A stretch of DNA of 64,000 nt from Bacteroidia bacterium (GTDB lineage: Bacteria > Bacteroidota > Bacteroidia > Chitinophagales > UBA2359), in the NCBI GenBank assembly GCA_030427245.1, contig JAUHXA010000010.1, positions 62,001 through 126,000 of the forward strand, written 5' to 3'. The translations under genes were made by a program, and so were the position numbers. This document shows, in pieces, positions 1 to 64,000 of the stretch; position 1 is the first letter of the stretch, and every line of letters starts with the position of its first letter. Under the pieces are notes generated by a model. The model was not told the DNA's origin, did no database searches, and was given only the letters and a program-made list of their open reading frames with translations.

Positions 1-1
1 T

Positions 2-331
2 TCAAAAGAACCAACCGATGAACAACCTGTCGTCAATAATACCACTTCAAAAGAGCCAACCGATGAACAACCCGTCGTCAATAATACCACTTCAAAAGAA
101 CCAACCGATGAACAACCTGTCGTCAATAATACCACTTCAAAAGAGCCAACCGAGGAACAGCCTGTCGTCAATAATACCACTACAAAAGAGCCAACAGAAG
201 AACAACCTGTCGTCAATAATACCACTACAAAAGAGCCAACAGAAGAACAACCTGTCGTCAATAATACCACTACAAAAGAGCCAACAGAAGAACAACCTGT
301 CGTCAATAATACCACTACAAAAGAACCAACG
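2..331 (+). repeat. 45-bp in-frame tandem repeat, seven copies plus partial
   Basis: Seven consecutive 45-bp units (2-46, 47-91, 92-136, 137-181, 182-226, 227-271, 272-316) and a 15-bp partial copy encode a 15-residue acidic/Thr-Asn-rich repeat upstream of the caspase-like domain. Copies 1-3 share one version (KEPTDEQ), copies 5-7 another (KEPTEEQ), and copy 4 is intermediate, which suggests expansion by unequal exchange. The array continues off the left edge. Confidence 0.95.
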
Positions 332-1420
332 GATAACTCCAGTTTGAATATTTATTGGATAAATCCAGATCCTTCCGAATTGCCTGAAGGTACATTGGTT
401 GTAGAGAACGAACTTCTGACCATTAAGCTAAAAACTAGTTCTACTCAAGAACTTATTGCCGACAATTTTACAGTTTCCATAAATGGCTTACCTGCCAATT
501 ACCGGTCAGATGCTCCTAAAATAATCGCTCATGCAGGTGTTGTCACCTATACCAATAAAGTCAAACTGGAGCCAGAAACCAATATTATAAAAGTCCGAAT
601 CAGTAATTCAACAGGCTCAGTATATTCCAATGAACTGAAAGTTATATATTCCCAGCGAAAACCCGATTTACATGTGCTTTCTATTGGCCCAAAAACAATC
701 AACTTGAAATATACCCAAAAAGATGCTGAAGATTTTGCGGATATATTTAGTGGGCAAGAAGGTGAAGGGAATAATAAAATATTTGCTAATGTATTTCCCA
801 AAAAATTAACAGGAGAAAAAGCGACCACCAATGAAATTCGAGGAGTAATTGAAGAATATTTGTCTCAACGAGAAGTCAAACCTTCAGATATGGTCGTGTT
901 GTTTGTCTCTTCTCACGGTTTTATGGAAAAGGATGATTTCAGGATTCACGGAAGCGATTACAACCCACTTCGTCGTCTTTCTACCTCAGTTTCCTTCAAG
1001 GATGATATCACTGCACATTTATCCTCCTTAAATTGCAAAAAAATTGTGTTTATTGATGCCTGTCATAGTGGAGGAGCAAGAGGAGATGTATTGAATATCA
1101 ACGAAGCCATCAAGCAAGTCAGTCAAAAACAAAACATCAGTCTCACCTTTACCTCAAGCAGCCAAAATCAACTTTCGTATGAAGACGAGACTTGGGACAA
1201 TGGAGCCTTTACCAAAGCCTTAATTGACGGGATGAAATATGGAAAAGCGGATGTAAATGAAGATAAAATTGTAACCGTAGAGGAACTGTCCAACTATGTC
1301 ACCACCAGTGTTAGAACGATGGTTCGTGAACTTAAAAATGAACTTCAAGAGCCTTCTTTCATCAATGATGACAACAAAGGCGTTGAACGCAGTTTACCGA
1401 TTTATGTGATTGAAGAATAA
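2..1420 (+). CDS. Caspase-like (peptidase C14) protein, 5' end outside window
   Basis: Partial gene: the reading frame is open from base 2, so the start lies upstream. The TTG at 344 is in frame but internal. The first ~110 visible residues are seven 15-residue repeats (SKEPTDEQPVVNNTT type). Next comes an ~85-residue stretch that looks like an Ig/beta-sandwich, then a caspase p20-like domain with a His-Gly in VSSHGF and the Cys in DACHSGG, the catalytic dyad of clan CD peptidases. A p10-like tail follows (GAFTKALIDG, then an acidic DVNEDKIVTVEEL). By family knowledge it cleaves proteins after a specific residue; substrate and trigger are unknown. The repeat is probably a flexible spacer. It converges with the TPR regulator downstream (11 bp gap). 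Domain call is firm; function is not. Confidence 0.85.
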   Translation, partial: SKEPTDEQPVVNNTTSKEPTDEQPVVNNTTSKEPTDEQPVVNNTTSKEPTEEQPVVNNTTTKEPTEEQPVVNNTTTKEPTEEQPVVNNTTTKEPTEEQPVVNNTTTKEPTDNSSLNIYWINPDPSELPEGTLVVENELLTIKLKTSSTQELIADNFTVSINGLPANYRSDAPKIIAHAGVVTYTNKVKLEPETNIIKVRISNSTGSVYSNELKVIYSQRKPDLHVLSIGPKTINLKYTQKDAEDFADIFSGQEGEGNNKIFANVFPKKLTGEKATTNEIRGVIEEYLSQREVKPSDMVVLFVSSHGFMEKDDFRIHGSDYNPLRRLSTSVSFKDDITAHLSSLNCKKIVFIDACHSGGARGDVLNINEAIKQVSQKQNISLTFTSSSQNQLSYEDETWDNGAFTKALIDGMKYGKADVNEDKIVTVEELSNYVTTSVRTMVRELKNELQEPSFINDDNKGVERSLPIYVIEE

Positions 1421-1431
1421 ATAATTGTAAA

Positions 1432-2973
1432 TCAAAATACTTGGACGTGTTTATCCAACGAAATGCCCTCTTCGATTTGAATTCGTTTGCGTAGCCGATA
1501 GCGAGTTTTTTTGACTCCTGCAGTAGATATCCCCAACATATCCGCAATCTCTTTGGTACTTAGATGAAGCTTTAAGAGCAAAAAGAGTCGTTCTTCAGCT
1601 TCGCTAAGAGTAGGATATAAAGAACGCAAACGATGTATGTATCCTGGATAACTTTTTTCAAAATTGGTTTTGAATAACTCCCAATCTGAAGGAGTTAAAA
1701 TGCGTTGGTTATAAAAACTCTCTTCTGAGTCTCTTCCATTGGAGTTAATGTTAAATTCAGCATCTTTTTCAGACGCCTTTATTTGCTGCTCCAATGCTTC
1801 TATATGAGCATTTTTTTTGACTAAAAGCTGGGTAATTGCTCCTAAGTTTTCTTGACTTTGCATCAAGGAGCGTCTTGCAAACTTGGATTGAACACGCCAT
1901 AGACTTATCCCAGCCAAAATCAAAAGCAACATAATGATTAGCAAACCAACACTTCGTTCCAAGGATTGCTGGGTTTGTTGCAGGTCCAACTCATATTTTT
2001 GTAACGCCAACTCTTTTTTCTCATTTTCATATTTCGCCTCCAAATTTGCTATGTTTTTCTTTACATCCACACCAACAATACTATCATACACCATATGGTA
2101 ATCTTGGTAATAATACAAAGCCTTTTCAAAATCCCCTTTCTGTTCATAGACATCCGAAATACCTGAGTAATTGGTTATTAGGTTATCTGGCCAGTTATTT
2201 TCTTTATTAATACGGACACATTCCTGCCAAATTGCCAATGCTTCATCAAATTTTTTCAGGGAAAGATAAGAATCCGCAAGATTGTTCATGTGAATGGATT
2301 CACGGTATCTTGATTTTATCTCTCTAAGAATCACCAAAGCTTGTTTGTAATAATCTATAGATTCTTCAAATCGCCCTTCATGATTGAGCAATGTACCATA
2401 ATTACCTAAGGTGACGGCTAAAGACATCGGGCTACAAAATTTCTTAATCAATGGAATTGCCTTTTCATAATATTGGTGTGCTTTTTCGTATTCTTCGCTA
2501 TAGATGTGCATAGAACCGATTTGCTCTAGATTCATAGCCATATTCTGACTATCCAAGGCTACAATATTTTGCGATAAAGACAACTCAAAGTAACGCAACG
2601 CTTCTTCATAGTTAAAGAGATCTGTATATAGAGACCCCTTGTAATGATTGACCCTTCCTTGCCAAAGTATATTACCAGAACTCAGTGCAAGCTTCTCTGC
2701 TTTTAATAAGTATTCCGTCGTTTTTGAGTACTCCTGAACCCCTGTATAGTCATCCGCTAAATACAAATATCCATACAGTTGGTGTAAGCTGTCTTTATTT
2801 TGAATAGCGTTGTTCAGAAACTCTAAGTGCAGCTCTACCTCTTCTTCAAAGGTACATGAGTTAGACATTGCGGGATTCGTATTCAGGTAATCGCTAACAA
2901 AATCAGATTGCCCCAAAATAGGAGATCCCCAAGTAAAACAAATAGAAAGCAGAAATGTGAATATCTTTTTCAT
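1432..2973 (-). CDS. TPR-containing membrane-anchored HTH regulator
   Basis: Layout common in Bacteroidota: N-terminal signal-like segment (MKKIFTFLLSICF), about six tetratricopeptide repeats (LEQIGSMHIYSEEYEKA, LGNYGTLLNHEGRFEES and others), a transmembrane helix (VGLLIIMLLLILAGISLW), a coiled coil, and a C-terminal LuxR/sigma-like helix-turn-helix (LSTKEIADMLGISTAGVKKT). Inferred role: senses a periplasmic or protein-bound signal through the TPRs and regulates transcription from the membrane. I start at the Met directly before KKIFTF because it gives a normal signal sequence; an in-frame ATG at 3000 would add nine residues. It stands alone and converges with the caspase-like gene. Target genes are unknown. 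Confidence 0.8.
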   Translation of the reverse strand: MKKIFTFLLSICFTWGSPILGQSDFVSDYLNTNPAMSNSCTFEEEVELHLEFLNNAIQNKDSLHQLYGYLYLADDYTGVQEYSKTTEYLLKAEKLALSSGNILWQGRVNHYKGSLYTDLFNYEEALRYFELSLSQNIVALDSQNMAMNLEQIGSMHIYSEEYEKAHQYYEKAIPLIKKFCSPMSLAVTLGNYGTLLNHEGRFEESIDYYKQALVILREIKSRYRESIHMNNLADSYLSLKKFDEALAIWQECVRINKENNWPDNLITNYSGISDVYEQKGDFEKALYYYQDYHMVYDSIVGVDVKKNIANLEAKYENEKKELALQKYELDLQQTQQSLERSVGLLIIMLLLILAGISLWRVQSKFARRSLMQSQENLGAITQLLVKKNAHIEALEQQIKASEKDAEFNINSNGRDSEESFYNQRILTPSDWELFKTNFEKSYPGYIHRLRSLYPTLSEAEERLFLLLKLHLSTKEIADMLGISTAGVKKTRYRLRKRIQIEEGISLDKHVQVF

Positions 2974-3365
2974 GACCAAATTTAATACTGTAATTGGCAA
3001 AAATACCCATTTTACACTAAAATGACCTGTCCATCTATTTGTCCGCCCTAAAATAAATTCAAAAAAAGCCTTGTCTATTTGTTTGTCTATCCTTCTTCCT
3101 ACTGAATAATAGGATTATATGTTTATTTTGCAGCTAAATTTACGTAGCTAAAAATCAACATTAATAAATACGCCTAAAAATTACCACTTTTAAAAAGGCT
3201 TAACTGTATACAAGGGTCGTAGTTGAATAAAGAAACTCTATTTCTTTTCTGAAAGCTGCGACTCTTTTTACATTCTCTACCTTAAACACAAAATCCCCTA
3301 ACTTTTGAAAAGTTAGGGGATTTATTTTACTCAGTGCCTAAGGCACATCAGATGTAGATTAGATA
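2974..3365. other. Intergenic stretch between TPR regulator and RRM gene
   Basis: Contains the upstream region of the TPR regulator and, at 3291-3323, a strong hairpin that ends the RRM transcript. No plausible gene is seen. AT-rich. Confidence 0.6.
3291..3323 (-). terminator. Rho-independent terminator of the RRM gene
   Basis: Inverted repeat AAATCCCCTAACTTTT / AGTTAGGGGATTT around a short GAAA-type loop, flanked by A/T runs, about 45 bp past the stop of the minus-strand RRM gene. Symmetrical, so it could act in both directions. Confidence 0.8.
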
Positions 3366-3719
3366 CTAGTATCTTCTTCGGTCACTTCCACCGCTGTTTC
3401 TATCGTTCCAGCCACCTCTGCTTCCGCCACCACGGTTGTCTCTTCCACGACCTCTATTAAATCCGCCGCCACGGTTTTCTCTTGGCTCTGCTTTTTTAAC
3501 AACAATTGTTCGGTGGTCAAATTCACATTCATTCAATTCTTCAATAGCTGCAAGTGCTTCGTCGTCGTTAGGCATTTCAACAAATCCAAATCCTTTGGAT
3601 TTGCCTGTGTCGCGATTCATTACAATTTTCACAGTATCAACTGCTCCAAATTCTTCAAAAAGATCGCGTAAATCGTCTTCGGTAGTGTCAAAGTTCAACT
3701 TTGCTACAAAAATGTTCAT
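3366..3719 (-). CDS. Glycine-rich RNA-binding protein (single RRM)
   Basis: 117-residue protein. An RRM fills residues 1-80, with RNP2 (NIFVAKL) at the N-terminus and RNP1 (KGFGFVEM) near residue 43. The rest is a Gly/Arg-rich tail (RGG, GGGFNRGRGRDNRGGG). This is the small single-RRM type widespread in Bacteroidota and Cyanobacteria, thought to bind RNA and often cold-inducible. The ATG at 3719 matches the family N-terminus exactly. A TATCTTTG box lies 110 bp upstream, implying a long 5' leader, which would suit post-transcriptional control. Monocistronic, with a strong terminator. Confidence 0.92.
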   Translation of the reverse strand: MNIFVAKLNFDTTEDDLRDLFEEFGAVDTVKIVMNRDTGKSKGFGFVEMPNDDEALAAIEELNECEFDHRTIVVKKAEPRENRGGGFNRGRGRDNRGGGSRGGWNDRNSGGSDRRRY

Positions 3720-3828
3720 CTTATAAAAATTTAAAAAAAAAAAAAAATATTAATGATTTTCTGAGTAGCAAAGAATTCTAAAATACCTTGAAGCTATCCA
3801 AAAAAATACTGTAATTTCACAATTAAAA

Positions 3829-3836
3829 CAAAGATA
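3829..3836 (-). promoter_or_regulatory. Bacteroidota-type -7 box (TATCTTTG)
   Basis: Exact match to TAnnTTTG on the minus strand upstream of the RRM gene, giving a leader of roughly 100 nt. No clear TTTG -33 element was seen at the right spacing. Confidence 0.4.
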
Positions 3837-3885
3837 CAACTAATACTTGATGTTATACCCTTTTCTAAAAAATAAATTCAAAATT

Positions 3886-6279
3886 TCACTCCACTTTTAA
3901 TACCCGTTTCAAAGGAATTTGAAAAGTTTTTGAATCACTTGTATTTACTTGCAACTGCAATAAATACACCCCCATCGGCAAACAACTATCTATCAAAAAT
4001 GAAAGATTAATTGAACCTCCTTCAAAAAATTGAAGTGGTAAAACTTCCTTCTTTTGACCTATTGTATTAATCAAAGTCACTCCAATCTCCACATTTTGTT
4101 TTGCAAAGATTGTAAGATTAATGTTTTCTGCAAATGGATTGGGATAAAGTTGATTTATTTCAATAAAGTTTTGATAGGTAATCTGTTCATCTATTCCGAC
4201 CATTGTATTAGAGGCATTTGGACTAGGTAGACTTAAATCTACAAAAAGTCCTTGTCCGTCTGTTATCAAGCCATAAGCTACATCGCTCTCCAAGTTTTGA
4301 TACGAAAGACTATCAATCACTGCAAAACCATTTGCCTCTGAATCAAAAATACCAATGCTTTCTTCGCTCTTATTTAACTTAAATTCGGCATGAAAAGTTC
4401 CCTGTTCGGATTGATTATCTGCCCAAATCAACAAAAACCCCTGTGGAGACAAATCCATATCAGGCAATTGCCACTTATCGGGATTACTCAAATTGTCGGT
4501 CAAAAACTTATCTCCCAAGTAAATAGGTGTATTTCCAGCATTGTAAATCTCTATCCAATCGTCGTACTCACCATATTCATCAGCAACTGTTTGACTATTA
4601 CTGACCATAAACTCATTGATTCGTAAGACTGCCCGTTCGTTGCCCAACTGCAAGGTAAAATCACCTGTCAATGGCTCTCGATTATTGGCAACCAAATCAT
4701 CTGTAGCTGTAATATAATAAGGAATTGAAGTATGGGGAGGTAAATCTGAAATATCTGAAGATTGAAGTACAAAAGTATAGATGCCATCATGGGCAAGTTC
4801 ATCAGTAAGACTGCCATCATCCCACATAGTTACATGTACCCAATCATTTCCTTCCAACTGATAGTGTAAGGCAACGTATGGAAGTGTGTTATTGTCGTCT
4901 TCAACCGTTGCCGAAAAAGTAATAGAAGTGTTTGTTTGTGGAATCATTGGCGTATGATGAACTCGACGAATAACAGGTGCTATATTTTTGATTTCCAGTT
5001 GGTTTAGAATACTGTTACGTCGAGTCGTAATGTAGTCTTTGATGCCATATTTGACATGACCACCCACTGATTCTGTGTATGAATCATGAAAATCTTCTAT
5101 CGAATAACCATAATCCAAGGTTCTAAAATTATCTGCTTCCGCAAAAGGCGTAATTTTCTCCTTCAAACAATCTATAATCGTAAAAAACGAATCGGGATGT
5201 GCATAACCATTCACCAACTGCTGCAAATAGTACGAATAGCGATTCTTAAACTCTGGCACTTCCAAAATACGGTCAGCCAACACATTGCTATGAGTATCAG
5301 AAGTCCAGTCATAAATATTGCGAATTCCCCAATCAATGTTGAACCAGTCAATGCCAAAAGTATTATCAATATCATAGGCAATGTATTCAAACTTGCTAGT
5401 CGAAGGATTGTGATAAAGGTAAAAGTTGTTGATATTGAAAGAATAACCATCCCAATTGCCCATAAATACATCTGCCGCCAAAGTTCGTAAAAATACGTCT
5501 ACATCAAACACTTCACTAATTGCCACCTTGAAATCAGCCGTTGAAGCCTCATTCAAAACGGTGATAAAATGCGCCAAATCGCTGTAATCATCCGCCTCCG
5601 TATTGGTTTTCAAGTCGTATTTCCGCCGTCCAAATTCTTCCTCTTTATACGCATTAGGTGAGCTACCTTCAAAGTTTAAATCCGCAGGATACAGGCACTT
5701 ATACAAATTTCCTCCATCATTCCCTTTGTATCTATCCTTCAAAAACTCCTCGTCAATATGCTCTACATTAAGATACAATCCATAATACTCTTCATTGATA
5801 TACAGTTCCACATGATTAGCCCTAGCTGCAATAACATCCATCTGCCCCAAAATATCCCAGCCCAATTTTGCTCGAATAATCGAAGGGTCGTTGTGTTCTC
5901 CATTGAGGTTCATTTTCTCCAACCCATGAAATTTCCGCCCCGATTCAAAAGCATTGAAGGCAACCTTAAAGGATTTTTTGGCAGCATTTCGAGACGTATT
6001 TCCTCGAAGCCGAAAGCCAACATTTTCAAGCACGACTTCTTCGCTTCTATTTTTGTAGGTGAAAGTTGTAGGATATTCTGTATCACTCTGTGGAAAATCA
6101 AAAATCGCCTGTAAGTCATCAGGGGCTATTTCTATATCAATTCTCGGAACGGTTGAATCGTCAAAAAGCGGATGAAAGGTTTGTATAGGAGCAAGTTCGG
6201 TGCAGTCTTCTTGTGCTGCAATTGAAGTGAACAAAAAAATGAACGCAAAAAAGTAAAGAATAAGTGAAGATTTGAACAT
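3886..6279 (-). CDS. Secreted CotH-family protein with lamin-tail domain and T9SS sorting domain
   Basis: 797 residues. Signal peptide (MFKSSLILYFFAFIFLFTSIAAQ); a CotH kinase-like domain at about 40-410 with the typical YINEEYYGLYLNVEHID, DGGNLYKC and AYDIDNTFG segments; a beta-sandwich; a lamin-tail domain at about 560-670 (LRINEFMVSN, DDWIEIYN); and a T9SS type A C-terminal sorting domain (LYPNPFAENINLTI to the end). CotH proteins are atypical protein kinases; the surface substrate here is unknown. The sorting domain predicts export across the outer membrane and attachment or release. Monocistronic. Family call firm, role unknown. Confidence 0.88.
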   Translation of the reverse strand: MFKSSLILYFFAFIFLFTSIAAQEDCTELAPIQTFHPLFDDSTVPRIDIEIAPDDLQAIFDFPQSDTEYPTTFTYKNRSEEVVLENVGFRLRGNTSRNAAKKSFKVAFNAFESGRKFHGLEKMNLNGEHNDPSIIRAKLGWDILGQMDVIAARANHVELYINEEYYGLYLNVEHIDEEFLKDRYKGNDGGNLYKCLYPADLNFEGSSPNAYKEEEFGRRKYDLKTNTEADDYSDLAHFITVLNEASTADFKVAISEVFDVDVFLRTLAADVFMGNWDGYSFNINNFYLYHNPSTSKFEYIAYDIDNTFGIDWFNIDWGIRNIYDWTSDTHSNVLADRILEVPEFKNRYSYYLQQLVNGYAHPDSFFTIIDCLKEKITPFAEADNFRTLDYGYSIEDFHDSYTESVGGHVKYGIKDYITTRRNSILNQLEIKNIAPVIRRVHHTPMIPQTNTSITFSATVEDDNNTLPYVALHYQLEGNDWVHVTMWDDGSLTDELAHDGIYTFVLQSSDISDLPPHTSIPYYITATDDLVANNREPLTGDFTLQLGNERAVLRINEFMVSNSQTVADEYGEYDDWIEIYNAGNTPIYLGDKFLTDNLSNPDKWQLPDMDLSPQGFLLIWADNQSEQGTFHAEFKLNKSEESIGIFDSEANGFAVIDSLSYQNLESDVAYGLITDGQGLFVDLSLPSPNASNTMVGIDEQITYQNFIEINQLYPNPFAENINLTIFAKQNVEIGVTLINTIGQKKEVLPLQFFEGGSINLSFLIDSCLPMGVYLLQLQVNTSDSKTFQIPLKRVLKVE

Positions 6280-6371
6280 CTAAAGTGTTTTGATAATAAA
6301 GCCATGAGAACCAAAATAGTTTTTGATTTTCATGACTGCGAAAATTTTTCATTACCTATTAAGTAAAAAAG

Positions 6372-6452
6372 AAAAAATAACTCATCGACCAATATTCCCC
6401 TTTTGAAAGGGGATGGGGTATGTTAGCAAAAGAAAACGAGGAGTTATTTTTT
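6372..6452 (-). terminator. Nested hairpins downstream of the DUF4199 gene
   Basis: Outer arms AAAAAATAACTC (6372-6383) and GAGTTATTTTTT (6441-6452) pair perfectly and enclose a second hairpin, CCCCTTT / AAAGGGG (6397-6412). It lies just after the DUF4199 stop, so it probably ends that transcript. It also sits about 100 bp upstream of the CotH start. Confidence 0.55.
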
Positions 6453-6460
6453 TACCCTTA

Positions 6461-6979
6461 CTAATCAGTTTTGATAAAAAAACCTGCAATAGCAGAAATC
6501 ACCAAACCTGCAAAAGCATACCAAATCACCGTAAAAGGAATCGAAAAAATAGGATTGGAAAACTTTCTCATATAGCCAATCGCATCCTCAATTTGTTCAT
6601 CCGTCATTCCTTGTTCAATAAATTTTTCTTCTTGAATCAAAATGATTTGTTCCATCATTTCGGGATTGATGTATTGCATATAAACAATCGAAAAAAGCCC
6701 CAAAATAAAAGCTGCCACCACTGCCATCAATACTCCCAATCCAATCACCTGACTGTATTTTATAAACCCTTCATTGACCTTATCTCTATATTCCAACGTT
6801 CCAACGAGAATCCCCCCAATCAACACCAAATAACCCAGTAATTGTGCTAAAGTAGAAGTATCCATATCCAACAGATACAGAATAATCGTAAACACAATAC
6901 CTACACCTGAGATGATAACACCATATCGGAGAGCAGTCGGAAAAATAGGAGCTTTGGGAGTGTTAAAAGGTTCACTCAT
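6461..6979 (-). CDS. DUF4199 membrane protein
   Basis: 172 residues from the ATG at 6979, with four hydrophobic segments (YGVIISGVGIVFTIILYLL; LAQLLGYLVLIGGILVG; VIGLGVLMAVVAAFILGLF; IPFTVIWYAFAGLVISAIAGFF) and a charged loop between helices 3 and 4 (INPEMMEQIILIQEEKF). This is the usual shape of DUF4199, a Bacteroidota inner-membrane family without known function. An in-frame start at 7084 would overlap the DUF389 gene by 38 bp and add a non-family extension, so I reject it. It follows the DUF389 gene at 67 bp and may be co-transcribed. Confidence 0.8.
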   Translation of the reverse strand: MSEPFNTPKAPIFPTALRYGVIISGVGIVFTIILYLLDMDTSTLAQLLGYLVLIGGILVGTLEYRDKVNEGFIKYSQVIGLGVLMAVVAAFILGLFSIVYMQYINPEMMEQIILIQEEKFIEQGMTDEQIEDAIGYMRKFSNPIFSIPFTVIWYAFAGLVISAIAGFFIKTD

Positions 6980-7046
6980 AGTTGCTTGTTTTTGAAGTTG
7001 AGTAAAAGGAACGGCAAGATAACAAAAAGAGCCTAAAAATAATTCC

Positions 7047-8747
7047 CTACTCAATGTAAAACTTACCTGCCATCTTTCCTTCACCCGATCTCAAATTCCA
7101 ATAATACAAACCTTTCGGATATTTATTCCGAGACAAAACATTCACCGTAAAACGATTTTGTCCAGCTTTCATCGTTCCCACATATACATCCCCCAAATCC
7201 TCCACCTGCGTTTCAATCACAATCTCAGCATTCTCTTTCAGTTTGTCTTTAAGAACCAAAGTAAGCGTACTCCCCACAATTGCATTCTTAGCGGGTGACA
7301 AGACCTCAGTAAAACCATTACCATTGTAGGTCTTTTTGACTCTCAATTCCCGCTTCAAAATCACCTGTCCAGAAGACTCTTCTTTGATCCTATCCAAGCG
7401 ACTTTCATTGACATTTTCCACCTTATTATCCTCTCTTTTATCCTTCTCTTTGTTCTTATTTTTTCCAAATAAGCCACCTTTGCCCTCTTTTTCATCCTCA
7501 TCTTCCTCCTCGTCTGCATATCGGCTAGTGCCAGTTCCATCATAACCTGCAAACTCTGCCGAACTTCTTTGTTCCGCCAACTCATCCCGAAGTTGTTTCA
7601 CCTCCTCCCCCAATTGCTTCAATTCATCCAAATCCTCCTTATGAGCTGCAATCTGTTTACTAACCTCCCAAAAAATATCTTTCTGCAAATCATTCCGAGC
7701 ACTTGACCGAATACTCGCCTTGTCACGTTCCGAAAGATTCACCTGCACCAACTTCAACATAGACTCCTCCAATTTGGGCATCTTGTGCATCGCTTCCTGC
7801 AAATTCATCACCGTATCCTCCGTAATATTTGCGCCCACCACATAGACCTTCAATTCGTGATTATCCGCTTCCTCCGCTTCTTCCCAATCAATCACCTCTC
7901 TATCAGCATCTGCCACCCGACTTTCCACAAACTGATTGATAGAGACATTTCGTCGAATGTGGTGAATCGTGTCTAAAAGAATAAAAATACTCGGAATCGT
8001 AATCAACACCACAAAAACCCCTATCATCCAATTCGTTTTGCGTCCTTCTTCAGCACTAATCGGCTGCAATACAGGAAATTTCATAATCCGCACAAACACA
8101 AAAGTCGTTGTCGAAATAATCACCGCATTGATAAAAAACAAATAAAATGCTCCCCCTGCAATAATCGGATCTGCAATCGCCAAACCAAAACCCACCGTAC
8201 AAAGCGGCGGCATCAAAGCCGTAGCAATTGCCACGCCAGGTAGCGCATTCGTTTTATCCTTGTGCGAACCCGCCACAATCCCTGCAATCCCACCAAACAA
8301 CGCCACACCCACGTCCAACAAAGTAGGCTTCGTTCGTGCCATCAATTGATCAGTCGGAACGCCCAAAGGCGTAATCAAAAAATACAGATAACTCACCAAA
8401 ATACTGGCCACCATAGCAATAAACAAACTACGAGTAGATAATACAAAGGTCTCTCTGTCATTGATGCCAATTGACAATCCAATACCCAAAATAGGCGACA
8501 TCAAAGGCGAGATTAACATCGCTCCAATAATCACCGCAGGGGAATTCTGGTCGAGGCCAATAGAAGCCAACATTGCAGCCGCAATCAAAATCCAAACATT
8601 GTAGCCTTTCAATTGAGTATATTGACGGATAGAATCTATCGTGCCTTGTTTGTCAGTTTCTTGCCGAATATCAAAAAGTTCGATGAGTCGTTTTCGAATG
8701 AAATCAAAGGGTGAGTCCTTGAAGCTAGGTTTAGTAGTGTTGTTCAT
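7047..8747 (-). CDS. DUF389 membrane protein with coiled coil and C-terminal beta module
   Basis: 566 residues. The N-terminal half is a DUF389 (TIGR00341-type) integral membrane domain with about six helices and conserved ASIGLDQNSPAVIIGAMLISP, ALFGGIAGIVAG and ATALMPPLCTVGFGLA segments. A soluble middle part contains a predicted coiled coil (about 375-395) and a highly charged, Glu/Lys-rich linker (DEEEDEDEKEGKGG). The last ~95 residues resemble a small Ig-like or T9SS-tail-like sandwich (YPKGLYYWNLRSGEGKMAGK). Function of DUF389 is unknown; transport has been suggested. The added C-terminal module is unusual for the family. Confidence 0.8.
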   Translation of the reverse strand: MNNTTKPSFKDSPFDFIRKRLIELFDIRQETDKQGTIDSIRQYTQLKGYNVWILIAAAMLASIGLDQNSPAVIIGAMLISPLMSPILGIGLSIGINDRETFVLSTRSLFIAMVASILVSYLYFLITPLGVPTDQLMARTKPTLLDVGVALFGGIAGIVAGSHKDKTNALPGVAIATALMPPLCTVGFGLAIADPIIAGGAFYLFFINAVIISTTTFVFVRIMKFPVLQPISAEEGRKTNWMIGVFVVLITIPSIFILLDTIHHIRRNVSINQFVESRVADADREVIDWEEAEEADNHELKVYVVGANITEDTVMNLQEAMHKMPKLEESMLKLVQVNLSERDKASIRSSARNDLQKDIFWEVSKQIAAHKEDLDELKQLGEEVKQLRDELAEQRSSAEFAGYDGTGTSRYADEEEDEDEKEGKGGLFGKNKNKEKDKREDNKVENVNESRLDRIKEESSGQVILKRELRVKKTYNGNGFTEVLSPAKNAIVGSTLTLVLKDKLKENAEIVIETQVEDLGDVYVGTMKAGQNRFTVNVLSRNKYPKGLYYWNLRSGEGKMAGKFYIE

Positions 8748-8847
8748 AGTAGCAGCAATTTTGGGAGTTTAGCGTAATTGTCCTCCAATTTAGTAATTAA
8801 TGACAATAGAAACAAAAATGTAAGCAAAAGGAGTCATATTTTCTCTC

Positions 8848-8855
8848 TAATTTTG
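8848..8855 (+). promoter_or_regulatory. -7 box (TAATTTTG) upstream of dprA
   Basis: Exact TAnnTTTG match 34 bp before the dprA ATG. No good -33 TTTG is visible. Confidence 0.4.
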
Positions 8856-8889
8856 CAGTAAAAATTTAGTCAAAGAACTTCAAAGCGAA

Positions 8890-10014
8890 ATGAATACAAG
8901 CACAGATCATCGAGAACAACTCCATCAAATCGCCCTCACCCAACTATCAGGCATTGGAGCCGTCAATGCCAAAAGCTTAATCAGCTACTGCGGAGGTGTT
9001 GAAGCCATTTTTCACACGCCCAAGCGTCAACTCCTCAAAATCCCCGGCATTGGCCCCAAAACAGCAGCACTGATTTTGCAACAAGAGGCAGCATTGGAGA
9101 AAGCGCACCGTGAAATGGAATTCATTCAAAAACACAATATTCAAACCATTTTTTATTTCGATGAAGCCTACCCCCAAAAACTCAAAAATTGCTCTGATGC
9201 ACCCATTCTACTCTACTTCAAAGGCAAAGCCGACTTCAACAACCCTCACATTATCAGCATCGTAGGCACTCGCAATGCCACCGACTATGGCAGACAAATC
9301 TGCAACGAATTGGTCAAGGCCTTACAACCCTACAATGTGATGGTGGTTAGCGGATTGGCATACGGTATTGACCATGCCGCCCACAAAGCCTGCGTCCAAA
9401 ACCAGGTAAGTACCATTGGCGTATTGGGACACGGATTGGATATGCTGTACCCTTCACAACACCGCAATCTCGCCAAAAAAATGCTCTCAAATGGCGGATT
9501 ACTGACCGATTTCCCCAGCGAAACCAAGCCTGACAGCAAAAACTTTCCCAAGCGAAATCGCATCATTGCAGGTATGACCGATGCCACTATCGTTGTCGAA
9601 ACAGGCAACAAAGGAGGCAGCATCATCACCGCCTACCTCGCCCAATCCTACAATAGAGATGTCTTTGCTTTCCCAGGCCGAATAGACAAACCCTATAGTA
9701 TGGGCTGCAATCAATTGATCAAAAAGAATGTGGCAAAATTGATAGAATCGGCCGAAGACATTGTTTTTCATTTGAGTTGGGAAGATACCGATGTGCAAGT
9801 AAAGAAGCCCACCCAAAGAGCTTTATTTGTCGACCTAAACGATACCGAAACGGCTTTGGTTAACTTACTGAAAGGGAACCCCAAAGGAATTTCGATTGAC
9901 AAAATCTGTGCTGCTACCCAAATGACTCAAAATGCCACAGCCGCTTGTTTGTTGCAATTGGAAATGAAAAACTTGGTGGAGACGATGCCAGGAAAACGGT
10001 ATCGTTTGGTGTAA
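8890..10014 (+). CDS. dprA: DNA-processing protein DprA
   Basis: 374 residues, normal length. N-terminal helix-hairpin-helix region (LLKIPGIGPKTAALIL), a Rossmann-like DNA_processg_A domain (IISIVGTRNATDYG, VVSGLAYGIDHAAHKACV, FPKRNRIIAGMTDATIVVE, KGGSIITAYLA) and a C-terminal winged helix. It binds incoming single-stranded DNA and loads RecA during natural transformation. The ATG at 8890 fits the family. It is transcribed towards the fadJ fragment and island; the hairpin at 10131-10173 can end its transcript. Confidence 0.95.
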   Translation: MNTSTDHREQLHQIALTQLSGIGAVNAKSLISYCGGVEAIFHTPKRQLLKIPGIGPKTAALILQQEAALEKAHREMEFIQKHNIQTIFYFDEAYPQKLKNCSDAPILLYFKGKADFNNPHIISIVGTRNATDYGRQICNELVKALQPYNVMVVSGLAYGIDHAAHKACVQNQVSTIGVLGHGLDMLYPSQHRNLAKKMLSNGGLLTDFPSETKPDSKNFPKRNRIIAGMTDATIVVETGNKGGSIITAYLAQSYNRDVFAFPGRIDKPYSMGCNQLIKKNVAKLIESAEDIVFHLSWEDTDVQVKKPTQRALFVDLNDTETALVNLLKGNPKGISIDKICAATQMTQNATAACLLQLEMKNLVETMPGKRYRLV

Positions 10015-10133
10015 AAAAATCAGATTTCGTTTTTGGATTTGAATTGGCTCAATGGAAGTGACGTTTTAACCGTTAAGGAAACTTTGGCAACGGTTTACAA
10101 CCTTGCCAACAGTTGAGCGGCTACAAACATAAA

Positions 10134-10172
10134 AAAGCCCCAAGTTTTCCAAATCAGAAATCTTGGGGCTTT
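10134..10172. terminator. Terminator hairpin, left copy
   Basis: AAAGCCCCAAG / CTTGGGGCTTT with a 17-nt loop, 120 bp after the dprA stop. It is the degenerate counterpart of the perfect hairpin at 12081-12119. Confidence 0.7.
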
Positions 10173-10298
10173 ATCATGGCTCAAACGTTTGCGAACCCGA
10201 TGGGTGTCGCCAAAGCTTGCCCCGAATCCTCGGTCGTTTTTGCTGATAGGAGAAAGGTTCGCAAACACCCGAAGGGTTTGGCGACACCTGACGAATAT

Positions 10299-10403
10299 TT
10301 ACGCCTCTACAGGCTCTTGCATCTTATGAAAATCGTGAATAGAAGCACCCGCTTCCGCCATTGCTCTCAAACCATCAGGTACACTAAAACGGCTGCCAAA
10401 ACG
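10299..10403 (-). pseudogene. Displaced 3' fragment of fadJ
   Basis: On the minus strand this encodes the last ~34 residues of a FadJ C-terminus (RFGSRFSVPDGLRAMAEAG, then ASIHDFHKMQEVEA and stop), nearly the same as the end of the intact gene at 12243. About seven codons differ synonymously (TCA/TCT, GCA/GCG, CGA/AGA, TTA/TTG, CCC/CCT, GTT/GTA, GGT/GGC). Only about two residues differ (Ser to Gly, Gly to Glu). The homology breaks at 10403 in mid-frame, so this piece is a severed gene end, not a gene. Confidence 0.85.
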
Positions 10404-10418
10404 ATATACAATGAAAAT

Positions 10419-10448
10419 TTTGAGACTTACACAATTTACCTACTTTTG
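10419..10448 (+). promoter_or_regulatory. Promoter-like pair TTTG-N18-TACTTTTG
   Basis: TTTG at 10419-10422 and an exact TAnnTTTG at 10441-10448 with near-ideal spacing for the Bacteroidota primary sigma factor. It starts just inside the island edge and points into it. A 30-codon ORF begins at 10463. Confidence 0.45.
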
Positions 10449-10607
10449 TTTTGGAAAGAGTAATGACAGTTTTGTCTGCTCCTAATGGCAGCATTATAGG
10501 GCATCTTTTGATTATATTTAAAGGTTGTTTTGATTTTGAAGTTCAAACATTTTGACATAACAGAAGTTTCAAGGTTATCTAGCTATATCTATTATGAGAT
10601 AAAGTAA

Positions 10608-10753
10608 TAGACTTGGTGCGATAGAAGTCGAAGATTTAAAAGTATAAATAAATTAATACCAAATAATAATACATTTTTAATAATGTTGATTGTTTTGTTT
10701 TTTGTCAAAAAACCACTTACAATTCATTGATTATCAACACCGCACCAAGTCTA
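10608..10753. mobile_element. MITE-like element, 146 bp
   Basis: Perfect 13-bp terminal inverted repeats TAGACTTGGTGCG (10608-10620) and CGCACCAAGTCTA (10741-10753). Pairing extends to 15 of 16 bases. The outermost TA at both ends could be a target duplication of the Tc1/mariner-IS630 kind. The ~120 bp interior is AT-rich and has no ORF. No transposase lies in the window, so the family is unassigned. Confidence 0.6.
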
Positions 10754-10918
10754 ATAAATGGATTTTAGGCTAAAATCTACCATTTCTATTTTATATGATG
10801 AGTTTTATCTTATGCTCAACAAAATTTTGTGTATTTTTGAGAAAGTAACTTGTTTGGAACGAAAATCGTAGTTATTATGTTAAAGTGAGACATTCTTTTT
10901 AGAATGAAAAATAATTTT

Positions 10919-10926
10919 TACCTTTG
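10919..10926 (+). promoter_or_regulatory. -7 box (TACCTTTG) upstream of the unknown cassette
   Basis: Exact TAnnTTTG match about 107 bp before the ATG at 11033, with a T-rich but imperfect -33 region. Confidence 0.35.
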
Positions 10927-11032
10927 GAAACAAAAACGCACATTTCACGTTAAAAATCTGTGTTTTGCTAAAAAATAATTTTATTTCTTACTTACACACT
11001 AATTTAGTATATCTCTTATTAAACAATATATC

Positions 11033-11545
11033 ATGTATCTTTCTAACTCCCAATACATAGATAATAGTAAAGATGCTGTGCAAATAATTGGAGCTGCTAA
11101 AAATATATATGAAAGCTCAATAGCATTTATAGGTTCTTTTTTTACTACTTTAGTTGCCTACGTTATAGGAATTCCTTTAATGAAGGTTGTCTTGTATTTT
11201 GTTCATAGGACATTAAAGGCAAACTTTACAGAAATTGATTTTACATCCAACAACATATCACATTATATAAAAATCAGAAAGTCATATGATTTATTTAGTG
11301 ATATAATACAAGAAGTTAATGTTTTAAAGAGTGATTTAGAAAAAATTAAATCAATTCCTTTTGGATTTAAAGGGTTGATAGATAAAATATATAAAATTCT
11401 TAATTTAATTTTATCTCATTATTCTGACTTGAAAGATTATATATCTAAAATGGATTATAACTCTATTAAAACTTCATCATTTGAGTATATTTCTGAAGAT
11501 GTTTTATGGAACAAAAGAACTAAGGCGTACAAATATAAATTATAA
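11033..11545 (+). CDS. Unknown protein with one membrane segment (cassette gene 1)
   Basis: 170 residues, not recognised. A strong hydrophobic segment at about 31-55 (IAFIGSFFTTLVAYVIGIPL...) is followed by a basic residue cluster and an amphipathic, probably coiled-coil part at about 80-135 (DIIQEVNVLKSDLEKIKSI; ILNLILSHYSDLKDYISKM). There is no cleavable signal, so it is most likely anchored in the inner membrane with a cytoplasmic C-terminal part. Its stop codon overlaps the next start (TAATG), so the two genes are surely co-translated. DNA is much more AT-rich than fadJ or dprA and the codons are strongly A/T-ending. It lies in the island bounded by the duplicated fadJ ends. Could be a membrane effector; this is inference. 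Confidence 0.7.
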   Translation: MYLSNSQYIDNSKDAVQIIGAAKNIYESSIAFIGSFFTTLVAYVIGIPLMKVVLYFVHRTLKANFTEIDFTSNNISHYIKIRKSYDLFSDIIQEVNVLKSDLEKIKSIPFGFKGLIDKIYKILNLILSHYSDLKDYISKMDYNSIKTSSFEYISEDVLWNKRTKAYKYKL

Positions 11546-12063
11546 TGTTTGATACTCACTATGAGTTTAGATACATTAACTATCGAAAGGCTAAGCCAAC
11601 TGATTATTTTATTAAAGAACATAAACTAATATTTTCTTCTAAAAGTAATCAAAAATATATTGTAAATGTAGAAGAATACAAACTCCATACATATGTGATA
11701 AAATTTCACTTGAAGTCACATTCTGATAGTGATAATAAGTATAAGTTGCTTACAAATCAATATGATGCAGTTAAAATTCTTTCTACTTGTGTTAATATAA
11801 TGTTATACTTTTATAAAAAAGACAATTTGGCTTCTTTCGGATTTATTGGGGCTAATTTACTGGATGAAGATGAAGCCAATACTAAAAGGTTTCAGGTTTA
11901 TAAAAGGATAATGGAAAACTTATTCTCTCCATTGTATTTTCATCATTATAATATACCCGAAAAGAGCATTTATTTGTTATTAAATAAAGCAAATTTAGAA
12001 TTAAATACTAACTTGCTTGATGATATAGAACAAATGTTCAAAAATTATTATACATTTAAATAA
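11545..12063 (+). CDS. Unknown soluble protein (cassette gene 2)
   Basis: 172 residues, no signal peptide or membrane helix. An N-terminal beta-rich part (YIVNVEEYKLHTYVIKFHL) precedes an alpha/beta part with LASFGFIGANLLDEDEAN and TKRFQVYKRIMENLFSPLYF. From memory, uncharacterised Bacteroidota proteins carry a similar FGFIGAN...NTKRFxVYKRIM signature; I cannot name a function. It starts inside the TAATG overlap with gene 1, so a stoichiometric pair is likely. Very AT-rich. No catalytic motif is visible. The gene ends 18 bp before the right terminator hairpin. Confidence 0.7.
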   Translation: MFDTHYEFRYINYRKAKPTDYFIKEHKLIFSSKSNQKYIVNVEEYKLHTYVIKFHLKSHSDSDNKYKLLTNQYDAVKILSTCVNIMLYFYKKDNLASFGFIGANLLDEDEANTKRFQVYKRIMENLFSPLYFHHYNIPEKSIYLLLNKANLELNTNLLDDIEQMFKNYYTFK

Positions 12064-12080
12064 ATTATAGTTAATAATTC

Positions 12081-12119
12081 AAAAGCCCCAAGATTTTTGA
12101 TGAAAATCTTGGGGCTTTT
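12081..12119. terminator. Terminator of fadJ and of the unknown cassette
   Basis: Perfect 17-bp stem AAAAGCCCCAAGATTTT / AAAATCTTGGGGCTTTT with a 5-nt loop. It is bidirectional and lies between the cassette stop and the fadJ stop. Confidence 0.9.
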
Positions 12120-12131
12120 GCCGTTCAAACA

Positions 12132-12232
12132 TTTGCGAACTCGATGGGTGTCGCCAAAGCTTGCCCCGAATCCTCGGTGGTTTTTGCTGATAGGAAAAAG
12201 GTTCGCAAACACCCGAAGGGTTTGGCGACACC
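12132..12232. other. Interleaved inverted repeats downstream of fadJ
   Basis: Arms in order a (TTTGCGAAC, 12132-12140), b (GGTGTCGCCAAA, 12147-12158), a' (GTTCGCAAA, 12201-12209), b' (TTTGGCGACACC, 12221-12232). The a-b-a'-b' order cannot form two nested hairpins and would give a pseudoknot or two alternative folds. The same arrangement occurs at 10187-10288 in the left copy. Confidence 0.6.
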
Positions 12233-12242
12233 TGACGAATAT

Positions 12243-14420
12243 TTACGCCCCTACAGGCTCTTGCATCTTATGAAAATCGTGAATTGAAGCACCCGCTTCT
12301 GCCATTGCTCGTAAGCTATCGGGAACACTAAATCGGCTACCAAAACGCTCCGCAAAATCATCACATTCCGCAATAAAAGTTTCCATGCCGACATAATCAA
12401 TGTACGACAAAGCACCACCTGTATAAATCGGGAAACCCCAACCCATGACAGAACCAATGTCGCCATCTTTCACGCTTCTCAACACGCCCTCTTCCAAACA
12501 ACGGTATGCCTCCAAAGCCTGACGGTGCAAAATGCGCTTGCCAACCGTTTCGGCATCCAAAGTATCGACATCGGAGTTGAACAATTCCGCCAATTTAGGC
12601 CATAGATTTTTTTGGCGATTCGGTAGGTAATCGTAGAATCCTTTGCCGCCTTTTTTACCTACACGACCATATTCATGTACCAACATTTTTTGTAGTTCGT
12701 ACAATTCCATCATCTCCTCATTGTCCTTCAATCGAGGGTCAGATTCCATGACGTGCAAGCCCAATGTCAAACTCACCTCATCCGATACCGCCAAAGGACC
12801 AACAGGCATTCCTTTTCGCTTCGCCACGTTTTCAATCATTGCAGCAGGTACGCCTTCTTTCAGCAAGTAAACGCCTTCAGAAGTGAATGTACCAAAACAG
12901 CGAGAGGTATAAAATCCACGGCTATCATTGACCACAATCGGTACTTTCTTGATTTGCGTCACATAATCCACCGCTTGTGCAATCGTCTTGTCAGAAGTCT
13001 TTTCGCCCACGATGATTTCTACCAAAGGCATTTTGTCCACAGGAGAGAAAAAGTGAATACCGATGAAGTTTTCGGGTCTTTCGGAGGCTTTCGCCAAAAG
13101 AGTAATCGGAATCGTTGAAGTGTTGGAAGCATATACTTTATCTGCTGCCAAAACTGCTTCGGTTTGTTTCGTCACCTTCGCCTTTAATTCCACATTTTCA
13201 AAAACAGCTTCAATAATCAAATCGCTTCCTTCCACTGCATTTGGGTCGTCCGTTGCTTCAATTCTATCCAAAACCGTCTGCATCTTTTCAGGAGTAGTAT
13301 ATCCTTTCGACAGTTGTTTGTTCAGCAAATTGGTAGAATAGCTCTTGCCTTTTTCTGCACCTTCCATCGTCACATCCTTCAATACCACTTCCATCCCGGC
13401 TTTTGCAGAGACATAAGCGATTCCAGCACCCATCATACCTGCGCCTAAAATACCAACTTTGTTCACCTTTTGGAAGTCGTAGCCTTTGGGTTTTGCCTTC
13501 CCTTTTTTGGCTTCATTGATGGCAAAGAATCCTGTACGGATGATGTTTTTCGCCTCTTTGGTCTGCAATACTTTGGTGAAATATCGAGCTTCAATCTCCA
13601 ATGCTCGGTCAATCGTCAATTCCAAACCATCGTGTACCACACTCAAAATATACTGCGCTCCAGGATAGTTTCCATGTGTGATTTTTCGCACATTTCCGAT
13701 GCTACCCATCATGGTCATTACACCATTTGGAGTCATTAAGCCACCGCCAGGAATGCGTTTTTTCTTGGCATCCCAAGGCTGAACAGGATTTGGATTCGCT
13801 TTAATCCACGCTTTTGCAGCAGGAATCAAGTCCTCTTGCGTAGCCACCAATTCACCAATCAAGCCATCTTTCAATGCTTGTTCTGGACGTGCTTCTGTTC
13901 CCTGCAATAAGTAGGTCAAGCCCGTTTGAAGTCCCATCAAATAAGGCGTTTTTGCAGTTCCGCCACCACCTGGCAACAAACCTACTTTTACTTCGGGGAA
14001 ACCCAACTTGATGCTCGTGTCATTTACACAAATTCGATGGTGACAGGTCAAAGCCAATTCCATTCCACCGCCCAAAGCGATGCCATTGATTGCCGCTACA
14101 AAAGGCTTTCCACCTGTTTCGACTTCTCGCATTTTTTGGTGCAAGGTCATCATTCCTTTGAAAAATGCGTCTACATCTTCAATCGGTTTGCCCAAAAATC
14201 TGAGGTCGCCACCTGCCATGAACATTCTACGGCTTGAAGTGACGATTACACCACTTACGGCTTCGTCATTGATTGCAGTCATTGCTGCTTCGTTGTAAGC
14301 CTGAATCATTTCTGCATTGAAGAGATTGGCGGGATGATCCACCATATTGACGGTAATGATTCCGATTCCGTCGCTGCCTACTTCGTAGGTTAAGATGTTG
14401 TTTTTGAGAACTATGTTCAT
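12243..14420 (-). CDS. fadJ: Fatty-acid oxidation multifunctional enzyme (enoyl-CoA hydratase / 3-hydroxyacyl-CoA dehydrogenase)
   Basis: 725 residues, normal length. Residues 1-200 form a crotonase domain (oxyanion-hole segments AGGDLRFL and NGIALGGGMELALTCHH). From about 320 comes an NAD-binding dehydrogenase domain (VGILGAGMMGAGIAYVSA) with SNTSTIPIT, the catalytic His in GIHFFSPVDKMPLVEI, and the C-terminal 3HCDH domains. It hydrates enoyl-CoA and oxidises 3-hydroxyacyl-CoA. It follows fadA at 214 bp on the same strand and is probably one operon with it. Its last ~35 codons belong to a block duplicated on the far side of an AT-rich island, so this 3' end may have been replaced. Confidence 0.95.
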   Translation of the reverse strand: MNIVLKNNILTYEVGSDGIGIITVNMVDHPANLFNAEMIQAYNEAAMTAINDEAVSGVIVTSSRRMFMAGGDLRFLGKPIEDVDAFFKGMMTLHQKMREVETGGKPFVAAINGIALGGGMELALTCHHRICVNDTSIKLGFPEVKVGLLPGGGGTAKTPYLMGLQTGLTYLLQGTEARPEQALKDGLIGELVATQEDLIPAAKAWIKANPNPVQPWDAKKKRIPGGGLMTPNGVMTMMGSIGNVRKITHGNYPGAQYILSVVHDGLELTIDRALEIEARYFTKVLQTKEAKNIIRTGFFAINEAKKGKAKPKGYDFQKVNKVGILGAGMMGAGIAYVSAKAGMEVVLKDVTMEGAEKGKSYSTNLLNKQLSKGYTTPEKMQTVLDRIEATDDPNAVEGSDLIIEAVFENVELKAKVTKQTEAVLAADKVYASNTSTIPITLLAKASERPENFIGIHFFSPVDKMPLVEIIVGEKTSDKTIAQAVDYVTQIKKVPIVVNDSRGFYTSRCFGTFTSEGVYLLKEGVPAAMIENVAKRKGMPVGPLAVSDEVSLTLGLHVMESDPRLKDNEEMMELYELQKMLVHEYGRVGKKGGKGFYDYLPNRQKNLWPKLAELFNSDVDTLDAETVGKRILHRQALEAYRCLEEGVLRSVKDGDIGSVMGWGFPIYTGGALSYIDYVGMETFIAECDDFAERFGSRFSVPDSLRAMAEAGASIHDFHKMQEPVGA

Positions 14421-14533
14421 TTTATTTGTTATTTCTATTTTTTTTAAAAGCTGAACTTTAAATGCGTTTGTTGAAGTTTATCCACAGGATATTTACAATA
14501 TGACACTTTCCTTCTGTCATTCTATAATGCCTG

Positions 14534-14549
14534 TCCCGACACCTCGGGA
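14534..14549. other. TCCCGA-N4-TCGGGA hairpin between fadA and fadJ
   Basis: Six-base stem with a four-base loop in the fadA-fadJ gap. A second hairpin with the same stem occurs at 60655-60670. It could be an mRNA processing or stabilising element, or simply a genome-wide repeat. Confidence 0.4.
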
Positions 14550-14634
14550 AATCTTGTGTGAAAATTTAACGAATTTAAACCCAAGTAATAATTTCTAAGA
14601 TATTCAACAATAAAGCAATTCAACAATATAACCA

Positions 14635-15837
14635 TTACACTCTTTCAATTATGGTCGCAATTCCCATTCCTCCTCCAATACAAAGGGTAATCAATCCAGT
14701 CGATTTATCTTGTCGCTCCAATTCATCCAACAAAGTTCCCATCAACATACAGCCCGTAGCTCCAAGCGGATGCCCCAAAGCAATCGCACCACCATTCACA
14801 TTCACCTTGTCAAAACCAATGCCCATATCCTGCATAAAACGCATAGGAACAACAGCGAAAGCCTCATTCACTTCGTAGAGGTCAATGTCGTTTTTGTCCA
14901 TACCCGCTTGCTTCAAGGCTTTGCGGCTTGCAGGAGCAGGCCCAACCAACATCATTGTAGGATCCGTACCATATACAGCAGCCGCTACCACTTTTGCACG
15001 AGGTTTCAAGCCCATTTTTGCGCCAGCCGCTTTGTTTCCAATCAAGGAAATAGCCGCACCATCTACGATTGCAGAAGAATTACCAGCATGATGAATGTGG
15101 TTGATTCTTTCGACTTCTGGATAGCGATCCAATGCTACTGAATCAAAACCCGCCATTTTGCCCATCATCGCAAAAGAAGGATTCAAATTACTCAAAGCTT
15201 CGACAGTTGTACCAGGACGAATGTTTTCATCCGTTGCCAAAACGGTAATTCCGTTGATGTCTTTGATATTTACTCTTGATTTGTAAAGCCCTTTCGCTTC
15301 TGCTGCCGCAGCTCTTTTTTGAGATTCTGCTGCAAATTCGTCTGCATCTTTGCGGCTGAAACCGTATTTGCTCGCAATCAAATCTGCAGAAACACCTTGA
15401 GGAATCGCATGACCTGGTAATGCCACAGCAGGATCTATCATCAATGCGCCACCATCAGAACCCATCTTCACACGAGACATACTTTCTACGCCTCCTGCAA
15501 TCAATAAATCCGAAAAACCAGAGCGAACATAAGCTGCAGCTTGATTCACCGCCTCCAATCCAGAACCACAAAAACGGTTCAAGGTTACACCACAAAGATG
15601 GTCACCATAACCCGACTGTTGTGCCGCAGTTTTGGCGATGTTTGCCCCTTGATCCATTACTTGCGTTACACAACCCAAAATCACGTCTTCTACCAAGTTG
15701 GTATCTAAATCGTGTTTTTGTCTCAATTCTTTGAGCAAGGTTTGTGTTAGATAAGTTGGAGTGATTCCATTTAAGGCTCCTTTCTTATTGCCTTTGCCTC
15801 GAACTGTTCGCAAGGCATCGTAAATATATGCTTCCAT
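14635..15837 (-). CDS. fadA: Acetyl-CoA C-acyltransferase (3-ketoacyl-CoA thiolase)
   Basis: 400 residues, full length. Thiolase fold with the acyl-binding Cys in NRFCGSGLEAVN (about residue 90), the general-base His in GGAIALGHPLGATG and the second Cys in CIGGGMG near the C-terminus. It cleaves 3-ketoacyl-CoA to acetyl-CoA and a shortened acyl-CoA, completing the cycle begun by FadJ downstream. The symbol fadA is used loosely; fadI is an equal choice. A -7 box inside a 10-bp inverted repeat lies 46-63 bp before the start and may be the control point of the operon. Confidence 0.93.
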   Translation of the reverse strand: MEAYIYDALRTVRGKGNKKGALNGITPTYLTQTLLKELRQKHDLDTNLVEDVILGCVTQVMDQGANIAKTAAQQSGYGDHLCGVTLNRFCGSGLEAVNQAAAYVRSGFSDLLIAGGVESMSRVKMGSDGGALMIDPAVALPGHAIPQGVSADLIASKYGFSRKDADEFAAESQKRAAAAEAKGLYKSRVNIKDINGITVLATDENIRPGTTVEALSNLNPSFAMMGKMAGFDSVALDRYPEVERINHIHHAGNSSAIVDGAAISLIGNKAAGAKMGLKPRAKVVAAAVYGTDPTMMLVGPAPASRKALKQAGMDKNDIDLYEVNEAFAVVPMRFMQDMGIGFDKVNVNGGAIALGHPLGATGCMLMGTLLDELERQDKSTGLITLCIGGGMGIATIIERV

Positions 15838-15873
15838 TTCGTTGATAATGTTTGTTTAATAATGTTATTCTGA

Positions 15874-15899
15874 AAATTAGTACAAAAATACTAATTTTT
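15874..15899 (-). promoter_or_regulatory. fadA promoter box within an inverted repeat
   Basis: AAAATTAGTA-N6-TACTAATTTT is a perfect 10-bp inverted repeat. On the minus strand its centre contains TATTTTTG (15890-15883), an exact -7 box. The overlap suits a repressor operator for beta-oxidation genes. It could also serve as the terminator of the upstream ATPase gene. Confidence 0.45.
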
Positions 15900-15928
15900 T
15901 GGATAAAAGTAAAAGCGGAATAGTTCCT

Positions 15929-17371
15929 TTATTCATCCTCCTCAAAAAGTATGTCCATTGTAAATGCTTGGTCTATCAAACCGAGACTGTGTTCGTTGGA
16001 GTACAAACCGAATGTTGTTATCATATTCCAAAACAACTGCTTGCGGGTATTGGTATTCGCTTTGAATACCGCCATTTTAGTTCTTAGCTCTTTGGCGTAG
16101 GATTTGGAAACAATGAAGTCGGTATTGTAAAATTTGAGTTCAAAAAGATTGATAACATGGTCGTTTCGGTCAATCAACAGGTCAATTTGAGTGCCTTTTT
16201 GCCCTTCAATACCTTGACTTCGATAAGTGGAAGATTCAGAATAGATGCCTCCTATTCGCAGAGCTTTTTTAATTTGAGGAATGTGTTTGAGGCATATACT
16301 TTCAAAAGCATAGCCCGACCAGATTTTATAAGTTTGCGTCTGACTGAATTTTTTCCACATCCCTTTTTCTTCCAACCTTTTTCCTTCAATGAACTTCAAA
16401 TAAAACAGAGAATATTCATCCGTCAAACGATAACGCCTTCCGTTCTTTTTCTTACCAAAAGCATAATAGGGAGTAATGAACCCAGAGTGTGTCAGTTCTT
16501 CAATGACTTTTGAAGTATTTCCACCATTCGAAAATTTTCCCAATGCAATGATTTCTTTTCTCGTCAGACCTTGCCACTTCTCTGCCAACAATCGGATGAT
16601 TTTAATGTGGTCTTCTGCACGGTCAAATAGCGCAAAATACAGGGAATCAAACTCATCGCTTAATAGCGCATTGGAGGAAAAGAAAATGCGGTCAATATTT
16701 TGAGCTGCACTTTGTCCGCCTTCGACTTCCTTCAAATAATGAGGGATTCCCCCCATCGCCATGTATAATTGTATGATTTGATAGTGGTCAAAATTGAAGG
16801 ATTTGCTTTTGAAGTAGGCTTTGGTTTCCGCTAAGTTGAAAGGTTTGAGGTTGATTCTTCGGGTAATTCGGTTGTGCAAGCCTCCTCTGTTTTTTACCAC
16901 TTTCTGAATCATCCAAGAAGCTGCCGAACCGCAAATCACTACCACCGCATTTTTTTGAGAAGCCCAGTCGTTCCAAAATAAACCAAAGGCTTTCAAAAAG
17001 CCCGATTTGCGGGTTGCCATCCACGGAAGTTCGTCAAAGAAAAAGACCTTTTTTTGTGTGTGGTCTTGCTTTTCAAAATAGAGCATCAACATTTGAAAGG
17101 CTTCTAACCAGTTTTTAGGCGTTTGAAAAGGAACAATAGGCTGGGTATGAAAATTCAGCCGATTGGTGAAGTTTTGTAGTTGTTCTTTTCGTGTACCATT
17201 CTGAATACCTGTCATTTCAAAACAAATAGAATCAGCATAAACCGTTCTTACCAAATACGTTTTCCCGACTCTTCGGCGACCAATTACTGCCACCATTTCG
17301 GGTTCATGAGAAGCCATTGCTTTTTTTAAAATAGCTTGTTCTTCTTGTCGTCCAGTGAATATTCTGTTCAT
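15929..17371 (-). CDS. AAA ATPase with DUF234 domain (ATPase_2 family)
   Basis: 480 residues from the ATG at 17371. The N-terminal P-loop ATPase has Walker A VIGRRRVGKTYLVR, Walker B KVFFFDELPWM and a sensor-like VVICGSAASWM. The middle is a winged-helix region (GLTRKEIIALGKFSNGG). The C-terminal DUF234 is a PD-(D/E)XK nuclease-like fold with GTQIDLLIDRNDHVINLFELKF. The family is common in archaea and scattered in Bacteroidota, with no settled role. The in-frame start at 17407 would overlap the lipoprotein gene, and the family starts with MNRIFTGRQ-type sequence. Possibly an accessory gene. Confidence 0.8.
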   Translation of the reverse strand: MNRIFTGRQEEQAILKKAMASHEPEMVAVIGRRRVGKTYLVRTVYADSICFEMTGIQNGTRKEQLQNFTNRLNFHTQPIVPFQTPKNWLEAFQMLMLYFEKQDHTQKKVFFFDELPWMATRKSGFLKAFGLFWNDWASQKNAVVVICGSAASWMIQKVVKNRGGLHNRITRRINLKPFNLAETKAYFKSKSFNFDHYQIIQLYMAMGGIPHYLKEVEGGQSAAQNIDRIFFSSNALLSDEFDSLYFALFDRAEDHIKIIRLLAEKWQGLTRKEIIALGKFSNGGNTSKVIEELTHSGFITPYYAFGKKKNGRRYRLTDEYSLFYLKFIEGKRLEEKGMWKKFSQTQTYKIWSGYAFESICLKHIPQIKKALRIGGIYSESSTYRSQGIEGQKGTQIDLLIDRNDHVINLFELKFYNTDFIVSKSYAKELRTKMAVFKANTNTRKQLFWNMITTFGLYSNEHSLGLIDQAFTMDILFEEDE

Positions 17372-17396
17372 AAGTGATGTAAATATTAACTTCAAA

Positions 17397-17702
17397 CTAT
17401 TGAGCATCTGATCTTTCTAATAAAACATCTCCCCAAATCAGACCTGCATCATCAAGACAGATTTTTTGCATGTTTTCTTTTAAATCAGGTGAATTGAACT
17501 TTATACAGTTACTACTAATTTTTCCAATAAAACTTTGACTACTATTTGAGGTCACTTGCACATGCTCACCTGTAGAACGAATTGATATTTTAATAAAAAA
17601 ATCAGAATTTATCCACTTTCCCTCAAATTTCTCTACTGGAGTATTTGTGTTACAAGAGAACAAAAAAACTAAAGAAAAAAGAATCAATACAAAGTTTTTC
17701 AT
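17397..17702 (-). CDS. Small lipoprotein of unknown function
   Basis: 101 residues with a lipoprotein signal: hydrophobic stretch FVLILFSLVFLF and lipobox LFSC (Cys17). The rest looks like a lipocalin or beta-sandwich fragment (KFEGKWINSDFFIKISI, EHVQVTSN). It would be anchored in the outer or inner membrane. It precedes the ATPase by 25 bp on the same strand, but the pairing may be accidental. Family not recognised. Confidence 0.65.
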   Translation of the reverse strand: MKNFVLILFSLVFLFSCNTNTPVEKFEGKWINSDFFIKISIRSTGEHVQVTSNSSQSFIGKISSNCIKFNSPDLKENMQKICLDDAGLIWGDVLLERSDAQ

Positions 17703-18038
17703 GATATTATTTGCCCACTCTTAACGCTTTGTTTGGCAGTGATTGCGTTTACGCATTTCCCAAAATGGAAGAGTTTGTAAAATGAATCCCCTGTATTTAG
17801 TAGCTTCATTATGATAAACGGCTAAAATTACTCAAAAATACTATTTTTAGCCCACTATTAAAAATGATAATGGGCTAAAACTACTTAAAATGATAAGTTT
17901 TAGCCCGCTACCCTTCAATGCCTCCTCAACTATTTACATAAGATGTCCAATAATATTTTTTCATTGAAGAATGAGAAATTGCTTTTAGATGGATAACTTT
18001 GCAACTTCAATTTTTTAAAAAGAAAAATCAGTACAAAC
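17703..18038. other. Divergent intergenic stretch with several inverted repeats
   Basis: Holds alternating copies of a TTTTAGCCC word (17845-17853; inverted 17872-17880; direct again 17898-17906), so two alternative hairpins are possible. It also has an attC-like folded sequence at 17717-17774 and the -7 box for the DUF4293 gene. No ORF of note. Confidence 0.55.
17994..18001 (+). promoter_or_regulatory. -7 box (TAACTTTG) upstream of the DUF4293 gene
   Basis: Exact TAnnTTTG match, 37 bp before the ATG at 18039. Confidence 0.45.
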
Positions 18039-18443
18039 ATGATACAACGAATTCAATCTATATATCTCCTTTTATCCGTCATTTTCAGCATTGTAGCAGT
18101 AGCGGCACCGATTCCTTATGCCTTTAGTGGCGAAACGGCTCTTCACTTCAATGGCCAAATTGCTTTGGTTGTGCTTGCAGCTATTATTGCAGTAGTGAGT
18201 TTGGCGAATATCTTTTTGTTCCGAAACCGAAAACTTCAAATGACAATTTGTAATGTTATTACAGCTCTGACTGTAATCATGATATTTGTGGCAGGTTATT
18301 TTTCGGTAGCACACGAGGCTATTCCCGACGTTCCTCATTATGGGACGGCTCTTCCAGGCTTGGTGTTGGTAGCAAACTTGTTGGCAAAACGAGGTATTAA
18401 GGCCGATGAAGATTTGGTAAGGTCTGCGGATAGACTTCGATAA
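18039..18443 (+). CDS. DUF4293 membrane protein
   Basis: 134 residues with four transmembrane helices and the typical start MIQRIQSIYLLLSVIFSI. DUF4293 is a Bacteroidota-specific family of unknown function, usually a single-copy chromosomal gene. The ATG at 18039 matches the family. It reads towards dusB 132 bp further on, so co-transcription is possible. Confidence 0.85.
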   Translation: MIQRIQSIYLLLSVIFSIVAVAAPIPYAFSGETALHFNGQIALVVLAAIIAVVSLANIFLFRNRKLQMTICNVITALTVIMIFVAGYFSVAHEAIPDVPHYGTALPGLVLVANLLAKRGIKADEDLVRSADRLR

Positions 18444-18575
18444 TTATGGTGATTTGTGATTGGTGCTTGAGTTGGGATTGAAACTAATTTTGACGAAAAG
18501 GAGTTTAAATCATACAGTAATATGGCAATACAACCATTCAACAGTATAATCATTCAGCCATAAAACAATACAACA

Positions 18576-19610
18576 ATGGTCAAAATAGCCGACATAGAAT
18601 TGGGAGATTTTCCGCTTTTGCTTGCTCCAATGGAGGATGTGAGTGATCCACCTTTTCGTGCAATTTGTAAGAAACTAGGAGCGGATTTGATGTACACCGA
18701 ATTTATCAGTTCGGAGGGATTGATAAGGGATGCTGCCAAGAGTGTGGAAAAATTGGATATTTACGACGAAGAACGACCTATTGGTATCCAAATATTTGGG
18801 GCTAACTTGGACTCTATGCGTCGTTCTGCCGAGTTGGTAGAGGCTGCAAAACCTGAATTGTTGGACATCAACTACGGTTGTCCTGTCAAAAAAGTGACCT
18901 GTAAAATGTCGGGTGCGGGTATTCTTCAAGACATCCCGAAGATGGTGAAACTGACCGACCACATTGTGAAGTCGACCAAACTACCTGTGACGGTCAAAAC
19001 TCGTTTGGGTTGGGACGATGATACCAAATACATTGTGGAAGTAACCGAAAGATTGCAGGATGTAGGCATCAAAGCGATTGCGATACATGGACGAACTCGA
19101 AAACAGATGTACAAGGGTGAAGCGGATTGGACTTTGATTGGAGAGATTGCGAACAATCCTCGTATTCACATTCCTGTGTTTGGCAATGGAGATATAGATT
19201 CTGGACCAAAGGCTTTGGAAATGAAAAATCGCTATGGGGTGGATGGCATTATGATTGGTCGGGCTTCAATTGGTTATCCTTGGATTTTTAGAGAAATCAA
19301 GCATTTTTTGGAAACAGGTGAAGAACTTGCTCCGCCTACAGCACTGGAACGTGTGGCTGTAGCAAAAGAACATTTAGAGAAGTCATTGGAGTGGAAGGGA
19401 CTGCATCGTGGAGTGGTGGAAACACGTCGACATTATACCAACTACTTCCGAGGTTTTCCAAATATCAAACCTTTGAGATTGAAGTTGGTAACGAGTTATG
19501 AGCCTCAAGAATTATTCGACACTTTGGAAGAGATTGCAGAGTTATACAAGGATTTTGAAGTAGTGGGTAAGCGTGAATTGGTAGGGGCAACTTTGGCAGG
19601 AAAGAAATAA
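18576..19610 (+). CDS. dusB: tRNA-dihydrouridine synthase
   Basis: 344 residues. TIM-barrel FMN enzyme with LLLAPMEDVSDPPFR at the N-terminus, the catalytic Cys in DINYGCPVKKV, substrate-site KTRLGWDD, AIHGRTRKQMYKGEADW and the phosphate-binding GVDGIMIGRASIGYPWIF. It reduces specific uridines in tRNA D-loops. Assigned to the DusB subgroup from sequence resemblance and the C-terminal helical domain. It converges with the YkvA-like gene (16 bp gap). Confidence 0.93.
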   Translation: MVKIADIELGDFPLLLAPMEDVSDPPFRAICKKLGADLMYTEFISSEGLIRDAAKSVEKLDIYDEERPIGIQIFGANLDSMRRSAELVEAAKPELLDINYGCPVKKVTCKMSGAGILQDIPKMVKLTDHIVKSTKLPVTVKTRLGWDDDTKYIVEVTERLQDVGIKAIAIHGRTRKQMYKGEADWTLIGEIANNPRIHIPVFGNGDIDSGPKALEMKNRYGVDGIMIGRASIGYPWIFREIKHFLETGEELAPPTALERVAVAKEHLEKSLEWKGLHRGVVETRRHYTNYFRGFPNIKPLRLKLVTSYEPQELFDTLEEIAELYKDFEVVGKRELVGATLAGKK

Positions 19611-19626
19611 AATTATAATCATAACA

Positions 19627-20178
19627 TTACTTATTCAATGCCTTAATCAACTCTGCTTTGGTCAACTTAGAGCGCCCTTCAATGTTGCGAGCCTGCGCCA
19701 ATTTGTACAATTCTTGATAAGTTGCTTCTTCCAAATTATTGTCTTTCAGTTTTTTCCATGTTTCAAACTGTTCGAGTTCTGTTGAAAGTGTCGTAAATAC
19801 CCAAGTTAATAGGCTGACATCATCCAAATACCCAAAAAATGGAATAAAATCAGGTACAATGTCCAATGGAGATATAAAATAGATAATAGCTCCTAACATC
19901 ATCACAATCTTTGTTATCTCTATTCCTCTATAGTTCCCAATCGCATACGCTTTAATCATTTGTGTCAGCAATATGCCGGAGGTTATAACACTGGAGCTCA
20001 TCTGACCAATGCCCTCGTATTTTTTGAACTTATTAAGAGCAGTCATTCCTACTGTAAACATTCGATAGGGATGAGAAATAATACTTCCTGCTCGGCGAAT
20101 TAAGACTCTAAAAAGAAGCGTTTTAGAAATAGTCATTCCTTGTTTCAGTAAGCGTTTGTTTGTTTTTTTAGATGACAT
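19627..20178 (-). CDS. YkvA/DUF1232 membrane protein with C-terminal Rho_N/SAP-like motif
   Basis: About 183 residues. The central DUF1232 motif (AIIYFISPLDIVPDFIPF...) is the YkvA signature: two short hydrophobic helices around SPLDxxPDxIP. The C-terminal ~35 residues (TYQELYKLAQARNIEGRSK, then LTKAELIKALNK) look like a Rho_N/SAP-type helix-extended-loop-helix, which often binds nucleic acid. Role unknown. I take the Met of MSSKKTNK; a start six residues earlier is possible. Confidence 0.8.
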   Translation of the reverse strand: MSSKKTNKRLLKQGMTISKTLLFRVLIRRAGSIISHPYRMFTVGMTALNKFKKYEGIGQMSSSVITSGILLTQMIKAYAIGNYRGIEITKIVMMLGAIIYFISPLDIVPDFIPFFGYLDDVSLLTWVFTTLSTELEQFETWKKLKDNNLEEATYQELYKLAQARNIEGRSKLTKAELIKALNK

Positions 20179-20320
20179 TTTAGTTTGTTTTAGCATTTAA
20201 AAATTGGGTATAAATGAAAGGCTAAAAAAGTCAAAAAGTTTACACAGCAAGAAAATCTATTTTATGCAAAAATGGGTATATTGGTAAAAAAGTCTAACTC
20301 CATATTCAATTATCAAGTCT

Positions 20321-21784
20321 ATGTTAGTCATTATCAGCGACCTTCACTTCACTGATGGCAGTTCTGGAGAAACCATTGGAGCAGGTGCCTTCAAAATCTT
20401 CAAAGATCGTATCAATGAAATCGCCTATCGTGCATCCAAACAAAAAGGCAACAACTACCAGCCCATCGAAAGAATAGATATTCTATTGCTGGGAGATATT
20501 TTGGACTTGATTCGGTCAGATGTTTGGCTCAAAAACCCAAGAGGCATCCGTCCGTGGAGCGATTTACAAGACGATGCCACGATAGATATCATTGAAGAAA
20601 TCACCCAAAAGACACTGCAATATAACAAAGAAGCCCTCCATGTTTTCAAAGCATTGCAGGAAACAGCACCACAAACACGAGCGAGTTTGAGGAGTTTTGA
20701 AAAAAAAGAACAAAAGATTCAATTGCCTATTCCGATGGTCGATAATCTTCGCTCAATGCGTTCTTCTGCTTCAATGATGCCTGCGAGTTTTCAAGAAGTA
20801 CAGCAAAGTGAGCAAATGCATTGGCAAGATGTAGAGGTCAAAATACACTACATGGTCGGCAATCACGATTGGTTTTTCCATCTTAAAGGCGAGCGCTACA
20901 ACCAAATCCGCCAATCCATTATTGATGCGATGGGCTTGTCCAATAAAACAGGTGAACCTTTTCCGCATGAACCCGACGAGTCTGCCGAACTGCTGAAAAT
21001 CTTGCGAGAACACAAAGTTTTGGCTCGGCATGGAGATATTTACGACAACTTCAATTTTGAAGGAAATCGGGACAAGGCTTCTTTGGGCGATGCTGTAGTG
21101 ATTGAATTGGTGAATCGCTTTCCAGATTTGGTTTTTCGGCAATATGGCGATGAATTACCCCCAGAATTCATCGAAGGATTGAAGGAACTGGACAATGTGC
21201 GCCCTATTTTTCACATACCGATTTGGATTTCGGGTTTGTTGGAAAGAACGGTGAAAGACAAGGTGGTTCGCAAGGAAGTGCAAAAATTGTGGAATAAGAT
21301 GGTAGATGAATTTATGTGTCTTGATTTTATCAAAGAACGAGATACTTGGTCGCCCATTGACCGAGTTGACCAACTCCAAATCGCCCTAAAAATCAGCCAA
21401 CTCCCCTTTAAAACCCTCAACACTTTGGTATTGAAGCTGCAAAAACTCTTGCCTGACGACCCCAGCAGTGCTTCGTTTAGCAAACATGCCGCAAAGGAAA
21501 AGGAATTGGAGTGTGAGGATTCGATTTACAATTATGTGGTCTATGGTCATACACATCATTTTGAAATGACTCCTTTGCGGGTGTGTGATGCTGCAAATGG
21601 TGATAAAATCAACAAACTTTATCTCAATTCGGGTACGTTTCGGGCGGTGCATGATTTGGTGACTTTGGATGAACGGGAACGACAGTTTTTCAGTCATAAG
21701 GTGATGACTTACCTCATTTTTTACAAAGACGATGAACGCAAAGGGCGTGGTTTTGAAGTGTGGAATGGCGCATTGGGGATGTAG
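20321..21784 (+). CDS. Calcineurin-like metallophosphoesterase
   Basis: 487 residues with all five metal-binding blocks: ISDLHFTDG at the N-terminus, LLGDILDL (about 65), VGNHDWFF (about 185), ARHGDIYD (about 238) and VYGHTHHFE (about 409). Long insertions separate the blocks, including a helical segment at about 280-370. Cytoplasmic, with no signal peptide. Substrate unknown. Monocistronic; the stop lies 3 bp from the convergent kelch gene's stop. Enzyme class is secure. Confidence 0.88.
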   Translation: MLVIISDLHFTDGSSGETIGAGAFKIFKDRINEIAYRASKQKGNNYQPIERIDILLLGDILDLIRSDVWLKNPRGIRPWSDLQDDATIDIIEEITQKTLQYNKEALHVFKALQETAPQTRASLRSFEKKEQKIQLPIPMVDNLRSMRSSASMMPASFQEVQQSEQMHWQDVEVKIHYMVGNHDWFFHLKGERYNQIRQSIIDAMGLSNKTGEPFPHEPDESAELLKILREHKVLARHGDIYDNFNFEGNRDKASLGDAVVIELVNRFPDLVFRQYGDELPPEFIEGLKELDNVRPIFHIPIWISGLLERTVKDKVVRKEVQKLWNKMVDEFMCLDFIKERDTWSPIDRVDQLQIALKISQLPFKTLNTLVLKLQKLLPDDPSSASFSKHAAKEKELECEDSIYNYVVYGHTHHFEMTPLRVCDAANGDKINKLYLNSGTFRAVHDLVTLDERERQFFSHKVMTYLIFYKDDERKGRGFEVWNGALGM

Positions 21785-21787
21785 AAG

Positions 21788-23041
21788 TCAAAATTCTATA
21801 CAATTCAAATTCAAGGTAATCATCTCAGACTGCAATACCGCTTCATTTTCATTTCGACCTCCAATGACCAGCAATTTCACCTCTGACAAATTCTCTGATT
21901 CCACCAAAGTCGTGCTGTGTCCATAGCGAGGAAAGGTCAAGGAACAATCCAAAGTCAGCAAGCCTTCACTTTCGGGATTAAAAAGCGTGAGTTCACTTTG
22001 TGTATCGAAGAGGTTTTTGCCTCCTGCAATGAGTATCCAACCGTTTGGCAAATTGGTGGCGGTGTGGTAAGCGATTGAAGTGGAAAGAAAAGTATTGGGT
22101 ACATTTCGGACAGGATTTTCTAGGTCGTAAATTAATATTTCATTGTGAAAATCAAAGCCATTTTGCCCGCCAATAATGACCACTCCTTTATTGCCGATTC
22201 GATTGACCGTATGACCTACACGAGGCGTAAATTTATCCCCTACATTTTTTGACTCCAAACTATTGGAGGTGACGTTATAAACTTCAATGGCATCGGTTGT
22301 TTGTTGAGTATCAAAAGCAATTCCTCCTACAATCAATACTTGATTCCCGTCAAAAAAAGTGGCTGTATGAAAGGCACGATTGACCTGCAAAGAGGCAGAA
22401 ATACTGGAACTGAAATTGGTAGGATGATACAATTCCACCCGATTATCATTGGGATTTCCCCCAATCAGCAATATTTGACTACTATTGAAGAGCCAAGTAG
22501 CGGTATGTCCTGCTCGGGGAATTTCCACTTTATCGGCAGTCCATTCGTTGTTGTTGCCATTGTAAATACTAAGTCTGTCCGAGATTTCCGAAGCATCTAT
22601 TGAAGTCCAGTCAAAAGGCATATCCAAATGCATCAAACTCAAATCGCCCTGAATTCCTCCTAACGCAAAGTTTTTTTTAGAAGTCAGATCAGCAGCTATC
22701 GCATTGAAGGCGAATTGACGCACACTGAATGGTTCTCTCGGAACTTGTCCTGTGTCTGCCAAAGCCGTTCCGTCAATATTGAAGAATTGACCAAAATTTG
22801 GCTGCAACGTTCCTCCCGACACCAAAATCTTATCCATTCCCAAAGAGTCGTTAAATAAGATTGTTTTGTGAAAAATTCTGGTATTAGACAACTCTGTAAG
22901 CCTAGGTTCATTGGCTGCAACTTGACAGGAAGTGGCATCTGTGCAAGGTTCGAGAGGAGGCAGATTCCAGAAGTTTTCGCAGGCAGAGAATAGGCATAAA
23001 AAGCAAATTAAATAGAACGATATGTGTTTTCCTATGAACAC
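21788..23041 (-). CDS. Kelch-repeat lipoprotein
   Basis: About 417 residues. Lipoprotein signal (HISFYLICFLCLFSAC), then six or seven kelch-like blades (AGHTATWLFNSSQILLIGG, AFHTATFFDGNQVLIVGG, VGHTVNRIGNKGVVIIGG, AYHTATNLPNGWILIAGG, YGHSTTLVESENLSEVKLL). A surface-exposed beta-propeller for binding is likely. Start: a GTG at 23137 directly after the caspase stop is in frame, but it would put a 17-bp-stem palindrome (23058-23103) inside the coding region and give a long hydrophilic leader. The GTG at 23041 gives a proper lipoprotein signal, so I prefer it. Third gene of a minus-strand set with the caspase-like gene. Confidence 0.75.
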   Translation of the reverse strand: MFIGKHISFYLICFLCLFSACENFWNLPPLEPCTDATSCQVAANEPRLTELSNTRIFHKTILFNDSLGMDKILVSGGTLQPNFGQFFNIDGTALADTGQVPREPFSVRQFAFNAIAADLTSKKNFALGGIQGDLSLMHLDMPFDWTSIDASEISDRLSIYNGNNNEWTADKVEIPRAGHTATWLFNSSQILLIGGNPNDNRVELYHPTNFSSSISASLQVNRAFHTATFFDGNQVLIVGGIAFDTQQTTDAIEVYNVTSNSLESKNVGDKFTPRVGHTVNRIGNKGVVIIGGQNGFDFHNEILIYDLENPVRNVPNTFLSTSIAYHTATNLPNGWILIAGGKNLFDTQSELTLFNPESEGLLTLDCSLTFPRYGHSTTLVESENLSEVKLLVIGGRNENEAVLQSEMITLNLNCIEF

Positions 23042-23057
23042 GCCCTTTCTCTTTTCA

Positions 23058-23103
23058 TTTTTTATCGCAGCATAAGGTTTAAACCCTATGCTGCGATAAA
23101 AAA
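23058..23103. other. 17-bp-stem palindrome between caspase-like and kelch genes
   Basis: TTTTTTATCGCAGCATA / TATGCTGCGATAAAAAA, with a 12-base loop that is itself largely palindromic (GGTTTAAACC). A-runs rather than T-runs follow it, so it is not a classical terminator. It may act as an mRNA processing or stability element separating the two genes. Confidence 0.6.
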
Positions 23104-23137
23104 CTGCTCTTTTTTCTTTTTGTCTATGACTTTTCAC

Positions 23138-24508
23138 TTAATCATGCAGTTGGTAAATAAAGAAATCTCCCTTGCCTTTGAAAACGGGATGCTGCTCACC
23201 TTCTTGATTACGCACCAATTCTGGCACTCGATGATTGACATATCGAAGCAACTCTTGTGCGTCTATCAAACCATCTGCTGTAATCTCCTGCAAAAGTTGA
23301 GGCGTTGTAATGAGCCTTTTTCCATTTCGAGAAAACGTGAAAGGGTCTTGTTTGTAGTCGGAAGTAAAGTTTGTGTTTATTTGATTGTCAAACACTTCCA
23401 AAATTGCAGTGGTCAAAGCACCATGTTTCCAGTCGGGATGTTCAAATGCTTCTTCGGCAGAAGCGGTCAATATCACGCTTTGTGTTTTGTTTTTCTTCAA
23501 TCGCCGTTTGACCTTCACCTTCATCGCCTTTTTTGCGCCACTCGACTTCGCCACCAAACCGTTGCTTACCAATTTTCCACTGTGACAAGCATCGAAAATA
23601 AGGAGGGAATTGCAGGGCATTTTTTCAATTTCGTTGATGATATAACTCCCCGAAATACCTGTGTTGGCTTTGTTGCCATGGTCAAAATTGTAGGGCATAA
23701 ACCGAATTTCTTCTTGTGAAATTTTTCCATACGAGGTTCTGTCACCGTGCCCCGAAAAGAACGCCATGATTACATCGCTTTTATTCACCGATTTTTTTAC
23801 TTCTTCAATGAGTGTGACGACCGCTTCTTTAGTCGCGGTGGAATCCGTCAAGTGGTATTTTTTTACATTGCGGTATAGGTCTTTTTGGTTTACAAAAACA
23901 GAATCAATGGCTTCCGCATCTTTTGCAGGATAATTCAAGGTCTGAATATCGTCCATTAGGTAGTCGCCCACTCCAATGGTGACCAAATGCAATACAGGTA
24001 AAATATTGTTGGGAGTGTCTTTGTAGAAAATGTGGAAAGTAGTTTTGTTTGTGGTTTTGCCTTTGTTCGTAACCGCCACTTCAATTTTGTTGATGCCCGA
24101 TTGAAGGGAAAGTTCTAAGATTTCCAACTGATCAATGATGGCATCTTTGTAGTAATAATAAGGAGGGAGTATTGTATAGCTGTTGGCTCCTTTCTGCAAT
24201 AATTCATTGGCTTGTTCTCTTCTATCTTCCGCATTTTCGGATAGAAATAATCCTTTCCATGTTCTCCAATTTTCGTGGTTAACCTTTGTTTGAACACTTT
24301 CGATGGGATAGTTGGAATTGACTTCAAGTATCAACGAAAACTTGGAGGAACGAACCGTATCCGTTGGATTGACCCATTGTACTTTGGGCGGATTAGCATC
24401 ATAAGGAACGATTTCGGATAAGTCCACCTCCCAACCTTGGGGGTAAAGAGCTAAACTCGAAGCCGATAGGAAAAAAGCAATACATAGTTTGAGTAGATTT
24501 GTATTCAT
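23138..24508 (-). CDS. Secreted caspase-like protease (peptidase C14)
   Basis: 456 residues. Signal peptide (LCIAFFLSASSLALYPQG), an N-terminal beta-sandwich (KVQWVNPTDTVRSSKFSLIL), then a caspase p20-like domain with LVTIGVGDYLMDDIQTLNYP, the His in MAFFSGHGDRTSYG, the Cys in LLIFDACHSGKLVSNG and a p10-like ILTASAEEAFEHPDWKHGAL. Both catalytic residues are present. The N-terminal plus caspase layout parallels the gene at the window's left edge. Lies 51 bp behind a membrane protein gene and ahead of a kelch lipoprotein on the same strand, suggesting a cell-envelope system. Substrate unknown. Confidence 0.88.
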   Translation of the reverse strand: MNTNLLKLCIAFFLSASSLALYPQGWEVDLSEIVPYDANPPKVQWVNPTDTVRSSKFSLILEVNSNYPIESVQTKVNHENWRTWKGLFLSENAEDRREQANELLQKGANSYTILPPYYYYKDAIIDQLEILELSLQSGINKIEVAVTNKGKTTNKTTFHIFYKDTPNNILPVLHLVTIGVGDYLMDDIQTLNYPAKDAEAIDSVFVNQKDLYRNVKKYHLTDSTATKEAVVTLIEEVKKSVNKSDVIMAFFSGHGDRTSYGKISQEEIRFMPYNFDHGNKANTGISGSYIINEIEKMPCNSLLIFDACHSGKLVSNGLVAKSSGAKKAMKVKVKRRLKKNKTQSVILTASAEEAFEHPDWKHGALTTAILEVFDNQINTNFTSDYKQDPFTFSRNGKRLITTPQLLQEITADGLIDAQELLRYVNHRVPELVRNQEGEQHPVFKGKGDFFIYQLHD

Positions 24509-24559
24509 AGCTCTGGATTTGAATTTCGTCTTAAAATCCTATGATTGTAGTGAGGAATT

Positions 24560-25456
24560 TCACTTTCCACATTGTCTATTCTTTGGATATTTCTTGCGGT
24601 ATTTTTTCATTTCCCTATTGCCCTTGTTCAAGACCGAGAAAGCATTTGCCAAATTTACGCCTATTGCCAAGCCCGTAAAACCCAAAAAAACTTTGTGTTG
24701 TTGGTTGGCTTTGTTGTAATAAACACGTCCCGATTCTGTATCTCCTCTGCCATAATATCGTTTTGCGGTCTCATAATTCCCCGCAGAAGTCAGCTTGGTC
24801 AATACACCTATCGCCAAAAGTCCACCAATAACATGGGTTACTTTTCCTTTTTTCTCTTGGTGATTTTCGGCTTTAGAATTTTTAGCCGAAAGTTCATTGA
24901 CCTCCCCAATCTCTACTTCTTTTTCGGGTATTTGTTTTTCCAGTTCCTCCTCTGTTTGGTTGAACTTCTTGATTTGTTGATGCCCCCAATTGGGGCGAAA
25001 CAGTGAATTTAACACCCACTTTGACACAGGTGGTTTTTCGGATTCAATAGATGTCCCAAACAATCGGATAGATTCAGGTTCGCCTGTGATCTCCCGATTG
25101 AACTGAATTTTTAACTTGCCACTTCGCCCCTTCACGCGCTTCAAATCACCACACACACTTGAATCCAACTCCATGACAAACTGATTGTTCACACACAACT
25201 GAACATAGACATCTTTGCTGCCTTTGTTGTACATTTTTTGCGCCAGTTCGTATTCCAAAATCATCATCCGTGCATCATCCTCATTTACATAGGCTTTAGG
25301 AGCAGGAACTATCGGTGAACGATCTTGTTTTTTTAGTGAATCAGTGTGTTGAATGGCACACGTTTTTAGCGTATCTATATTCGGTTGTGACAGGGCTGTA
25401 TTGCTCCAAAAATTCAAACAGTTCAATAACAATAGCCATCTCCAAAAATACCCCAT
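24560..25456 (-). CDS. Unknown envelope protein upstream of the caspase-like gene
   Basis: 298 residues, family not recognised. N-terminal signal peptide or anchor (MGYFWRWLLLLNCLNFW), a conserved-looking region at about 55-135 (DARMMILEYELAQKMYNKG, DVYVQLCVNNQFVMELDS), a charged stretch with KQIPEKEVEIGEVNEL, and two hydrophobic segments near the C-terminus (VIGGLLAIGVLTKLTSAG; FLGFTGLAIGVNLANAFSVL). Same strand and close spacing to the caspase-like gene support an operon and a shared task, possibly as membrane anchor or partner of the protease. Function cannot be told from the sequence. Confidence 0.7.
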   Translation of the reverse strand: MGYFWRWLLLLNCLNFWSNTALSQPNIDTLKTCAIQHTDSLKKQDRSPIVPAPKAYVNEDDARMMILEYELAQKMYNKGSKDVYVQLCVNNQFVMELDSSVCGDLKRVKGRSGKLKIQFNREITGEPESIRLFGTSIESEKPPVSKWVLNSLFRPNWGHQQIKKFNQTEEELEKQIPEKEVEIGEVNELSAKNSKAENHQEKKGKVTHVIGGLLAIGVLTKLTSAGNYETAKRYYGRGDTESGRVYYNKANQQHKVFLGFTGLAIGVNLANAFSVLNKGNREMKKYRKKYPKNRQCGK

Positions 25457-25573
25457 TTGATTAGCTTTGCCCTAAAATTAAATGATTTTGGGCGTTAATA
25501 AAAACTTATGTAATTATTTTAATTTTCGGATTACATTTACAAAAACCAAGCGATTTACCCTGTATCCGAAGGT

Positions 25574-25828
25574 TTGGCAACTGCTATTTTAGTCAAAACA
25601 GCCCAAAAGTACTGCTTTTATCGACTCCATTTTGTCAGCCAAAAGCTGTTTGGCGGCAGATTCTTTGGTTTTGGTCGAATTTGGAGAGCCTCCAATATTG
25701 AAGTGAATAATAGTCGCATATCTCTGCAATCTTCAACTGAATTACCTGATGGAATTCACATAGTTTATTTGTTGTTGGAGGATGGGGGTTATTTGAAGTC
25801 GGAGCAGTTGGTGAAAGAGAGTGAATAG
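25574..25828 (+). pseudogene. Remnant of a T9SS C-terminal sorting domain
   Basis: The 84-codon frame ends in a sequence typical of the second half of a type A sorting domain (ISLQSSTELPDGIHIVYLLL, then EDGGYLKSEQLVKESE). The first half, including the YPNP-type start, is missing and the N-terminal ~30 residues look random. It is the tail of a deleted secreted protein rather than a working gene. Confidence 0.5.
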
Positions 25829-25902
25829 TTTCTTTTTAGGCTTTTGGGTTACATTTTAACAGCCTAAGCGATTTGGCTAATAACAGAAGGTGTTGTTATT
25901 TG

Positions 25903-25910
25903 TATGTTTG
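25903..25910 (+). promoter_or_regulatory. -7 box (TATGTTTG) upstream of the giant protein gene
   Basis: Exact TAnnTTTG match about 80 bp before the ATG at 25990. Confidence 0.45.
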
Positions 25911-25989
25911 CAGAGAAATCCATACGATGAACCAAACTTCAAAACCGTCTGTCGCAAATTATTGTCCACTGATTCAATAAGCCCCCACT

Positions 25990-28900
25990 ATGAACAAAAC
26001 CATTACTCTGTGTTTTTGCTTGTTACTGTTGTTGTTGTCCTTCAATACCAATGCTCTTTCGGCAAATTTCTATACTCCTTTTGAGGAAGAAGCAGCCATT
26101 CCCTTATTGTTGCAAGTACCTCCTGCCAACGATGTCTGTTCTGCTGCCATATCCTTAGACCCACTAACAGCCCAAGAATATGGCATCTACTTTAATACTG
26201 GTGCCACTTCAGATGCGTCTGAATCGCTACCCGATTGTTTCGCAGACGGCGCATTGAACAACACCGTTTGGTTCACCTTCACAGGAGACGGAAATGCCTA
26301 CAATATGACCGTCACCGATTGCAACAGCAGTTCTTTTGTCCTAAGCGATTCCCAAATGGCAATTTTTGAAGGAACGGACTGCAATAGCCTCACCGAATTG
26401 GATTGCAGCGAAGATTATAATGCCACAGACTTTTATTCCCAAATCACTTTACCTACTACTGACGGTACAAGTTATTATTTGATGGTAGATGGCTATGAAG
26501 GTGATACAGGAGATTTTTGTATTGATGCAAGTATGATATTTACAGGTTCAAATTGCGAAACAGCTGAAGTAATAAATACTAATCCTTTTTTCTTTGATTC
26601 TGGGATAACCTCTACTTGTGGTTCAGGAGATGATTATAACTCAACGGATGTAAACTGTAATTCGGCCAATTTTTATATGAATGGAGATGATTTTGTTTAT
26701 AGTTTTACTCTTGATACAGATGGTTGTTATAGTTTTGATTTAGAAAATACAGATGATTGGATGGGTATGTTTATTTTAAATGGTTGTCCAGACGCTTCTA
26801 ATACTAACTGTATTGCAAATACCAATAATGCAGGAAATCCAGATTCAATTGTACTAGATTTGGCAGAAGGTACTTATTATATTGTTATTTCTCGTAATCC
26901 AGATGGTGTAAGCCCTCCAAGTGGTCAATGTGGAAATTATCAGTTATTGATACAAGAATGTAGCATATTCACCTGCGCCCCCGAATCAGACGGCACCATC
27001 TTCGTCACCACCACCGAAGACAACGGCAACAACGATTTCCCCACAGTCGGTTCACTACGAGCCGCCATCAAATGCGCCAACGAAACCACAGGCGCAAACA
27101 ACATACATTTCAACCTCACAGGAACAGCTCCTTTCATTTTCAATTTACCGCAAGTTTTACCTCAACTCACAGACAATGCTACCATCATAGACGCAACTAC
27201 CCAAACCGATTTTGAATTGGGTGATATCATTATTGACGGAACAGATGCCATCATTGGCGGTGAAGACGGATTCGATATACAGCAAGCCGATGGCATAGAA
27301 TTTTATGGGTTGGTCATACAGAATTTTCCTGATGATGCCATACGTATGTCGGGCGCAAGCAATGTCATTATCCATAACAACATCCTTATTAACAATGGAT
27401 TAAACAGTACTCATGGCAATGGAATCTACATAGAGGGAGGCTCAGAATTCGTGACGATTCAAAACAACTATATTGGCTACGACCCCATCAATGACATTGC
27501 AGCAGGGAATAGCAGAGAAGGCATTCAAATCCAAAATTCTGGCAATGTCACGATTGGCAGCTCAATAGATTATTCCTTTGGAAATGTCATTGCTGGAAAT
27601 GGAGAAGAGGGAATTTGGATTCACAACTCTTCTATTGGAATTGAAATAATGCACAATTATATTGGCACCAATGCCGAGTCAGACAATGGTTTGGGCAACG
27701 GCAATTCAGGCATTCTCATTCAAAACTCCAACTTCATTCCCCTTTATTCCAATATCATTGCCTACAATCAAGGTTATGGTCTTGAAGTAAACTCCACTTC
27801 CAATGAGGTCACTTTTAGCTCAGGTAGTATTTTCTGTAATACCGATGGTGGAATTTTTATGGAAACAGGTGGTTCACTCAACGAATCCCCTCCCAGCATT
27901 ACCACCGCAAGCCCCTCCATTATTGAAGGAACGGCACAACCCAACGAGAACATTGAAATTTACATACACAACCACGAAACCTGCACAGAAAACACGACTT
28001 GCCAAGGGAAGACATCCTTTGCAAATACAACAGCAGATGCTTCAACAGGTGAATGGTCAATTGATTTAAGCTCAGCAAACTTGACAGAAGGAATACAAAT
28101 CAGCGCATTAGCCACCAACTCGTCTAATAATACTTCCGAATTTTCAACCTGTACTACCATCACTACCTCCACCTGCTCACCCGACGACAACGGCAATATC
28201 TATGTCACCACCCTCTCCGACAATGGCGACAACGATAATCCCCCAGTCGGTTCACTCAGAGCAGCCATCATTTGTGCCAACGAAACCTCAGGGCCAAACC
28301 ACATTTACCTCGACACCAATTCCATTCCCACAGATGGACCTTACTTAATTCAGCCATTGACCGAACTGCCTTCATTGACCGATGCCCAAACCTATATCGA
28401 CTTTGCTTATACAGACAACACCTCCACTGGTTATGTCGAATTAGATGGCAGTTTATTGGATTCGTCCGTAGATACACAAGCAAAAGGCTTGACCCTTCAA
28501 GGCGATAGTAGTGAAATATGTGGATTCTATATCCACAGTTTCCCCGATGATGGAGTATTCATTGATGGCTGCGACGGCTGCAAAATTGGTTCACCAGGCA
28601 AGGGCAATATCATTGCAGGAAATGGAACAGTGAATAGCCCTTTTGGAGAACAAATCTATGTTTTCAATGCCGATAACATCAACATTATTGACAACTTGAT
28701 AGGAACAAATTTGATAGGCGATGATTTTTCGGATTATCCATCAGGAGAAGCGAGCGAAGGCGTATTCGTCGAAAATTCCTCCAATGTGGTCATTGGAGGC
28801 GATGATGCTGATTGGGGAAATACTATTTCGGGAAATACTGGCAATGGCGTTTGGTTGGAAGGCTCTGAAAATGTGGTTTTGAAAAACAACTTTATCGGCA

Positions 28901-31900
28901 CGAATGCTGAGGGAACGGCTGCAATTGGCAATACCGTTCATGGCATCCGAATCAGCGATACCTTCAATCCTACTATTGGAGGAGAAGGCATGGGCAATGT
29001 GATTTCGGGCAACGAACAAAGTGGCCTTTACTTAGAAGGTGCTGCCAATACTTCGGTAATTATCAACAACAAAATAGGTACAGACCTAGATGGGACGTTT
29101 GCTATTGCCAATGGTGACAGAGGAATTTATATGGAAAATGTGCATGACATATTTATCGAAGGGGACAACCTCATTTCTGGTAATTCTCATGATGGCATTT
29201 GGGTAGGTGACGCTTCCTTCAATGTGCAAGTAACGGGAAATAAAGTAGGAACAGATGCTACAGGCACAGCGTCCATTTTGAATGGCTGCAATGGAATTTC
29301 GATTTCAGCTGCAAATGAAGTATTGATAGGAGATTTAGACGAGAGGAATTTGATTTCGGGCAACAATCAAACAGGGATTTGGATTGGTGATGCATCTGAC
29401 AATATCACCGTCTTTTTTAATTATATAGGCACAGATATTTCTGGAACATTTGCTTTGCCAAACGGTGAGGAAGGCATTGAAATAGATAGTTCAAATAATG
29501 TGGCAATTGACACAAATATAATTTCTGGCAATAATTCTGATGGTATTCTTATTCACAATAATTCTGAATTCCCACTTATTTTTGGCAATACAATTGGCGC
29601 AAATGCGGGTGGTTCAGAGGCCTTGTCGAATAATTCGCATGGAGTAAATATTACCCAAAGTTATCGGGTGGAAATGACTAAAAACTTGATTTCGGGCAAC
29701 GGATGGGATGGGATTCACATTGGAAATGGAGCAAATCTAACCTTTGTCTATGAAAATAAAATTGGTACCGACATTACAGGAACATTTATCATTGGCAATG
29801 GATTGGAAGATAGCGATTCGGAAGGAGATGGAATAGCTATAAAAGGAGCATATCAGATAGCGATTGCAGATAACTTAATTTCTGGAAATCGAGATGGAAT
29901 AGACTTGTCGTTTATGGCGACTGAAGTAGAGTTAGTGGACAATAAAATTGGTATCGACATTACAGAGGAAAATACTCTGGGAAATACTGAGTCGGGTATC
30001 AAAATTGACAGTTCTGCGATTACATTGGTACGTGGTAACATCATTGGAGGAAATGGTGAAACGGGAATCTTAGTAGAAAATGCTTCAAATAATACGACCA
30101 TCAAAAGCAATTTCATTGGAGTAAGTGAAGACGGTACAATGGATTTGGCGAATGGAACTTTGGGGATAGAAATTTGGAATAGTATCAACACAAAAATTAC
30201 CAACAATCAAAACCAAACAGATGGAAATACGATTGCCAATCATACCATAGGAATCGGCGTTTATGGAAGTTCCGATTCGACAACTATTCACTTGAATAGT
30301 ATTTACTGTAATACCCATACAGGAATCGACATTGGAACTGACAATCCTACTCCCAATTTACCATTTATCACAAAAGCAACTCCCATTCAAATAACAGGAA
30401 CAGCCGATACTAATACCACCATAGAACTCTTCCTCCACAACGACACAGCCTGCAATGGCGTGCCTTGTCAGGGAAAAACATTCATCGGCACAACCACCAC
30501 AGACAACGAAGGAAATTGGACAATAAACAGCAGCAACTTTATTCAACCCTTAACAGTAGGACAAAACATCACTGCAACAGCCACCTTCAATGGCAATACT
30601 TCTGAATTTACCGAATGTCTGCAAGTTTGTCCAACGATTGAGCCGATTATCACTGGTGAAACCGCTTTTTGTGAATGGAATTTTACCACCTTAACCGTCA
30701 ATGATTTTAGCGATTTTGTGGCAGAATATTTTTGGTCGACAGGCGAAAACAGCCAAGCAATTGAAGTGAGCGAAAGCGGCATTTACACCGTTACCGTTTC
30801 GGATGGCGGCATCTGTTCGGGAACGACAAGCATTGAAGTGATGCAAAACACCAATCCTATAGTAACCATTTTTTCACCCAATGGCACTCAGTTTTGTTTG
30901 GGCAGTTCGCTCACCTTATTTGTAGACGTTTTGAGTACTTCCAACATTGTTGCGTATGAGTGGTCGACAGGTGAAAGCGGGCAGAATATTGCAGTGAGCG
31001 AAGGTGGTATTTTCACCCTTACGGTCACAGATAACAACAATTGCAGCGCATCAACCTCGATTTTTATTGAAGAATACGAATCGCCTACACTTCTCATTGA
31101 TGGAGACTTAGAATTTTGTAGTGGTGAAAGTACCTTGCTATCTACAAATGAAACATATATTTCTTACTTGTGGTCAAATGGTTTGCAAACTCCTTCTATT
31201 GAAGTAACAGCACAAGGTTTTTACAGCCTTATTGTAACGGACGAAAATGGGTGCAGTGCTGAAAAAGACGTTTTTGTGGTGGAAAACAACTTGCCAAGTG
31301 TGCTTATCGAAGGCGAAAACATGCTTTGCGACCCCAGTATATTGTTGAACGCTTTTACCTCACAGGGCAGTGGCGAATATTTCTACAAATGGTCAACAGG
31401 CGATACGGAAAAAGAAATAATTGTGACCGAAACAGGCACTTATTCCGTTACAGTAAACGACTCTAAGGGCTGTTCTTCCATGGATGAACACCTTGTAGAA
31501 GCGTGTATAGAAGACTGCGATGTAATCCCCTATTTTGTACTTCAAGACACTATTTGCACTTCCGTTTTTCTTACATTCAGTGAGCTCCTCACCGATAGCA
31601 CTACTACAGGAGGAATTTGGGAAATTACCTATCCAGATGGCACAATCGTTCAGCCCACAGATGATGTTTTGACATTTCCCCAAATTGGTATATACACTCT
31701 TGTCTATTTTGTATCCTCCTCTATCTGCAATGACAGTCATACCGAAATCATTTACGCTGGTTTTCCAGACGAACCTTTTTGGTCTTTAGAGGGAGGCAAC
31801 AATGATATTTGTGAAACCAATATACCAATTGCAGTATTCCCTGACAATGAAGGAGGTTACTGGTGTTGTGAAGGTTTTGAAAACTGCAATGCCACCGATG

Positions 31901-34900
31901 AAAGCTGCTTTACAATTATTGACGACCAAATGTATTTTGCCCCAACTAGCAATTCCAATGCCATTGAATCCTATGAATTATCCTATGTGACCACCTTTGA
32001 AAATTGCAGCAGCCACAGCACCAAAACGGTGAATATATACGCCCAACCTTCTGCCCCCGAAGTAAGCACCTCTACTACTACTTTTTGCTTAGGTGAAATC
32101 ACAGATGCTTTCATAAACATAACAGCCCCATCACAATTCCCCAACCAACTTTTCACCTTCAATATCTATGACGAAAGCGGAAACTTACTCATTGAAGGGG
32201 TAAAATTCAATGAGGATGTTGTAGATGTCACAGGCTTGTTGACTTCAATTGGCACGCACACTTTTTGGGTTAAGACTATAAATGGAGCTTGTGAAAGTGA
32301 GGCGGTGGATGTGAGTTTTTTGGTGGAAAGTTGTTCGAGTGAATTTACTGCAATAGACGACAACTACACCACCTGCACCAATACTCCGATCACTTTCACT
32401 CCTTTAGAAAACGATTTGGGAGAATGTTTAGAAATTATAGGACTCATGGTGAGTGGTGAAAACATTACCTTAGAGCAAATCGGTAATGAAATTACTTATA
32501 CACCTGCAACAGATTTTTTAGGAACAATTGACTTTGAATACATTCTTACAGACTGTTTAGGACAAATAGATACCGCTTTGGTGACGATTGAAGTACTTGA
32601 AACAACTCTTATCGAAGCGGTGAATGACACCGTTTATATTTGGGTTTTAGCGAATCCATTGATAGACAATACATCCTATGTAGTTTCCTTCAATATATTG
32701 GAAAACGACAAAGGGGATGGTATTAGATTGATAGACATTGACTATGATGATACATTTTTAGGAGAAAGTATGACTTTTTCAGAAAACGGAACCGTCGTTT
32801 TTCATCCAACAGAAGGAGAAGCTGGAATGAGTTTGATCAATTATACAATAGAAGGAAATGGATGTCAAAATTCCACAGTCACTTCTACGGGAACGATTCA
32901 CCTACACATACATCCTCATCTTGAGTTTTTAGATGAAGCCAACAAAGCCAATCAGATGGTCGAAACAATTTTAGGGATGTGTGTACCCTACGAAAATGTC
33001 ACCCTCACAGGTACGTCTATGTCTTATTCACAAGTAACAGATAGTCACCTATCTGATGCGGAATCGCATGGTTTGGCGGACATGAACAACTTACCCTTTA
33101 CAGATGGAATCATCCTCTCAACAGGAAACGCTTTAGATGGAATGTTAAGCCCAAATACTACAGGAAGTTTGGGGACAAACAATGGTTTGGATGGAGATGC
33201 GGATTTGATGACTGATGAAACAGAAACCTTTGATGCGACTTCCTTAGAATTTGATTTTACAGCAATTTCGGAGTCGATTTCTTTCCGTTATTGGTTTGGT
33301 TCTGAAGAATATCCCGAATGGATAGAGAGCCAGTTCAAAGACAGAATGGCGATTTTTATCAGCGGAGGGCAGTTTACTGACCCACTCAATATTGCCACCT
33401 TAGCCGATGGTACAGCAGTTGGAGTAGAGACGGTCAATCAAAACACAAACAGTGATTTTTTCCAATGGAACGAATACGGTGCATTGCCCCAATACGATGG
33501 TTTTACCACTGCACTTGAAGCCATTGCAACAGGCTTGACATTGGGCGAAACCTACCACATCAAAATCGTTATTGCGGATGTGGGTGATGCAGAATACGAT
33601 TCTGGTATCTTCATTGAAGCCAATATGGATTTCAATGATTTAGAATTTGTGGTTAGTGATGATGCGACTATCAATTTAGGAGATACCTTTAAGTTGTCTG
33701 CCGAAGTATTGAACACCACTGCAAATGTTACGTATGAATGGACTCCAACCCAAACCTTAGACAATCCAAATATTGCCAATCCCACTGCAAGTCCTACCGA
33801 AACTACGACTTATAAAGTGTCTGCAACAATAGGCGATTGTTCATGGACAAGTTTTGTTACCATAACGGTAATTGACAACCCTGTTCCCTGTACTTCTGAC
33901 AATGGCATTATCTACGTCACAACAACGGAAGATAATGGAGACGATAACAATCCAATAGTGGGTTCTCTTCGTGCAGCTATTCTATGCGCCAATGCTGACC
34001 CCGATTTGGATTTGATTCACTTCAATATCACCAATCAAGCTGCTCCATACATCATTCAACCCACCCAAACTACGCTCCCTGCTTTGGAGGATGAAGGGAT
34101 AGTGATAGATGCGACTACACAGCTTGATTGGGAAATGGGCAAAGTAGAATTAGATGGTAGTCGCTTAATTGAAGAAGGAGAAATAGGTTTAACAAATATC
34201 CGAGGTTTTCAAATCTATGTCGAACAGTGTGCGATTTACGGTTTTTATCTACACGATTTCACCAATCATGGTATAGTTAGTTATAGCCCATTCACACAAA
34301 TTGGAGCAGCCAACAAAGGCAATGTTTTCAACCGCATTGAGTTTCCGATTACTATGGACGGTGCAGCTTTTAGCAAGATTCAAGGAAATTACATCGGTAC
34401 AAATCCTTTGGGAACAGCATTTACTGGCGAAGGTAGCAATGGAGGAATTGGCATCAATAACAGTGAATTGGTTTGGATTGGAGGCGAAACCGAAGCAGAA
34501 GGAAATGTAATCAGCGGCAATACAAGCATTCTCAGCCTGAATAGTTCACCCAATTCCTTTGTCCAAAACAATCGAATCGGAACAGACATCACAGGTTCTT
34601 TTGTGATTGGAAATCAAGGTCATTTGTTGATAGCAAGTGACAGTGTTTCTATTGTGAACAATCTCATTTCTGGAAACGAAACAAGTACAGCAACCGTTTG
34701 GATTCAAAATGCAACAGGTGGTATCATTGAAGGAAACAAATTTGGAACAGATATCACAGGCAATATGCTTTTTGGCAATTTGGCAAGAGGCATCACCATC
34801 GAAAATTCCTCCAATATTTCTATCGGTAGCCCTTCCTCCGATTTCCGACAAGTTTTTGCAGGAAACGGTACAGCCATTTTGTTGAAAACTTGTGACAACA

Positions 34901-37900
34901 TCACCCTTCAAGGAAATGCCATCGGAACAGACATTGCTGGTATTCAGGATTTTGGGAACGATACACACGGATTGGTTATTGACAACTCTACCAATATTTT
35001 GGTGGGTGGCAGCATGGAAGGTGAAGGCAATTTGATTTCGGCAAATGGCTCCAATGGAGTAGTCATTACAGACAATTCGAGTGAGGTATATATTGAAGGA
35101 AACAAAATCGGGACAGACATTACAGGCAAAGAAAATTTCGGAAACGGGCGAGAAGGAATCTTGATTGACAATGCCCAAAACATCTATATCGGCAGCAGCG
35201 AAGGAGGACGTAATTTGATTTCAGGCAACTTAGAGGGCATCCGAATCGCCAATAAAAGCCAAAATATATTCATGGTCAACAACAAAGTTGGAACAGATAT
35301 AGATGGTGAATTTGCGATTCCCAACCAAGAAGACGGAATAGACATAGACACGACGACCTTCAATTTGTTTGTGGGAGATGCAGAAACGGAAATAGGCAAT
35401 CTAATCAGTGGAAATGGACAAGATGGCATTGACTTGCATGGTGCAATAGATGTCTATATAGGCTTCAATATCATCGGTTTAACCCAATCCCAAAACGAAA
35501 TTTTACCAAACGAAGAATCAGGTATTGACTTAGAACTTAGCGAAAACATCACCATCGAACAAAATACATTGGCGGGGAATACAGCACATGGGCTTTTGGT
35601 ACAAGGCGGTGCAACCTCTTTGAAGTGCAGCAACAATTTTATTGGCACTAACTCCCTGCAAGAAACAGGATTGGGCAACCAAAAAGAAGGTATTTTGGTC
35701 TTATACACCGCTCCAAATACGGCAAATGAAAACAACGAAATCACCAACAATACCATTGCCTACAATGCTTTTTCCGCTATTCAAATCAACTTCGCCCAAC
35801 ATTTTCTAATAAGTGAAAACAGCATCTTCTGCAATGAAGGAGGAGGTATTTTGTTGCGAGATGGAGCGAACAACAATCACTCCTCCCCCATTATCACCAA
35901 TGTTGCAATCAACCAAATTGAAGGAACGGCAATGGCATCCGATGTGATAGAAGTTTTTGCTGAAGATGTGAGTTGTGCAGATTGTCAAGGTAAAATATAC
36001 TTGGGAACAACCATAGCAAATGACTTGGGTGATTGGGAATTAAACGCACCTTTCGACAGTAATTTGGTGCTGACCAATGGCATGAACATCACCGCCACTG
36101 CAATTACCAATGAACACCACACTTCCGAATTTGCAGACTGTAAAGCAGTTGTAAATGTTCCCTGTGAAGGACTATCTGCGGGTGTTTTGTCCTTCATAGA
36201 GCCCTATGTTTGCTTTGGAAATACAATAGGAGGTGAAATACCTATTGAAGCTTCTGATTTCACATTGAGAGAAGGAGACGTTTTGGGCTATGTATTGCAG
36301 GATGGAAGCGGCAATGTATTGGCTTACCGAACAGATAATGCCAATTTTGGTTTTGCAGATATTGAAGGACCTGGTGGAGCGTACAATACAGAATATTTTG
36401 TGATGGCAATTGCAGGGTTGGGCAATGGAAGTGGTGAAGTAGATTTGACGGGAGAATGTATTGACCGTAGTAATTCATTTGCAGTGGTCTTTTTAGAAGA
36501 AATAATCCTCAATACCAATGTCTTATGCCAAGACAATGAACAATTCCAAATTGAGGTGAGTTTGTCGGGAGGTTTACCCGATTATATTGACGATGCAACC
36601 TACCAACTCACCGAATATGAAGGCGATATTTTTACTGGTCAAACCGTTATCGTTGGACCTTTCGATAGCCAAGAAATTATCGAATTGGAGGCGACTGATG
36701 GCAATGGATGCTTCTCCTCCGTAGAAATTCAGAACTACTCTTTAGCCATTTTTGTAGGCGTGTTAGACATCACCAATGACACTATCATCATCAGCGAAGG
36801 CGAATCCGTTCAGTTGGTGGCACAAGTATTGGGCAGCAATGTGGTGAACTACAATTGGACACCAACCGAAGACCTGAGTTTCCCACAAATTCCAAGCGTC
36901 ACCGCTACTCCCGATACAAGCAGAACCTATACCGTAGAAGTGTTGATAAACAACAATTGTAGCTTGACAGCAAACATCACGATTTTGGTATTGCCGACTG
37001 CAAACGACTGCGTAGATGCCATTCTGCCTTGTGACAACGAGCCGATTCAGTACAACAGCGGAGGAGAAGGCATTGAAGAGATTGCAGGAAAACCCGAACA
37101 AGGCTGTTTGGCAAATGGAGGCGAGCATTATTCAACTTGGGTCAGGCTTCAAATTGACAATTCTACTCCCGATAACGAAGCATTGACTTTCACCATTTCT
37201 CCCAATGATGGACAAAAAGATTACGATTTTGTGTTGTACAAATCAGCAGATTGCAGTAGTTTGGGTGCGCCTATTCGCTGCTCTTTTGCAGATTCTGACC
37301 AAACGGGCTTGAACCTCGAAGATACCGACACCGAAGACCAAGACAATGGTTTTGCGAGTTATGTAGAAGTCAATGGCGGGGAAGTGTATTATCTGATGAT
37401 AGACAATTTTAGCGGTAATTTTCAAGGCTTTACCCTCGAATGGACCAACCCAAATGTGGCGTTCAATTGCGAACCGACTCCTGAATGTTTGGCAGAAGGA
37501 GGTGAATTGTCATTGAACAAACAAAACTACTGCGACGAATCCAATATCGTGGCTACCTTGATTGGAGAAAACACCGATTTTCTAACCACCTATTTGTTCT
37601 TGACCGAAGACAGCATCATTGTTTCCAATCCCGAAATTGGGGTTTACTGTTTGGTAGCGCTCAATTATCCACCTGATGTAGTTGTGGACGATTACACCAC
37701 TATTGAAGAAATCGAAGAAGCCGTTGCAGCAGGGGTTTGCATGGACTTGAGCAACATTGTGTGTTTTGAAGTCTTAGAAGTTCCTCCACCACCGACTTTT
37801 GATTCCAAACATTGCGACCACGAAATTTTGCATGGAGATGTTATTGCCTTGGCAGATGCCGATATTCGTTGGTATGCCGCAGATACGCTTTTCACCATCG

Positions 37901-40389
37901 GAAACAATGTGCATCTCGAAACAGCGGGTATTTATCACGTCACTCAAACGCTGAACGATTGTGAAAGTGAGGTTTTGGAGATTGAAGTGACCGAAGCGGA
38001 TTTGGTATGTTTGGGAGATTGCCCCGATAATTTGGTGCAAAATTTCAGCTTTGAAGAATACGACAACTGCCCTGAATTTGCAGGAGACATCAGAGAAGCC
38101 GACTTCTGGCGTTCACCCATTGGCACAGCCGAAAGAGCCGATTACTTCAATGACTGCAATCCGACAACCAACAATTACGGTACGCCTCAAAACATAGTTG
38201 GAACGCAAACTGCTTTTGAAGGCGTTTCTTATGCTGGTTTGAAGGCTTACAACCAAGCCAACAACGATTTGATTAGTCGAGAGTACATTCAAACACAGTT
38301 AAATTCTACTTTGATTGAAGGGCAAAGCTATTGTGTTTCTATGCAAGTGAGCCTTGCCGAAAACAGCCAATTTGCGATAGACAATTTGGGAATCTATTTT
38401 TCTGAAAATCAAATAATGGGCAGTGACATTGAAGATATTTTAGAGCCTCAAATCGAACACCAAGGTTTTTTGGAAGACACAGAAAATTGGATGGAAGTCA
38501 AAGGCACATTCACCGCTACATCTGGGCTGCAATATTTAGCAATCGGCAATTTCGCATTGAACAGCGGTGTGAAAGAGGTCAATTCAACCGGCAATGGAGA
38601 GGCGTATTACTACATTGACTTCATAGATATACGTCCGACCAATGAGATAGAAAGTTTGCTGGCCTTCGATGAGAATGGAGAACAACTCAATACCGAAAGC
38701 AATACCATTGTGATTTGCCCTGACGAAACCATTCGCTTGGAAGCGACTACAACAACGACCAATTTTTCTTGTGATTTGGGATGGATTGAAGCCCTAACAG
38801 ACACCATTCACCAAATGAGCTACACCATTCAACCTACACAAGATACGACTGTTTACCACTTTTGGGTCAGCAATGGCTTGTGTGAAGTGGCAGATAGTTT
38901 GGTGGTAATTTTGGGAGATGTGGGAAGTGATGGAGATTGTGCATTGTCGGTGTGTCCACAGATACAAGAACTGACCAGTTTGCTGCAAAACTTGGAATTG
39001 AGTATTCCTTATCAAATGAATGAAATAGAAGTAGATTTGACGCAAGAAGTCGGCGGTCAGCTGCTGCAATTGGCACAAACAATTGAAGGATTTGACGAAG
39101 GTTTGTTGGCTGGTTTTGAAGTGAATATGGTGGCAGGAAGTTTGCAGACCGAGATGAATCCAGCATATCTTGAATTCCATCCCAATCGCATTGTTTACAA
39201 CAATTCTGACCCGTCCAACTATGCCTATATCGGACAAGACCAACTCACCTACACGCTTACTTTTCCTTCGTGTGGTACGGTGACTCGAAGTTTGACGATA
39301 GACTTTTTATGCCCTGATTTTGAAGTAAATGAACCTAGTAGCGATTGCCAAACTGCTTTTTTCCGATTGACCAACCCAACCATGTTTGTTTTTCCAAACA
39401 ACACCATCAACCTCATTGAAGCCAGTAATTTGGGATGGTCGTATCAATACAAAATTGAAGGAGAAAACAGTGATTGGATGGCTGCAAGTGAGGAAACTTT
39501 CTTGGAAACAAATGACAATTACACTGTTTTGTTGCGCATCGTAAAAGCCAATTCGAATCCAATTGAACCGATTTTTCAAGGCAGCTATGCCGAAACCTGC
39601 GGAGTTTCTATCGCTACACCTTCATTGGAAGGAATGACGGTGGGCATTGTAGAACGGTGTTTGGAAGATGGAAGCGTAGAATTGACAATCGCAACAGAGG
39701 GTTTGGACGAACCTGAAAACTTTGTTTTTGAGTGGTCGACAGGAGAAACGACACAGCAAATCGTTGTCAGTCCGCCGTTTGACGAAAGTTATTGGGTCGA
39801 AGCCCTGAGAATAAACGATGGATGTAGAGGAATAGATTCGGTTTTCCATATCGGACCACCAGATGTCTTCATCGAATACACCGATAAGAGTCGTTGTGTG
39901 GCAACGATTGGTATTCGCAATTCTATTCCGCAAAGCATCACCTGCTATAACGAACAGATTCCAGAAGAAGATTGCTGGTGGAATCAAGCAGAACAGGCCT
40001 ACAAATGTGAAATCAACCTCTGGGAAACTACTTCCGAAATGGCTTATGTGGTCGTGAACGACTTCAAAGGTTGTACCGACAGTGTAGCATTGTTTACCTG
40101 TCTACCTGATATCCATGTCGTCAAACCCAATCCTTCTAAGCGCCTGTTTACCATAGAGCTAACAGGTATTCCGATTCAAACGCCCATTCGATACTATGTC
40201 TATGATATAAGTGGTCGAATGGTTATGAGTTCGGACAACCTTCAAGGTTCTGGTAAACAACCTCTGGAGAATTGGCGGACGGTGAATATTGATTTGGATG
40301 AGCGTTTTGTGAGCGGAATGTATTTTGTGCAGTTTTCTGTGGAGGATTGGGCAGAGCCTTTGAGGACGAAGTTGGTGAAGGGGGAGTAA
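25990..40389 (+). CDS. Giant secreted multi-domain protein (4799 residues) with beta-helix blocks and T9SS sorting domain
   Basis: Signal peptide (ITLCFCLLLLLLSFNTNALS), then two N-terminal sugar- or peptide-binding-like sandwiches (to ~325). Three CSLREAI-like blocks (VTTTEDNGNN...VGSLRAAIKCAN at about 327, 727 and 2632) each lead into a right-handed parallel beta-helix made of NxIGTDxxGT and LISGNxxxGI coils (about 330-640, 730-1530, 2640-3390). Between them are Ig-like WSTGE...YSVTVTDxxGC repeats (about 1550-1840) and a choice-of-anchor L-like domain (about 2320-2550). Later come a PPC-like sandwich (about 3670-3820), a carbohydrate-binding-like NFSFEEYDNCP domain (about 4010-4220) and a T9SS type A tail (VVKPNPSKRLFTIEL...). 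Probably a cell-surface or released adhesin or polysaccharide-binding protein. Domain edges are approximate. Confidence 0.9.
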   Translation: MNKTITLCFCLLLLLLSFNTNALSANFYTPFEEEAAIPLLLQVPPANDVCSAAISLDPLTAQEYGIYFNTGATSDASESLPDCFADGALNNTVWFTFTGDGNAYNMTVTDCNSSSFVLSDSQMAIFEGTDCNSLTELDCSEDYNATDFYSQITLPTTDGTSYYLMVDGYEGDTGDFCIDASMIFTGSNCETAEVINTNPFFFDSGITSTCGSGDDYNSTDVNCNSANFYMNGDDFVYSFTLDTDGCYSFDLENTDDWMGMFILNGCPDASNTNCIANTNNAGNPDSIVLDLAEGTYYIVISRNPDGVSPPSGQCGNYQLLIQECSIFTCAPESDGTIFVTTTEDNGNNDFPTVGSLRAAIKCANETTGANNIHFNLTGTAPFIFNLPQVLPQLTDNATIIDATTQTDFELGDIIIDGTDAIIGGEDGFDIQQADGIEFYGLVIQNFPDDAIRMSGASNVIIHNNILINNGLNSTHGNGIYIEGGSEFVTIQNNYIGYDPINDIAAGNSREGIQIQNSGNVTIGSSIDYSFGNVIAGNGEEGIWIHNSSIGIEIMHNYIGTNAESDNGLGNGNSGILIQNSNFIPLYSNIIAYNQGYGLEVNSTSNEVTFSSGSIFCNTDGGIFMETGGSLNESPPSITTASPSIIEGTAQPNENIEIYIHNHETCTENTTCQGKTSFANTTADASTGEWSIDLSSANLTEGIQISALATNSSNNTSEFSTCTTITTSTCSPDDNGNIYVTTLSDNGDNDNPPVGSLRAAIICANETSGPNHIYLDTNSIPTDGPYLIQPLTELPSLTDAQTYIDFAYTDNTSTGYVELDGSLLDSSVDTQAKGLTLQGDSSEICGFYIHSFPDDGVFIDGCDGCKIGSPGKGNIIAGNGTVNSPFGEQIYVFNADNINIIDNLIGTNLIGDDFSDYPSGEASEGVFVENSSNVVIGGDDADWGNTISGNTGNGVWLEGSENVVLKNNFIGTNAEGTAAIGNTVHGIRISDTFNPTIGGEGMGNVISGNEQSGLYLEGAANTSVIINNKIGTDLDGTFAIANGDRGIYMENVHDIFIEGDNLISGNSHDGIWVGDASFNVQVTGNKVGTDATGTASILNGCNGISISAANEVLIGDLDERNLISGNNQTGIWIGDASDNITVFFNYIGTDISGTFALPNGEEGIEIDSSNNVAIDTNIISGNNSDGILIHNNSEFPLIFGNTIGANAGGSEALSNNSHGVNITQSYRVEMTKNLISGNGWDGIHIGNGANLTFVYENKIGTDITGTFIIGNGLEDSDSEGDGIAIKGAYQIAIADNLISGNRDGIDLSFMATEVELVDNKIGIDITEENTLGNTESGIKIDSSAITLVRGNIIGGNGETGILVENASNNTTIKSNFIGVSEDGTMDLANGTLGIEIWNSINTKITNNQNQTDGNTIANHTIGIGVYGSSDSTTIHLNSIYCNTHTGIDIGTDNPTPNLPFITKATPIQITGTADTNTTIELFLHNDTACNGVPCQGKTFIGTTTTDNEGNWTINSSNFIQPLTVGQNITATATFNGNTSEFTECLQVCPTIEPIITGETAFCEWNFTTLTVNDFSDFVAEYFWSTGENSQAIEVSESGIYTVTVSDGGICSGTTSIEVMQNTNPIVTIFSPNGTQFCLGSSLTLFVDVLSTSNIVAYEWSTGESGQNIAVSEGGIFTLTVTDNNNCSASTSIFIEEYESPTLLIDGDLEFCSGESTLLSTNETYISYLWSNGLQTPSIEVTAQGFYSLIVTDENGCSAEKDVFVVENNLPSVLIEGENMLCDPSILLNAFTSQGSGEYFYKWSTGDTEKEIIVTETGTYSVTVNDSKGCSSMDEHLVEACIEDCDVIPYFVLQDTICTSVFLTFSELLTDSTTTGGIWEITYPDGTIVQPTDDVLTFPQIGIYTLVYFVSSSICNDSHTEIIYAGFPDEPFWSLEGGNNDICETNIPIAVFPDNEGGYWCCEGFENCNATDESCFTIIDDQMYFAPTSNSNAIESYELSYVTTFENCSSHSTKTVNIYAQPSAPEVSTSTTTFCLGEITDAFINITAPSQFPNQLFTFNIYDESGNLLIEGVKFNEDVVDVTGLLTSIGTHTFWVKTINGACESEAVDVSFLVESCSSEFTAIDDNYTTCTNTPITFTPLENDLGECLEIIGLMVSGENITLEQIGNEITYTPATDFLGTIDFEYILTDCLGQIDTALVTIEVLETTLIEAVNDTVYIWVLANPLIDNTSYVVSFNILENDKGDGIRLIDIDYDDTFLGESMTFSENGTVVFHPTEGEAGMSLINYTIEGNGCQNSTVTSTGTIHLHIHPHLEFLDEANKANQMVETILGMCVPYENVTLTGTSMSYSQVTDSHLSDAESHGLADMNNLPFTDGIILSTGNALDGMLSPNTTGSLGTNNGLDGDADLMTDETETFDATSLEFDFTAISESISFRYWFGSEEYPEWIESQFKDRMAIFISGGQFTDPLNIATLADGTAVGVETVNQNTNSDFFQWNEYGALPQYDGFTTALEAIATGLTLGETYHIKIVIADVGDAEYDSGIFIEANMDFNDLEFVVSDDATINLGDTFKLSAEVLNTTANVTYEWTPTQTLDNPNIANPTASPTETTTYKVSATIGDCSWTSFVTITVIDNPVPCTSDNGIIYVTTTEDNGDDNNPIVGSLRAAILCANADPDLDLIHFNITNQAAPYIIQPTQTTLPALEDEGIVIDATTQLDWEMGKVELDGSRLIEEGEIGLTNIRGFQIYVEQCAIYGFYLHDFTNHGIVSYSPFTQIGAANKGNVFNRIEFPITMDGAAFSKIQGNYIGTNPLGTAFTGEGSNGGIGINNSELVWIGGETEAEGNVISGNTSILSLNSSPNSFVQNNRIGTDITGSFVIGNQGHLLIASDSVSIVNNLISGNETSTATVWIQNATGGIIEGNKFGTDITGNMLFGNLARGITIENSSNISIGSPSSDFRQVFAGNGTAILLKTCDNITLQGNAIGTDIAGIQDFGNDTHGLVIDNSTNILVGGSMEGEGNLISANGSNGVVITDNSSEVYIEGNKIGTDITGKENFGNGREGILIDNAQNIYIGSSEGGRNLISGNLEGIRIANKSQNIFMVNNKVGTDIDGEFAIPNQEDGIDIDTTTFNLFVGDAETEIGNLISGNGQDGIDLHGAIDVYIGFNIIGLTQSQNEILPNEESGIDLELSENITIEQNTLAGNTAHGLLVQGGATSLKCSNNFIGTNSLQETGLGNQKEGILVLYTAPNTANENNEITNNTIAYNAFSAIQINFAQHFLISENSIFCNEGGGILLRDGANNNHSSPIITNVAINQIEGTAMASDVIEVFAEDVSCADCQGKIYLGTTIANDLGDWELNAPFDSNLVLTNGMNITATAITNEHHTSEFADCKAVVNVPCEGLSAGVLSFIEPYVCFGNTIGGEIPIEASDFTLREGDVLGYVLQDGSGNVLAYRTDNANFGFADIEGPGGAYNTEYFVMAIAGLGNGSGEVDLTGECIDRSNSFAVVFLEEIILNTNVLCQDNEQFQIEVSLSGGLPDYIDDATYQLTEYEGDIFTGQTVIVGPFDSQEIIELEATDGNGCFSSVEIQNYSLAIFVGVLDITNDTIIISEGESVQLVAQVLGSNVVNYNWTPTEDLSFPQIPSVTATPDTSRTYTVEVLINNNCSLTANITILVLPTANDCVDAILPCDNEPIQYNSGGEGIEEIAGKPEQGCLANGGEHYSTWVRLQIDNSTPDNEALTFTISPNDGQKDYDFVLYKSADCSSLGAPIRCSFADSDQTGLNLEDTDTEDQDNGFASYVEVNGGEVYYLMIDNFSGNFQGFTLEWTNPNVAFNCEPTPECLAEGGELSLNKQNYCDESNIVATLIGENTDFLTTYLFLTEDSIIVSNPEIGVYCLVALNYPPDVVVDDYTTIEEIEEAVAAGVCMDLSNIVCFEVLEVPPPPTFDSKHCDHEILHGDVIALADADIRWYAADTLFTIGNNVHLETAGIYHVTQTLNDCESEVLEIEVTEADLVCLGDCPDNLVQNFSFEEYDNCPEFAGDIREADFWRSPIGTAERADYFNDCNPTTNNYGTPQNIVGTQTAFEGVSYAGLKAYNQANNDLISREYIQTQLNSTLIEGQSYCVSMQVSLAENSQFAIDNLGIYFSENQIMGSDIEDILEPQIEHQGFLEDTENWMEVKGTFTATSGLQYLAIGNFALNSGVKEVNSTGNGEAYYYIDFIDIRPTNEIESLLAFDENGEQLNTESNTIVICPDETIRLEATTTTTNFSCDLGWIEALTDTIHQMSYTIQPTQDTTVYHFWVSNGLCEVADSLVVILGDVGSDGDCALSVCPQIQELTSLLQNLELSIPYQMNEIEVDLTQEVGGQLLQLAQTIEGFDEGLLAGFEVNMVAGSLQTEMNPAYLEFHPNRIVYNNSDPSNYAYIGQDQLTYTLTFPSCGTVTRSLTIDFLCPDFEVNEPSSDCQTAFFRLTNPTMFVFPNNTINLIEASNLGWSYQYKIEGENSDWMAASEETFLETNDNYTVLLRIVKANSNPIEPIFQGSYAETCGVSIATPSLEGMTVGIVERCLEDGSVELTIATEGLDEPENFVFEWSTGETTQQIVVSPPFDESYWVEALRINDGCRGIDSVFHIGPPDVFIEYTDKSRCVATIGIRNSIPQSITCYNEQIPEEDCWWNQAEQAYKCEINLWETTSEMAYVVVNDFKGCTDSVALFTCLPDIHVVKPNPSKRLFTIELTGIPIQTPIRYYVYDISGRMVMSSDNLQGSGKQPLENWRTVNIDLDERFVSGMYFVQFSVEDWAEPLRTKLVKGE

Positions 40390-40418
40390 ATTTTGTTACT
40401 ATTCAACATCTTTTTTGA

Positions 40419-40445
40419 AATTGTCGCATCAGTGATGCGACAATT
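40419..40445. terminator. Hairpin between convergent giant and NACHT genes
   Basis: Perfect 13-bp arms AATTGTCGCATCA / TGATGCGACAATT around one base, preceded by a T-run on the plus strand. It is placed to end transcripts from both sides. Confidence 0.7.
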
Positions 40446-40473
40446 GAAAGGATGATTATAGAGAACTCTTTAT

Positions 40474-43350
40474 TCATGGCTTGGGTTTATCTTCCTCAAT
40501 TATCGTCAAATCCAGTAATTCTTTCTTCAATTCATTTTTTTGAAAATCAGATAATTGATTTGGAGAAACTCTTAGTATTCTTAACTTTTTTAGCGAATAA
40601 AGTGGGGACAAATCTTGAACTTTAATATCACGTATATGTAATTCATCAAGCTCCTTGAGGTTTTTAATAAAATCAAAATTTTGAATCAGAGTATTGGATA
40701 TATCCAAATGCACCAGCTTTATCAATTTACTTATTGGCTGTAAATCTTTAATTCTAAGGTTACCTAGAGATAAACCAATTAGCTTTTCAAGTTTAGATAA
40801 GCTACTTATTTCAGTAATATTTGTCGAAGCAATATTCAAAATTTCTAATTTCTTCAAATGACTTAGGCATTCTATGCTATTTATTTTTGTATCATTTAAA
40901 TATAATTTTTTCAGTGCTTTTAGCTCTCTTAGAAGTTGTATATCTTCAATTGGAGTCACTTGTATAGCAAGCATTTTTAGCTTTTTTAATGCAGAAATAT
41001 TAGGGATTATAGTAATAAAATCGCTATTGATTAATAATTCTTCTAAGGACAGAATTTCTTCTATTTTAGTAAAATCTTTTACTCCTGTATTATAAACCCA
41101 TAATTTCCTTAGGTTTTTTATCCTATCTAAAATTTTCAAGTTTTTAATAAGCCTATTTCCTCCTAGCCCTATATCTCCTCCTAAAACTAATGTGTTTTTC
41201 AAATCATATTTGATAAATTCATTATTAAATGTACAGTCAACTAGTTTACAGTTTTCAAAACCAATCGTATTCATAAAAGAAGTGCTACTGAAACCCACTT
41301 CATAAAAATCACATCCATAAAACTGTATGTCTCTTGGAATTTTTCTTCTGTGATGAGAAAGAATCTTTATTACTCGAACTGCATTTGTTTCTATCCATTT
41401 ATTATTTTTCTTTCGATTTTTAGAAGTTTGTACTAATTTTAATAAGAATTTTTGATTCGGATTTCCTTCTTTTATAAAATCTAATATTTCATTTCTGTAT
41501 TTTCTCTTACCAAATTCAGCAATTTTTTCTGTATTGATTTCATGTATAAGCACTTGTGATATAAGATAATCTTGAAACGATTTGTGAGAAAAACTAAAAC
41601 ACTTTTCTCCGCTTGGAACCAACAAAGACAATTTCAGAAATTCATTTAATATGGCTTTATAAGCTGATTCAGACTTTGGCGTTTCTATTTTTTTGATAAA
41701 TTTTCTTATCTGCTTAGAATCCTTCTTAATTTTTAAATTAAAACTTAAACTTTCATCATTTTGATAGGTCCATAAAGCAATTTCTTTGAGAATTTTTAAT
41801 TGTAGCTCACTGTTAATAATGGTATTATGATTCTTCTGACTTCGTTTAATCTCTTCCTTGATAACATATTCATAAATCTCTGAAGTAGTTATTTTAGTGA
41901 TAGATTTTCTTTGCTTTAATAAAGAGGGGAGATATTTAACAATAAAATACAATAAAACAGGGCGTTTAGCTAAATCATTTAAGTCATATTTTTCATGAAT
42001 ATTTCTTTGATATTCATCAGCTTTTAGTGGAACAGTTTCATTTAAATACTCCTGTGTTTGCTCCTTCGTTAAATATTGGGTATAAACTATTTGAGAATTT
42101 GATTCAAATGTATTTTCTATTTCCTTCATTGACTGAAAATATTCTAATCTTGTAGTTAAAATGATTTTCACATTAGGATAATCCGTAATTATTTTCTTAA
42201 TTTTCTGAAAGTGAGCAGTTTTCTGATTAGCACTACTCTGCTTAGTAATTTCGTCAAACCCATCTAATACAAGTATTAGATTTCCATTTTCTAGTTCTTG
42301 GCTAAACTTAAACCCATTGAATTTATCAATTCCTTCGTTTCTGCAAAAATTTATGATGAAGTGTATTAAATTACCTCCCGTATAATCATACAAAGGAATA
42401 TAAAGAGGAAAACGTACCTTCTCTTTATAATCTTTTATAATATTTACACTTTTCATACCTAAAAATTGAACAGCAAGCTCCCTCATTAAAAATTTAAGAA
42501 ATGTGGTTTTGCCTGTACCATATTCTCCAACAATTACTAATAAATTCCTGTTATTTTCTAACCATGATATCACATATCCATCCATAGAATTTTCAGATTT
42601 AATTCTATATTCTAAATCATTATTAGGATTTCTTGAGAGTGGGGAAATCAACTCTTTTTCTTTTCCGTCAATATGTAGATAATGTTTTATTTTTTTGAGA
42701 GTTCTTTCCCATTCTTTCACTTGAAATAATTGATATTCTTTCAGCTGAAAACTATAAGAATTTTGCTTTTGGTCTTCTTGATAGCGATAGTAAAAATCAG
42801 TAATTAGGATATTGGTTTCTAATGTAAAATTATAAATTGTTCTCTCTGATGGATTATTACTTTTTATCCATAAATTATAGAATATGTCATAAAATGCCTG
42901 TATTTCTTTTTGATATTTTTCTATGGAAGGACTTTCATAATGTAAGTTCACTAATGAAGTCGGTGTATCTACAAAATTATGCTTACAAAATGCAGTTTTA
43001 ATATTTTTAGCTCTTTCAGCATGAGTTATTTTAGAACTTCCCCAATGTTTATTAAATAACTCAATAACTTCGGGCAAACTCATTAATTCAACCCAACCTT
43101 TTTCATCAATATTTTTTTCACAACCATAATTAATTAAGGCATGTATATATATACTCTCAAATGAGTTTTCTAATTTTAATATATCTAGTTCTTGAAATAT
43201 TTTTGCAATTCTTCTATCCTTCTGTAAATTCTTTTTAGTGAATTTAAAAATTGTATTGACGGCTGATATTAAAAATTTTGCTATTTGGGCAGTTTCTAAA
43301 GGTGTCATAATATCATTATTTTTGGATAGTATTTGTTCTTCGTTTACCAT
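40474..43350 (-). CDS. NACHT ATPase with leucine-rich repeats (bacterial NLR-like)
   Basis: About 958 residues. An N-terminal ~230-residue helical part has no recognised fold. The NACHT core has Walker A VIVGEYGTGKTTFL (about 273-286), Walker B LILVLDGFDEI (about 358-368) and the NACHT sensor KIILTTRLEYF. Helical domains follow. After a short cysteine-containing beta stretch come about nine short leucine-rich repeats (LKKLEILNIASTNITEISSL type) to the end. This is the STAND/NLR plan; bacterial NACHT proteins of this kind are known to act in phage defence, so that role is inferred. The ATG at 43350 is preferred; an in-frame ATG at 43401 would add 17 residues. The DNA is clearly more AT-rich than its neighbours, suggesting transfer. 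Single gene with no partner. Confidence 0.85.
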   Translation of the reverse strand: MVNEEQILSKNNDIMTPLETAQIAKFLISAVNTIFKFTKKNLQKDRRIAKIFQELDILKLENSFESIYIHALINYGCEKNIDEKGWVELMSLPEVIELFNKHWGSSKITHAERAKNIKTAFCKHNFVDTPTSLVNLHYESPSIEKYQKEIQAFYDIFYNLWIKSNNPSERTIYNFTLETNILITDFYYRYQEDQKQNSYSFQLKEYQLFQVKEWERTLKKIKHYLHIDGKEKELISPLSRNPNNDLEYRIKSENSMDGYVISWLENNRNLLVIVGEYGTGKTTFLKFLMRELAVQFLGMKSVNIIKDYKEKVRFPLYIPLYDYTGGNLIHFIINFCRNEGIDKFNGFKFSQELENGNLILVLDGFDEITKQSSANQKTAHFQKIKKIITDYPNVKIILTTRLEYFQSMKEIENTFESNSQIVYTQYLTKEQTQEYLNETVPLKADEYQRNIHEKYDLNDLAKRPVLLYFIVKYLPSLLKQRKSITKITTSEIYEYVIKEEIKRSQKNHNTIINSELQLKILKEIALWTYQNDESLSFNLKIKKDSKQIRKFIKKIETPKSESAYKAILNEFLKLSLLVPSGEKCFSFSHKSFQDYLISQVLIHEINTEKIAEFGKRKYRNEILDFIKEGNPNQKFLLKLVQTSKNRKKNNKWIETNAVRVIKILSHHRRKIPRDIQFYGCDFYEVGFSSTSFMNTIGFENCKLVDCTFNNEFIKYDLKNTLVLGGDIGLGGNRLIKNLKILDRIKNLRKLWVYNTGVKDFTKIEEILSLEELLINSDFITIIPNISALKKLKMLAIQVTPIEDIQLLRELKALKKLYLNDTKINSIECLSHLKKLEILNIASTNITEISSLSKLEKLIGLSLGNLRIKDLQPISKLIKLVHLDISNTLIQNFDFIKNLKELDELHIRDIKVQDLSPLYSLKKLRILRVSPNQLSDFQKNELKKELLDLTIIEEDKPKP

Positions 43351-43419
43351 AATTAGGAATATTTTCTCTGTAAAATTCTTGAATCCACACACTAACAACA
43401 ATTACCCCACTAAATCAAT

Positions 43420-43503
43420 TCACTTCCTTTTCTTCAACCTATCAGGATTCGCCGCCAAAACCACCACTCCAAGCACATCCGTAGCATCAAAATCTTTCGG
43501 CAT
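43420..43503 (-). pseudogene. Possible gene-end remnant or 27-residue ORF
   Basis: Between the TPR gene and the NACHT gene an ATG-started frame of 27 codons encodes MPKDFDATDVLGVVVLAANP and a basic tail DRLKKRK. It reads like a real protein end and is less AT-rich than the NACHT gene. It may be the residue of a gene displaced by the NACHT insertion. Weak evidence. Confidence 0.2.
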
Positions 43504-43524
43504 TGCATCGAGCTATAAACCAGA

Positions 43525-44652
43525 CTACTCATACTGCATTCGGTGAAACATATACCCTTCATTGATTACCAAAGGATTTTCTGAAAACCACATTAAAAAC
43601 TCCTCAAACTCCTTTTCATTCGCTTCAAAATAAGCCTTGAATTCTTCGGTTGCTCCAAGCGCAAAAAGCCAATAATTGTACATTTCAAAATACCCCTCGT
43701 CTATCAGCTTTTTGTGCCAAGTAAACAAGATATTCGTGTAATCTTTGTGGTGTTCTTTTTCGTACCAATTGTTGATGAAGTCGGTGCGATATTGATGTAG
43801 TTTTTTGATACTTAGTGCCGTAGTATCCATTGCAGTAGTAGTACTATCCGAAAGCTCTGAAGCTGTAATACCAACAGTCATAATGGCTTCAAAGACCAAT
43901 GGAAAAGGAAGTTTGAACTCCTTTTTTTGCGCCCCTAATAAGCTTTCTACAGATATTTGCATTTTTTGGGCAAACTTAACATACATCGAAGTATCAGAAG
44001 TAATGTCAATAGATTGGTCGTAAGCACCAAATAGGGTTTCGCTAAATGCAAAAGAACGCTCCGAAGCAGGCTCTAAATTTCGGAAGAGCTCCCCATACAT
44101 GACCGCCCAAAGTCGCTCCGTTGTTTCGGAATAGATTTGAGCCGCCCGATAGTAATTAGGTGCATATTCAGGGTCCACCGCAATACCTTTTTCCCAATAG
44201 CGTAAAGCCGCATCGTAATCCTCTTGCAGTATCTGCATCATACCCATTTCGACATACAGCATCCCATCTTCAGGAAACAATTTCAAACCTTCTTCGTAGG
44301 TTTCTATCGCTTTTTTGGGCTGCCCATTGTAATCGTAACTGTTTCCGAGAAATTGAAAATACTGCCCCGTTCTATCCTTGGCTTTGATGAGTTTCTTGCC
44401 AATTTTAATCGAATTTTTGAAGTCCTTTTGAAGTGTATGAGCATATCCGATTTCGTAGAGATAAATGCTGTTACCAGGATCCAACTCCAAACATTCTTCC
44501 AACATTTCAATGGACTTTTCAATTTGCCCTTCGTCCATAAGGGCAATTGCCTCCGTTCCTAGTTTGTAGGCCTTTTCTTTGTCGGCAGTACTTTGGGCAA
44601 ATATTAGAGAGGTGGTAATAAATAAAATAGAGAACAGGATAAGGTTTTTCAT
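43525..44652 (-). CDS. TPR-repeat secreted protein
   Basis: 375 residues. Signal peptide (MKNLILFSILFITTSLIFAQ) followed by about five tetratricopeptide repeats over residues 20-190 (AIALMDEGQIEKSIEMLEEC, FLGNSYDYNGQPKKAIETYE, MGMMQILQEDYDAALRYWEK). A C-terminal helical part of ~180 residues contains FINNWYEKEHHKDYTNIL. Probably periplasmic, mediating protein contacts; partner unknown. Monocistronic. Confidence 0.8.
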   Translation of the reverse strand: MKNLILFSILFITTSLIFAQSTADKEKAYKLGTEAIALMDEGQIEKSIEMLEECLELDPGNSIYLYEIGYAHTLQKDFKNSIKIGKKLIKAKDRTGQYFQFLGNSYDYNGQPKKAIETYEEGLKLFPEDGMLYVEMGMMQILQEDYDAALRYWEKGIAVDPEYAPNYYRAAQIYSETTERLWAVMYGELFRNLEPASERSFAFSETLFGAYDQSIDITSDTSMYVKFAQKMQISVESLLGAQKKEFKLPFPLVFEAIMTVGITASELSDSTTTAMDTTALSIKKLHQYRTDFINNWYEKEHHKDYTNILFTWHKKLIDEGYFEMYNYWLFALGATEEFKAYFEANEKEFEEFLMWFSENPLVINEGYMFHRMQYE

Positions 44653-44800
44653 TGATGGTAAAATTTATAGGAAGAGTTATTGCTTCATGCACATTATACT
44701 GTAATATAGAGGATTTCGCTTGAAATAGAAACATTGTTTTTAACTTTTTAGTATTCAATAGACTTCAAAAGTTTCCAAATTTTTTAAAGTTTCATCTTTT

Positions 44801-46792
44801 TCACGATTTATTACCCAAACTCCCAATCCCTCTCCAAAAAATCTTCCAATCTGTGCTCGTATGATAATCCTTCGCATAGAGCCAATTCAAGCGGTTTCGG
44901 GTAGCCTCGTCATAGCTATATTCAGACAACAAATCCGTAGGATTCAGCACTCCGTTTTTGATTTTAGGTAGCCGTTTCTGCTCTTTATTCACTTCTACTT
45001 GTGCATAACCCACCCAAGAAAGACGACTTATCAACACTTTCCACCAGTTTGCCCACAATCCTTTGCGGTTTTCCACCAAGAATACAAAAAACGGAAACCC
45101 CATCAAAACGATGATACACAACAAAATATCCAACATACGCTTATTTCTTCGATAGCGATTTTGGTGGATAAGTAGGGAGGTGTCGACTGTGTATAAATCC
45201 CCTGCCGTATTCTTCGAGTTGCTGCCGATGATGCTGTTGCTGTTTGCAGGAACGATTTTGAAATCAATGTCTTTACCCAAAGTCTCCATCCATTGCATGA
45301 TTTCCTTGGCGGAAATGCTTTTGCTGCAAAAAATCACCTCTTCAATTCCGTAAATTTCTACTGTTTGCTTCAATGCTTCAATAGATGCCAAAAGAGGAAA
45401 TTTTCCTTCAATCAGTGCCTCCTCTCCTACTCTTTTCCTTTCAGTATTCACATACCCCATTACTTCAATAGCCGCCTCGACTTCTTTCAAAAGCCCTTTC
45501 ACCCGCTTTGCCTCTTCAAAATCGCCCACAATGACCGCCCGTTTTTCGACCGTTTCCCCCAAACGAAAATCCCCCTTTTGCAGAAAATGTGCCGTCAAAC
45601 GCCAACCGACCGTTGTGAAAGCCGCCCAAGCCGTTCCCAACAAAATCATACCCCTCGAAAAACGCATTTCTTCAGGCAAAAAACCATACAAAGCTGCAAT
45701 CAACACACTACCCATCAATACGCCCCGCACAATTTTGGAAGGCTGAGTAGGTTTGTCATAGCCTCCACTAAAAAAGATAGCTGACAACCAAATCGCAATG
45801 TAAATCGGCACATTCACCAGCATATACTCCAAAGGATAGGGATTCAAATGCACCCTTGTTTCCCAAAAATGCTTCACCCAATACATTCCGCCATACATCA
45901 CCAAAGCATCTGCAATCGGCACAGCTGCACGCCCCAAAAAGTTCTGAAAAAGGGTCAGTGCTGCATGAAAATAAATCGCCACTTTGATGCCTGCAATGTA
46001 GAGCCACGCTTTCTGGGATTTGAAGTGCTTTTGAGCAAAAATAATCATGGCATTGTAGAACACCCGCACATAGTTAAGGCTGCCTTTTTTAGTGCTTTCG
46101 CCTTTGTAGTGAATGATTTGGGTGTAGGGATAGTAGTAGTTTTTAAAACCGCCCTGCAAAATCCGCCAAGATAGGTCAATGTCTTCTCCATACATAAAAA
46201 ACGTTTCGTCCAACAAGCCAATCTCATCCAACACGCTTTTCCGCATCAACATAAACGCCCCCGCCAATACTTCAACTTCTTGCACCTCATTCGGGTCTAA
46301 ATGCCCCAAATAGTACCAATTGAAGGTTTTGGATTTAGAAAAGACTTTCGACAGCCCAAACATTTTGCAGAACGCAACGCTTGGGCTGGGCAATCCTCGT
46401 TTGGATTCGGGCAAAAATTCCCCTTTTCCATCTATCATTTTCACCCCCAAACCGCCTGCATCTTCGTGGGCATCCATAAACTCAATTACCTCCTCAAAGG
46501 TATCTTCCGCCACGACTGTATCGGGATTCAAGAGCAAAATGTATTCTCCTTTGGCTTGTCGAATCGCCTGGTTATTGGCAGTCGAAAAACCCGTATTTTT
46601 TTGATTGGCAATCAATTGCACTTCGGGAAATTGATTTTGGACGAGTTCTACCGAATTGTCATGGGAGTTGTTGTCAACCACAAATACCTCTGCTTCCCAT
46701 CCCTTTCCTTCAATGGCTTCCCGCACCGATAGCAATGCCTGCTCTAAAAAGTAGGCAACATTGTAGCTGACGATGATAATGGAGAGTTTCAT
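44801..46792 (-). CDS. Fused GT2 glycosyltransferase and degenerate sugar-phosphate transferase-like protein
   Basis: 663 residues. Residues 1-240 are a family 2 glycosyltransferase (LSIIIVSYNVAYFLEQALLS; LLLNPDTVVAE as DxD-like; GAFMLMRKSVLDEIGLLDE; FFMYGEDIDLSWR), rhamnosyltransferase-like. Membrane helices lie at about 265-400. Next is a Rossmann-like domain (KRAVIVGDFEEAKRVKGLL) as found in polyprenyl sugar-phosphate transferases. The end resembles their catalytic domain (RNKRMLDILLCIIVLMGF; RLPKIKNGVLNP) but lacks the usual FRxxRxGxxG/KFRSM core. It probably adds a sugar in surface polysaccharide assembly; the second half is likely structural or regulatory. Confidence 0.8.
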   Translation of the reverse strand: MKLSIIIVSYNVAYFLEQALLSVREAIEGKGWEAEVFVVDNNSHDNSVELVQNQFPEVQLIANQKNTGFSTANNQAIRQAKGEYILLLNPDTVVAEDTFEEVIEFMDAHEDAGGLGVKMIDGKGEFLPESKRGLPSPSVAFCKMFGLSKVFSKSKTFNWYYLGHLDPNEVQEVEVLAGAFMLMRKSVLDEIGLLDETFFMYGEDIDLSWRILQGGFKNYYYPYTQIIHYKGESTKKGSLNYVRVFYNAMIIFAQKHFKSQKAWLYIAGIKVAIYFHAALTLFQNFLGRAAVPIADALVMYGGMYWVKHFWETRVHLNPYPLEYMLVNVPIYIAIWLSAIFFSGGYDKPTQPSKIVRGVLMGSVLIAALYGFLPEEMRFSRGMILLGTAWAAFTTVGWRLTAHFLQKGDFRLGETVEKRAVIVGDFEEAKRVKGLLKEVEAAIEVMGYVNTERKRVGEEALIEGKFPLLASIEALKQTVEIYGIEEVIFCSKSISAKEIMQWMETLGKDIDFKIVPANSNSIIGSNSKNTAGDLYTVDTSLLIHQNRYRRNKRMLDILLCIIVLMGFPFFVFLVENRKGLWANWWKVLISRLSWVGYAQVEVNKEQKRLPKIKNGVLNPTDLLSEYSYDEATRNRLNWLYAKDYHTSTDWKIFWRGIGSLGNKS

Positions 46793-47189
46793 GGGATGTT
46801 TTAGATTTTGAAGGCGATTGGGAAAGCAAATTTAAGCAATTCGTTTTAGGATTTGGTCACATTTGAAGCCTTGAACAGAAATCTCGTATTGAAAGGAATT
46901 TCTGCACTTGGTATAGCGTATTTACCAATGCGTTGTACGAGATTCTTTTTCATAGTAGATTCATGTTCAAGGCTGATAGAATAACCCCCAATGAAAAAAT
47001 TAGTACTTCCTCCTTTACTTCAATCTCTCTCAAAATCAATCTAAAAAACATCTCCTCAAAAAATTTTTTACTTTTTTTTAGCCAAACAACTAAAAAAATT
47101 AGTTTTTATGCCAAAAATGTTAGTATATTTGTATCGTGAAGCTAATAGTAATAGCATTTTTCTATTTTCAACCTCCAAACCTTATACTT
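46793..47189. other. Divergent intergenic stretch with a long folded sequence
   Basis: Holds a three-tier inverted repeat at 46867-46974 and the promoter of the transglycosylase gene (47124-47131). Nothing that looks like a gene. Confidence 0.55.
47124..47131 (+). promoter_or_regulatory. -7 box (TATATTTG) upstream of the transglycosylase gene
   Basis: Exact TAnnTTTG match. Transcription would begin near 47138, i.e. after the GTG at 47136. This argues for the ATG at 47190 as the true start. Confidence 0.5.
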
Positions 47190-47906
47190 ATGATACCTAC
47201 TATTACAGAAAAAAAAGTCTTACTTGATTTTAGAGCAGCCAGTATGATTGTGATGATTGTCATCATGACCAATGGATTTACCTATGCTCTCTTCAACAAA
47301 AGTGCAGCAGGTGCGAGTCTTTCTAATGCAAACGCTACGGAAGTTGCTGCCGAACAATTGTACTTACTCGACCAAGCAAGTGTATTTGTAAACGATGTGG
47401 ACAAATTTGAAAAAAAGGTCAGAAAAGTTAGTAAAAAACTATCTGTCCCCGCTGAATGGCTAATGGCAGTTATGTACAGTGAATCAAAATTTGATGCCTC
47501 TGTATCGAATCACCGAGGAAGTGGTGCAACGGGTTTGATTCAATGGATGCCTACAACAGCCCAAGATTTTGACATCACCGTAGAAAAACTACGCAACCTA
47601 AACCACAGCGAGCAATTGGACTATGTCTATGACTATCTTGACCGAGTGCGCCGAAAATACAAGCAATACGAAACACTGACTGAACTGTATTTGGCGATTC
47701 TATACCCGAAAGCGATTGGTGAAGATTACTGCTATACGATGTATGCAAAACCTTCTGAAGCTTACAAACTAAACATTGGTTTGGACATTGACAAAGATGG
47801 ACGAGTGACAGTAAAAGATATTGATGATAGAATGAAAAAAATGTATCCAACGGCTTATATGGCAGAACTCGAAAAAGGAACTGTTTGGAGTTTCTTGGGT
47901 ATGTAG
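47190..47906 (+). CDS. Lytic transglycosylase (SLT domain)
   Basis: 238 residues from the ATG at 47190. N-terminal membrane helix or signal anchor (ASMIVMIVIMTNGFTYALF), linker, then an SLT lysozyme-like domain with the catalytic Glu in AVMYSESKFDASVSN and GSGATGLIQWMPTTAQDF. The C-terminal part carries a calcium-loop-like DIDKDGRVTVKDID. It cleaves peptidoglycan glycan strands. The GTG at 47136 is in frame but lies at or before the predicted transcription start. Ends with a strong terminator at 48014. Confidence 0.85.
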   Translation: MIPTITEKKVLLDFRAASMIVMIVIMTNGFTYALFNKSAAGASLSNANATEVAAEQLYLLDQASVFVNDVDKFEKKVRKVSKKLSVPAEWLMAVMYSESKFDASVSNHRGSGATGLIQWMPTTAQDFDITVEKLRNLNHSEQLDYVYDYLDRVRRKYKQYETLTELYLAILYPKAIGEDYCYTMYAKPSEAYKLNIGLDIDKDGRVTVKDIDDRMKKMYPTAYMAELEKGTVWSFLGM

Positions 47907-48013
47907 TCCTCTGAAATATAAGACTATTTGGAGGTCAAATATAAAGAATGATGGATGGATTAGTGACTTGTAAGTTGTTTCGACTTTATTGGCTAATCAA
48001 AAATCAGAAAAAT

Positions 48014-48051
48014 AACCCACCCACAAATTCGATTGGATTTGTGGGTGGGTT
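48014..48051. terminator. Bidirectional terminator between transglycosylase and MFS genes
   Basis: 15-bp stem AACCCACCCACAAAT / ATTTGTGGGTGGGTT, 8-base loop, followed by a T-run. Confidence 0.9.
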
Positions 48052-48117
48052 TTTATTTTATTCTGTGTGGAATTTGCAATTATTGAAATTCAAACTATCA
48101 CCATTTTCTCCCAACTC

Positions 48118-49302
48118 TTATTGTTTTCTTTGATTATTGCCAATCACCCCCAAACAAACCAATCCAACCACACCAAAAATCACAAAAGCCACCAACAGTG
48201 CTTCCTGAATGGTATAAACATCTGTTATCCAACCCAAAAACGGGGCAAGCACTGCAAAAATCAATCGAAACAAAAACGAGCGAATAGACAGCACCGTAGC
48301 CCGTCTATCAGAAGAAGTATGACTGTTAATGAAGTTATTGAAGGTTGGAGTAGCGATTCCTCTCCCAATATAGACGACAAACAAAAAGGCAATTCCCACC
48401 ATTGCAGGCGAAAAAGCTGCCCCCAAGTATCCGCCCACAATCAGCACAAAAACGCCCCACATCAAGCCCAAAGCCGTAACACTGTCTTCTACTTTGTGAG
48501 CAAACCACGAAGCCACTCCAACCGTAAGATTCAATGCAGTCCAAAGAATGCCATAATAGACCAACGGAACTTCTGCAAACAAAAAATAAGGCTGTGCAAA
48601 CCAAGCGATTGTAATAGTAGCACCGCCCATAAGTGAAGCATACAAAATCAACCATTTTAGTTCTTGATTCCCCACAAAAACATAGTGAATCGTATCCTTG
48701 ATGTTTTGCCAATTACTTTTGGTCGAGAAAACTTGTGTTCTTTCAGGCTCAACCAAACTGATTGCTGCAAAAATACCGATAACAGAAACGGCTGCTTGTC
48801 CATAAAAAGGGAAAACCAAGCTAAAATGCGCTGCCAACAAACCGCCCAAAACTCCTGCAATCGCTTCCGCAAAATTCCCAATCGCATAGTATTTCCCCTC
48901 CAATTTGACATATTCCGAAGTGCGGTCGAGTCGCAACAAAGTATCGTACAACAAAGCAGAATCTGATCCCGACACAAAACTTGTTCCAATTCCCAAAGTC
49001 ACCGCCGCCACCAAAAAGCCCATAAAACCGCTTGTCAAACAATAGAATACATAACCCACAAAAACCAAAACACTCCCCACTATCAGCGATTTTCTACGCC
49101 CCAAAACATCCCCCATATACCCCGAAGGCACTTCCATCAAGACCACTGCAATCGAAAAAATGGATTGAATCACCATCACATCTTGTATGTCCATTCCACT
49201 TTCTTGATAAAAAAGCACAATAATGGGCATGACCAACAAAAACCATTTCGATATTTTCAACCAATAGAGCTTGTATATATTGGAGGCTAAGTTTTTTTCC
49301 AT
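48118..49302 (-). CDS. MFS transporter
   Basis: 394 residues with about 12 transmembrane helices in two halves and the MFS loop motif GDVLGRRKSLIVGSVLV between helices 2 and 3. The N-terminus KWFLLVMPIIVLFYQESGMD fits the DHA/multidrug-like subset without a signal peptide. Substrate cannot be predicted. The same strand holds waaA upstream, 102 bp away; co-transcription is possible. ATG at 49302. Confidence 0.85.
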   Translation of the reverse strand: MEKNLASNIYKLYWLKISKWFLLVMPIIVLFYQESGMDIQDVMVIQSIFSIAVVLMEVPSGYMGDVLGRRKSLIVGSVLVFVGYVFYCLTSGFMGFLVAAVTLGIGTSFVSGSDSALLYDTLLRLDRTSEYVKLEGKYYAIGNFAEAIAGVLGGLLAAHFSLVFPFYGQAAVSVIGIFAAISLVEPERTQVFSTKSNWQNIKDTIHYVFVGNQELKWLILYASLMGGATITIAWFAQPYFLFAEVPLVYYGILWTALNLTVGVASWFAHKVEDSVTALGLMWGVFVLIVGGYLGAAFSPAMVGIAFLFVVYIGRGIATPTFNNFINSHTSSDRRATVLSIRSFLFRLIFAVLAPFLGWITDVYTIQEALLVAFVIFGVVGLVCLGVIGNNQRKQ

Positions 49303-49404
49303 AGAGTAGTTACATATAAAATCCCAACATAGTTCCTAAGTCCATATAATTGTAGTGTGAACAAAATCAAGTGAGCAAGTCCTTTTCCATCTACAAGTTC
49401 ATGT

Positions 49405-50826
49405 TCACAAATACCCACTCAAAACCTTCAAAATCAACTCACTCCCACCTTTATTCTTCAAAACATATGCTCGACTTGCCGTTGAAGCCTCTTTATACAA
49501 AACCTCATTCTCCTGCAATTCCCTCACCTTCAATACTAAATCCTCCACTCCTTCAATACAATACGCTCCTCCCCCTTCAATCAAATCCACCGCCTCCTGA
49601 AACTTTTCATAATTCGGTCCAAAGAAAATCGGCACCCCAAAAACAGCCGCCTCCAATATATTATGAATCCCAGCCCCAAAACCACCACCAATAAACACAT
49701 AATCAGCATATTGATACATACTCGACAACATTCCAATATTGTCAATAATCAATACTTGAATATCCTCTCCTTCAAAATCGGTCTCTTCACTACAATTAGA
49801 ATAACGCACGCTTTTGACCGTCAAAAGTGCTTCAATCTGAAGCAAATGCTTTTCATGAATTTCATGTGGAGCGATTACAAAACAGTAATTATCAACACCC
49901 TTCCCTCCATTTTCCACAAATCTCTCCACCTCCCTACCTGCACCTCCAATACTTCTCTCCACCTCCCCGTCTCTCCGTTCAAAATCCCTCTGTGCCACTG
50001 AGTCTCCGTGTTCATTTTTTGTATCAGTTAAGAATTGAGCTAAAATTTCCTCATCTTTCGACCAAGTACTCCCCGCTACCCAAAGTTTTGCATCACCTTT
50101 GAAAACCTCCACAATAGGAATCTGTTTGGCTGTTTGGCTGTTGTCAAAAACCCTATCCAAACGAGTATCTCCTGCAATGCTGACCTTCTCCATTCCAATA
50201 TTTTGCAGCAATTGAAGAGACTCCTCGTTTTGCACAAAAATATGCTCACAATACTCCAACAAAGCACGAAACAAACTACCATACCATTTGAAGAAATGTT
50301 GATTCGGGCGAAAAATAGCCGACACAATGAAAATGGGAATGTTGCGCTCCTTCAATGCTTCAAAATAATAGTACCAAAATTCGTATTTCACAAACACCAC
50401 CAAATCAGGCTTCAAAGCCTCAACAAATTGCTGAGCATTTCGTCGGCTGTCCAAAGGCAGATAATACACATAGTCCGCAACGGTGTAGTTTTTGCGGATT
50501 TCGTAGCCCGAAGGAGAGAAAAAGGTCAAAACCAAAATACAGTTGGGATACCGCTTTTTGATGCCTTCCATAATCGGTCGCCCCTGCTCAAACTCCCCCA
50601 AACTTGCGGCATGAAGCCAAACGGTTTTTCGCTTTTCTCCATTCTCCACCCGCTTCAATTCACCAAAATCCACCTTCACCTTTTGCAGCAAACCCTTTCG
50701 ACCTGCCACCCATTTTTGGGCTTTGGGATTGAAGACTGCCGCCATTCTGATGAAAGTTTGATAAATCATCAACACCAAGTTATACAGCAAAAGTGAACTT
50801 CTAAAGCGTTTATTGAAGGAATTCAT
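49405..50826 (-). CDS. waaA: 3-deoxy-D-manno-octulosonic acid (Kdo) transferase with inserted segment
   Basis: 473 residues against roughly 410-430 in relatives. N-terminal membrane anchor (SSLLLYNLVLMIYQTF), GT-B N-domain with the catalytic Glu region in WLHAASLGEFEQGRP and VFVKYEFWYYYF, and the C-domain with IAPHEIHEKHLLQIEALL, FIGGGFGAGIHNILEAAVFG and FFGPNYEKFQEAVDLI. It transfers Kdo to lipid A precursor at the inner membrane. Residues about 269-311 form an extra hydrophilic, Arg/Glu/Gly-rich stretch encoded by a repeat-like DNA segment (see findings), placed in a loop between AGSTWSKDEEI and FVIAPHE. The frame is intact, so the enzyme is probably still active. Confidence 0.9.
   Translation of the reverse strand: MNSFNKRFRSSLLLYNLVLMIYQTFIRMAAVFNPKAQKWVAGRKGLLQKVKVDFGELKRVENGEKRKTVWLHAASLGEFEQGRPIMEGIKKRYPNCILVLTFFSPSGYEIRKNYTVADYVYYLPLDSRRNAQQFVEALKPDLVVFVKYEFWYYYFEALKERNIPIFIVSAIFRPNQHFFKWYGSLFRALLEYCEHIFVQNEESLQLLQNIGMEKVSIAGDTRLDRVFDNSQTAKQIPIVEVFKGDAKLWVAGSTWSKDEEILAQFLTDTKNEHGDSVAQRDFERRDGEVERSIGGAGREVERFVENGGKGVDNYCFVIAPHEIHEKHLLQIEALLTVKSVRYSNCSEETDFEGEDIQVLIIDNIGMLSSMYQYADYVFIGGGFGAGIHNILEAAVFGVPIFFGPNYEKFQEAVDLIEGGGAYCIEGVEDLVLKVRELQENEVLYKEASTASRAYVLKNKGGSELILKVLSGYL
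49893..50022 (-). repeat. Repeat-like segment inserted in frame in waaA
   Basis: On the minus strand it reads AACACGGAGACTCAGTGGCA then CAGAGGGATTTTGAACGGAG and further GGAGGTGGAGAGA units. It resembles the dispersed ACGGAGACACAGAGGCACAG-type intergenic repeat seen in many environmental genomes (from memory). No stop codon occurs in the waaA frame. Confidence 0.55.
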
Positions 50827-51250
50827 ATTTTCTATTTGGCTGCAAATTTCTTAAAAATTTACTTAAAGCCCTTAAAACACCCCAATTCTCCAAAATATAC
50901 ATAAGCATCCCCAGCATCCACAGCATCCACCAAGCATCCACTGCATCCACAGCATCCACAGCATCCACAGCATCCACAGCATCCACAGCATCAACAGCAT
51001 CCACAGCATCAACAGTATCCACCAAGCACCCACAGAATCAACCAAGCACCCACAGAATCAACCAAGCACCCACAGAATCAACCAAGCACCCACAGAATCA
51101 ACCAAGCATCCACAGCATCCACAGCATCCACAGCATCCACAGCATCCCCAAGAATTAACAAAACTTAATGCTATTTAGAATTAATTGGCATTGATTCTCA
51201 TTCGTAAGGCTTATTATTGTAGCGTATTTCAAATCCAAAAAATAGATATT
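50827..51250. other. Divergent intergenic stretch dominated by a minisatellite
   Basis: Between waaA and the aspartic protease. About 250 bp is tandem repeat (50903-51149). Outside it are short AT-rich flanks presumably carrying the two promoters. The open frames across the repeat (for example VDAVDA on the minus strand) are by-products of the repeat. Confidence 0.7.
50903..51149. repeat. Compound minisatellite: 9-bp CAGCATCCA and 20-bp units
   Basis: About ten near-perfect 9-bp CAGCATCCA units, then four perfect 20-bp units ACCAAGCACCCACAGAATCA (51021-51100), then four or five more 9-bp units. Strand-asymmetric (C/A-rich on plus). No spacers, so it is not a CRISPR. Confidence 0.95.
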
Positions 51251-52183
51251 ATGCAAAAACTGACCCTTTTGTACCTAGCAGTCCTATGTCTTGTACTCAC
51301 CTATTCCCTCACCCACGCCCACATCAATACGCCAACGGACGAAGAAGAAACGGCTGCCAAAAGCTTTACCCAAATCTCCTTTGAACTCATTCACAAACTC
51401 ATCGTTGTGGAAGCCACAGTAGATGGACAGACAGGCAAATTCATCTTAGACAGTGGTGCCTCTGACCTATACCTAAACGAAAAATACTTCACTGCTCATT
51501 ACGAACCACAAGAAAATACCTATGCAGGAGGCATTCACGACAAAAATCCGACCGTTGGGATTTACATTTCCAAAAAATTCCAGTGGGGCAACCTAAAATT
51601 GAAGAAAATACGTGCTTACACCAATAATTTGCAGCACCTCGAAAATGTTCTACAACAAAAAATTATGGGCTTGATTGGTTATCCGATTTTGAAAAAATAC
51701 GAACTCTTGATAGACTACAACAAACGCACTTTAGGAATTTTTCAGCTCGACAAAAAAGGCAACTGCTTGTATAAACGTGCTTCAAAAAAACCGACTCACA
51801 TTCTCCCTTTCAAAATGTCGCAACATTTCCCTGTTGTAGAAGGCGAGATTGCAGGACGAAAAGTGCGATTGGGTTTGGACACAGGCGCAAGTATTGGTTT
51901 TTTAGACCAAAAATTGCTCAAACATTTTGGAGAGGAAGTAGAATTGAAAGCTAATGGGAATGTATCAGGAGTACATGGTACTCGACAATCGGTCACGAGA
52001 GGCAATGTCAATCAAATCAATATAAATTTTCTTCAATTGAAGGATATGGAAGTCGCTTTCTCCAATATGGAACATTTCAAGCAAGACTACCGAAGCTTTA
52101 TTGACGGTTTGATAGGTTACGCTTTTTTCAGCAATGCGCCTATTGCGATTAATTATTTGAAGAAGCAGTTGTTTATTTGGTGA
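51251..52183 (+). CDS. Two-lobed retropepsin-like aspartic protease
   Basis: 310 residues from the ATG at 51251; the in-frame start at 51185 would add 22 residues before the signal peptide. Signal peptide (LTLLYLAVLCLVLTYSLTHA). Two catalytic motifs: FILDSGAS (Asp67) and LGLDTGAS (Asp210). Each is followed ~75 residues later by the flap-side GLIGYPIL or GLIGYAFF. The two halves are clear copies of one retropepsin unit, so a pepsin-like monomer is expected. Exported, probably periplasmic. Substrate unknown. Alone in its transcription unit. Confidence 0.85.
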   Translation: MQKLTLLYLAVLCLVLTYSLTHAHINTPTDEEETAAKSFTQISFELIHKLIVVEATVDGQTGKFILDSGASDLYLNEKYFTAHYEPQENTYAGGIHDKNPTVGIYISKKFQWGNLKLKKIRAYTNNLQHLENVLQQKIMGLIGYPILKKYELLIDYNKRTLGIFQLDKKGNCLYKRASKKPTHILPFKMSQHFPVVEGEIAGRKVRLGLDTGASIGFLDQKLLKHFGEEVELKANGNVSGVHGTRQSVTRGNVNQININFLQLKDMEVAFSNMEHFKQDYRSFIDGLIGYAFFSNAPIAINYLKKQLFIW

Positions 52184-52298
52184 TGTAGGAAGTAGGACGT
52201 AAGACCACATTCGCTGTCAGAAGAGGGATGTCAATTTATAGATAATAAAATTACTCATAATGAAATATCTGATAGCTTCTCACCTCTTGCTTCCTTCT

Positions 52299-53876
52299 TC
52301 ATATCTTAACTTCAATCAATCCACTCTCCCCTACTTCATACTTCAATTTTGCCGCATCCAATACACTCCGCACAGCCTGTTCATCATTGCGGAAATACTC
52401 GTATAACAAAGGAATGATTTTGTATTGAAGGTGATACGCCAAGTCAAAATTGCCCATTCTGTCCTTCAAAAAATAAGCATGACCAATCTGAAATTCTCGC
52501 CCTCTGAGTTGGGTGATTTTTCGATTCATTTTTTGCAGCACATCGGGATATGCCAACTGCGGCAAATCATAGCGAGGATAAACCGCCTGGAAGTCAAAAC
52601 GCCGCCGCAAAGCCATGTCTAAGAGTGCAATGGATTTGTCGGTTGTGTTCATCGTGCCGATAATATAGAGATTGGGCGCAACTACAAAAGGCTGACCCGA
52701 AGGAAGCCGCAAACTAATTGCATTGCGCTCGTCGTAGCGTTTGTCTTTTTCGATAAGGGTAATCAATTCACCAAAAACACTCGAAATATTCGCCCGATTG
52801 ATTTCGTCAATCACCAACACATAATTTTGTCTATCTACCCGCTTTCCTTCCTTCAATTGCCGCTCATAAACTGCCTGTTCCTCATTGACCGAATAGTGGC
52901 TATATTGTGTAGATTGCAGCGGCATGGTTTGTTGAAGGTATTGCAGTAGGTGTCTATCTTTTCGAGTCAATTGCACTTTTGAAGCCAAATAGTTGAGAAT
53001 CGCTCGGTCGGCAATGCGTTTGAAAATTCCGTCTTTGAGTTCAAACTCCAAGCCTTTGTTTCGGTTGGTCATTGGACGCAAGCCCTGTATAAAATCTTCA
53101 TAGGCATAGTTGGGGTGAAAGCTGATCATTTCGATTTGGCTGCCCAAAGCTCGCTGAAAAATCGCTTGATTGACCTCATGCTCAGGGTTAGATTTGCCGA
53201 TAATTTCCGCCGCAATGTCTATACAATTGTAGGTCTTTCCTGTACCAGGAGGGCCGTAGAGCAAGAGATTTGGATTGGGGAATCTGTCTCGAATTTCTTC
53301 AAAATGTTCGGGCGGAATGTCCGATGGGTGTTCAATGCTTTTTTGGAAATCGCTGTCCAATACCTCCGACAATGCTTCAATGGTATCGGGATATTTTTCC
53401 GCCAAAAACTGCAATACCAACTCTAAGGAAAAACCCAATTGATTGACCAACGAAAAAGCATCTGGATTCGGGGTAGTGATGTCGAAATGATGTAAAACGG
53501 GCTTAGAAAGAGCATGTAAAAACTGCATCCGAATGGCAGGCGAAGGTTTATTTTTGCCGAGCTTCAATTTGGGATTACTAATGTGGTAATCAGTCGCTGC
53601 AATCCCCAAACCATAGTAATGTGTTTTGTCCATCAACACCATCAAATCTTGCCGATTCAGTTCATTGACCCATTTTGGAATCACTCGCTTGCCTCGCTTC
53701 AACTCTGATGGAGAAATTCGCTGATAATCTGTTTCGGCATCCATCCACCACAAAGCCAACAAACCTTTCTTTCTAAAATCTGTCCAATATTTCAAATCCC
53801 CAAACCGCCACATTTTTCGGGCACTCAATTGCAGTAGGTTATGGATGTGATGAATATCGGTTGCCAATTGAGACAT
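52299..53876 (-). CDS. McrB-like AAA+ ATPase without McrC
   Basis: 525 residues. An N-terminal ~200 residues without a known DNA-binding domain, then a McrB-type AAA+ motor: Walker A LLLYGPPGTGKTYN, MISFHPNYAYEDFIQGLRP, Walker B YVLVIDEINRANISSVFGEL, the signature GTMNTTDKSIALLDMALRRR, and a C-terminal lid. McrB with the nuclease McrC restricts modified DNA, but no mcrC lies on either side. Either the nuclease is elsewhere or this copy does another job. The ATG at 53876 leaves a 58-bp gap to the divergent lipoprotein gene; the start at 53912 would overlap its promoter. Confidence 0.85.
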   Translation of the reverse strand: MSQLATDIHHIHNLLQLSARKMWRFGDLKYWTDFRKKGLLALWWMDAETDYQRISPSELKRGKRVIPKWVNELNRQDLMVLMDKTHYYGLGIAATDYHISNPKLKLGKNKPSPAIRMQFLHALSKPVLHHFDITTPNPDAFSLVNQLGFSLELVLQFLAEKYPDTIEALSEVLDSDFQKSIEHPSDIPPEHFEEIRDRFPNPNLLLYGPPGTGKTYNCIDIAAEIIGKSNPEHEVNQAIFQRALGSQIEMISFHPNYAYEDFIQGLRPMTNRNKGLEFELKDGIFKRIADRAILNYLASKVQLTRKDRHLLQYLQQTMPLQSTQYSHYSVNEEQAVYERQLKEGKRVDRQNYVLVIDEINRANISSVFGELITLIEKDKRYDERNAISLRLPSGQPFVVAPNLYIIGTMNTTDKSIALLDMALRRRFDFQAVYPRYDLPQLAYPDVLQKMNRKITQLRGREFQIGHAYFLKDRMGNFDLAYHLQYKIIPLLYEYFRNDEQAVRSVLDAAKLKYEVGESGLIEVKI

Positions 53877-53880
53877 TATT

Positions 53881-53909
53881 TTTGGTTGATTGTTTTTTTT
53901 GTTAATTTG
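53881..53909 (+). promoter_or_regulatory. Promoter of the lipoprotein gene
   Basis: TTTG at 53881-53884 and TTAATTTG at 53902-53909, 17 bp apart, with the ATG 26 bp downstream. Close to the TTTG-N19-TAnnTTTG consensus but not exact. Confidence 0.4.
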
Positions 53910-53934
53910 CAAAGGTTATTTAAACATTAAAGAT

Positions 53935-54489
53935 ATGAAAATTTTTGTTTTTTTGTCGATTTTAAGCATAGCTATACTCGCTAGTTGCACCCCCAAAATT
54001 CATTCTTCTGTTTCTCAAAATGAAGAAATTATGTCTAAACAAAATAACCCAGACAAACCCAGTGACGAAGAGGAAATGGTGGACGTTCAGTTGATTACCG
54101 ATGTTTTGGGTTTGGACAAAAAAATCACCGTAAAGGTCAAGAAAAAAGACGGTATTTTGAAGCCCCTAAAGTTTACCGACCAAACAAAATATTACATCGG
54201 CATCCTGAACTACAACCTCAACATGAAGCCCCAAAGTTCACTTAAATTGTTGACTTGGGAAATTCCCATGACCGAAATCAGCATGATGGAAGCTCGTGAA
54301 CCTTCGCCATTGATTATTTCGGAATACGATATAGGCAAGTTGGCGATTGTACAAGGCTATTCGGATGGAGGCATGATTTATTTGGCCAATATTGCAGCAG
54401 TATTTGAGCAGAAACCAATGGCTTTGTTGATGGAATTGATGAATAACGAAAGCTTTGATTTGGAGAAACATATCCGGAAGGATTTTTGA
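53935..54489 (+). CDS. Lipoprotein of unknown function
   Basis: 184 residues from the ATG at 53935. Signal IFVFLSILSIAILASC with lipobox Cys; then a charged linker (KQNNPDKPSDEEEMVDVQL) and a beta-rich domain (KITVKVKKKDGILKPLKFTD; SSLKLLTWEIPMTEISMMEA). Family not recognised. The start at 53890 would place the signal 15 residues inside the protein. Divergent from the McrB-like gene. Confidence 0.7.
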   Translation: MKIFVFLSILSIAILASCTPKIHSSVSQNEEIMSKQNNPDKPSDEEEMVDVQLITDVLGLDKKITVKVKKKDGILKPLKFTDQTKYYIGILNYNLNMKPQSSLKLLTWEIPMTEISMMEAREPSPLIISEYDIGKLAIVQGYSDGGMIYLANIAAVFEQKPMALLMELMNNESFDLEKHIRKDF

Positions 54490-54534
54490 ATACTGAGTTT
54501 TTTAGCAAAACACCGCCAAACCTCCTCAAAGCCT

Positions 54535-55860
54535 TCAACTGCTGACAAGGGCTGAAAAATAATTCGTCATTCTACCCATAGCAACTTCCAAATGAGGAAC
54601 AGATACGGCTGTATGTACAATCCTAAAAAGCCCCTTCTTTTGATGTTGAAAACCGATGCCTGGGGTTAGCAAAACGCCCGTATTTTTATAGATGTCCATC
54701 CAAAGTTCCTCCTCTCCTATTTCACTATATTCCTTCAAATATTTAGAAAAATCCGCCCACACAAACAAGCTTCCCCTACTCGGAACATAAGGAACACCTA
54801 TTTTTTGCAGAGCTTCAATAACCAATCGATAACTTTGGTTAATCAGCCCTTTGTTTTCCTCAATATACGCTTCGATAAAATCGCCATTCTTCAACATTTC
54901 GCCTATCATCCACTGCGTGACATTTGAAACCATGTGAGGAACATTGGCGTTTCCAAATCCCGTCAAAAATCCCTCGTTCAAAGAATGTACAATGCCAAAC
55001 CTCAATCCAGACATGGCAAAATCTTTGGAAAACGCATACCACAGGTGTAAGTAATCGCTCTTCAAATCGTGCATAATGGAAGCAAAAGAAACATACTCAC
55101 CATCATCACTGTATTCCTGTTGAAGTGCATCAGCTTGGGTATCAATCAAAGAAAGCCCATAAATCTCATTGACAATCAGGTGAACCTCATGCCGAATACA
55201 CCAATCTGCAAACTCTTTTAGTTGGGATTCTGAATACCTACAACCCGTTGGATTATCGGGAGAGGTAATCAATAATATTTTAAAACATTTCCCTTCTGAC
55301 TTCAATTCATTCCATGCACTATCCAAAAGCTCCGTTGTAACAGGTGCTTTAGAACCCATCTCTTGAATGTGGTAATGCGTTTGAAGGTCGTAGCGTTTCA
55401 TTCCACTTTTTACACCAAGGTCGTTGGTGTACATCGGATAAGAAGGCGCAGGAATCACCACCACATCATCAGGATTTGCCAGAACAAATGAACTCACTTC
55501 AATAATCGCACTCGCCCCAGCAGAAAACCCAATGGTATCAGGAGAAATGGGACACTTACAAAGGTATCGCTCCATAAATCGAGCTACTTCTATCCTCACC
55601 TCCTCATGCCCCAGCAAGCCGGTATAATTCAAGACCCAATCGGGTATTTCTTTTTGTTGGACAATGGAAGTCAATTGATTCTTGATGATTGAAGTCGTCA
55701 GGTTGTTCTCCGCAACATTCAAAGGAAATGCTCCATTTGGATTACTCTCTGGGCAATATAGGTTTTGACTTGCCTCCATAAATAGTTCCATATCCACTCT
55801 TGCAGGATTGGCAGCCAAATCTCTTCCTCTTGCAGATAGACTTTTGTAGGGGTTGTTCAT
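54535..55860 (-). CDS. PLP-dependent aminotransferase, class I/II
   Basis: 441 residues, fold type I. Visible motifs: LNYTGLLGHEEVRIEVARFM, VIPAPSYPMYTNDLG, LLITSPDNPTGCRYSESQLK, NEIYGLSL and the PLP Lys in WYAFSKDFAMSGLRFGIVH. The ACC-synthase-like overall pattern is common among bacterial class I aminotransferases; the amino donor and acceptor cannot be predicted. Divergent from allB with 141 bp to its preferred start. A link with urate breakdown is conceivable but not shown: ureidoglycine aminotransferases belong to another class. Confidence 0.85.
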   Translation of the reverse strand: MNNPYKSLSARGRDLAANPARVDMELFMEASQNLYCPESNPNGAFPLNVAENNLTTSIIKNQLTSIVQQKEIPDWVLNYTGLLGHEEVRIEVARFMERYLCKCPISPDTIGFSAGASAIIEVSSFVLANPDDVVVIPAPSYPMYTNDLGVKSGMKRYDLQTHYHIQEMGSKAPVTTELLDSAWNELKSEGKCFKILLITSPDNPTGCRYSESQLKEFADWCIRHEVHLIVNEIYGLSLIDTQADALQQEYSDDGEYVSFASIMHDLKSDYLHLWYAFSKDFAMSGLRFGIVHSLNEGFLTGFGNANVPHMVSNVTQWMIGEMLKNGDFIEAYIEENKGLINQSYRLVIEALQKIGVPYVPSRGSLFVWADFSKYLKEYSEIGEEELWMDIYKNTGVLLTPGIGFQHQKKGLFRIVHTAVSVPHLEVAMGRMTNYFSALVSS

Positions 55861-56001
55861 GTTTTACTCTCGTTTAGATAATTCATTGGAAAATAACAGA
55901 GGCTGTAATTTACAAAAAGGAATGGAACGTTTGAATGTATCAGGGATTTCTTATTGAAGGAAATAAGTGGTAATTTAACCCTCAAACAAAACCTTCAATT
56001 C

Positions 56002-57360
56002 TTGCAAAAAAAATCAGCCATACACAGCAAACGTTGTTGGATAGAAAACCAGCTTCAAGAAGCCACCATTTTTTTTGAAAATGGAAAAATCACCGAAATC
56101 GTCAAAGGTTCCTCTTCTACTTTCGATTCCTTCAATAGCAACAATATTATTGACTTCGGCACCGCTCTAGTCATGTCGGGCGCAATGGACGTGCATGTGC
56201 ATGTAAACGAGCCAGGAAGAACCGAATGGGAAGGTTTTGATACTGCCACACAAGCGGCTGCCGTTGGAGGAATCACCACTATTGTCGACATGCCTCTCAA
56301 TTCCAGTCCAGTCACAACTTCTGCTACTGCCTTCAAACAAAAACTCGATGCTACCAATGGAAAACTGCACGTCAATTGTGGCTTTTATGGTGGATTAGTT
56401 CCCGACAATGTGGGAGAATTGGAAGGTTTGATAGAAGCAGGAGTTTTGGGAATCAAGGCATTTTTGACTCATTCAGGCATTCCCGACTTTCCGAATGTGG
56501 GCAGAAAAGAATTGGAAGAAGCGATGCCGATTATTGCGAAATACCAAATTCCTTTGTTGGCGCATTGTGAGTTGAGCGATGAAACGGTAAAGACAGATTG
56601 GAACAAAATAGCTGCGGGAAATTACCAAGCCTACCTTCAAAGTCGCCCGAAAAGATGGGAAAACGAGGCAGTGAAATTGATGATTGAATTGTGTGAAAAG
56701 TACACTTGTCCTGTTCACATTGTCCATGTTTCATCTGCCGAAGCATTACAGGAAATCGCTGCTGCAAAAGCAAAAGGGCTTCCCATTACCGCCGAAACCT
56801 GCGCCCATTACTTGTACTTCAATGCCGAAACTATTCCCAATGGCAATACCCTCTTCAAATGTGCGCCTCCTATCCGAAATCGTGCAAACAATGAGCAGTT
56901 GAAAGAGGCATTGAAGTCTGGCATTTTGGACTTTATCACCTCCGATCATTCACCCGCACCTCCTTCTATTAAGGAACTCGAATCGGGCAATTTGCAGAAA
57001 GCATGGGGCGGTATTTCGAGCCTTCAATATGTTTTTTCGGCAGCTTGGACAAGTTTAAAAAATACGCTTACAATAGAAGAATTCATTCCTTTATTCACTT
57101 CTCATCCTGCAAAATTTTTGGGAATGGAAGACCAAAAAGGTACGCTTCAAAAAGGCATGGATGCAGATTTTACGATTTGGTCGCCCGAAGAAAGTTTTGA
57201 AGTGCTTCAAAAGGACAATCGACACCGACATTCTATCAGTCCTTATATTGGGGAAAGATTGTTTGGGAAAGTGAAAAGTACGTATGTTGGAGGTGTGGAG
57301 GTTTTTAATTATCAGACAGGATTGAAGAAGGGATTTGGGAAAAGGATTTTAAACAAATAA
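56002..57360 (+). CDS. allB: Allantoinase
   Basis: About 452 residues. Amidohydrolase fold with metal ligands in MDVHVHVNEPGRTEWEGFDT, the carboxylated-Lys region GVLGIKAFLTHSG, HCELSDE, CPVHIVHVSSAEAL and FITSDHSPAPPS. It opens allantoin to allantoate. Dihydroorotase is the close alternative, but the EPGRTEWEGF motif and the neighbouring allantoicase favour allantoinase. No in-frame ATG exists near the N-terminus: TTG at 56002 (family-like MQKKSAIHSKR) or TTG at 55954 are the possible starts. First gene of a plus-strand purine set. Confidence 0.9.
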   Translation: MQKKSAIHSKRCWIENQLQEATIFFENGKITEIVKGSSSTFDSFNSNNIIDFGTALVMSGAMDVHVHVNEPGRTEWEGFDTATQAAAVGGITTIVDMPLNSSPVTTSATAFKQKLDATNGKLHVNCGFYGGLVPDNVGELEGLIEAGVLGIKAFLTHSGIPDFPNVGRKELEEAMPIIAKYQIPLLAHCELSDETVKTDWNKIAAGNYQAYLQSRPKRWENEAVKLMIELCEKYTCPVHIVHVSSAEALQEIAAAKAKGLPITAETCAHYLYFNAETIPNGNTLFKCAPPIRNRANNEQLKEALKSGILDFITSDHSPAPPSIKELESGNLQKAWGGISSLQYVFSAAWTSLKNTLTIEEFIPLFTSHPAKFLGMEDQKGTLQKGMDADFTIWSPEESFEVLQKDNRHRHSISPYIGERLFGKVKSTYVGGVEVFNYQTGLKKGFGKRILNK

Positions 57361-57398
57361 TCCCAAGCACAAACCTGCTAAGACGTTATAGGACATTC

Positions 57399-57419
57399 AG
57401 ACGTTTTGGTAAAACGTCT
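57399..57419. other. 9-bp hairpin between allB and the allantoicase gene
   Basis: AGACGTTTT-GGT-AAAACGTCT, with no T-run. Possibly an mRNA element setting the ratio of the two genes. Confidence 0.4.
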
Positions 57420-57463
57420 CTACGCCAACACAAAATCAACCTAAACAAATAAAAAACAAACAC

Positions 57464-58501
57464 TTGAACACGCAAACACATAAACACAATTTTACCCAAT
57501 TCCTCGATTTAGCCTCTGCAAAATTAGGAGGAAAAGTTCTCTATGCTACCGATGATTTTTTTGCAGAAAAAGAAAATCTCCTCAAAGAAGGCGATGCCGT
57601 TTTCATAGCAGGAAAATACACTGACAGAGGTAAATGGATGGACGGTTGGGAATCCAGACGCAAGCGGACAGCGGGACACGATTGGTGCATTGTGGAGTTG
57701 GCAGAAAGTGGGCGCATCAAAGGTTTTGACATTGACACCAGCCATTTTCTCGGCAATCACCCACCCTTTGCAGCCATTGAAGCGGTGAATTTGAAGGATG
57801 GGCCAGAAGTCGATAATTGGGAAACAACCCAACTTGTATGGACTGAAATTCTTCCAAAATCACCCCTCGACCCAGGCAGTCACAACTTCTATGAATCCAA
57901 CTCCAATGAGATTTTCACCCACCTCAAACTCCACATCTATCCCGATGGAGGCGTGGCAAGATTGCGGGTGTATGGGGAGGTCTATAAAGATTGGTCAAGG
58001 CACCCTCAGAATGAAGTCATTGATTTAGCGGCTGCAAAAGTGGGCGGCAAAGCCATTGCCTGCAACGATATGTTTTTCAGCGCAATGGACAATCTAATCA
58101 TGCCCAATCGTGGAGCAAATATGGGCGATGGATGGGAAACGAAACGCAATAGAACACCCAATAACCGAGATTGGGTGATTTTGCGTTTGGCACATACAGG
58201 CTGCATCGAAAAAGTCCTCGTTGATACCTGTCACTTCAAAGGCAACTATCCCGATTCTTGTTCTATTGAAGCTTGTTTTGCAGAAAATGACCAAGCCGTC
58301 ATTGAAGGAAAGGTGGAATGGCAGACCTTATTGCCGCAGCAAAAACTAAGTGCTGACTTTGAGCATTTTTACGAAAAAGAAGTGGTTTCTATTCCCCGTA
58401 TTTCTCACGTGCGCTTGAATATTTTTCCAGATGGTGGGGTGAGTCGGCTGCGGTTGTTTGGCAAGATTCTACAAAATTACCACAATAACCCTACAGCATA
58501 G
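57464..58501 (+). CDS. alc: Allantoicase
   Basis: 345 residues made of two allantoicase (jelly-roll) repeats. First: FLDLASAKLGGKVLYATDDF, IKGFDIDTSHFLGNHPPFAA, HIYPDGGVARLRVYGEV. Second: VIDLAAAKVGGKAIACNDMF, VLVDTCHFKGNYPDSCSIEA, NIFPDGGVSRLRLFGKI. It hydrolyses allantoate to ureidoglycolate and urea. The only near start is TTG at 57464. It follows allB at 103 bp. Its last 25 bp overlap the convergent vapC gene. Confidence 0.93.
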   Translation: MNTQTHKHNFTQFLDLASAKLGGKVLYATDDFFAEKENLLKEGDAVFIAGKYTDRGKWMDGWESRRKRTAGHDWCIVELAESGRIKGFDIDTSHFLGNHPPFAAIEAVNLKDGPEVDNWETTQLVWTEILPKSPLDPGSHNFYESNSNEIFTHLKLHIYPDGGVARLRVYGEVYKDWSRHPQNEVIDLAAAKVGGKAIACNDMFFSAMDNLIMPNRGANMGDGWETKRNRTPNNRDWVILRLAHTGCIEKVLVDTCHFKGNYPDSCSIEACFAENDQAVIEGKVEWQTLLPQQKLSADFEHFYEKEVVSIPRISHVRLNIFPDGGVSRLRLFGKILQNYHNNPTA

Positions 58502-58860
58502 GACGAAAAATAAATATCTTTGGTAACTATTGGAATACCTTCAGTAATGGCTTGAGCTATTATTAGCCTATCAAAAGGGTCTCGATGATAATACGGCAAT
58601 GTCAGCAAAGGCTTCAAATGAGTAAAGTCAAAATCCAAAATAAGGAAATTATGGTTTATTAGAAATGCTTCTAAATCATTGAAATGAATAGAAATATCTA
58701 ATTTATTTAAACTCAACTTAATCACTATTTCCCATATACTTGCCTTACTAACAAAAATTTGATTGCCTTCATTATCAATTGCTGCAATTGCCTTCGAAGA
58801 AAGCTGTGTATCTCCTTCAATATACCATATTAGGGCATGGGTGTCTATCAATAAATCCAT
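58477..58860 (-). CDS. vapC: VapC-type PIN-domain toxin
   Basis: 127 residues. PIN fold with the acidic residues of the active site: Asp in LLIDTHALIWYIEG, Glu in VSKASIWEIVIKLSL, and the Asp residues of YYHRDPFDRLIIAQA, plus PIVTKDIYF. It is predicted to cut RNA, usually tRNA or rRNA. It follows the antitoxin gene with near-overlap (a GTG at 58866 overlaps its stop; ATG at 58860 preferred). Its end overlaps the end of alc. Confidence 0.88.
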   Translation of the reverse strand: MDLLIDTHALIWYIEGDTQLSSKAIAAIDNEGNQIFVSKASIWEIVIKLSLNKLDISIHFNDLEAFLINHNFLILDFDFTHLKPLLTLPYYHRDPFDRLIIAQAITEGIPIVTKDIYFSSYAVGLLW

Positions 58861-58862
58861 AA

Positions 58863-59087
58863 TCACATATACTCTTTGAAATCCTCTAGTGGTTCATCAA
58901 AATCGTCTGAAATATAGGTAAATATACCTTTTCCACATCCAAACTTCCTCTTCTTAGATTTAGGATTTGGTGTAGATTTTGAGAATGTAGAACTATCAAT
59001 AATTACTTGCAGCGCTGCCAACAAATCAACATCCTCAATTTGAGCAATTTTTTGTTGCAGAACAGTTTTTAAAGTCAATGTACTCAT
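58863..59087 (-). CDS. vapB: DUF2281/VapB-like antitoxin
   Basis: 74 residues from the ATG at 59087. The N-terminal part (MSTLTLKTVLQQKIAQIEDV) is helical; the C-terminus (GIFTYISDDFDEPLEDFKEY) is the acidic toxin-binding tail typical of DUF2281 antitoxins. An in-frame start at 59198 would run almost into puuD and adds a non-family leader. Antitoxin genes of this kind repress their own promoter. Pair with the PIN toxin is convincing. Confidence 0.82.
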   Translation of the reverse strand: MSTLTLKTVLQQKIAQIEDVDLLAALQVIIDSSTFSKSTPNPKSKKRKFGCGKGIFTYISDDFDEPLEDFKEYM

Positions 59088-59210
59088 ACCTCTATTTATA
59101 TTTTCTTCTATAGAAAGACAATTCAAAGAACCCAATGGTTCACTTCTTACCATTTTTATAATTATCCTGCTAACTTTGGTAAAAAGTACAACCTTCAAAA
59201 ACCAAATAAT

Positions 59211-60638
59211 TTGACTTTATTCCTCATAATAGGCATGGCTATCGGATTAAGCGTATTGCTGATGTTGCTGAGTTTGCAGAAAACCATCGGCAAAACAAAG
59301 AGCGATATACTTCAGACAGAACAATCTGACGCAGTAAAAGAAGAAAAATATGGAGGCATATTAGAAAACCTTCAAGGCTATCTGTATGGCGCAGCAGCCT
59401 TGATGGTAGTAGTCATTTTGGCACTTATCTTCTTCAACATTGAAGGCACACCCTACGAGGGACATTTCAGAGAGTGGCTCAATTTGTTGGTTCGTTGGGC
59501 GCACATCACCTTCGGAATCGCATGGATAGGCGCATCGTTTTACTTTGTGTTTTTGGAAAATTCGCTGAATCGAACCAAAGGCTTGCGAGATGAATTGGCG
59601 GGTAATCTATGGGCAGTGCATGGTGGCGGATTCTACTATTTGGAAAAATACAAAATCGCTCCCAGCGAAATTCCCAAAGACCTACACTGGTTCAAATACG
59701 AAGCCTATTTCACTTGGTTGAGTGGTTTTTGTCTGTTGTGTGTGGTCTATTACTTCAATGCCAAAGGCTTTTTGATTGACCCCAATGTACTGGATATTTC
59801 GCCCATTGCAGCCATCGGCATTGGAGTCGGCTCATTGGCATTTGGTTGGGTTTTGTACGAATGGTTGAGTAGGTCGGTACTTGCCCAAAAAGGAGTTTGG
59901 TTTGCCATCGTAGGATTTTTCGTACTGGTCTTTTTTGCTTGGTTTTATGCTCAAGTGTTCAGCAGTCGAGCCGCCTACATGCATTTTGGTGCATTGATAG
60001 GTACGTTAATGGTCGGCAATGTGTTTTTTGTCATCATTCCCGCCCAAAAAGAAATGGTGAAAGCCGCCAAAGAAGGTCGTCCCCTCAATCCCGAACTCGG
60101 CAAACACGCAGGTTGGCGTTCTTTGCACAACAACTACCTCACACTTCCCGTGCTATTCGTCATGATTAGCAATCACTTCCCCAGCACCTTTGGGCATGAA
60201 CACGCTTGGGCAGTATTGGTGGTGTTGAGCCTCAGCAGTGCGGGACTGAAACACTATCTCAATCTGATAGAAAAAAAGCAAGAATCTACTTGGGTTTTAC
60301 CAATTTCCGTATTTTTACTCTTGTCGGTTGTCTTTGTCACTGCCCCGCAAGTTTCGGATGGAGAATGTGAGGAAAATGTGAGCTTTACCACCGTTTATTC
60401 GATTGTCAATGAACGCTGTATCTCCTGTCATTCTGCCCAACCTACGGATGATGTTTGGACGAGTCCACCGAATGGAGTCATGTACGACACACCCGAACAA
60501 ATCGCCAGTTTGACCGACAAAATTATGCAAAGAGTGGTGATTACCAAGACGATGCCGCAAAACAACAAAACGGGTATGACTCCCGAAGAACGGGATATTA
60601 TTCGGTGTTGGATTGAGCAAGGGGCGAATATTGAATGA
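59211..60638 (+). CDS. puuD: Membrane urate hydroxylase with cytochrome c domain
   Basis: 475 residues. An extra N-terminal helix, then about eight transmembrane helices with the PuuD motifs LLVRWAHITFGIAWIGASFY, NLWAVHGGGFYYLEKY, HWFKYEAYFTWLSGF and WRSLHNNYLTLPVLFVMISN. The C-terminal cytochrome c domain has heme site CISCH at about 403-407 and a later Met ligand (KTMPQNNKTGMT). It oxidises urate to 5-hydroxyisourate and passes electrons to the respiratory chain. Start: TTG at 59211 or ATG at 59235; both keep all known domains. Divergent from vapBC, followed by uraD-uraH at 73 bp. Confidence 0.92.
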   Translation: MTLFLIIGMAIGLSVLLMLLSLQKTIGKTKSDILQTEQSDAVKEEKYGGILENLQGYLYGAAALMVVVILALIFFNIEGTPYEGHFREWLNLLVRWAHITFGIAWIGASFYFVFLENSLNRTKGLRDELAGNLWAVHGGGFYYLEKYKIAPSEIPKDLHWFKYEAYFTWLSGFCLLCVVYYFNAKGFLIDPNVLDISPIAAIGIGVGSLAFGWVLYEWLSRSVLAQKGVWFAIVGFFVLVFFAWFYAQVFSSRAAYMHFGALIGTLMVGNVFFVIIPAQKEMVKAAKEGRPLNPELGKHAGWRSLHNNYLTLPVLFVMISNHFPSTFGHEHAWAVLVVLSLSSAGLKHYLNLIEKKQESTWVLPISVFLLLSVVFVTAPQVSDGECEENVSFTTVYSIVNERCISCHSAQPTDDVWTSPPNGVMYDTPEQIASLTDKIMQRVVITKTMPQNNKTGMTPEERDIIRCWIEQGANIE

Positions 60639-60654
60639 AAATTAAAATAGTTTA

Positions 60655-60670
60655 TCCCGATTACTCGGGA
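60655..60670. other. TCCCGA-N4-TCGGGA hairpin between puuD and uraD-uraH
   Basis: Same stem as the hairpin at 14534-14549 with a different loop (TTAC). Likely a dispersed small palindrome of this genome. Confidence 0.4.
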
Positions 60671-60711
60671 AGAATAAAAATTAAAAATACACTTCAATTT
60701 ATTTCAATAAA

Positions 60712-61578
60712 ATGACCCTACAAAACTTCAATAAAAAAGACCAAGCTACTGCAAAATCTGCCTTACTGCAATGTTGCGGTGCTGCAAAATGGGCAGATAA
60801 ATTACTGCAATATTTTCCTTTCAATTCGGAAGAAGAATTGGTTTCACGTGCCACTTCAATCTGGTATGAAGACTGCAATTCTGAAGATTGGAAAGAAGCC
60901 TTTTCGCAGCATCCCAAAATTGGCGATGTGGAAAGTTTGACCAAAAAATTTGCAGCGACCTCACACCTTGCAGAACAAGAACAAGCAGGAGTCAATCAGG
61001 CTTCAAAGGATACAATTGCAGCTTTGGCGAAAGCGAACAAGGAATATGAATCAAAAAATGGATTTATTTTCATCATTTGTGCAACAGGCAAAACGGCTGC
61101 CGAAATGTTGCGTTTGTTGGAAGATAGATTGAAAAATGACACAGCGGAAGAGCTGCAAATTGCGAAGGGAGAACAGCACAAAATCACCTTGATTCGACTG
61201 CAAAAATTATTGTCTGATGCCGATTGGAATTCATTGAAGGTAAGTCAATTGACGACTCATGTTTTGGACACTTCAATGGGAAAACCTGCCCAAAATTTGA
61301 CCATTCAATTACAGGCTTACCAATCAGAGAAATGGCAGACGATGGCACAAGGGGTGACGAACAAAGATGGGCGTATTGCAGATTTATTGCCGCCCAATCG
61401 AATTCTTTCGCCCAACAATTACCGAATGGTTTTTGATACAGGTGCTTATTTTGAAGCCCAACAAATCAAGGCTTTCTATCCAATGGTCGAAATACAATTT
61501 ACTATCTTTGACGACCAACATTATCACGTACCTTTGTTGTTGAATCCTTTTGGGTATTCGACGTATCGGGGGAGTTAA
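60712..61578 (+). CDS. uraD-uraH: Fused OHCU decarboxylase and 5-hydroxyisourate hydrolase
   Basis: 288 residues, two enzymes in one chain. Residues 1-170 are UraD, with the catalytic His in FSQHPKIGDVE, the LAEQEQAGV segment and ANKEYESKNGFIFIICATGK. Residues 180-288 are UraH (transthyretin-like), with SQLTTHVLDTSMGKPA, the central GRI and the end HYHVPLLLNPFGYSTYRGS. Together they turn 5-hydroxyisourate into S-allantoin, so this resembles the bifunctional allantoin synthase of plants and some bacteria. All signature residues are present. Last of the purine set. Confidence 0.93.
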   Translation: MTLQNFNKKDQATAKSALLQCCGAAKWADKLLQYFPFNSEEELVSRATSIWYEDCNSEDWKEAFSQHPKIGDVESLTKKFAATSHLAEQEQAGVNQASKDTIAALAKANKEYESKNGFIFIICATGKTAAEMLRLLEDRLKNDTAEELQIAKGEQHKITLIRLQKLLSDADWNSLKVSQLTTHVLDTSMGKPAQNLTIQLQAYQSEKWQTMAQGVTNKDGRIADLLPPNRILSPNNYRMVFDTGAYFEAQQIKAFYPMVEIQFTIFDDQHYHVPLLLNPFGYSTYRGS

Positions 61579-61646
61579 GAAATTCAAACAAAATCTTGTA
61601 AGCGAGACACTTGGGTTCTCTGAATGATTTAATATTTTTGTTTGCC

Positions 61647-62411
61647 TTAGTTCCAGATTTCATTTGCTCTGGTCAAAATAATCGGCTTGCCATCCGTCAC
61701 CACAATCGTATGTTCGTGCTGGGTCACAAAACCTCCTTTGTCGCCTACCATTGTCCATTTATCCTTTAGTGTCACCGCAGAAGACGACCGAGTAGAAATA
61801 AACGTTTCAATAGCAACTACCATATTTTTCTTGAACCGTTGGCGATTCATAGGGTCTCTGTAATTGAGAATGTGTTCGGGGTATTCATGCAGACTTCTGC
61901 CCACTCCATGACCCGCAAGGTTTTCGATAACCTTATAGCCTTTTTTCTTTGCCTCTGTTTCTATGAGGTGTCCAATGTCTGCGATTTTCACGCCCGTTTT
62001 GATGCGCCCAATTGCTTTAAACAAAATTTCTTTGGAGGCATCTACAAGCGGTTGATGTCGGTGAATGTCTCGCCCCAAAACAAATGAACCTCCATTGTCT
62101 GACCAAAAACCATCTAATTCGGCAGATACATCAATGTTCACCAAATCTCCTTCCTTCAAGATTTTTTTCGCCGAAGGGATTCCGTGTGCCGCCTCTTTAT
62201 TGACACTGATGCAGGTCCAGCCAGGGAAACCATAGGTCAACTTGGGCGCAGATTTAGCCCCAAATTCCTTCAAAATTTCCCCACCGTATTCGTCTAACTC
62301 TTTGGCAGTCATTCCTACTTTGGCATATTCCCGCATCTTTCTTAGAGTGATTGCTACGGCTTCACTGATTGCCTCCATTCCTTCCAATTCCGATTCTTTT
62401 GATATGGACAT
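61647..62411 (-). CDS. map: Methionine aminopeptidase, type I
   Basis: 254 residues, usual length. Pita-bread fold with metal ligands in VNIDVSAELDGFWSDNGG (two Asp), AGHGVGRSLHEYPE (His), AIETFIS (Glu) and FVTQHEHTIVV (His/Glu), and the substrate His in NKEAAHGIPSA. It removes the start methionine from new proteins. Convergent with uraD-uraH. Could be a second map copy in the genome, since it is not beside ribosomal genes. Confidence 0.93.
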   Translation of the reverse strand: MSISKESELEGMEAISEAVAITLRKMREYAKVGMTAKELDEYGGEILKEFGAKSAPKLTYGFPGWTCISVNKEAAHGIPSAKKILKEGDLVNIDVSAELDGFWSDNGGSFVLGRDIHRHQPLVDASKEILFKAIGRIKTGVKIADIGHLIETEAKKKGYKVIENLAGHGVGRSLHEYPEHILNYRDPMNRQRFKKNMVVAIETFISTRSSSAVTLKDKWTMVGDKGGFVTQHEHTIVVTDGKPIILTRANEIWN

Positions 62412-62742
62412 ATTCTAAGTCTTTGTCGTTTGATTTGTAATTCTTAGTATCAATCAATAAAGAGGGGTTTATGTTCTTAGAATCCTTGAATTTAGACAAC
62501 AAATTTAAATTTTAGTAGGCAAATCAATTGATTGAAGTTCTCTATCAATCTATTAATTTTTAATGCGATTTTGTAGTTTCCACTTTGTTCAATTGGCAAA
62601 TCCTTTTCATTATAAACTCAAAAAAGTTACCTTTTGAAAAAAAGGTGTTATATATTATGGAACTGAAAGGGAGAAAAAATGGTAGATAACCATTTTAATA
62701 TTTTTCAAAGATTTGCACACATATACTACAAAACTCAATACC
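62412..62742. other. Divergent AT-rich stretch between map and an unknown gene
   Basis: Two small hairpins precede the unknown gene: ACCTTTT-GAAA-AAAAGGT (near 62629-62646) and AAAATGGT-AGATA-ACCATTTT (62676-62696). No exact TAnnTTTG box and no ORF of note. Confidence 0.5.
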
Positions 62743-63210
62743 ATGTACCCGATATCCAATGATTTTATTCCCAATCTCAAAAAGTTTTATGTAATACAAT
62801 ACCAAGATATAAGACATCAACATATTCACAATGCTATATTTGGTAGAGCAAGCCAGCCCTATCACTTTAGTTTCTGCAAAGTGAAAGAAGGCAACTATTT
62901 GTTGGTTCGCCAAAAAGATGAGCGAGTATTGTGTTTTGATGGAGAAAGCTTGAGCATGAATTTTATGCACGATACCATTCACGCTGTGATGGTAAAACCC
63001 ATCAAGATAAGAGAAGGAGCGTATGCCTTACAAGTGCAAAATCAATCCTTGGCAGAAAAATATATTTGTTATGATGGTTATGTACTGCATGAATACTATA
63101 TTGGGCTAAGTGAAGTAAACTCTGTGGAAGATGCAGCTATCTGGACTATTGGGGAAGTGCCAAACATTAATAATTCTGTTATTAACTGCATGGAATTTGC
63201 TTTGAATTAG
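62743..63210 (+). CDS. Unknown protein, 155 residues
   Basis: Starts at the ATG of MYPISNDFIPN; an ATG at 62713 is possible. No signal peptide or membrane helix. Mostly beta-strand pattern with repeats such as GNYLLVRQKDERVLCFDGES and GAYALQVQNQSLAEKYICYD, ending with AAIWTIGEV. This spacing is compatible with a beta-trefoil or similar lectin-like fold, but I do not recognise the family. Isolated gene. Confidence 0.6.
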   Translation: MYPISNDFIPNLKKFYVIQYQDIRHQHIHNAIFGRASQPYHFSFCKVKEGNYLLVRQKDERVLCFDGESLSMNFMHDTIHAVMVKPIKIREGAYALQVQNQSLAEKYICYDGYVLHEYYIGLSEVNSVEDAAIWTIGEVPNINNSVINCMEFALN

Positions 63211-63255
63211 AGTTTTCCCTAAAAAGAACTTTCTGTCCGCTTTCGATTGTTATTT

Positions 63256-64000
63256 TCATTTGGATTTCAACAGATTGATGCTCACCGTTGCCAAATCCGA
63301 ATTGGGAAAACGGTTGAAATGTTTCTCTACCGAAAACAACCCTGCTTCGGCAGCAACTTTGTGGAAGACTTCAATTTCAACGATGTATTGATCTGAAAAA
63401 CCATGCGTTGCATCGTAAGCCGTTGCAGCGGTTCTACCTATGTTTTGAGCGGTCAATTCAGGAGCGATTGTGTGCAGCTCAATAACCAATAAGCCAAATT
63501 TTTGGACATAAGGGGTCCATTTTTGGAGGTGTTCACGAAGATTGTCCTCCACATCCACATTCGAGAGTCGTTTGCCTCGAAACGCAAAAGCACCTGTTGA
63601 AGCACTCGTCCGACTTGGCGTTTGATTTTTAGGTTCTGTCCATACTCGATTGTGGTCGAGAAAAGTCCGCACATTCAGTAGTTCTTGCAATTGGATACCG
63701 TAATTTTCTTGAAGGTCATTTGCCAAAAAATCAGGATTACCGATATCGCCCCAAATCACCTTTGCCCAAATATCTGCTTGAATCAAATTGGCTCTCGTTA
63801 CCTTCAATGCCGCCCGATTGTAGTCCGCACCCACCAAAAAAAGTGGGTATTCCTCCAGCATCGTTCCCCGCAAGGTTCGATGTTCAATGACATCAAACAA
63901 ATGCTCCAAAAACGCTCCATTGCCGCATCCCATATCAAGGATGCCTTTTGGTTGTTCGTCAATCGGTTGATTGAAGAGGTCAATGATGATTTCATCAATT
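63256..64000 (-). CDS. Class I SAM-dependent methyltransferase, 5' end outside window
   Basis: The frame is open to the right edge, so the start lies beyond 64000; the ATG at 63933 is internal. Visible: motif I ILDMGCGNGAFLEHL, a second acidic strand FLVGADYNRAALKV, QADIWAKVIWGDI as motif II, and a long insertion with EPKNQTPSRTSASTGAFAFR. Then come FGLLVIELHTI and a C-terminal sheet (FSVEKHFNRFPNSDLATVSI). The long form recalls methyltransferases tied to polyketide synthases or surface lipids, but the substrate is unknown. Confidence 0.75.
   Translation of the reverse strand, partial: IDEIIIDLFNQPIDEQPKGILDMGCGNGAFLEHLFDVIEHRTLRGTMLEEYPLFLVGADYNRAALKVTRANLIQADIWAKVIWGDIGNPDFLANDLQENYGIQLQELLNVRTFLDHNRVWTEPKNQTPSRTSASTGAFAFRGKRLSNVDVEDNLREHLQKWTPYVQKFGLLVIELHTIAPELTAQNIGRTAATAYDATHGFSDQYIVEIEVFHKVAAEAGLFSVEKHFNRFPNSDLATVSINLLKSK

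Follow-up and report, generated by a model that had tools for sequence, protein, structure and literature searches.

The stretch of DNA analysed here (the window, 64,000 nucleotides) carries three open reading frames on one strand, located where an initial annotation had placed them, together with a palindrome and a divergent giant gene:

24560–25456, minus strand: 2H, a two-helix envelope protein of 298 aa
23138–24508, minus strand: caspase-fold protease (Peptidase_C14, metacaspase-like, secreted as judged by eye from its signal) of 456 aa
23058–23103, no strand: near-perfect palindrome of 46 nt (23 + 23 nt) in the caspase–kelch gap
21788–23041, minus strand: kelch-propeller lipoprotein of 417 aa, counted from the GTG at 23041
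25990–40389, plus strand: giant secreted surface protein of 4,799 aa, divergent, the proposed partner or substrate

The 2H protein combines an N-terminal signal-like segment (by eye), a middle part that is probably beta-rich, two hydrophobic segments of moderate strength (residues 206–224 and 258–276) and a K/R-rich tail. Searches of Pfam, NCBIfam and PADLOC returned no matching family, and an AlphaFold2 model computed from three sequences reached a pLDDT of 37 and was set aside. After the N-terminal segment, two hydrophobic segments are present in 9 of 12 2H proteins, the one of the window among them; at the threshold used, those of L044 and L082 have a single segment and that of L086 has none. 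The kelch gene matches PF24681 with 105 bits (cut-off 50), PF13418 with 68 bits (cut-off 21.6) and further Kelch models, and its product contains a lipobox-like FSAC at residues 18–21. Both results agree with the previous designation as a kelch lipoprotein, while the start of the open reading frame at 23137 lies too far upstream. The probable start is a GTG in frame at 23041, which places signal and lipobox at the N-terminus. A lipoprotein pattern matches five of nine kelch proteins, once upstream of the likely Cys, and in the other four a Cys closes the signal stretch (by eye).

The caspase matches PF00656 with 58.5 bits (E 1e-15; cut-off 21.4). Four of the other five caspases from gene sets of the main type (listed below) also exceed this cut-off, and that of G002:C79 has no PF00656 match at E 0.01. 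The dyad described as intact is indeed so, with His254-Gly255, Asp306 and Cys308 identical in all six aligned main-type caspases, in which D197 is likewise invariant. At the level of sequence, D197 and D306 align with Asp residues of plant and yeast metacaspases, and the acidic S1 residues of metacaspase type (TbMC2 Asp95/Asp211) appear to be present in the window caspase. According to excerpts of PMC6426788, orthocaspases cleave after basic residues, for which two Asp are responsible in TbMC2. A specificity for Arg/Lys can hence be predicted from the metacaspase-type pocket residues. Metacaspases are also the closest solved structures to the caspase profile; the structure model of the caspase itself (mean pLDDT 53, pTM 0.56, at least 70 over much of residues 171–310) served only as a Foldseek query. 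With metacaspases and bacterial orthocaspases (Yca1, AtMC4, GSU0716), the window caspase shares the catalytic fold, the His/Cys dyad and the acidic residues expected to accept Arg/Lys; it differs from them by a signal-like N-terminus, by an extra region N-terminal to the C14 domain and by a gene that is tied to those for 2H and a kelch lipoprotein. Signal-like N-termini were recognised by eye in all 11 caspases inspected, including the present one, which is in line with its earlier description as secreted, and we infer the compartment. Against NF047832, the model for EACC1-associated caspases, it scores 52 bits, below the cut-off of 140.

Rather than lying apart in relatives, an outcome that the initial annotation had considered, the three genes form nine three-part loci (2H, caspase and kelch) in 5 of 20 genomes of the window's bacterial family, covering four genera and four gene orders:

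Main-type trios, six loci in three genomes: the window; G002:C79, C116 and C228; G005:C171 and C490
Second-type trios with another kelch subtype, three loci: G005:C124, G013:C496 and G004:C378

Conservation of the three-gene order had been proposed as a check; the set is kept together, its order is shuffled and two loci are partly fused, a single frame encoding both caspase and 2H at G013:C496 and G004:C378. Since the proteins of most locus pairs are just 15–35% identical and the order varies, the linkage has outlasted both sequence and gene order, and the three genes are linked in evolution as one set. Six of the seven main-type kelch genes in the family (E ≤ 1e-15) lie within complete trios; the seventh, G007:C4, is accompanied by 2H, with no caspase in the 9 kb examined. 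The kelch gene of G004:C378 was found by a two-sequence profile (1e-76) and missed by PF24681.

Proximity was also assessed by counting. Across the 20 genomes, 8 of 42 kelch genes lie within 4 kb of a caspase compared to 0.30 expected (P about 1e-9), a count that takes in caspases added by hand after the trios had been found; with the 68 places from the blind PF00656 run only, four are observed compared to 0.27 expected (P 1.8e-4). The loose prefilter of the genome profile searches lets genes slip through, as the trio caspases at G002:C79, C116 and C228 and at G005:C171 escaped the blind run and the 2H gene at G007:C4 is missing from the output of the 2H profile run, so that absences have to be regarded as soft. 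For a few caspase places, such as G015:C194, G010:C119 and G011:C253, wide flanks were left out. Mirror-tree correlations among the three proteins (Pearson 0.79–0.93, Spearman −0.13 to 0.38) were rejected as evidence because one close pair drives the signal.

Beyond the family, pairs of 2H and caspase occur in three genomes of another order. Outside the window's genome, ten genomes match 2H, and among the nine examined (G345 was left out) three have an adjacent caspase and one, G278, is cut by a contig end. Three of 12 2H relatives from the profile search, and additionally L158, have neither caspase nor kelch in view. Kelch relatives beyond the family (L055/L087 and L058–L060) show neither caspase nor 2H within the stretches examined, a class-wide kelch profile search (395 genomes, E ≤ 1e-20) returned the window and one weak match (G143) and nothing else, and a named scan for kelch yielded G002, G005 and three kelch loci whose surroundings, as far as examined, lack both caspase and 2H. 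Two pattern matches in viral contigs are not caspase relatives. In the open-licence literature, we found no paper joining caspase-like, kelch, lipoprotein and Bacteroidetes, and none pairing "caspase family protein" with "kelch repeat-containing protein".

The giant protein contains beta-helix/NosD repeats, choice-of-anchor L and PKD domains and a marginal T9SS type A tail; the initial annotation had not connected it with the gene set. All six main-type loci adjoin a divergent long secreted protein, an association that is new here. With a threshold chosen after the loci had been seen, a divergent upstream neighbour of at least 700 aa is present at five of the six, compared to 2 of 43 control caspase genes (Fisher P 6e-5), the controls being those with an upstream neighbour in view, some of which share one neighbour. 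The neighbour of the sixth trio measures 464 aa and is cut by a contig end, and among the non-caspase genes there 22 of 312 reach at least 700 aa. Four giants out of the six are incomplete, interrupted by a contig end or a run of N, and these genomes are rich in long secreted proteins. The neighbours match SprB, SdrD_B, Ig_7, LRR, CHU_C or a T9SS tail, and one domain of the window giant was found, among the open reading frames searched, only in giants adjoining a trio (window, L041, L045). Regarding the second type, no giant adjoins the trio at G004:C378 or at G005:C124, and a distance of 328 nt separates the start of G013:C496 from its contig end.

From our point of view, the reading to be favoured, if tentatively, is that of a conserved envelope protease cassette acting on the neighbouring giant surface protein, whereby we infer compartment, specificity and substrate. 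All three proteins would work in the envelope. Anchored in the outer membrane, the kelch lipoprotein would bind the target, 2H could represent a membrane-embedded scaffold holding the caspase, and the latter, with its metacaspase acidic pocket residues, would cut after Arg/Lys. The giant neighbour would be the most likely target, for maturation, anchoring or release, with one cassette per giant and each serving its own. The gene set suggests an undescribed surface-proteolysis module, and the recognition-and-cleavage system at the cell surface proposed earlier would fit it. More speculative, possible yet somewhat doubtful, is a metacaspase-based surface processing in which giant adhesin-like proteins are each matured, anchored or shed by their own caspase/2H/kelch cassette as a counterpart of Lap/Dvh. 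The Lap/Dvh systems, LapG/LapD and DvhG/DvhD (the latter in PMC13090378), release adhesins. The likeness proposed here is one of logic only, namely that an envelope protease is encoded with the large adhesin it acts on, as Lap/Dvh employs a LapG-type protease and a c-di-GMP receptor and the window a caspase, a kelch lipoprotein and 2H. Neither of the two Lap components is among the family matches of the trio (Kelch, Peptidase_C14 and none), and the cassette could at most be an analogue of Lap-type release. PorU, the gingipain-fold sortase of the T9SS, is a protease of the caspase-like clan that acts on T9SS surface cargo; unlike the window caspase, it is a general T9SS component. Caspase homologues of bacteria are mostly discussed as intracellular stress, death or defence proteases. 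If the favoured reading is true, exported bacterial caspases gain a testable job in the envelope, i.e. regulated adhesin processing, and a small envelope protein matching no known family is given a concrete context.

One could also imagine that propeller and protease capture and cut external proteins, be it for nutrition or in the proteolysis of foreign proteins at the surface, the giant being just another surface protein. A kelch lipoprotein next to an exported protease would suit this, as would the papain-like protease encoded downstream at two of nine loci and the closeness of that papain-like family to blind-found caspases (10 of 32 genes lie within 5 kb, compared to 0.41 expected). However, the main-type trio loci read contain nothing extra between the cassette genes, and hence no transport genes within the set, and the main type consistently has the divergent giant neighbour, so that we regard this role as unlikely. 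That the loci are merely copies of a single ancestral segment, sharing a neighbourhood without function, appears very improbable: G002 and G005 each hold three copies, so paralogy contributes, and the mirror-tree signal depends on one close pair, but linkage persists through four orders and two fused loci at mostly 15–35% identity, and three loci use the second kelch subtype.

A role in envelope death or defence, in which the caspase cleaves the basic 2H tail or releases 2H, the two-helix hairpin forms a gasdermin-like membrane pore and kelch acts as sensor, is in our opinion quite unlikely. Six main-type 2H proteins do have a K/R-rich stretch past the last hydrophobic segment (K/R fraction 0.27–0.65 over up to 30 residues), which would suit the predicted Arg/Lys-specific protease, and their hydrophobic segments are rich in small residues (by eye). 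Conflict systems pairing a caspase with a small membrane protein have been described as well; in the two-gene EACC1-caspase system, as far as excerpts of PMC7159879 indicate, the membrane segment likewise has small residues, but there is one TM helix where the window 2H has two hydrophobic segments, and the caspase partner carries variable effector domains, unlike the window caspase. The word "kelch" is absent from the main text of that paper. Furthermore, topology alone may explain why a membrane segment is followed by a K/R-rich tail, three f45 2H proteins are K/R-poor there (0.10–0.17), protease and 2H form a single chain in G004/G013, and the signal-like N-termini of the 11 caspases point away from the cytoplasm, which is consequently not the expected site. 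Of seven proteins submitted to PADLOC, the three caspases match just its generic "caspase" model, and the other four (one kelch, one papain-like and two 2H proteins) match none.

Lastly, the palindrome between caspase and kelch is most likely non-coding. It is predicted to fold into a hairpin of −31.4 kcal/mol (z −9.3), and the genome holds six copies at up to 3 mismatches, this one included, which makes it a candidate for a dispersed or bidirectional-terminator-like element. It may uncouple kelch from caspase transcription in this genome; as a dispersed element lies between the two genes, simple co-transcription of all three is disfavoured here, and a single operon under one promoter was dropped for this reason. 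A scan for promoter and terminator consensus sequences gave 18 matches compared to 14.6 expected and 3 compared to 5.9 expected, respectively.

The three genes of the cassette lie in one direction, as the initial annotation had stated, and read as follows:

24560-25456, minus strand, two-helix protein (2H), open reading frame confirmed
23138-24508, minus strand, secreted caspase, Peptidase_C14 match
21788-23041, minus strand, kelch-propeller lipoprotein, matched by Kelch models, probable start GTG at 23041

Against Peptidase_C14 the caspase scores 58.5 bits, above the cut-off of 21.4, and several Kelch models match the kelch protein; for 2H, no match was found in Pfam, NCBIfam or PADLOC. The kelch reading frame opens at 23137, immediately past the caspase stop, and the in-frame GTG at 23041 yields a protein with a normal signal and lipobox. 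Judged by their signal-like N-termini, all three proteins are probably located in the envelope. A hydrophobic stretch with a terminal Phe, resembling the end of outer-membrane proteins, closes the 2H proteins of loci L042, L043, L045, L086, L151-L153 and L158 and of the fused L080; it is absent from the window's 2H.

When each protein was searched against 60 genomes, comprising the window's own and those of relatives, and the neighbourhoods were inspected, trios with a kelch of the window's subtype (main type) were found at six loci, namely the window, G002:C79, C116 and C228, and G005:C171 and C490 (genome:contig). All six are co-directional, and adjacent genes overlap by at most 4 nt or stand at most 119 nt apart. 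Three loci have the gene order 2H-caspase-kelch, two have kelch-2H-caspase and one has 2H-kelch-caspase. Identity to the window's proteins is 18-25% for 2H, 22-31% for kelch and 19-31% for the caspase; the one closely similar pair of loci is G002:C116 and C228. A 2H profile run over 20 genomes of the window's bacterial family added three trios with another kelch subtype (second type): in G013:C496 (784 aa) and G004:C378 (781 aa), caspase and 2H segment share one reading frame that is followed by the kelch gene, and in G005:C124 caspase, 2H and kelch succeed each other. As such, of the three-gene order whose conservation in relatives was in question, the set holds at nine loci in 5/20 family genomes and four genera, but a fixed order does not, as the order varies and two fusions occur. 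Six of the seven window-type kelch genes in the family (E <= 1e-15) belong to complete trios; the seventh, G007:C4, accompanies a 2H gene with no caspase in view. The 12 family matches of the 2H profile comprise the six main-type and three second-type trios and three without partner (G005:C11, G009:C35, G013:C16), where neither caspase nor kelch lies within the stretch examined.

The three genes are evolutionarily linked. Of 42 distinct kelch places (PF24681) in the 103.6 Mb of the 20 family genomes, eight have a caspase no more than 4 kb away, against 0.30 expected, and if only the 68 caspase places of a blind PF00656 search are counted, four do so against 0.27 expected (P 1.8e-4). Across 395 genomes sampled from the whole class, the 2H profile matched ten besides the window's, and nine neighbourhoods were inspected. 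In the best three (G082, G125, G160), all of f45, a family outside the window's order, the caspase adjoins 2H and no kelch match was found; the fourth (G278) is interrupted by a contig end, and the remaining five show no caspase in view. Since these f45 pairs stand without kelch and the kelch profile gave only one weak match across the 395 genomes, with neither caspase nor 2H beside it, 2H and caspase form the wider-spread pair, and kelch is a partner seen in the window's family.

All six main-type cassettes diverge, at 183-534 bp, from a long protein, which measures 4799 aa in the window. At the other five loci it extends over at least 464 (truncated), 1656 (ending at a run of N), 894, 1062 (truncated) and 1500 (truncated) aa. 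A signal rule flags five of the six long proteins, and in L042 a signal-like stretch was seen by eye further inside. A divergent upstream neighbour of at least 700 aa, a threshold set after the data were seen, occurs in 5/6 main-type trios versus 2/43 control caspase genes (P 6e-5); any upstream neighbour of this length occurs in 5/43 controls. The domains matched are SprB (L042), SdrD_B and Ig_7 (L045), Ig_7 (L044), LRR (L041) and CHU_C/T9SS type B (L043), and the T9SS tail of the window's giant is marginal (23.2 bits, cut-off 23). Among the ORFs searched, a stretch of ~150 residues of the window's giant recurs only in the giants of L041 and L045, with a weaker match in L044. In the f45 pairs, a long repeat protein lies upstream on the same strand, with a small gene intervening in L153; its N-terminus is cut in L151 and L153, and in L152 it carries a signal and collagen repeats. 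Two of the three second-type trios have no adjoining giant, and the third begins too near a contig end to tell. The C-termini of two otherwise different-looking secreted proteins (L041 6966-9911, L083 1-1932) are alike: both are dockerin-like, finish with 'IG(I/V)xEIRY' and may act as a sorting tag.

From our point of view, the main reading is that the cassette would process or release the neighbouring giant surface protein as its putative substrate. The solved structures nearest to the caspase profile are metacaspases, and the top Foldseek listings are MALT1, yeast metacaspase and Geobacter GSU0716. In TbMC2, two Asp residues are described as accepting basic residues (in the part of PMC6426788 consulted); D197 and D306 are their invariant counterparts, and cleavage at Arg/Lys would therefore be expected. 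Giant processing would resemble Lap/Dvh adhesin proteolysis, as far as the consulted part of PMC13090378 describes it, in logic only. Alternatively, one could imagine a pore-forming death module, a general surface proteolysis not directed at the giant, or a neighbourhood without function.

No description of a 2H-caspase-kelch set was found in the literature searched, nor in the consulted parts of PMC7159879, PMC4933709 and PMC6426788, whose main texts do not contain the word 'kelch'. The EACC1-caspase system was rejected as an identity, as the score is under the cut-off and, going by the consulted part of PMC7159879, the caspase has a different partner there. PADLOC offers a generic caspase model at most.

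A 46-nt palindrome (23058-23103; predicted folding -31.4 kcal/mol, z -9.3) separates the caspase and kelch genes. With up to three mismatches allowed, the 7.58-Mb own genome contains it six times, and none of the other five (C14:156, C35:56200, C159:36060, C20:82862, C124:27086) is near a Peptidase_C14 match. This dispersed family (36-46 nt, core near GGGTTTAAACCC) looks like a palindromic element or a bidirectional terminator, and it may separate kelch transcription in the window's genome.

The G002:C79 and G005:C171 loci additionally encode a secreted papain-like protease (PF00112) whose Cys, His and Asn positions are retained. The 20 family genomes contain 32 such profile members, ten of which have a blind-found caspase at most 5 kb away (0.41 expected), and this proximity is recurrent in the window's family. 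The blind PF00656 search, which misses some, gave 14 Peptidase_C14 matches each in the own genome and in G005 and none in five of the 20 family genomes. One papain-like group spans the left edge of the window, beginning 5.2 kb outside it:

L046 4805-11420 (own contig C39:56805-63420; right end at window 2-1420), consecutive genes for a secreted papain-like protease, a TPR protein and two paralogous TPR-caspases

The second paralogue carries a tandem-repeated linker, 'NNTT(S/T)KEPT(D/E)EQPVV'.

Follow-up and report, generated by a model that had tools for sequence, protein, structure and literature searches.

Bacterial NACHT proteins protect against phage through a sensor-NACHT-effector plan, as established by experiment (PMC12169576). 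Proteins of this kind that also carry LRRs are already termed "bona fide bacterial NLRs" in a passage of Conte et al. 2025 (PMC12169576) that cites Kibby et al. 2023. We analyzed a 64,000-nucleotide stretch of DNA (the window) from a 7.58-Mb genome that is Bacteroidota-type by its relatives and located a gene whose product begins with an all-helical N-terminus and continues with a NACHT ATPase, a winged-helix region and some ten internalin-like LRRs of 22 residues each (Table 1). NACHT and LRRs are thus joined in one open reading frame, the combination that marks a bacterial NLR in PMC12169576.

Domain plan, reading frame and base composition

A Pfam scan of the full protein returned NACHT with 41.2 bits (cut-off 26.7) and LRR_4 with 74.8 bits (cut-off 27) and found no DNA-binding domain. 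The Walker A and Walker B motifs, near-invariant across the family, accompany the above-threshold NACHT match. A weak pentapeptide-like bridge precedes the LRRs, and one relative has a Pentapeptide_4 match at E 1.3e-4. The nearest solved relatives of the LRRs are the CtRoco LRR (5il7) and internalin A. Our full-length AlphaFold model (mean pLDDT 62) contains ten LRR strands at a spacing of ∼22 residues, and its top solved structure in Foldseek is NLRC4 (E 2.2e-14, 883 columns). The same domain order runs colinearly through a full-length relative in Bacteroidetes MAG-78 (G122; 29% identity over 945 amino acids), which bears out the complete NLR plan claimed in a preliminary description of this DNA.

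The gene is a single intact frame starting at ATG 43350, which lies within a longer open reading frame of 975 amino acids from a TTG (40474–43401, reverse strand). Alignment to relatives makes ATG 43308 an equally good start. The GC content of the gene is 0.27, compared with ∼40% in its neighbors; it stays at 0.25–0.28 per 250-base step throughout 40500–43249, against 0.41–0.46 on the left side and 0.34–0.46 on the right, and GC3 is 0.21 versus 0.39–0.50 in the adjacent genes. The AT-richness is real and has sharp boundaries at both gene ends. The gene lies between a convergent gene for a 4,799-amino acid surface protein and a gene for a TPR protein whose family is present in 20 of 20 family-level genomes searched. 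No defense gene adjoins it in the window. It is therefore a stand-alone gene with a base composition unlike that of both neighbors, as the preliminary description had proposed. We considered whether positions 43400–43524 are a frameshifted end of the TPR gene and rejected this, as TPR homologues stop near the same place.

Table 1. Positions of the gene, its domains and motifs, and the adjoining inverted repeat within the window
Feature	Position	Strand	Basis
NNH5-NACHT-LRR protein, 958 amino acids	40474..43350	-	Open reading frame; ATG 43350 or, fitting relatives equally, ATG 43308
Hydrophobic, amphipathic first helix, then K/R cluster	43240..43308	-	Hydrophobicity comparison, nine members
NNH5 domain, all helical, effector/signaling position	42850..43287	-	40.4 bits, cut-off 27; residues 8-153 from ATG 43308
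NACHT NTPase domain	42031..42543	-	41.3 bits, cut-off 26.7; residues 256-426 from ATG 43308
Walker A, GEYGTGKT	42505..42528	-	Invariant in family alignment
Walker B, LDGFDE	42250..42267	-	DGFDE invariant in family alignment
Winged-helix-region motif, SHKSFQDYL	41563..41589	-	Relatives conserve SHKSFRDYL
Pentapeptide-like bridge ahead of LRRs (weak)	41173..41328	-	Pentapeptide_3, 14.3 bits, below cut-off 27
About ten 22-residue LRRs, internalin / Roco-LRR type	40495..41106	-	LRR_4; strands in model
Inverted repeat, probable shared terminator of two convergent genes	40418..40446	.	Read from sequence

Several other features were recorded in and near the window. The convergent neighbor (25990–40389, forward strand; GC 0.42) is probably secreted, and its long repeats resemble parallel β-helix segments. 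An AT-rich island at 11033–12063 (forward strand; GC 0.25), located between dprA-like and fadB-like genes, holds two genes of 170 and 172 amino acids, the second with a DUF6934 match below cut-off only, and is possibly an accessory gene pair. Caspase-domain (Peptidase_C14) genes are found at 344–1420 (forward strand) and 23138–24508 (reverse strand), and a PIN-domain gene with a DUF2281 partner forms a VapBC-like pair at 58477–59198 (reverse strand). Another NACHT protein is encoded ∼22 kb left of the window (G000:C39:36880-39681; L151 6881–9682, reverse strand). It has a hydrophobic N-terminus, is probably membrane-anchored and has look-alikes in MAG-78 (L070) and in a Saprospiraceae genome (L102).

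The N-terminal NNH5 domain

The N-terminal ∼230 residues had been said to match nothing. This proved wrong: scanned alone, the N-terminus matches PF22736 (NNH5, the NACHT N-terminal Helical domain 5 of Pfam) with 40.1–40.4 bits, against a curated cut-off of 27, and the match lies ahead of the NACHT domain. The HMMER filters miss it when the whole protein is scanned. NNH5 was likewise matched in six of six aligned family N-termini and in a seventh. The suggestion that the killing mechanism may be new narrows accordingly to the action of NNH5: the N-terminus is no orphan and belongs to a catalogued family, for which our literature search on NNH domains found no published work and hence no NNH5 function. 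The N-terminal family is NACHT-associated and the gene sporadic, rather than a non-immune family in a core gene.

The structure prediction proposed for the N-terminus gave an all-helical domain with no visible catalytic motif (pLDDT 63). The model, built from an alignment of six rows, is poor; neither a death-like six-helix fold nor any other solved fold matched it above noise, an absence that does not count at this model quality. A sequence-profile search of the PDB returned DnaA at E 0.01–0.02 only, which we did not accept as homology. In seven of nine members, no 18-residue stretch of the N-terminal region is more hydrophobic than the one at its very start (first 18–22 residues), and in an eighth the start comes within one window of this. 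Together with the K/R cluster that follows, this helix hints weakly at membrane contact; a buried core helix would look alike.

Distribution and genomic setting of the family

MAG-78 encodes a second, contig-cut copy; a Saprospiraceae genome and Cloacimonadota encode further NNH5-NACHT-LRR proteins. The plan thus recurs, as a single gene each time, in Cloacimonadota and in two Bacteroidota genomes besides that of the window. Among 247 further genomes sampled from the order, one other true match was obtained. The 394 further genomes sampled from the phylum gave one as well, in which NNH5 is joined to a different NTPase and LRRs are missing, and 3 of 99 Cloacimonadota genomes had matches. The family is therefore sporadic, at ∼3% or less of sampled genomes. 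Matches in G100 and G027, to a sulfotransferase-like protein and an AAA protein, were dismissed as chance. Neither the N-terminus nor the whole protein found a match in phage records, plasmid records or viral contigs, and the viral matches from the profile search span essentially NACHT alone.

The genome that contains the window also holds a NACHT fragment with stop codons (G000:C18:14940-15239, reverse strand), 54% identical over 68 amino acids to the MAG-78 protein; this decayed second member, a closer relative of the MAG-78 protein, shows gene turnover. In a tree with Mrr-nuclease-NACHT proteins as outside group, the window copy groups weakly with the Bacteroidota copies (86/90) on a branch of 1.47, compared with a median end branch of 0.45. 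The equally low GC of the Cloacimonadota copies (0.26–0.27) had suggested a transfer from that phylum, which the grouping with Bacteroidota does not support.

No partner gene recurs beside family members. The Cloacimonadota copies adjoin mntP, with leuS on the opposite side where the contig extends (one contig, L044, does not show mntP); mntP-leuS is one housekeeping locus in this phylum, not a defense island. The Saprospiraceae relative (L043) has on one side a gene for a TIR domain fused to pentapeptide repeats (positions 3363–4466), near a phage-like amidase gene, and on the other a phage-type integrase gene next to tRNA-Leu. On that contig, a query with the 18-base tRNA tail found no attachment-site repeat for the integrase. 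An empty site for the window gene was not found by synteny: the closest homologues of the TPR gene are set in unrelated neighborhoods, and no relative is close enough.

Functional readings and comparison with known systems

We consider it likely that the window protein is an accessory, cytosolic receptor of the STAND/NLR type that senses an invader and stops the cell through NNH5. This reading rests on a domain plan with intact motifs that distant relatives share colinearly and on a gene that occurs alone, sporadically and with foreign base composition, and further on the decayed second member, the TIR/integrase setting of L043, the Mrr-type nuclease found in the NNH5 slot of related proteins, the NLRC4 match and the phage defense demonstrated for bacterial NACHT proteins of this plan (PMC12169576). 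Against it we count the lack of an adjoining defense gene, the Cloacimonadota housekeeping locus, the poor NNH5 model, the synteny search that yielded no empty site and the result from PADLOC-DB 2.0, which has no specific defense model for the protein (its best match, through the ATPase to mads_8, is weak). In such a receptor, the LRRs would hold the resting protein off until a ligand binds them; a product of a phage or of another invader is the most likely one. The NACHT ATPase would then exchange nucleotide and oligomerize, and the oligomer would cluster the NNH5 helical domains, which as executioners would stop or kill the cell. The architecture is supported by sequence and structure; phage defense and the killing step we infer.

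How NNH5 would act can be narrowed only tentatively. Direct action, perhaps with the first helix at the membrane, is favored over recruitment of a partner. One specific form of it, which we hold to be rather unlikely, is a membrane-acting death domain whose conserved hydrophobic first helix, on NACHT-driven oligomerization, would enter the inner membrane, by analogy with, and convergent to, coiled-coil plant NLRs; if true, the protein would be a single-gene bacterial resistosome. Alternatively, NNH5 could serve as an adaptor and recruit a separate effector, such as a caspase-like peptidase of the same genome, by homotypic or heterotypic contacts like those of death-fold or EAD domains. NNH5 is terminal, purely helical and devoid of a visible catalytic motif, as are many adaptors (PMC8195603), and the window does contain two caspase-domain genes, but both lie ∼16 kb or more from the NNH5-NACHT-LRR gene and no partner gene accompanies the family. 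EAD logic moreover predicts a second protein bearing the same domain (PMC8195603), whereas in seven genomes a profile search (E up to 5) found NNH5 confined to NTPase genes, apart from a weak partial match in G627. This confinement would argue mildly against an EAD-type homotypic adaptor; a diverged partner would escape the profile search. We thus regard the adaptor as possible, yet less probable than direct action.

The receptor reading itself has two weaker competitors. MalT and other STAND proteins act as regulators, and the window protein might correspondingly govern, for example, gene expression or colony behavior, its LRRs sensing a host factor; the one stable chromosomal place of the Cloacimonadota copies would suit such a role. 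We judge this improbable, given that Pfam detects no DNA-binding domain, that the gene is very sporadic, divergent and foreign in composition, that its genome also holds a decayed relative, and that sister NACHT proteins carry a nuclease. Least probable of all, the gene could be a foreign one that is silent or decaying and now serves no function; although it is AT-rich, sporadic and on a long branch, its 958-codon frame is intact at 27% GC and retains every catalytic motif.

Read as an invader-sensing receptor, the window protein joins presumed phage sensors of an already known kind and is no new kind of system: bacterial NLRs with NACHT and LRRs have been described (PMC12169576), and Pfam already lists NNH5 as a family. 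It shares with these bacterial NLRs the N-terminal effector position, the central NACHT and the C-terminal sensor, and LRR-bearing examples are known among them. The bNACHT proteins tested in PMC12169576 differ: some pair an N-terminal DNase with NCH1, others have SNaCT domains and no discernible effector, and none named there has NNH5. Its NNH5-NACHT-LRR relatives (L043, L021, L044, L045, L047 and G679) are 27–31% identical, agree in full-length domain order and are likewise single genes, but differ in LRR number and sequence, and the window copy stands apart on its long branch. The next-nearest proteins, from Nitrospira (L090) and Bacteroidia (L057), have a related NACHT domain, but an Mrr_cat nuclease replaces NNH5 and an FGE-sulfatase or pentapeptide C-terminus replaces the LRRs; the nuclease at this position marks it as the effector slot. 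The NNH5-STAND-TPR protein of G489 shares the N-terminus (79.6 bits), but its NTPase is not called NACHT by Pfam, it has no LRRs and its TPR match is below cut-off only. Animal NLRs such as NLRC4, the top structural match of the full-length model, share the NACHT and LRR layout, whereas the window protein has the bacterial, 22-residue type of LRR and its N-terminus, in a low-confidence model, shows no CARD match. The family is small and encoded by single genes, so that the action of NNH5 is directly testable. Taken together, our analysis adds a fully NLR-shaped member, with helical domain, NACHT and LRRs, to the bacterial set, from a family present in two phyla in which NNH5 stands at the position that a nuclease takes in related proteins.
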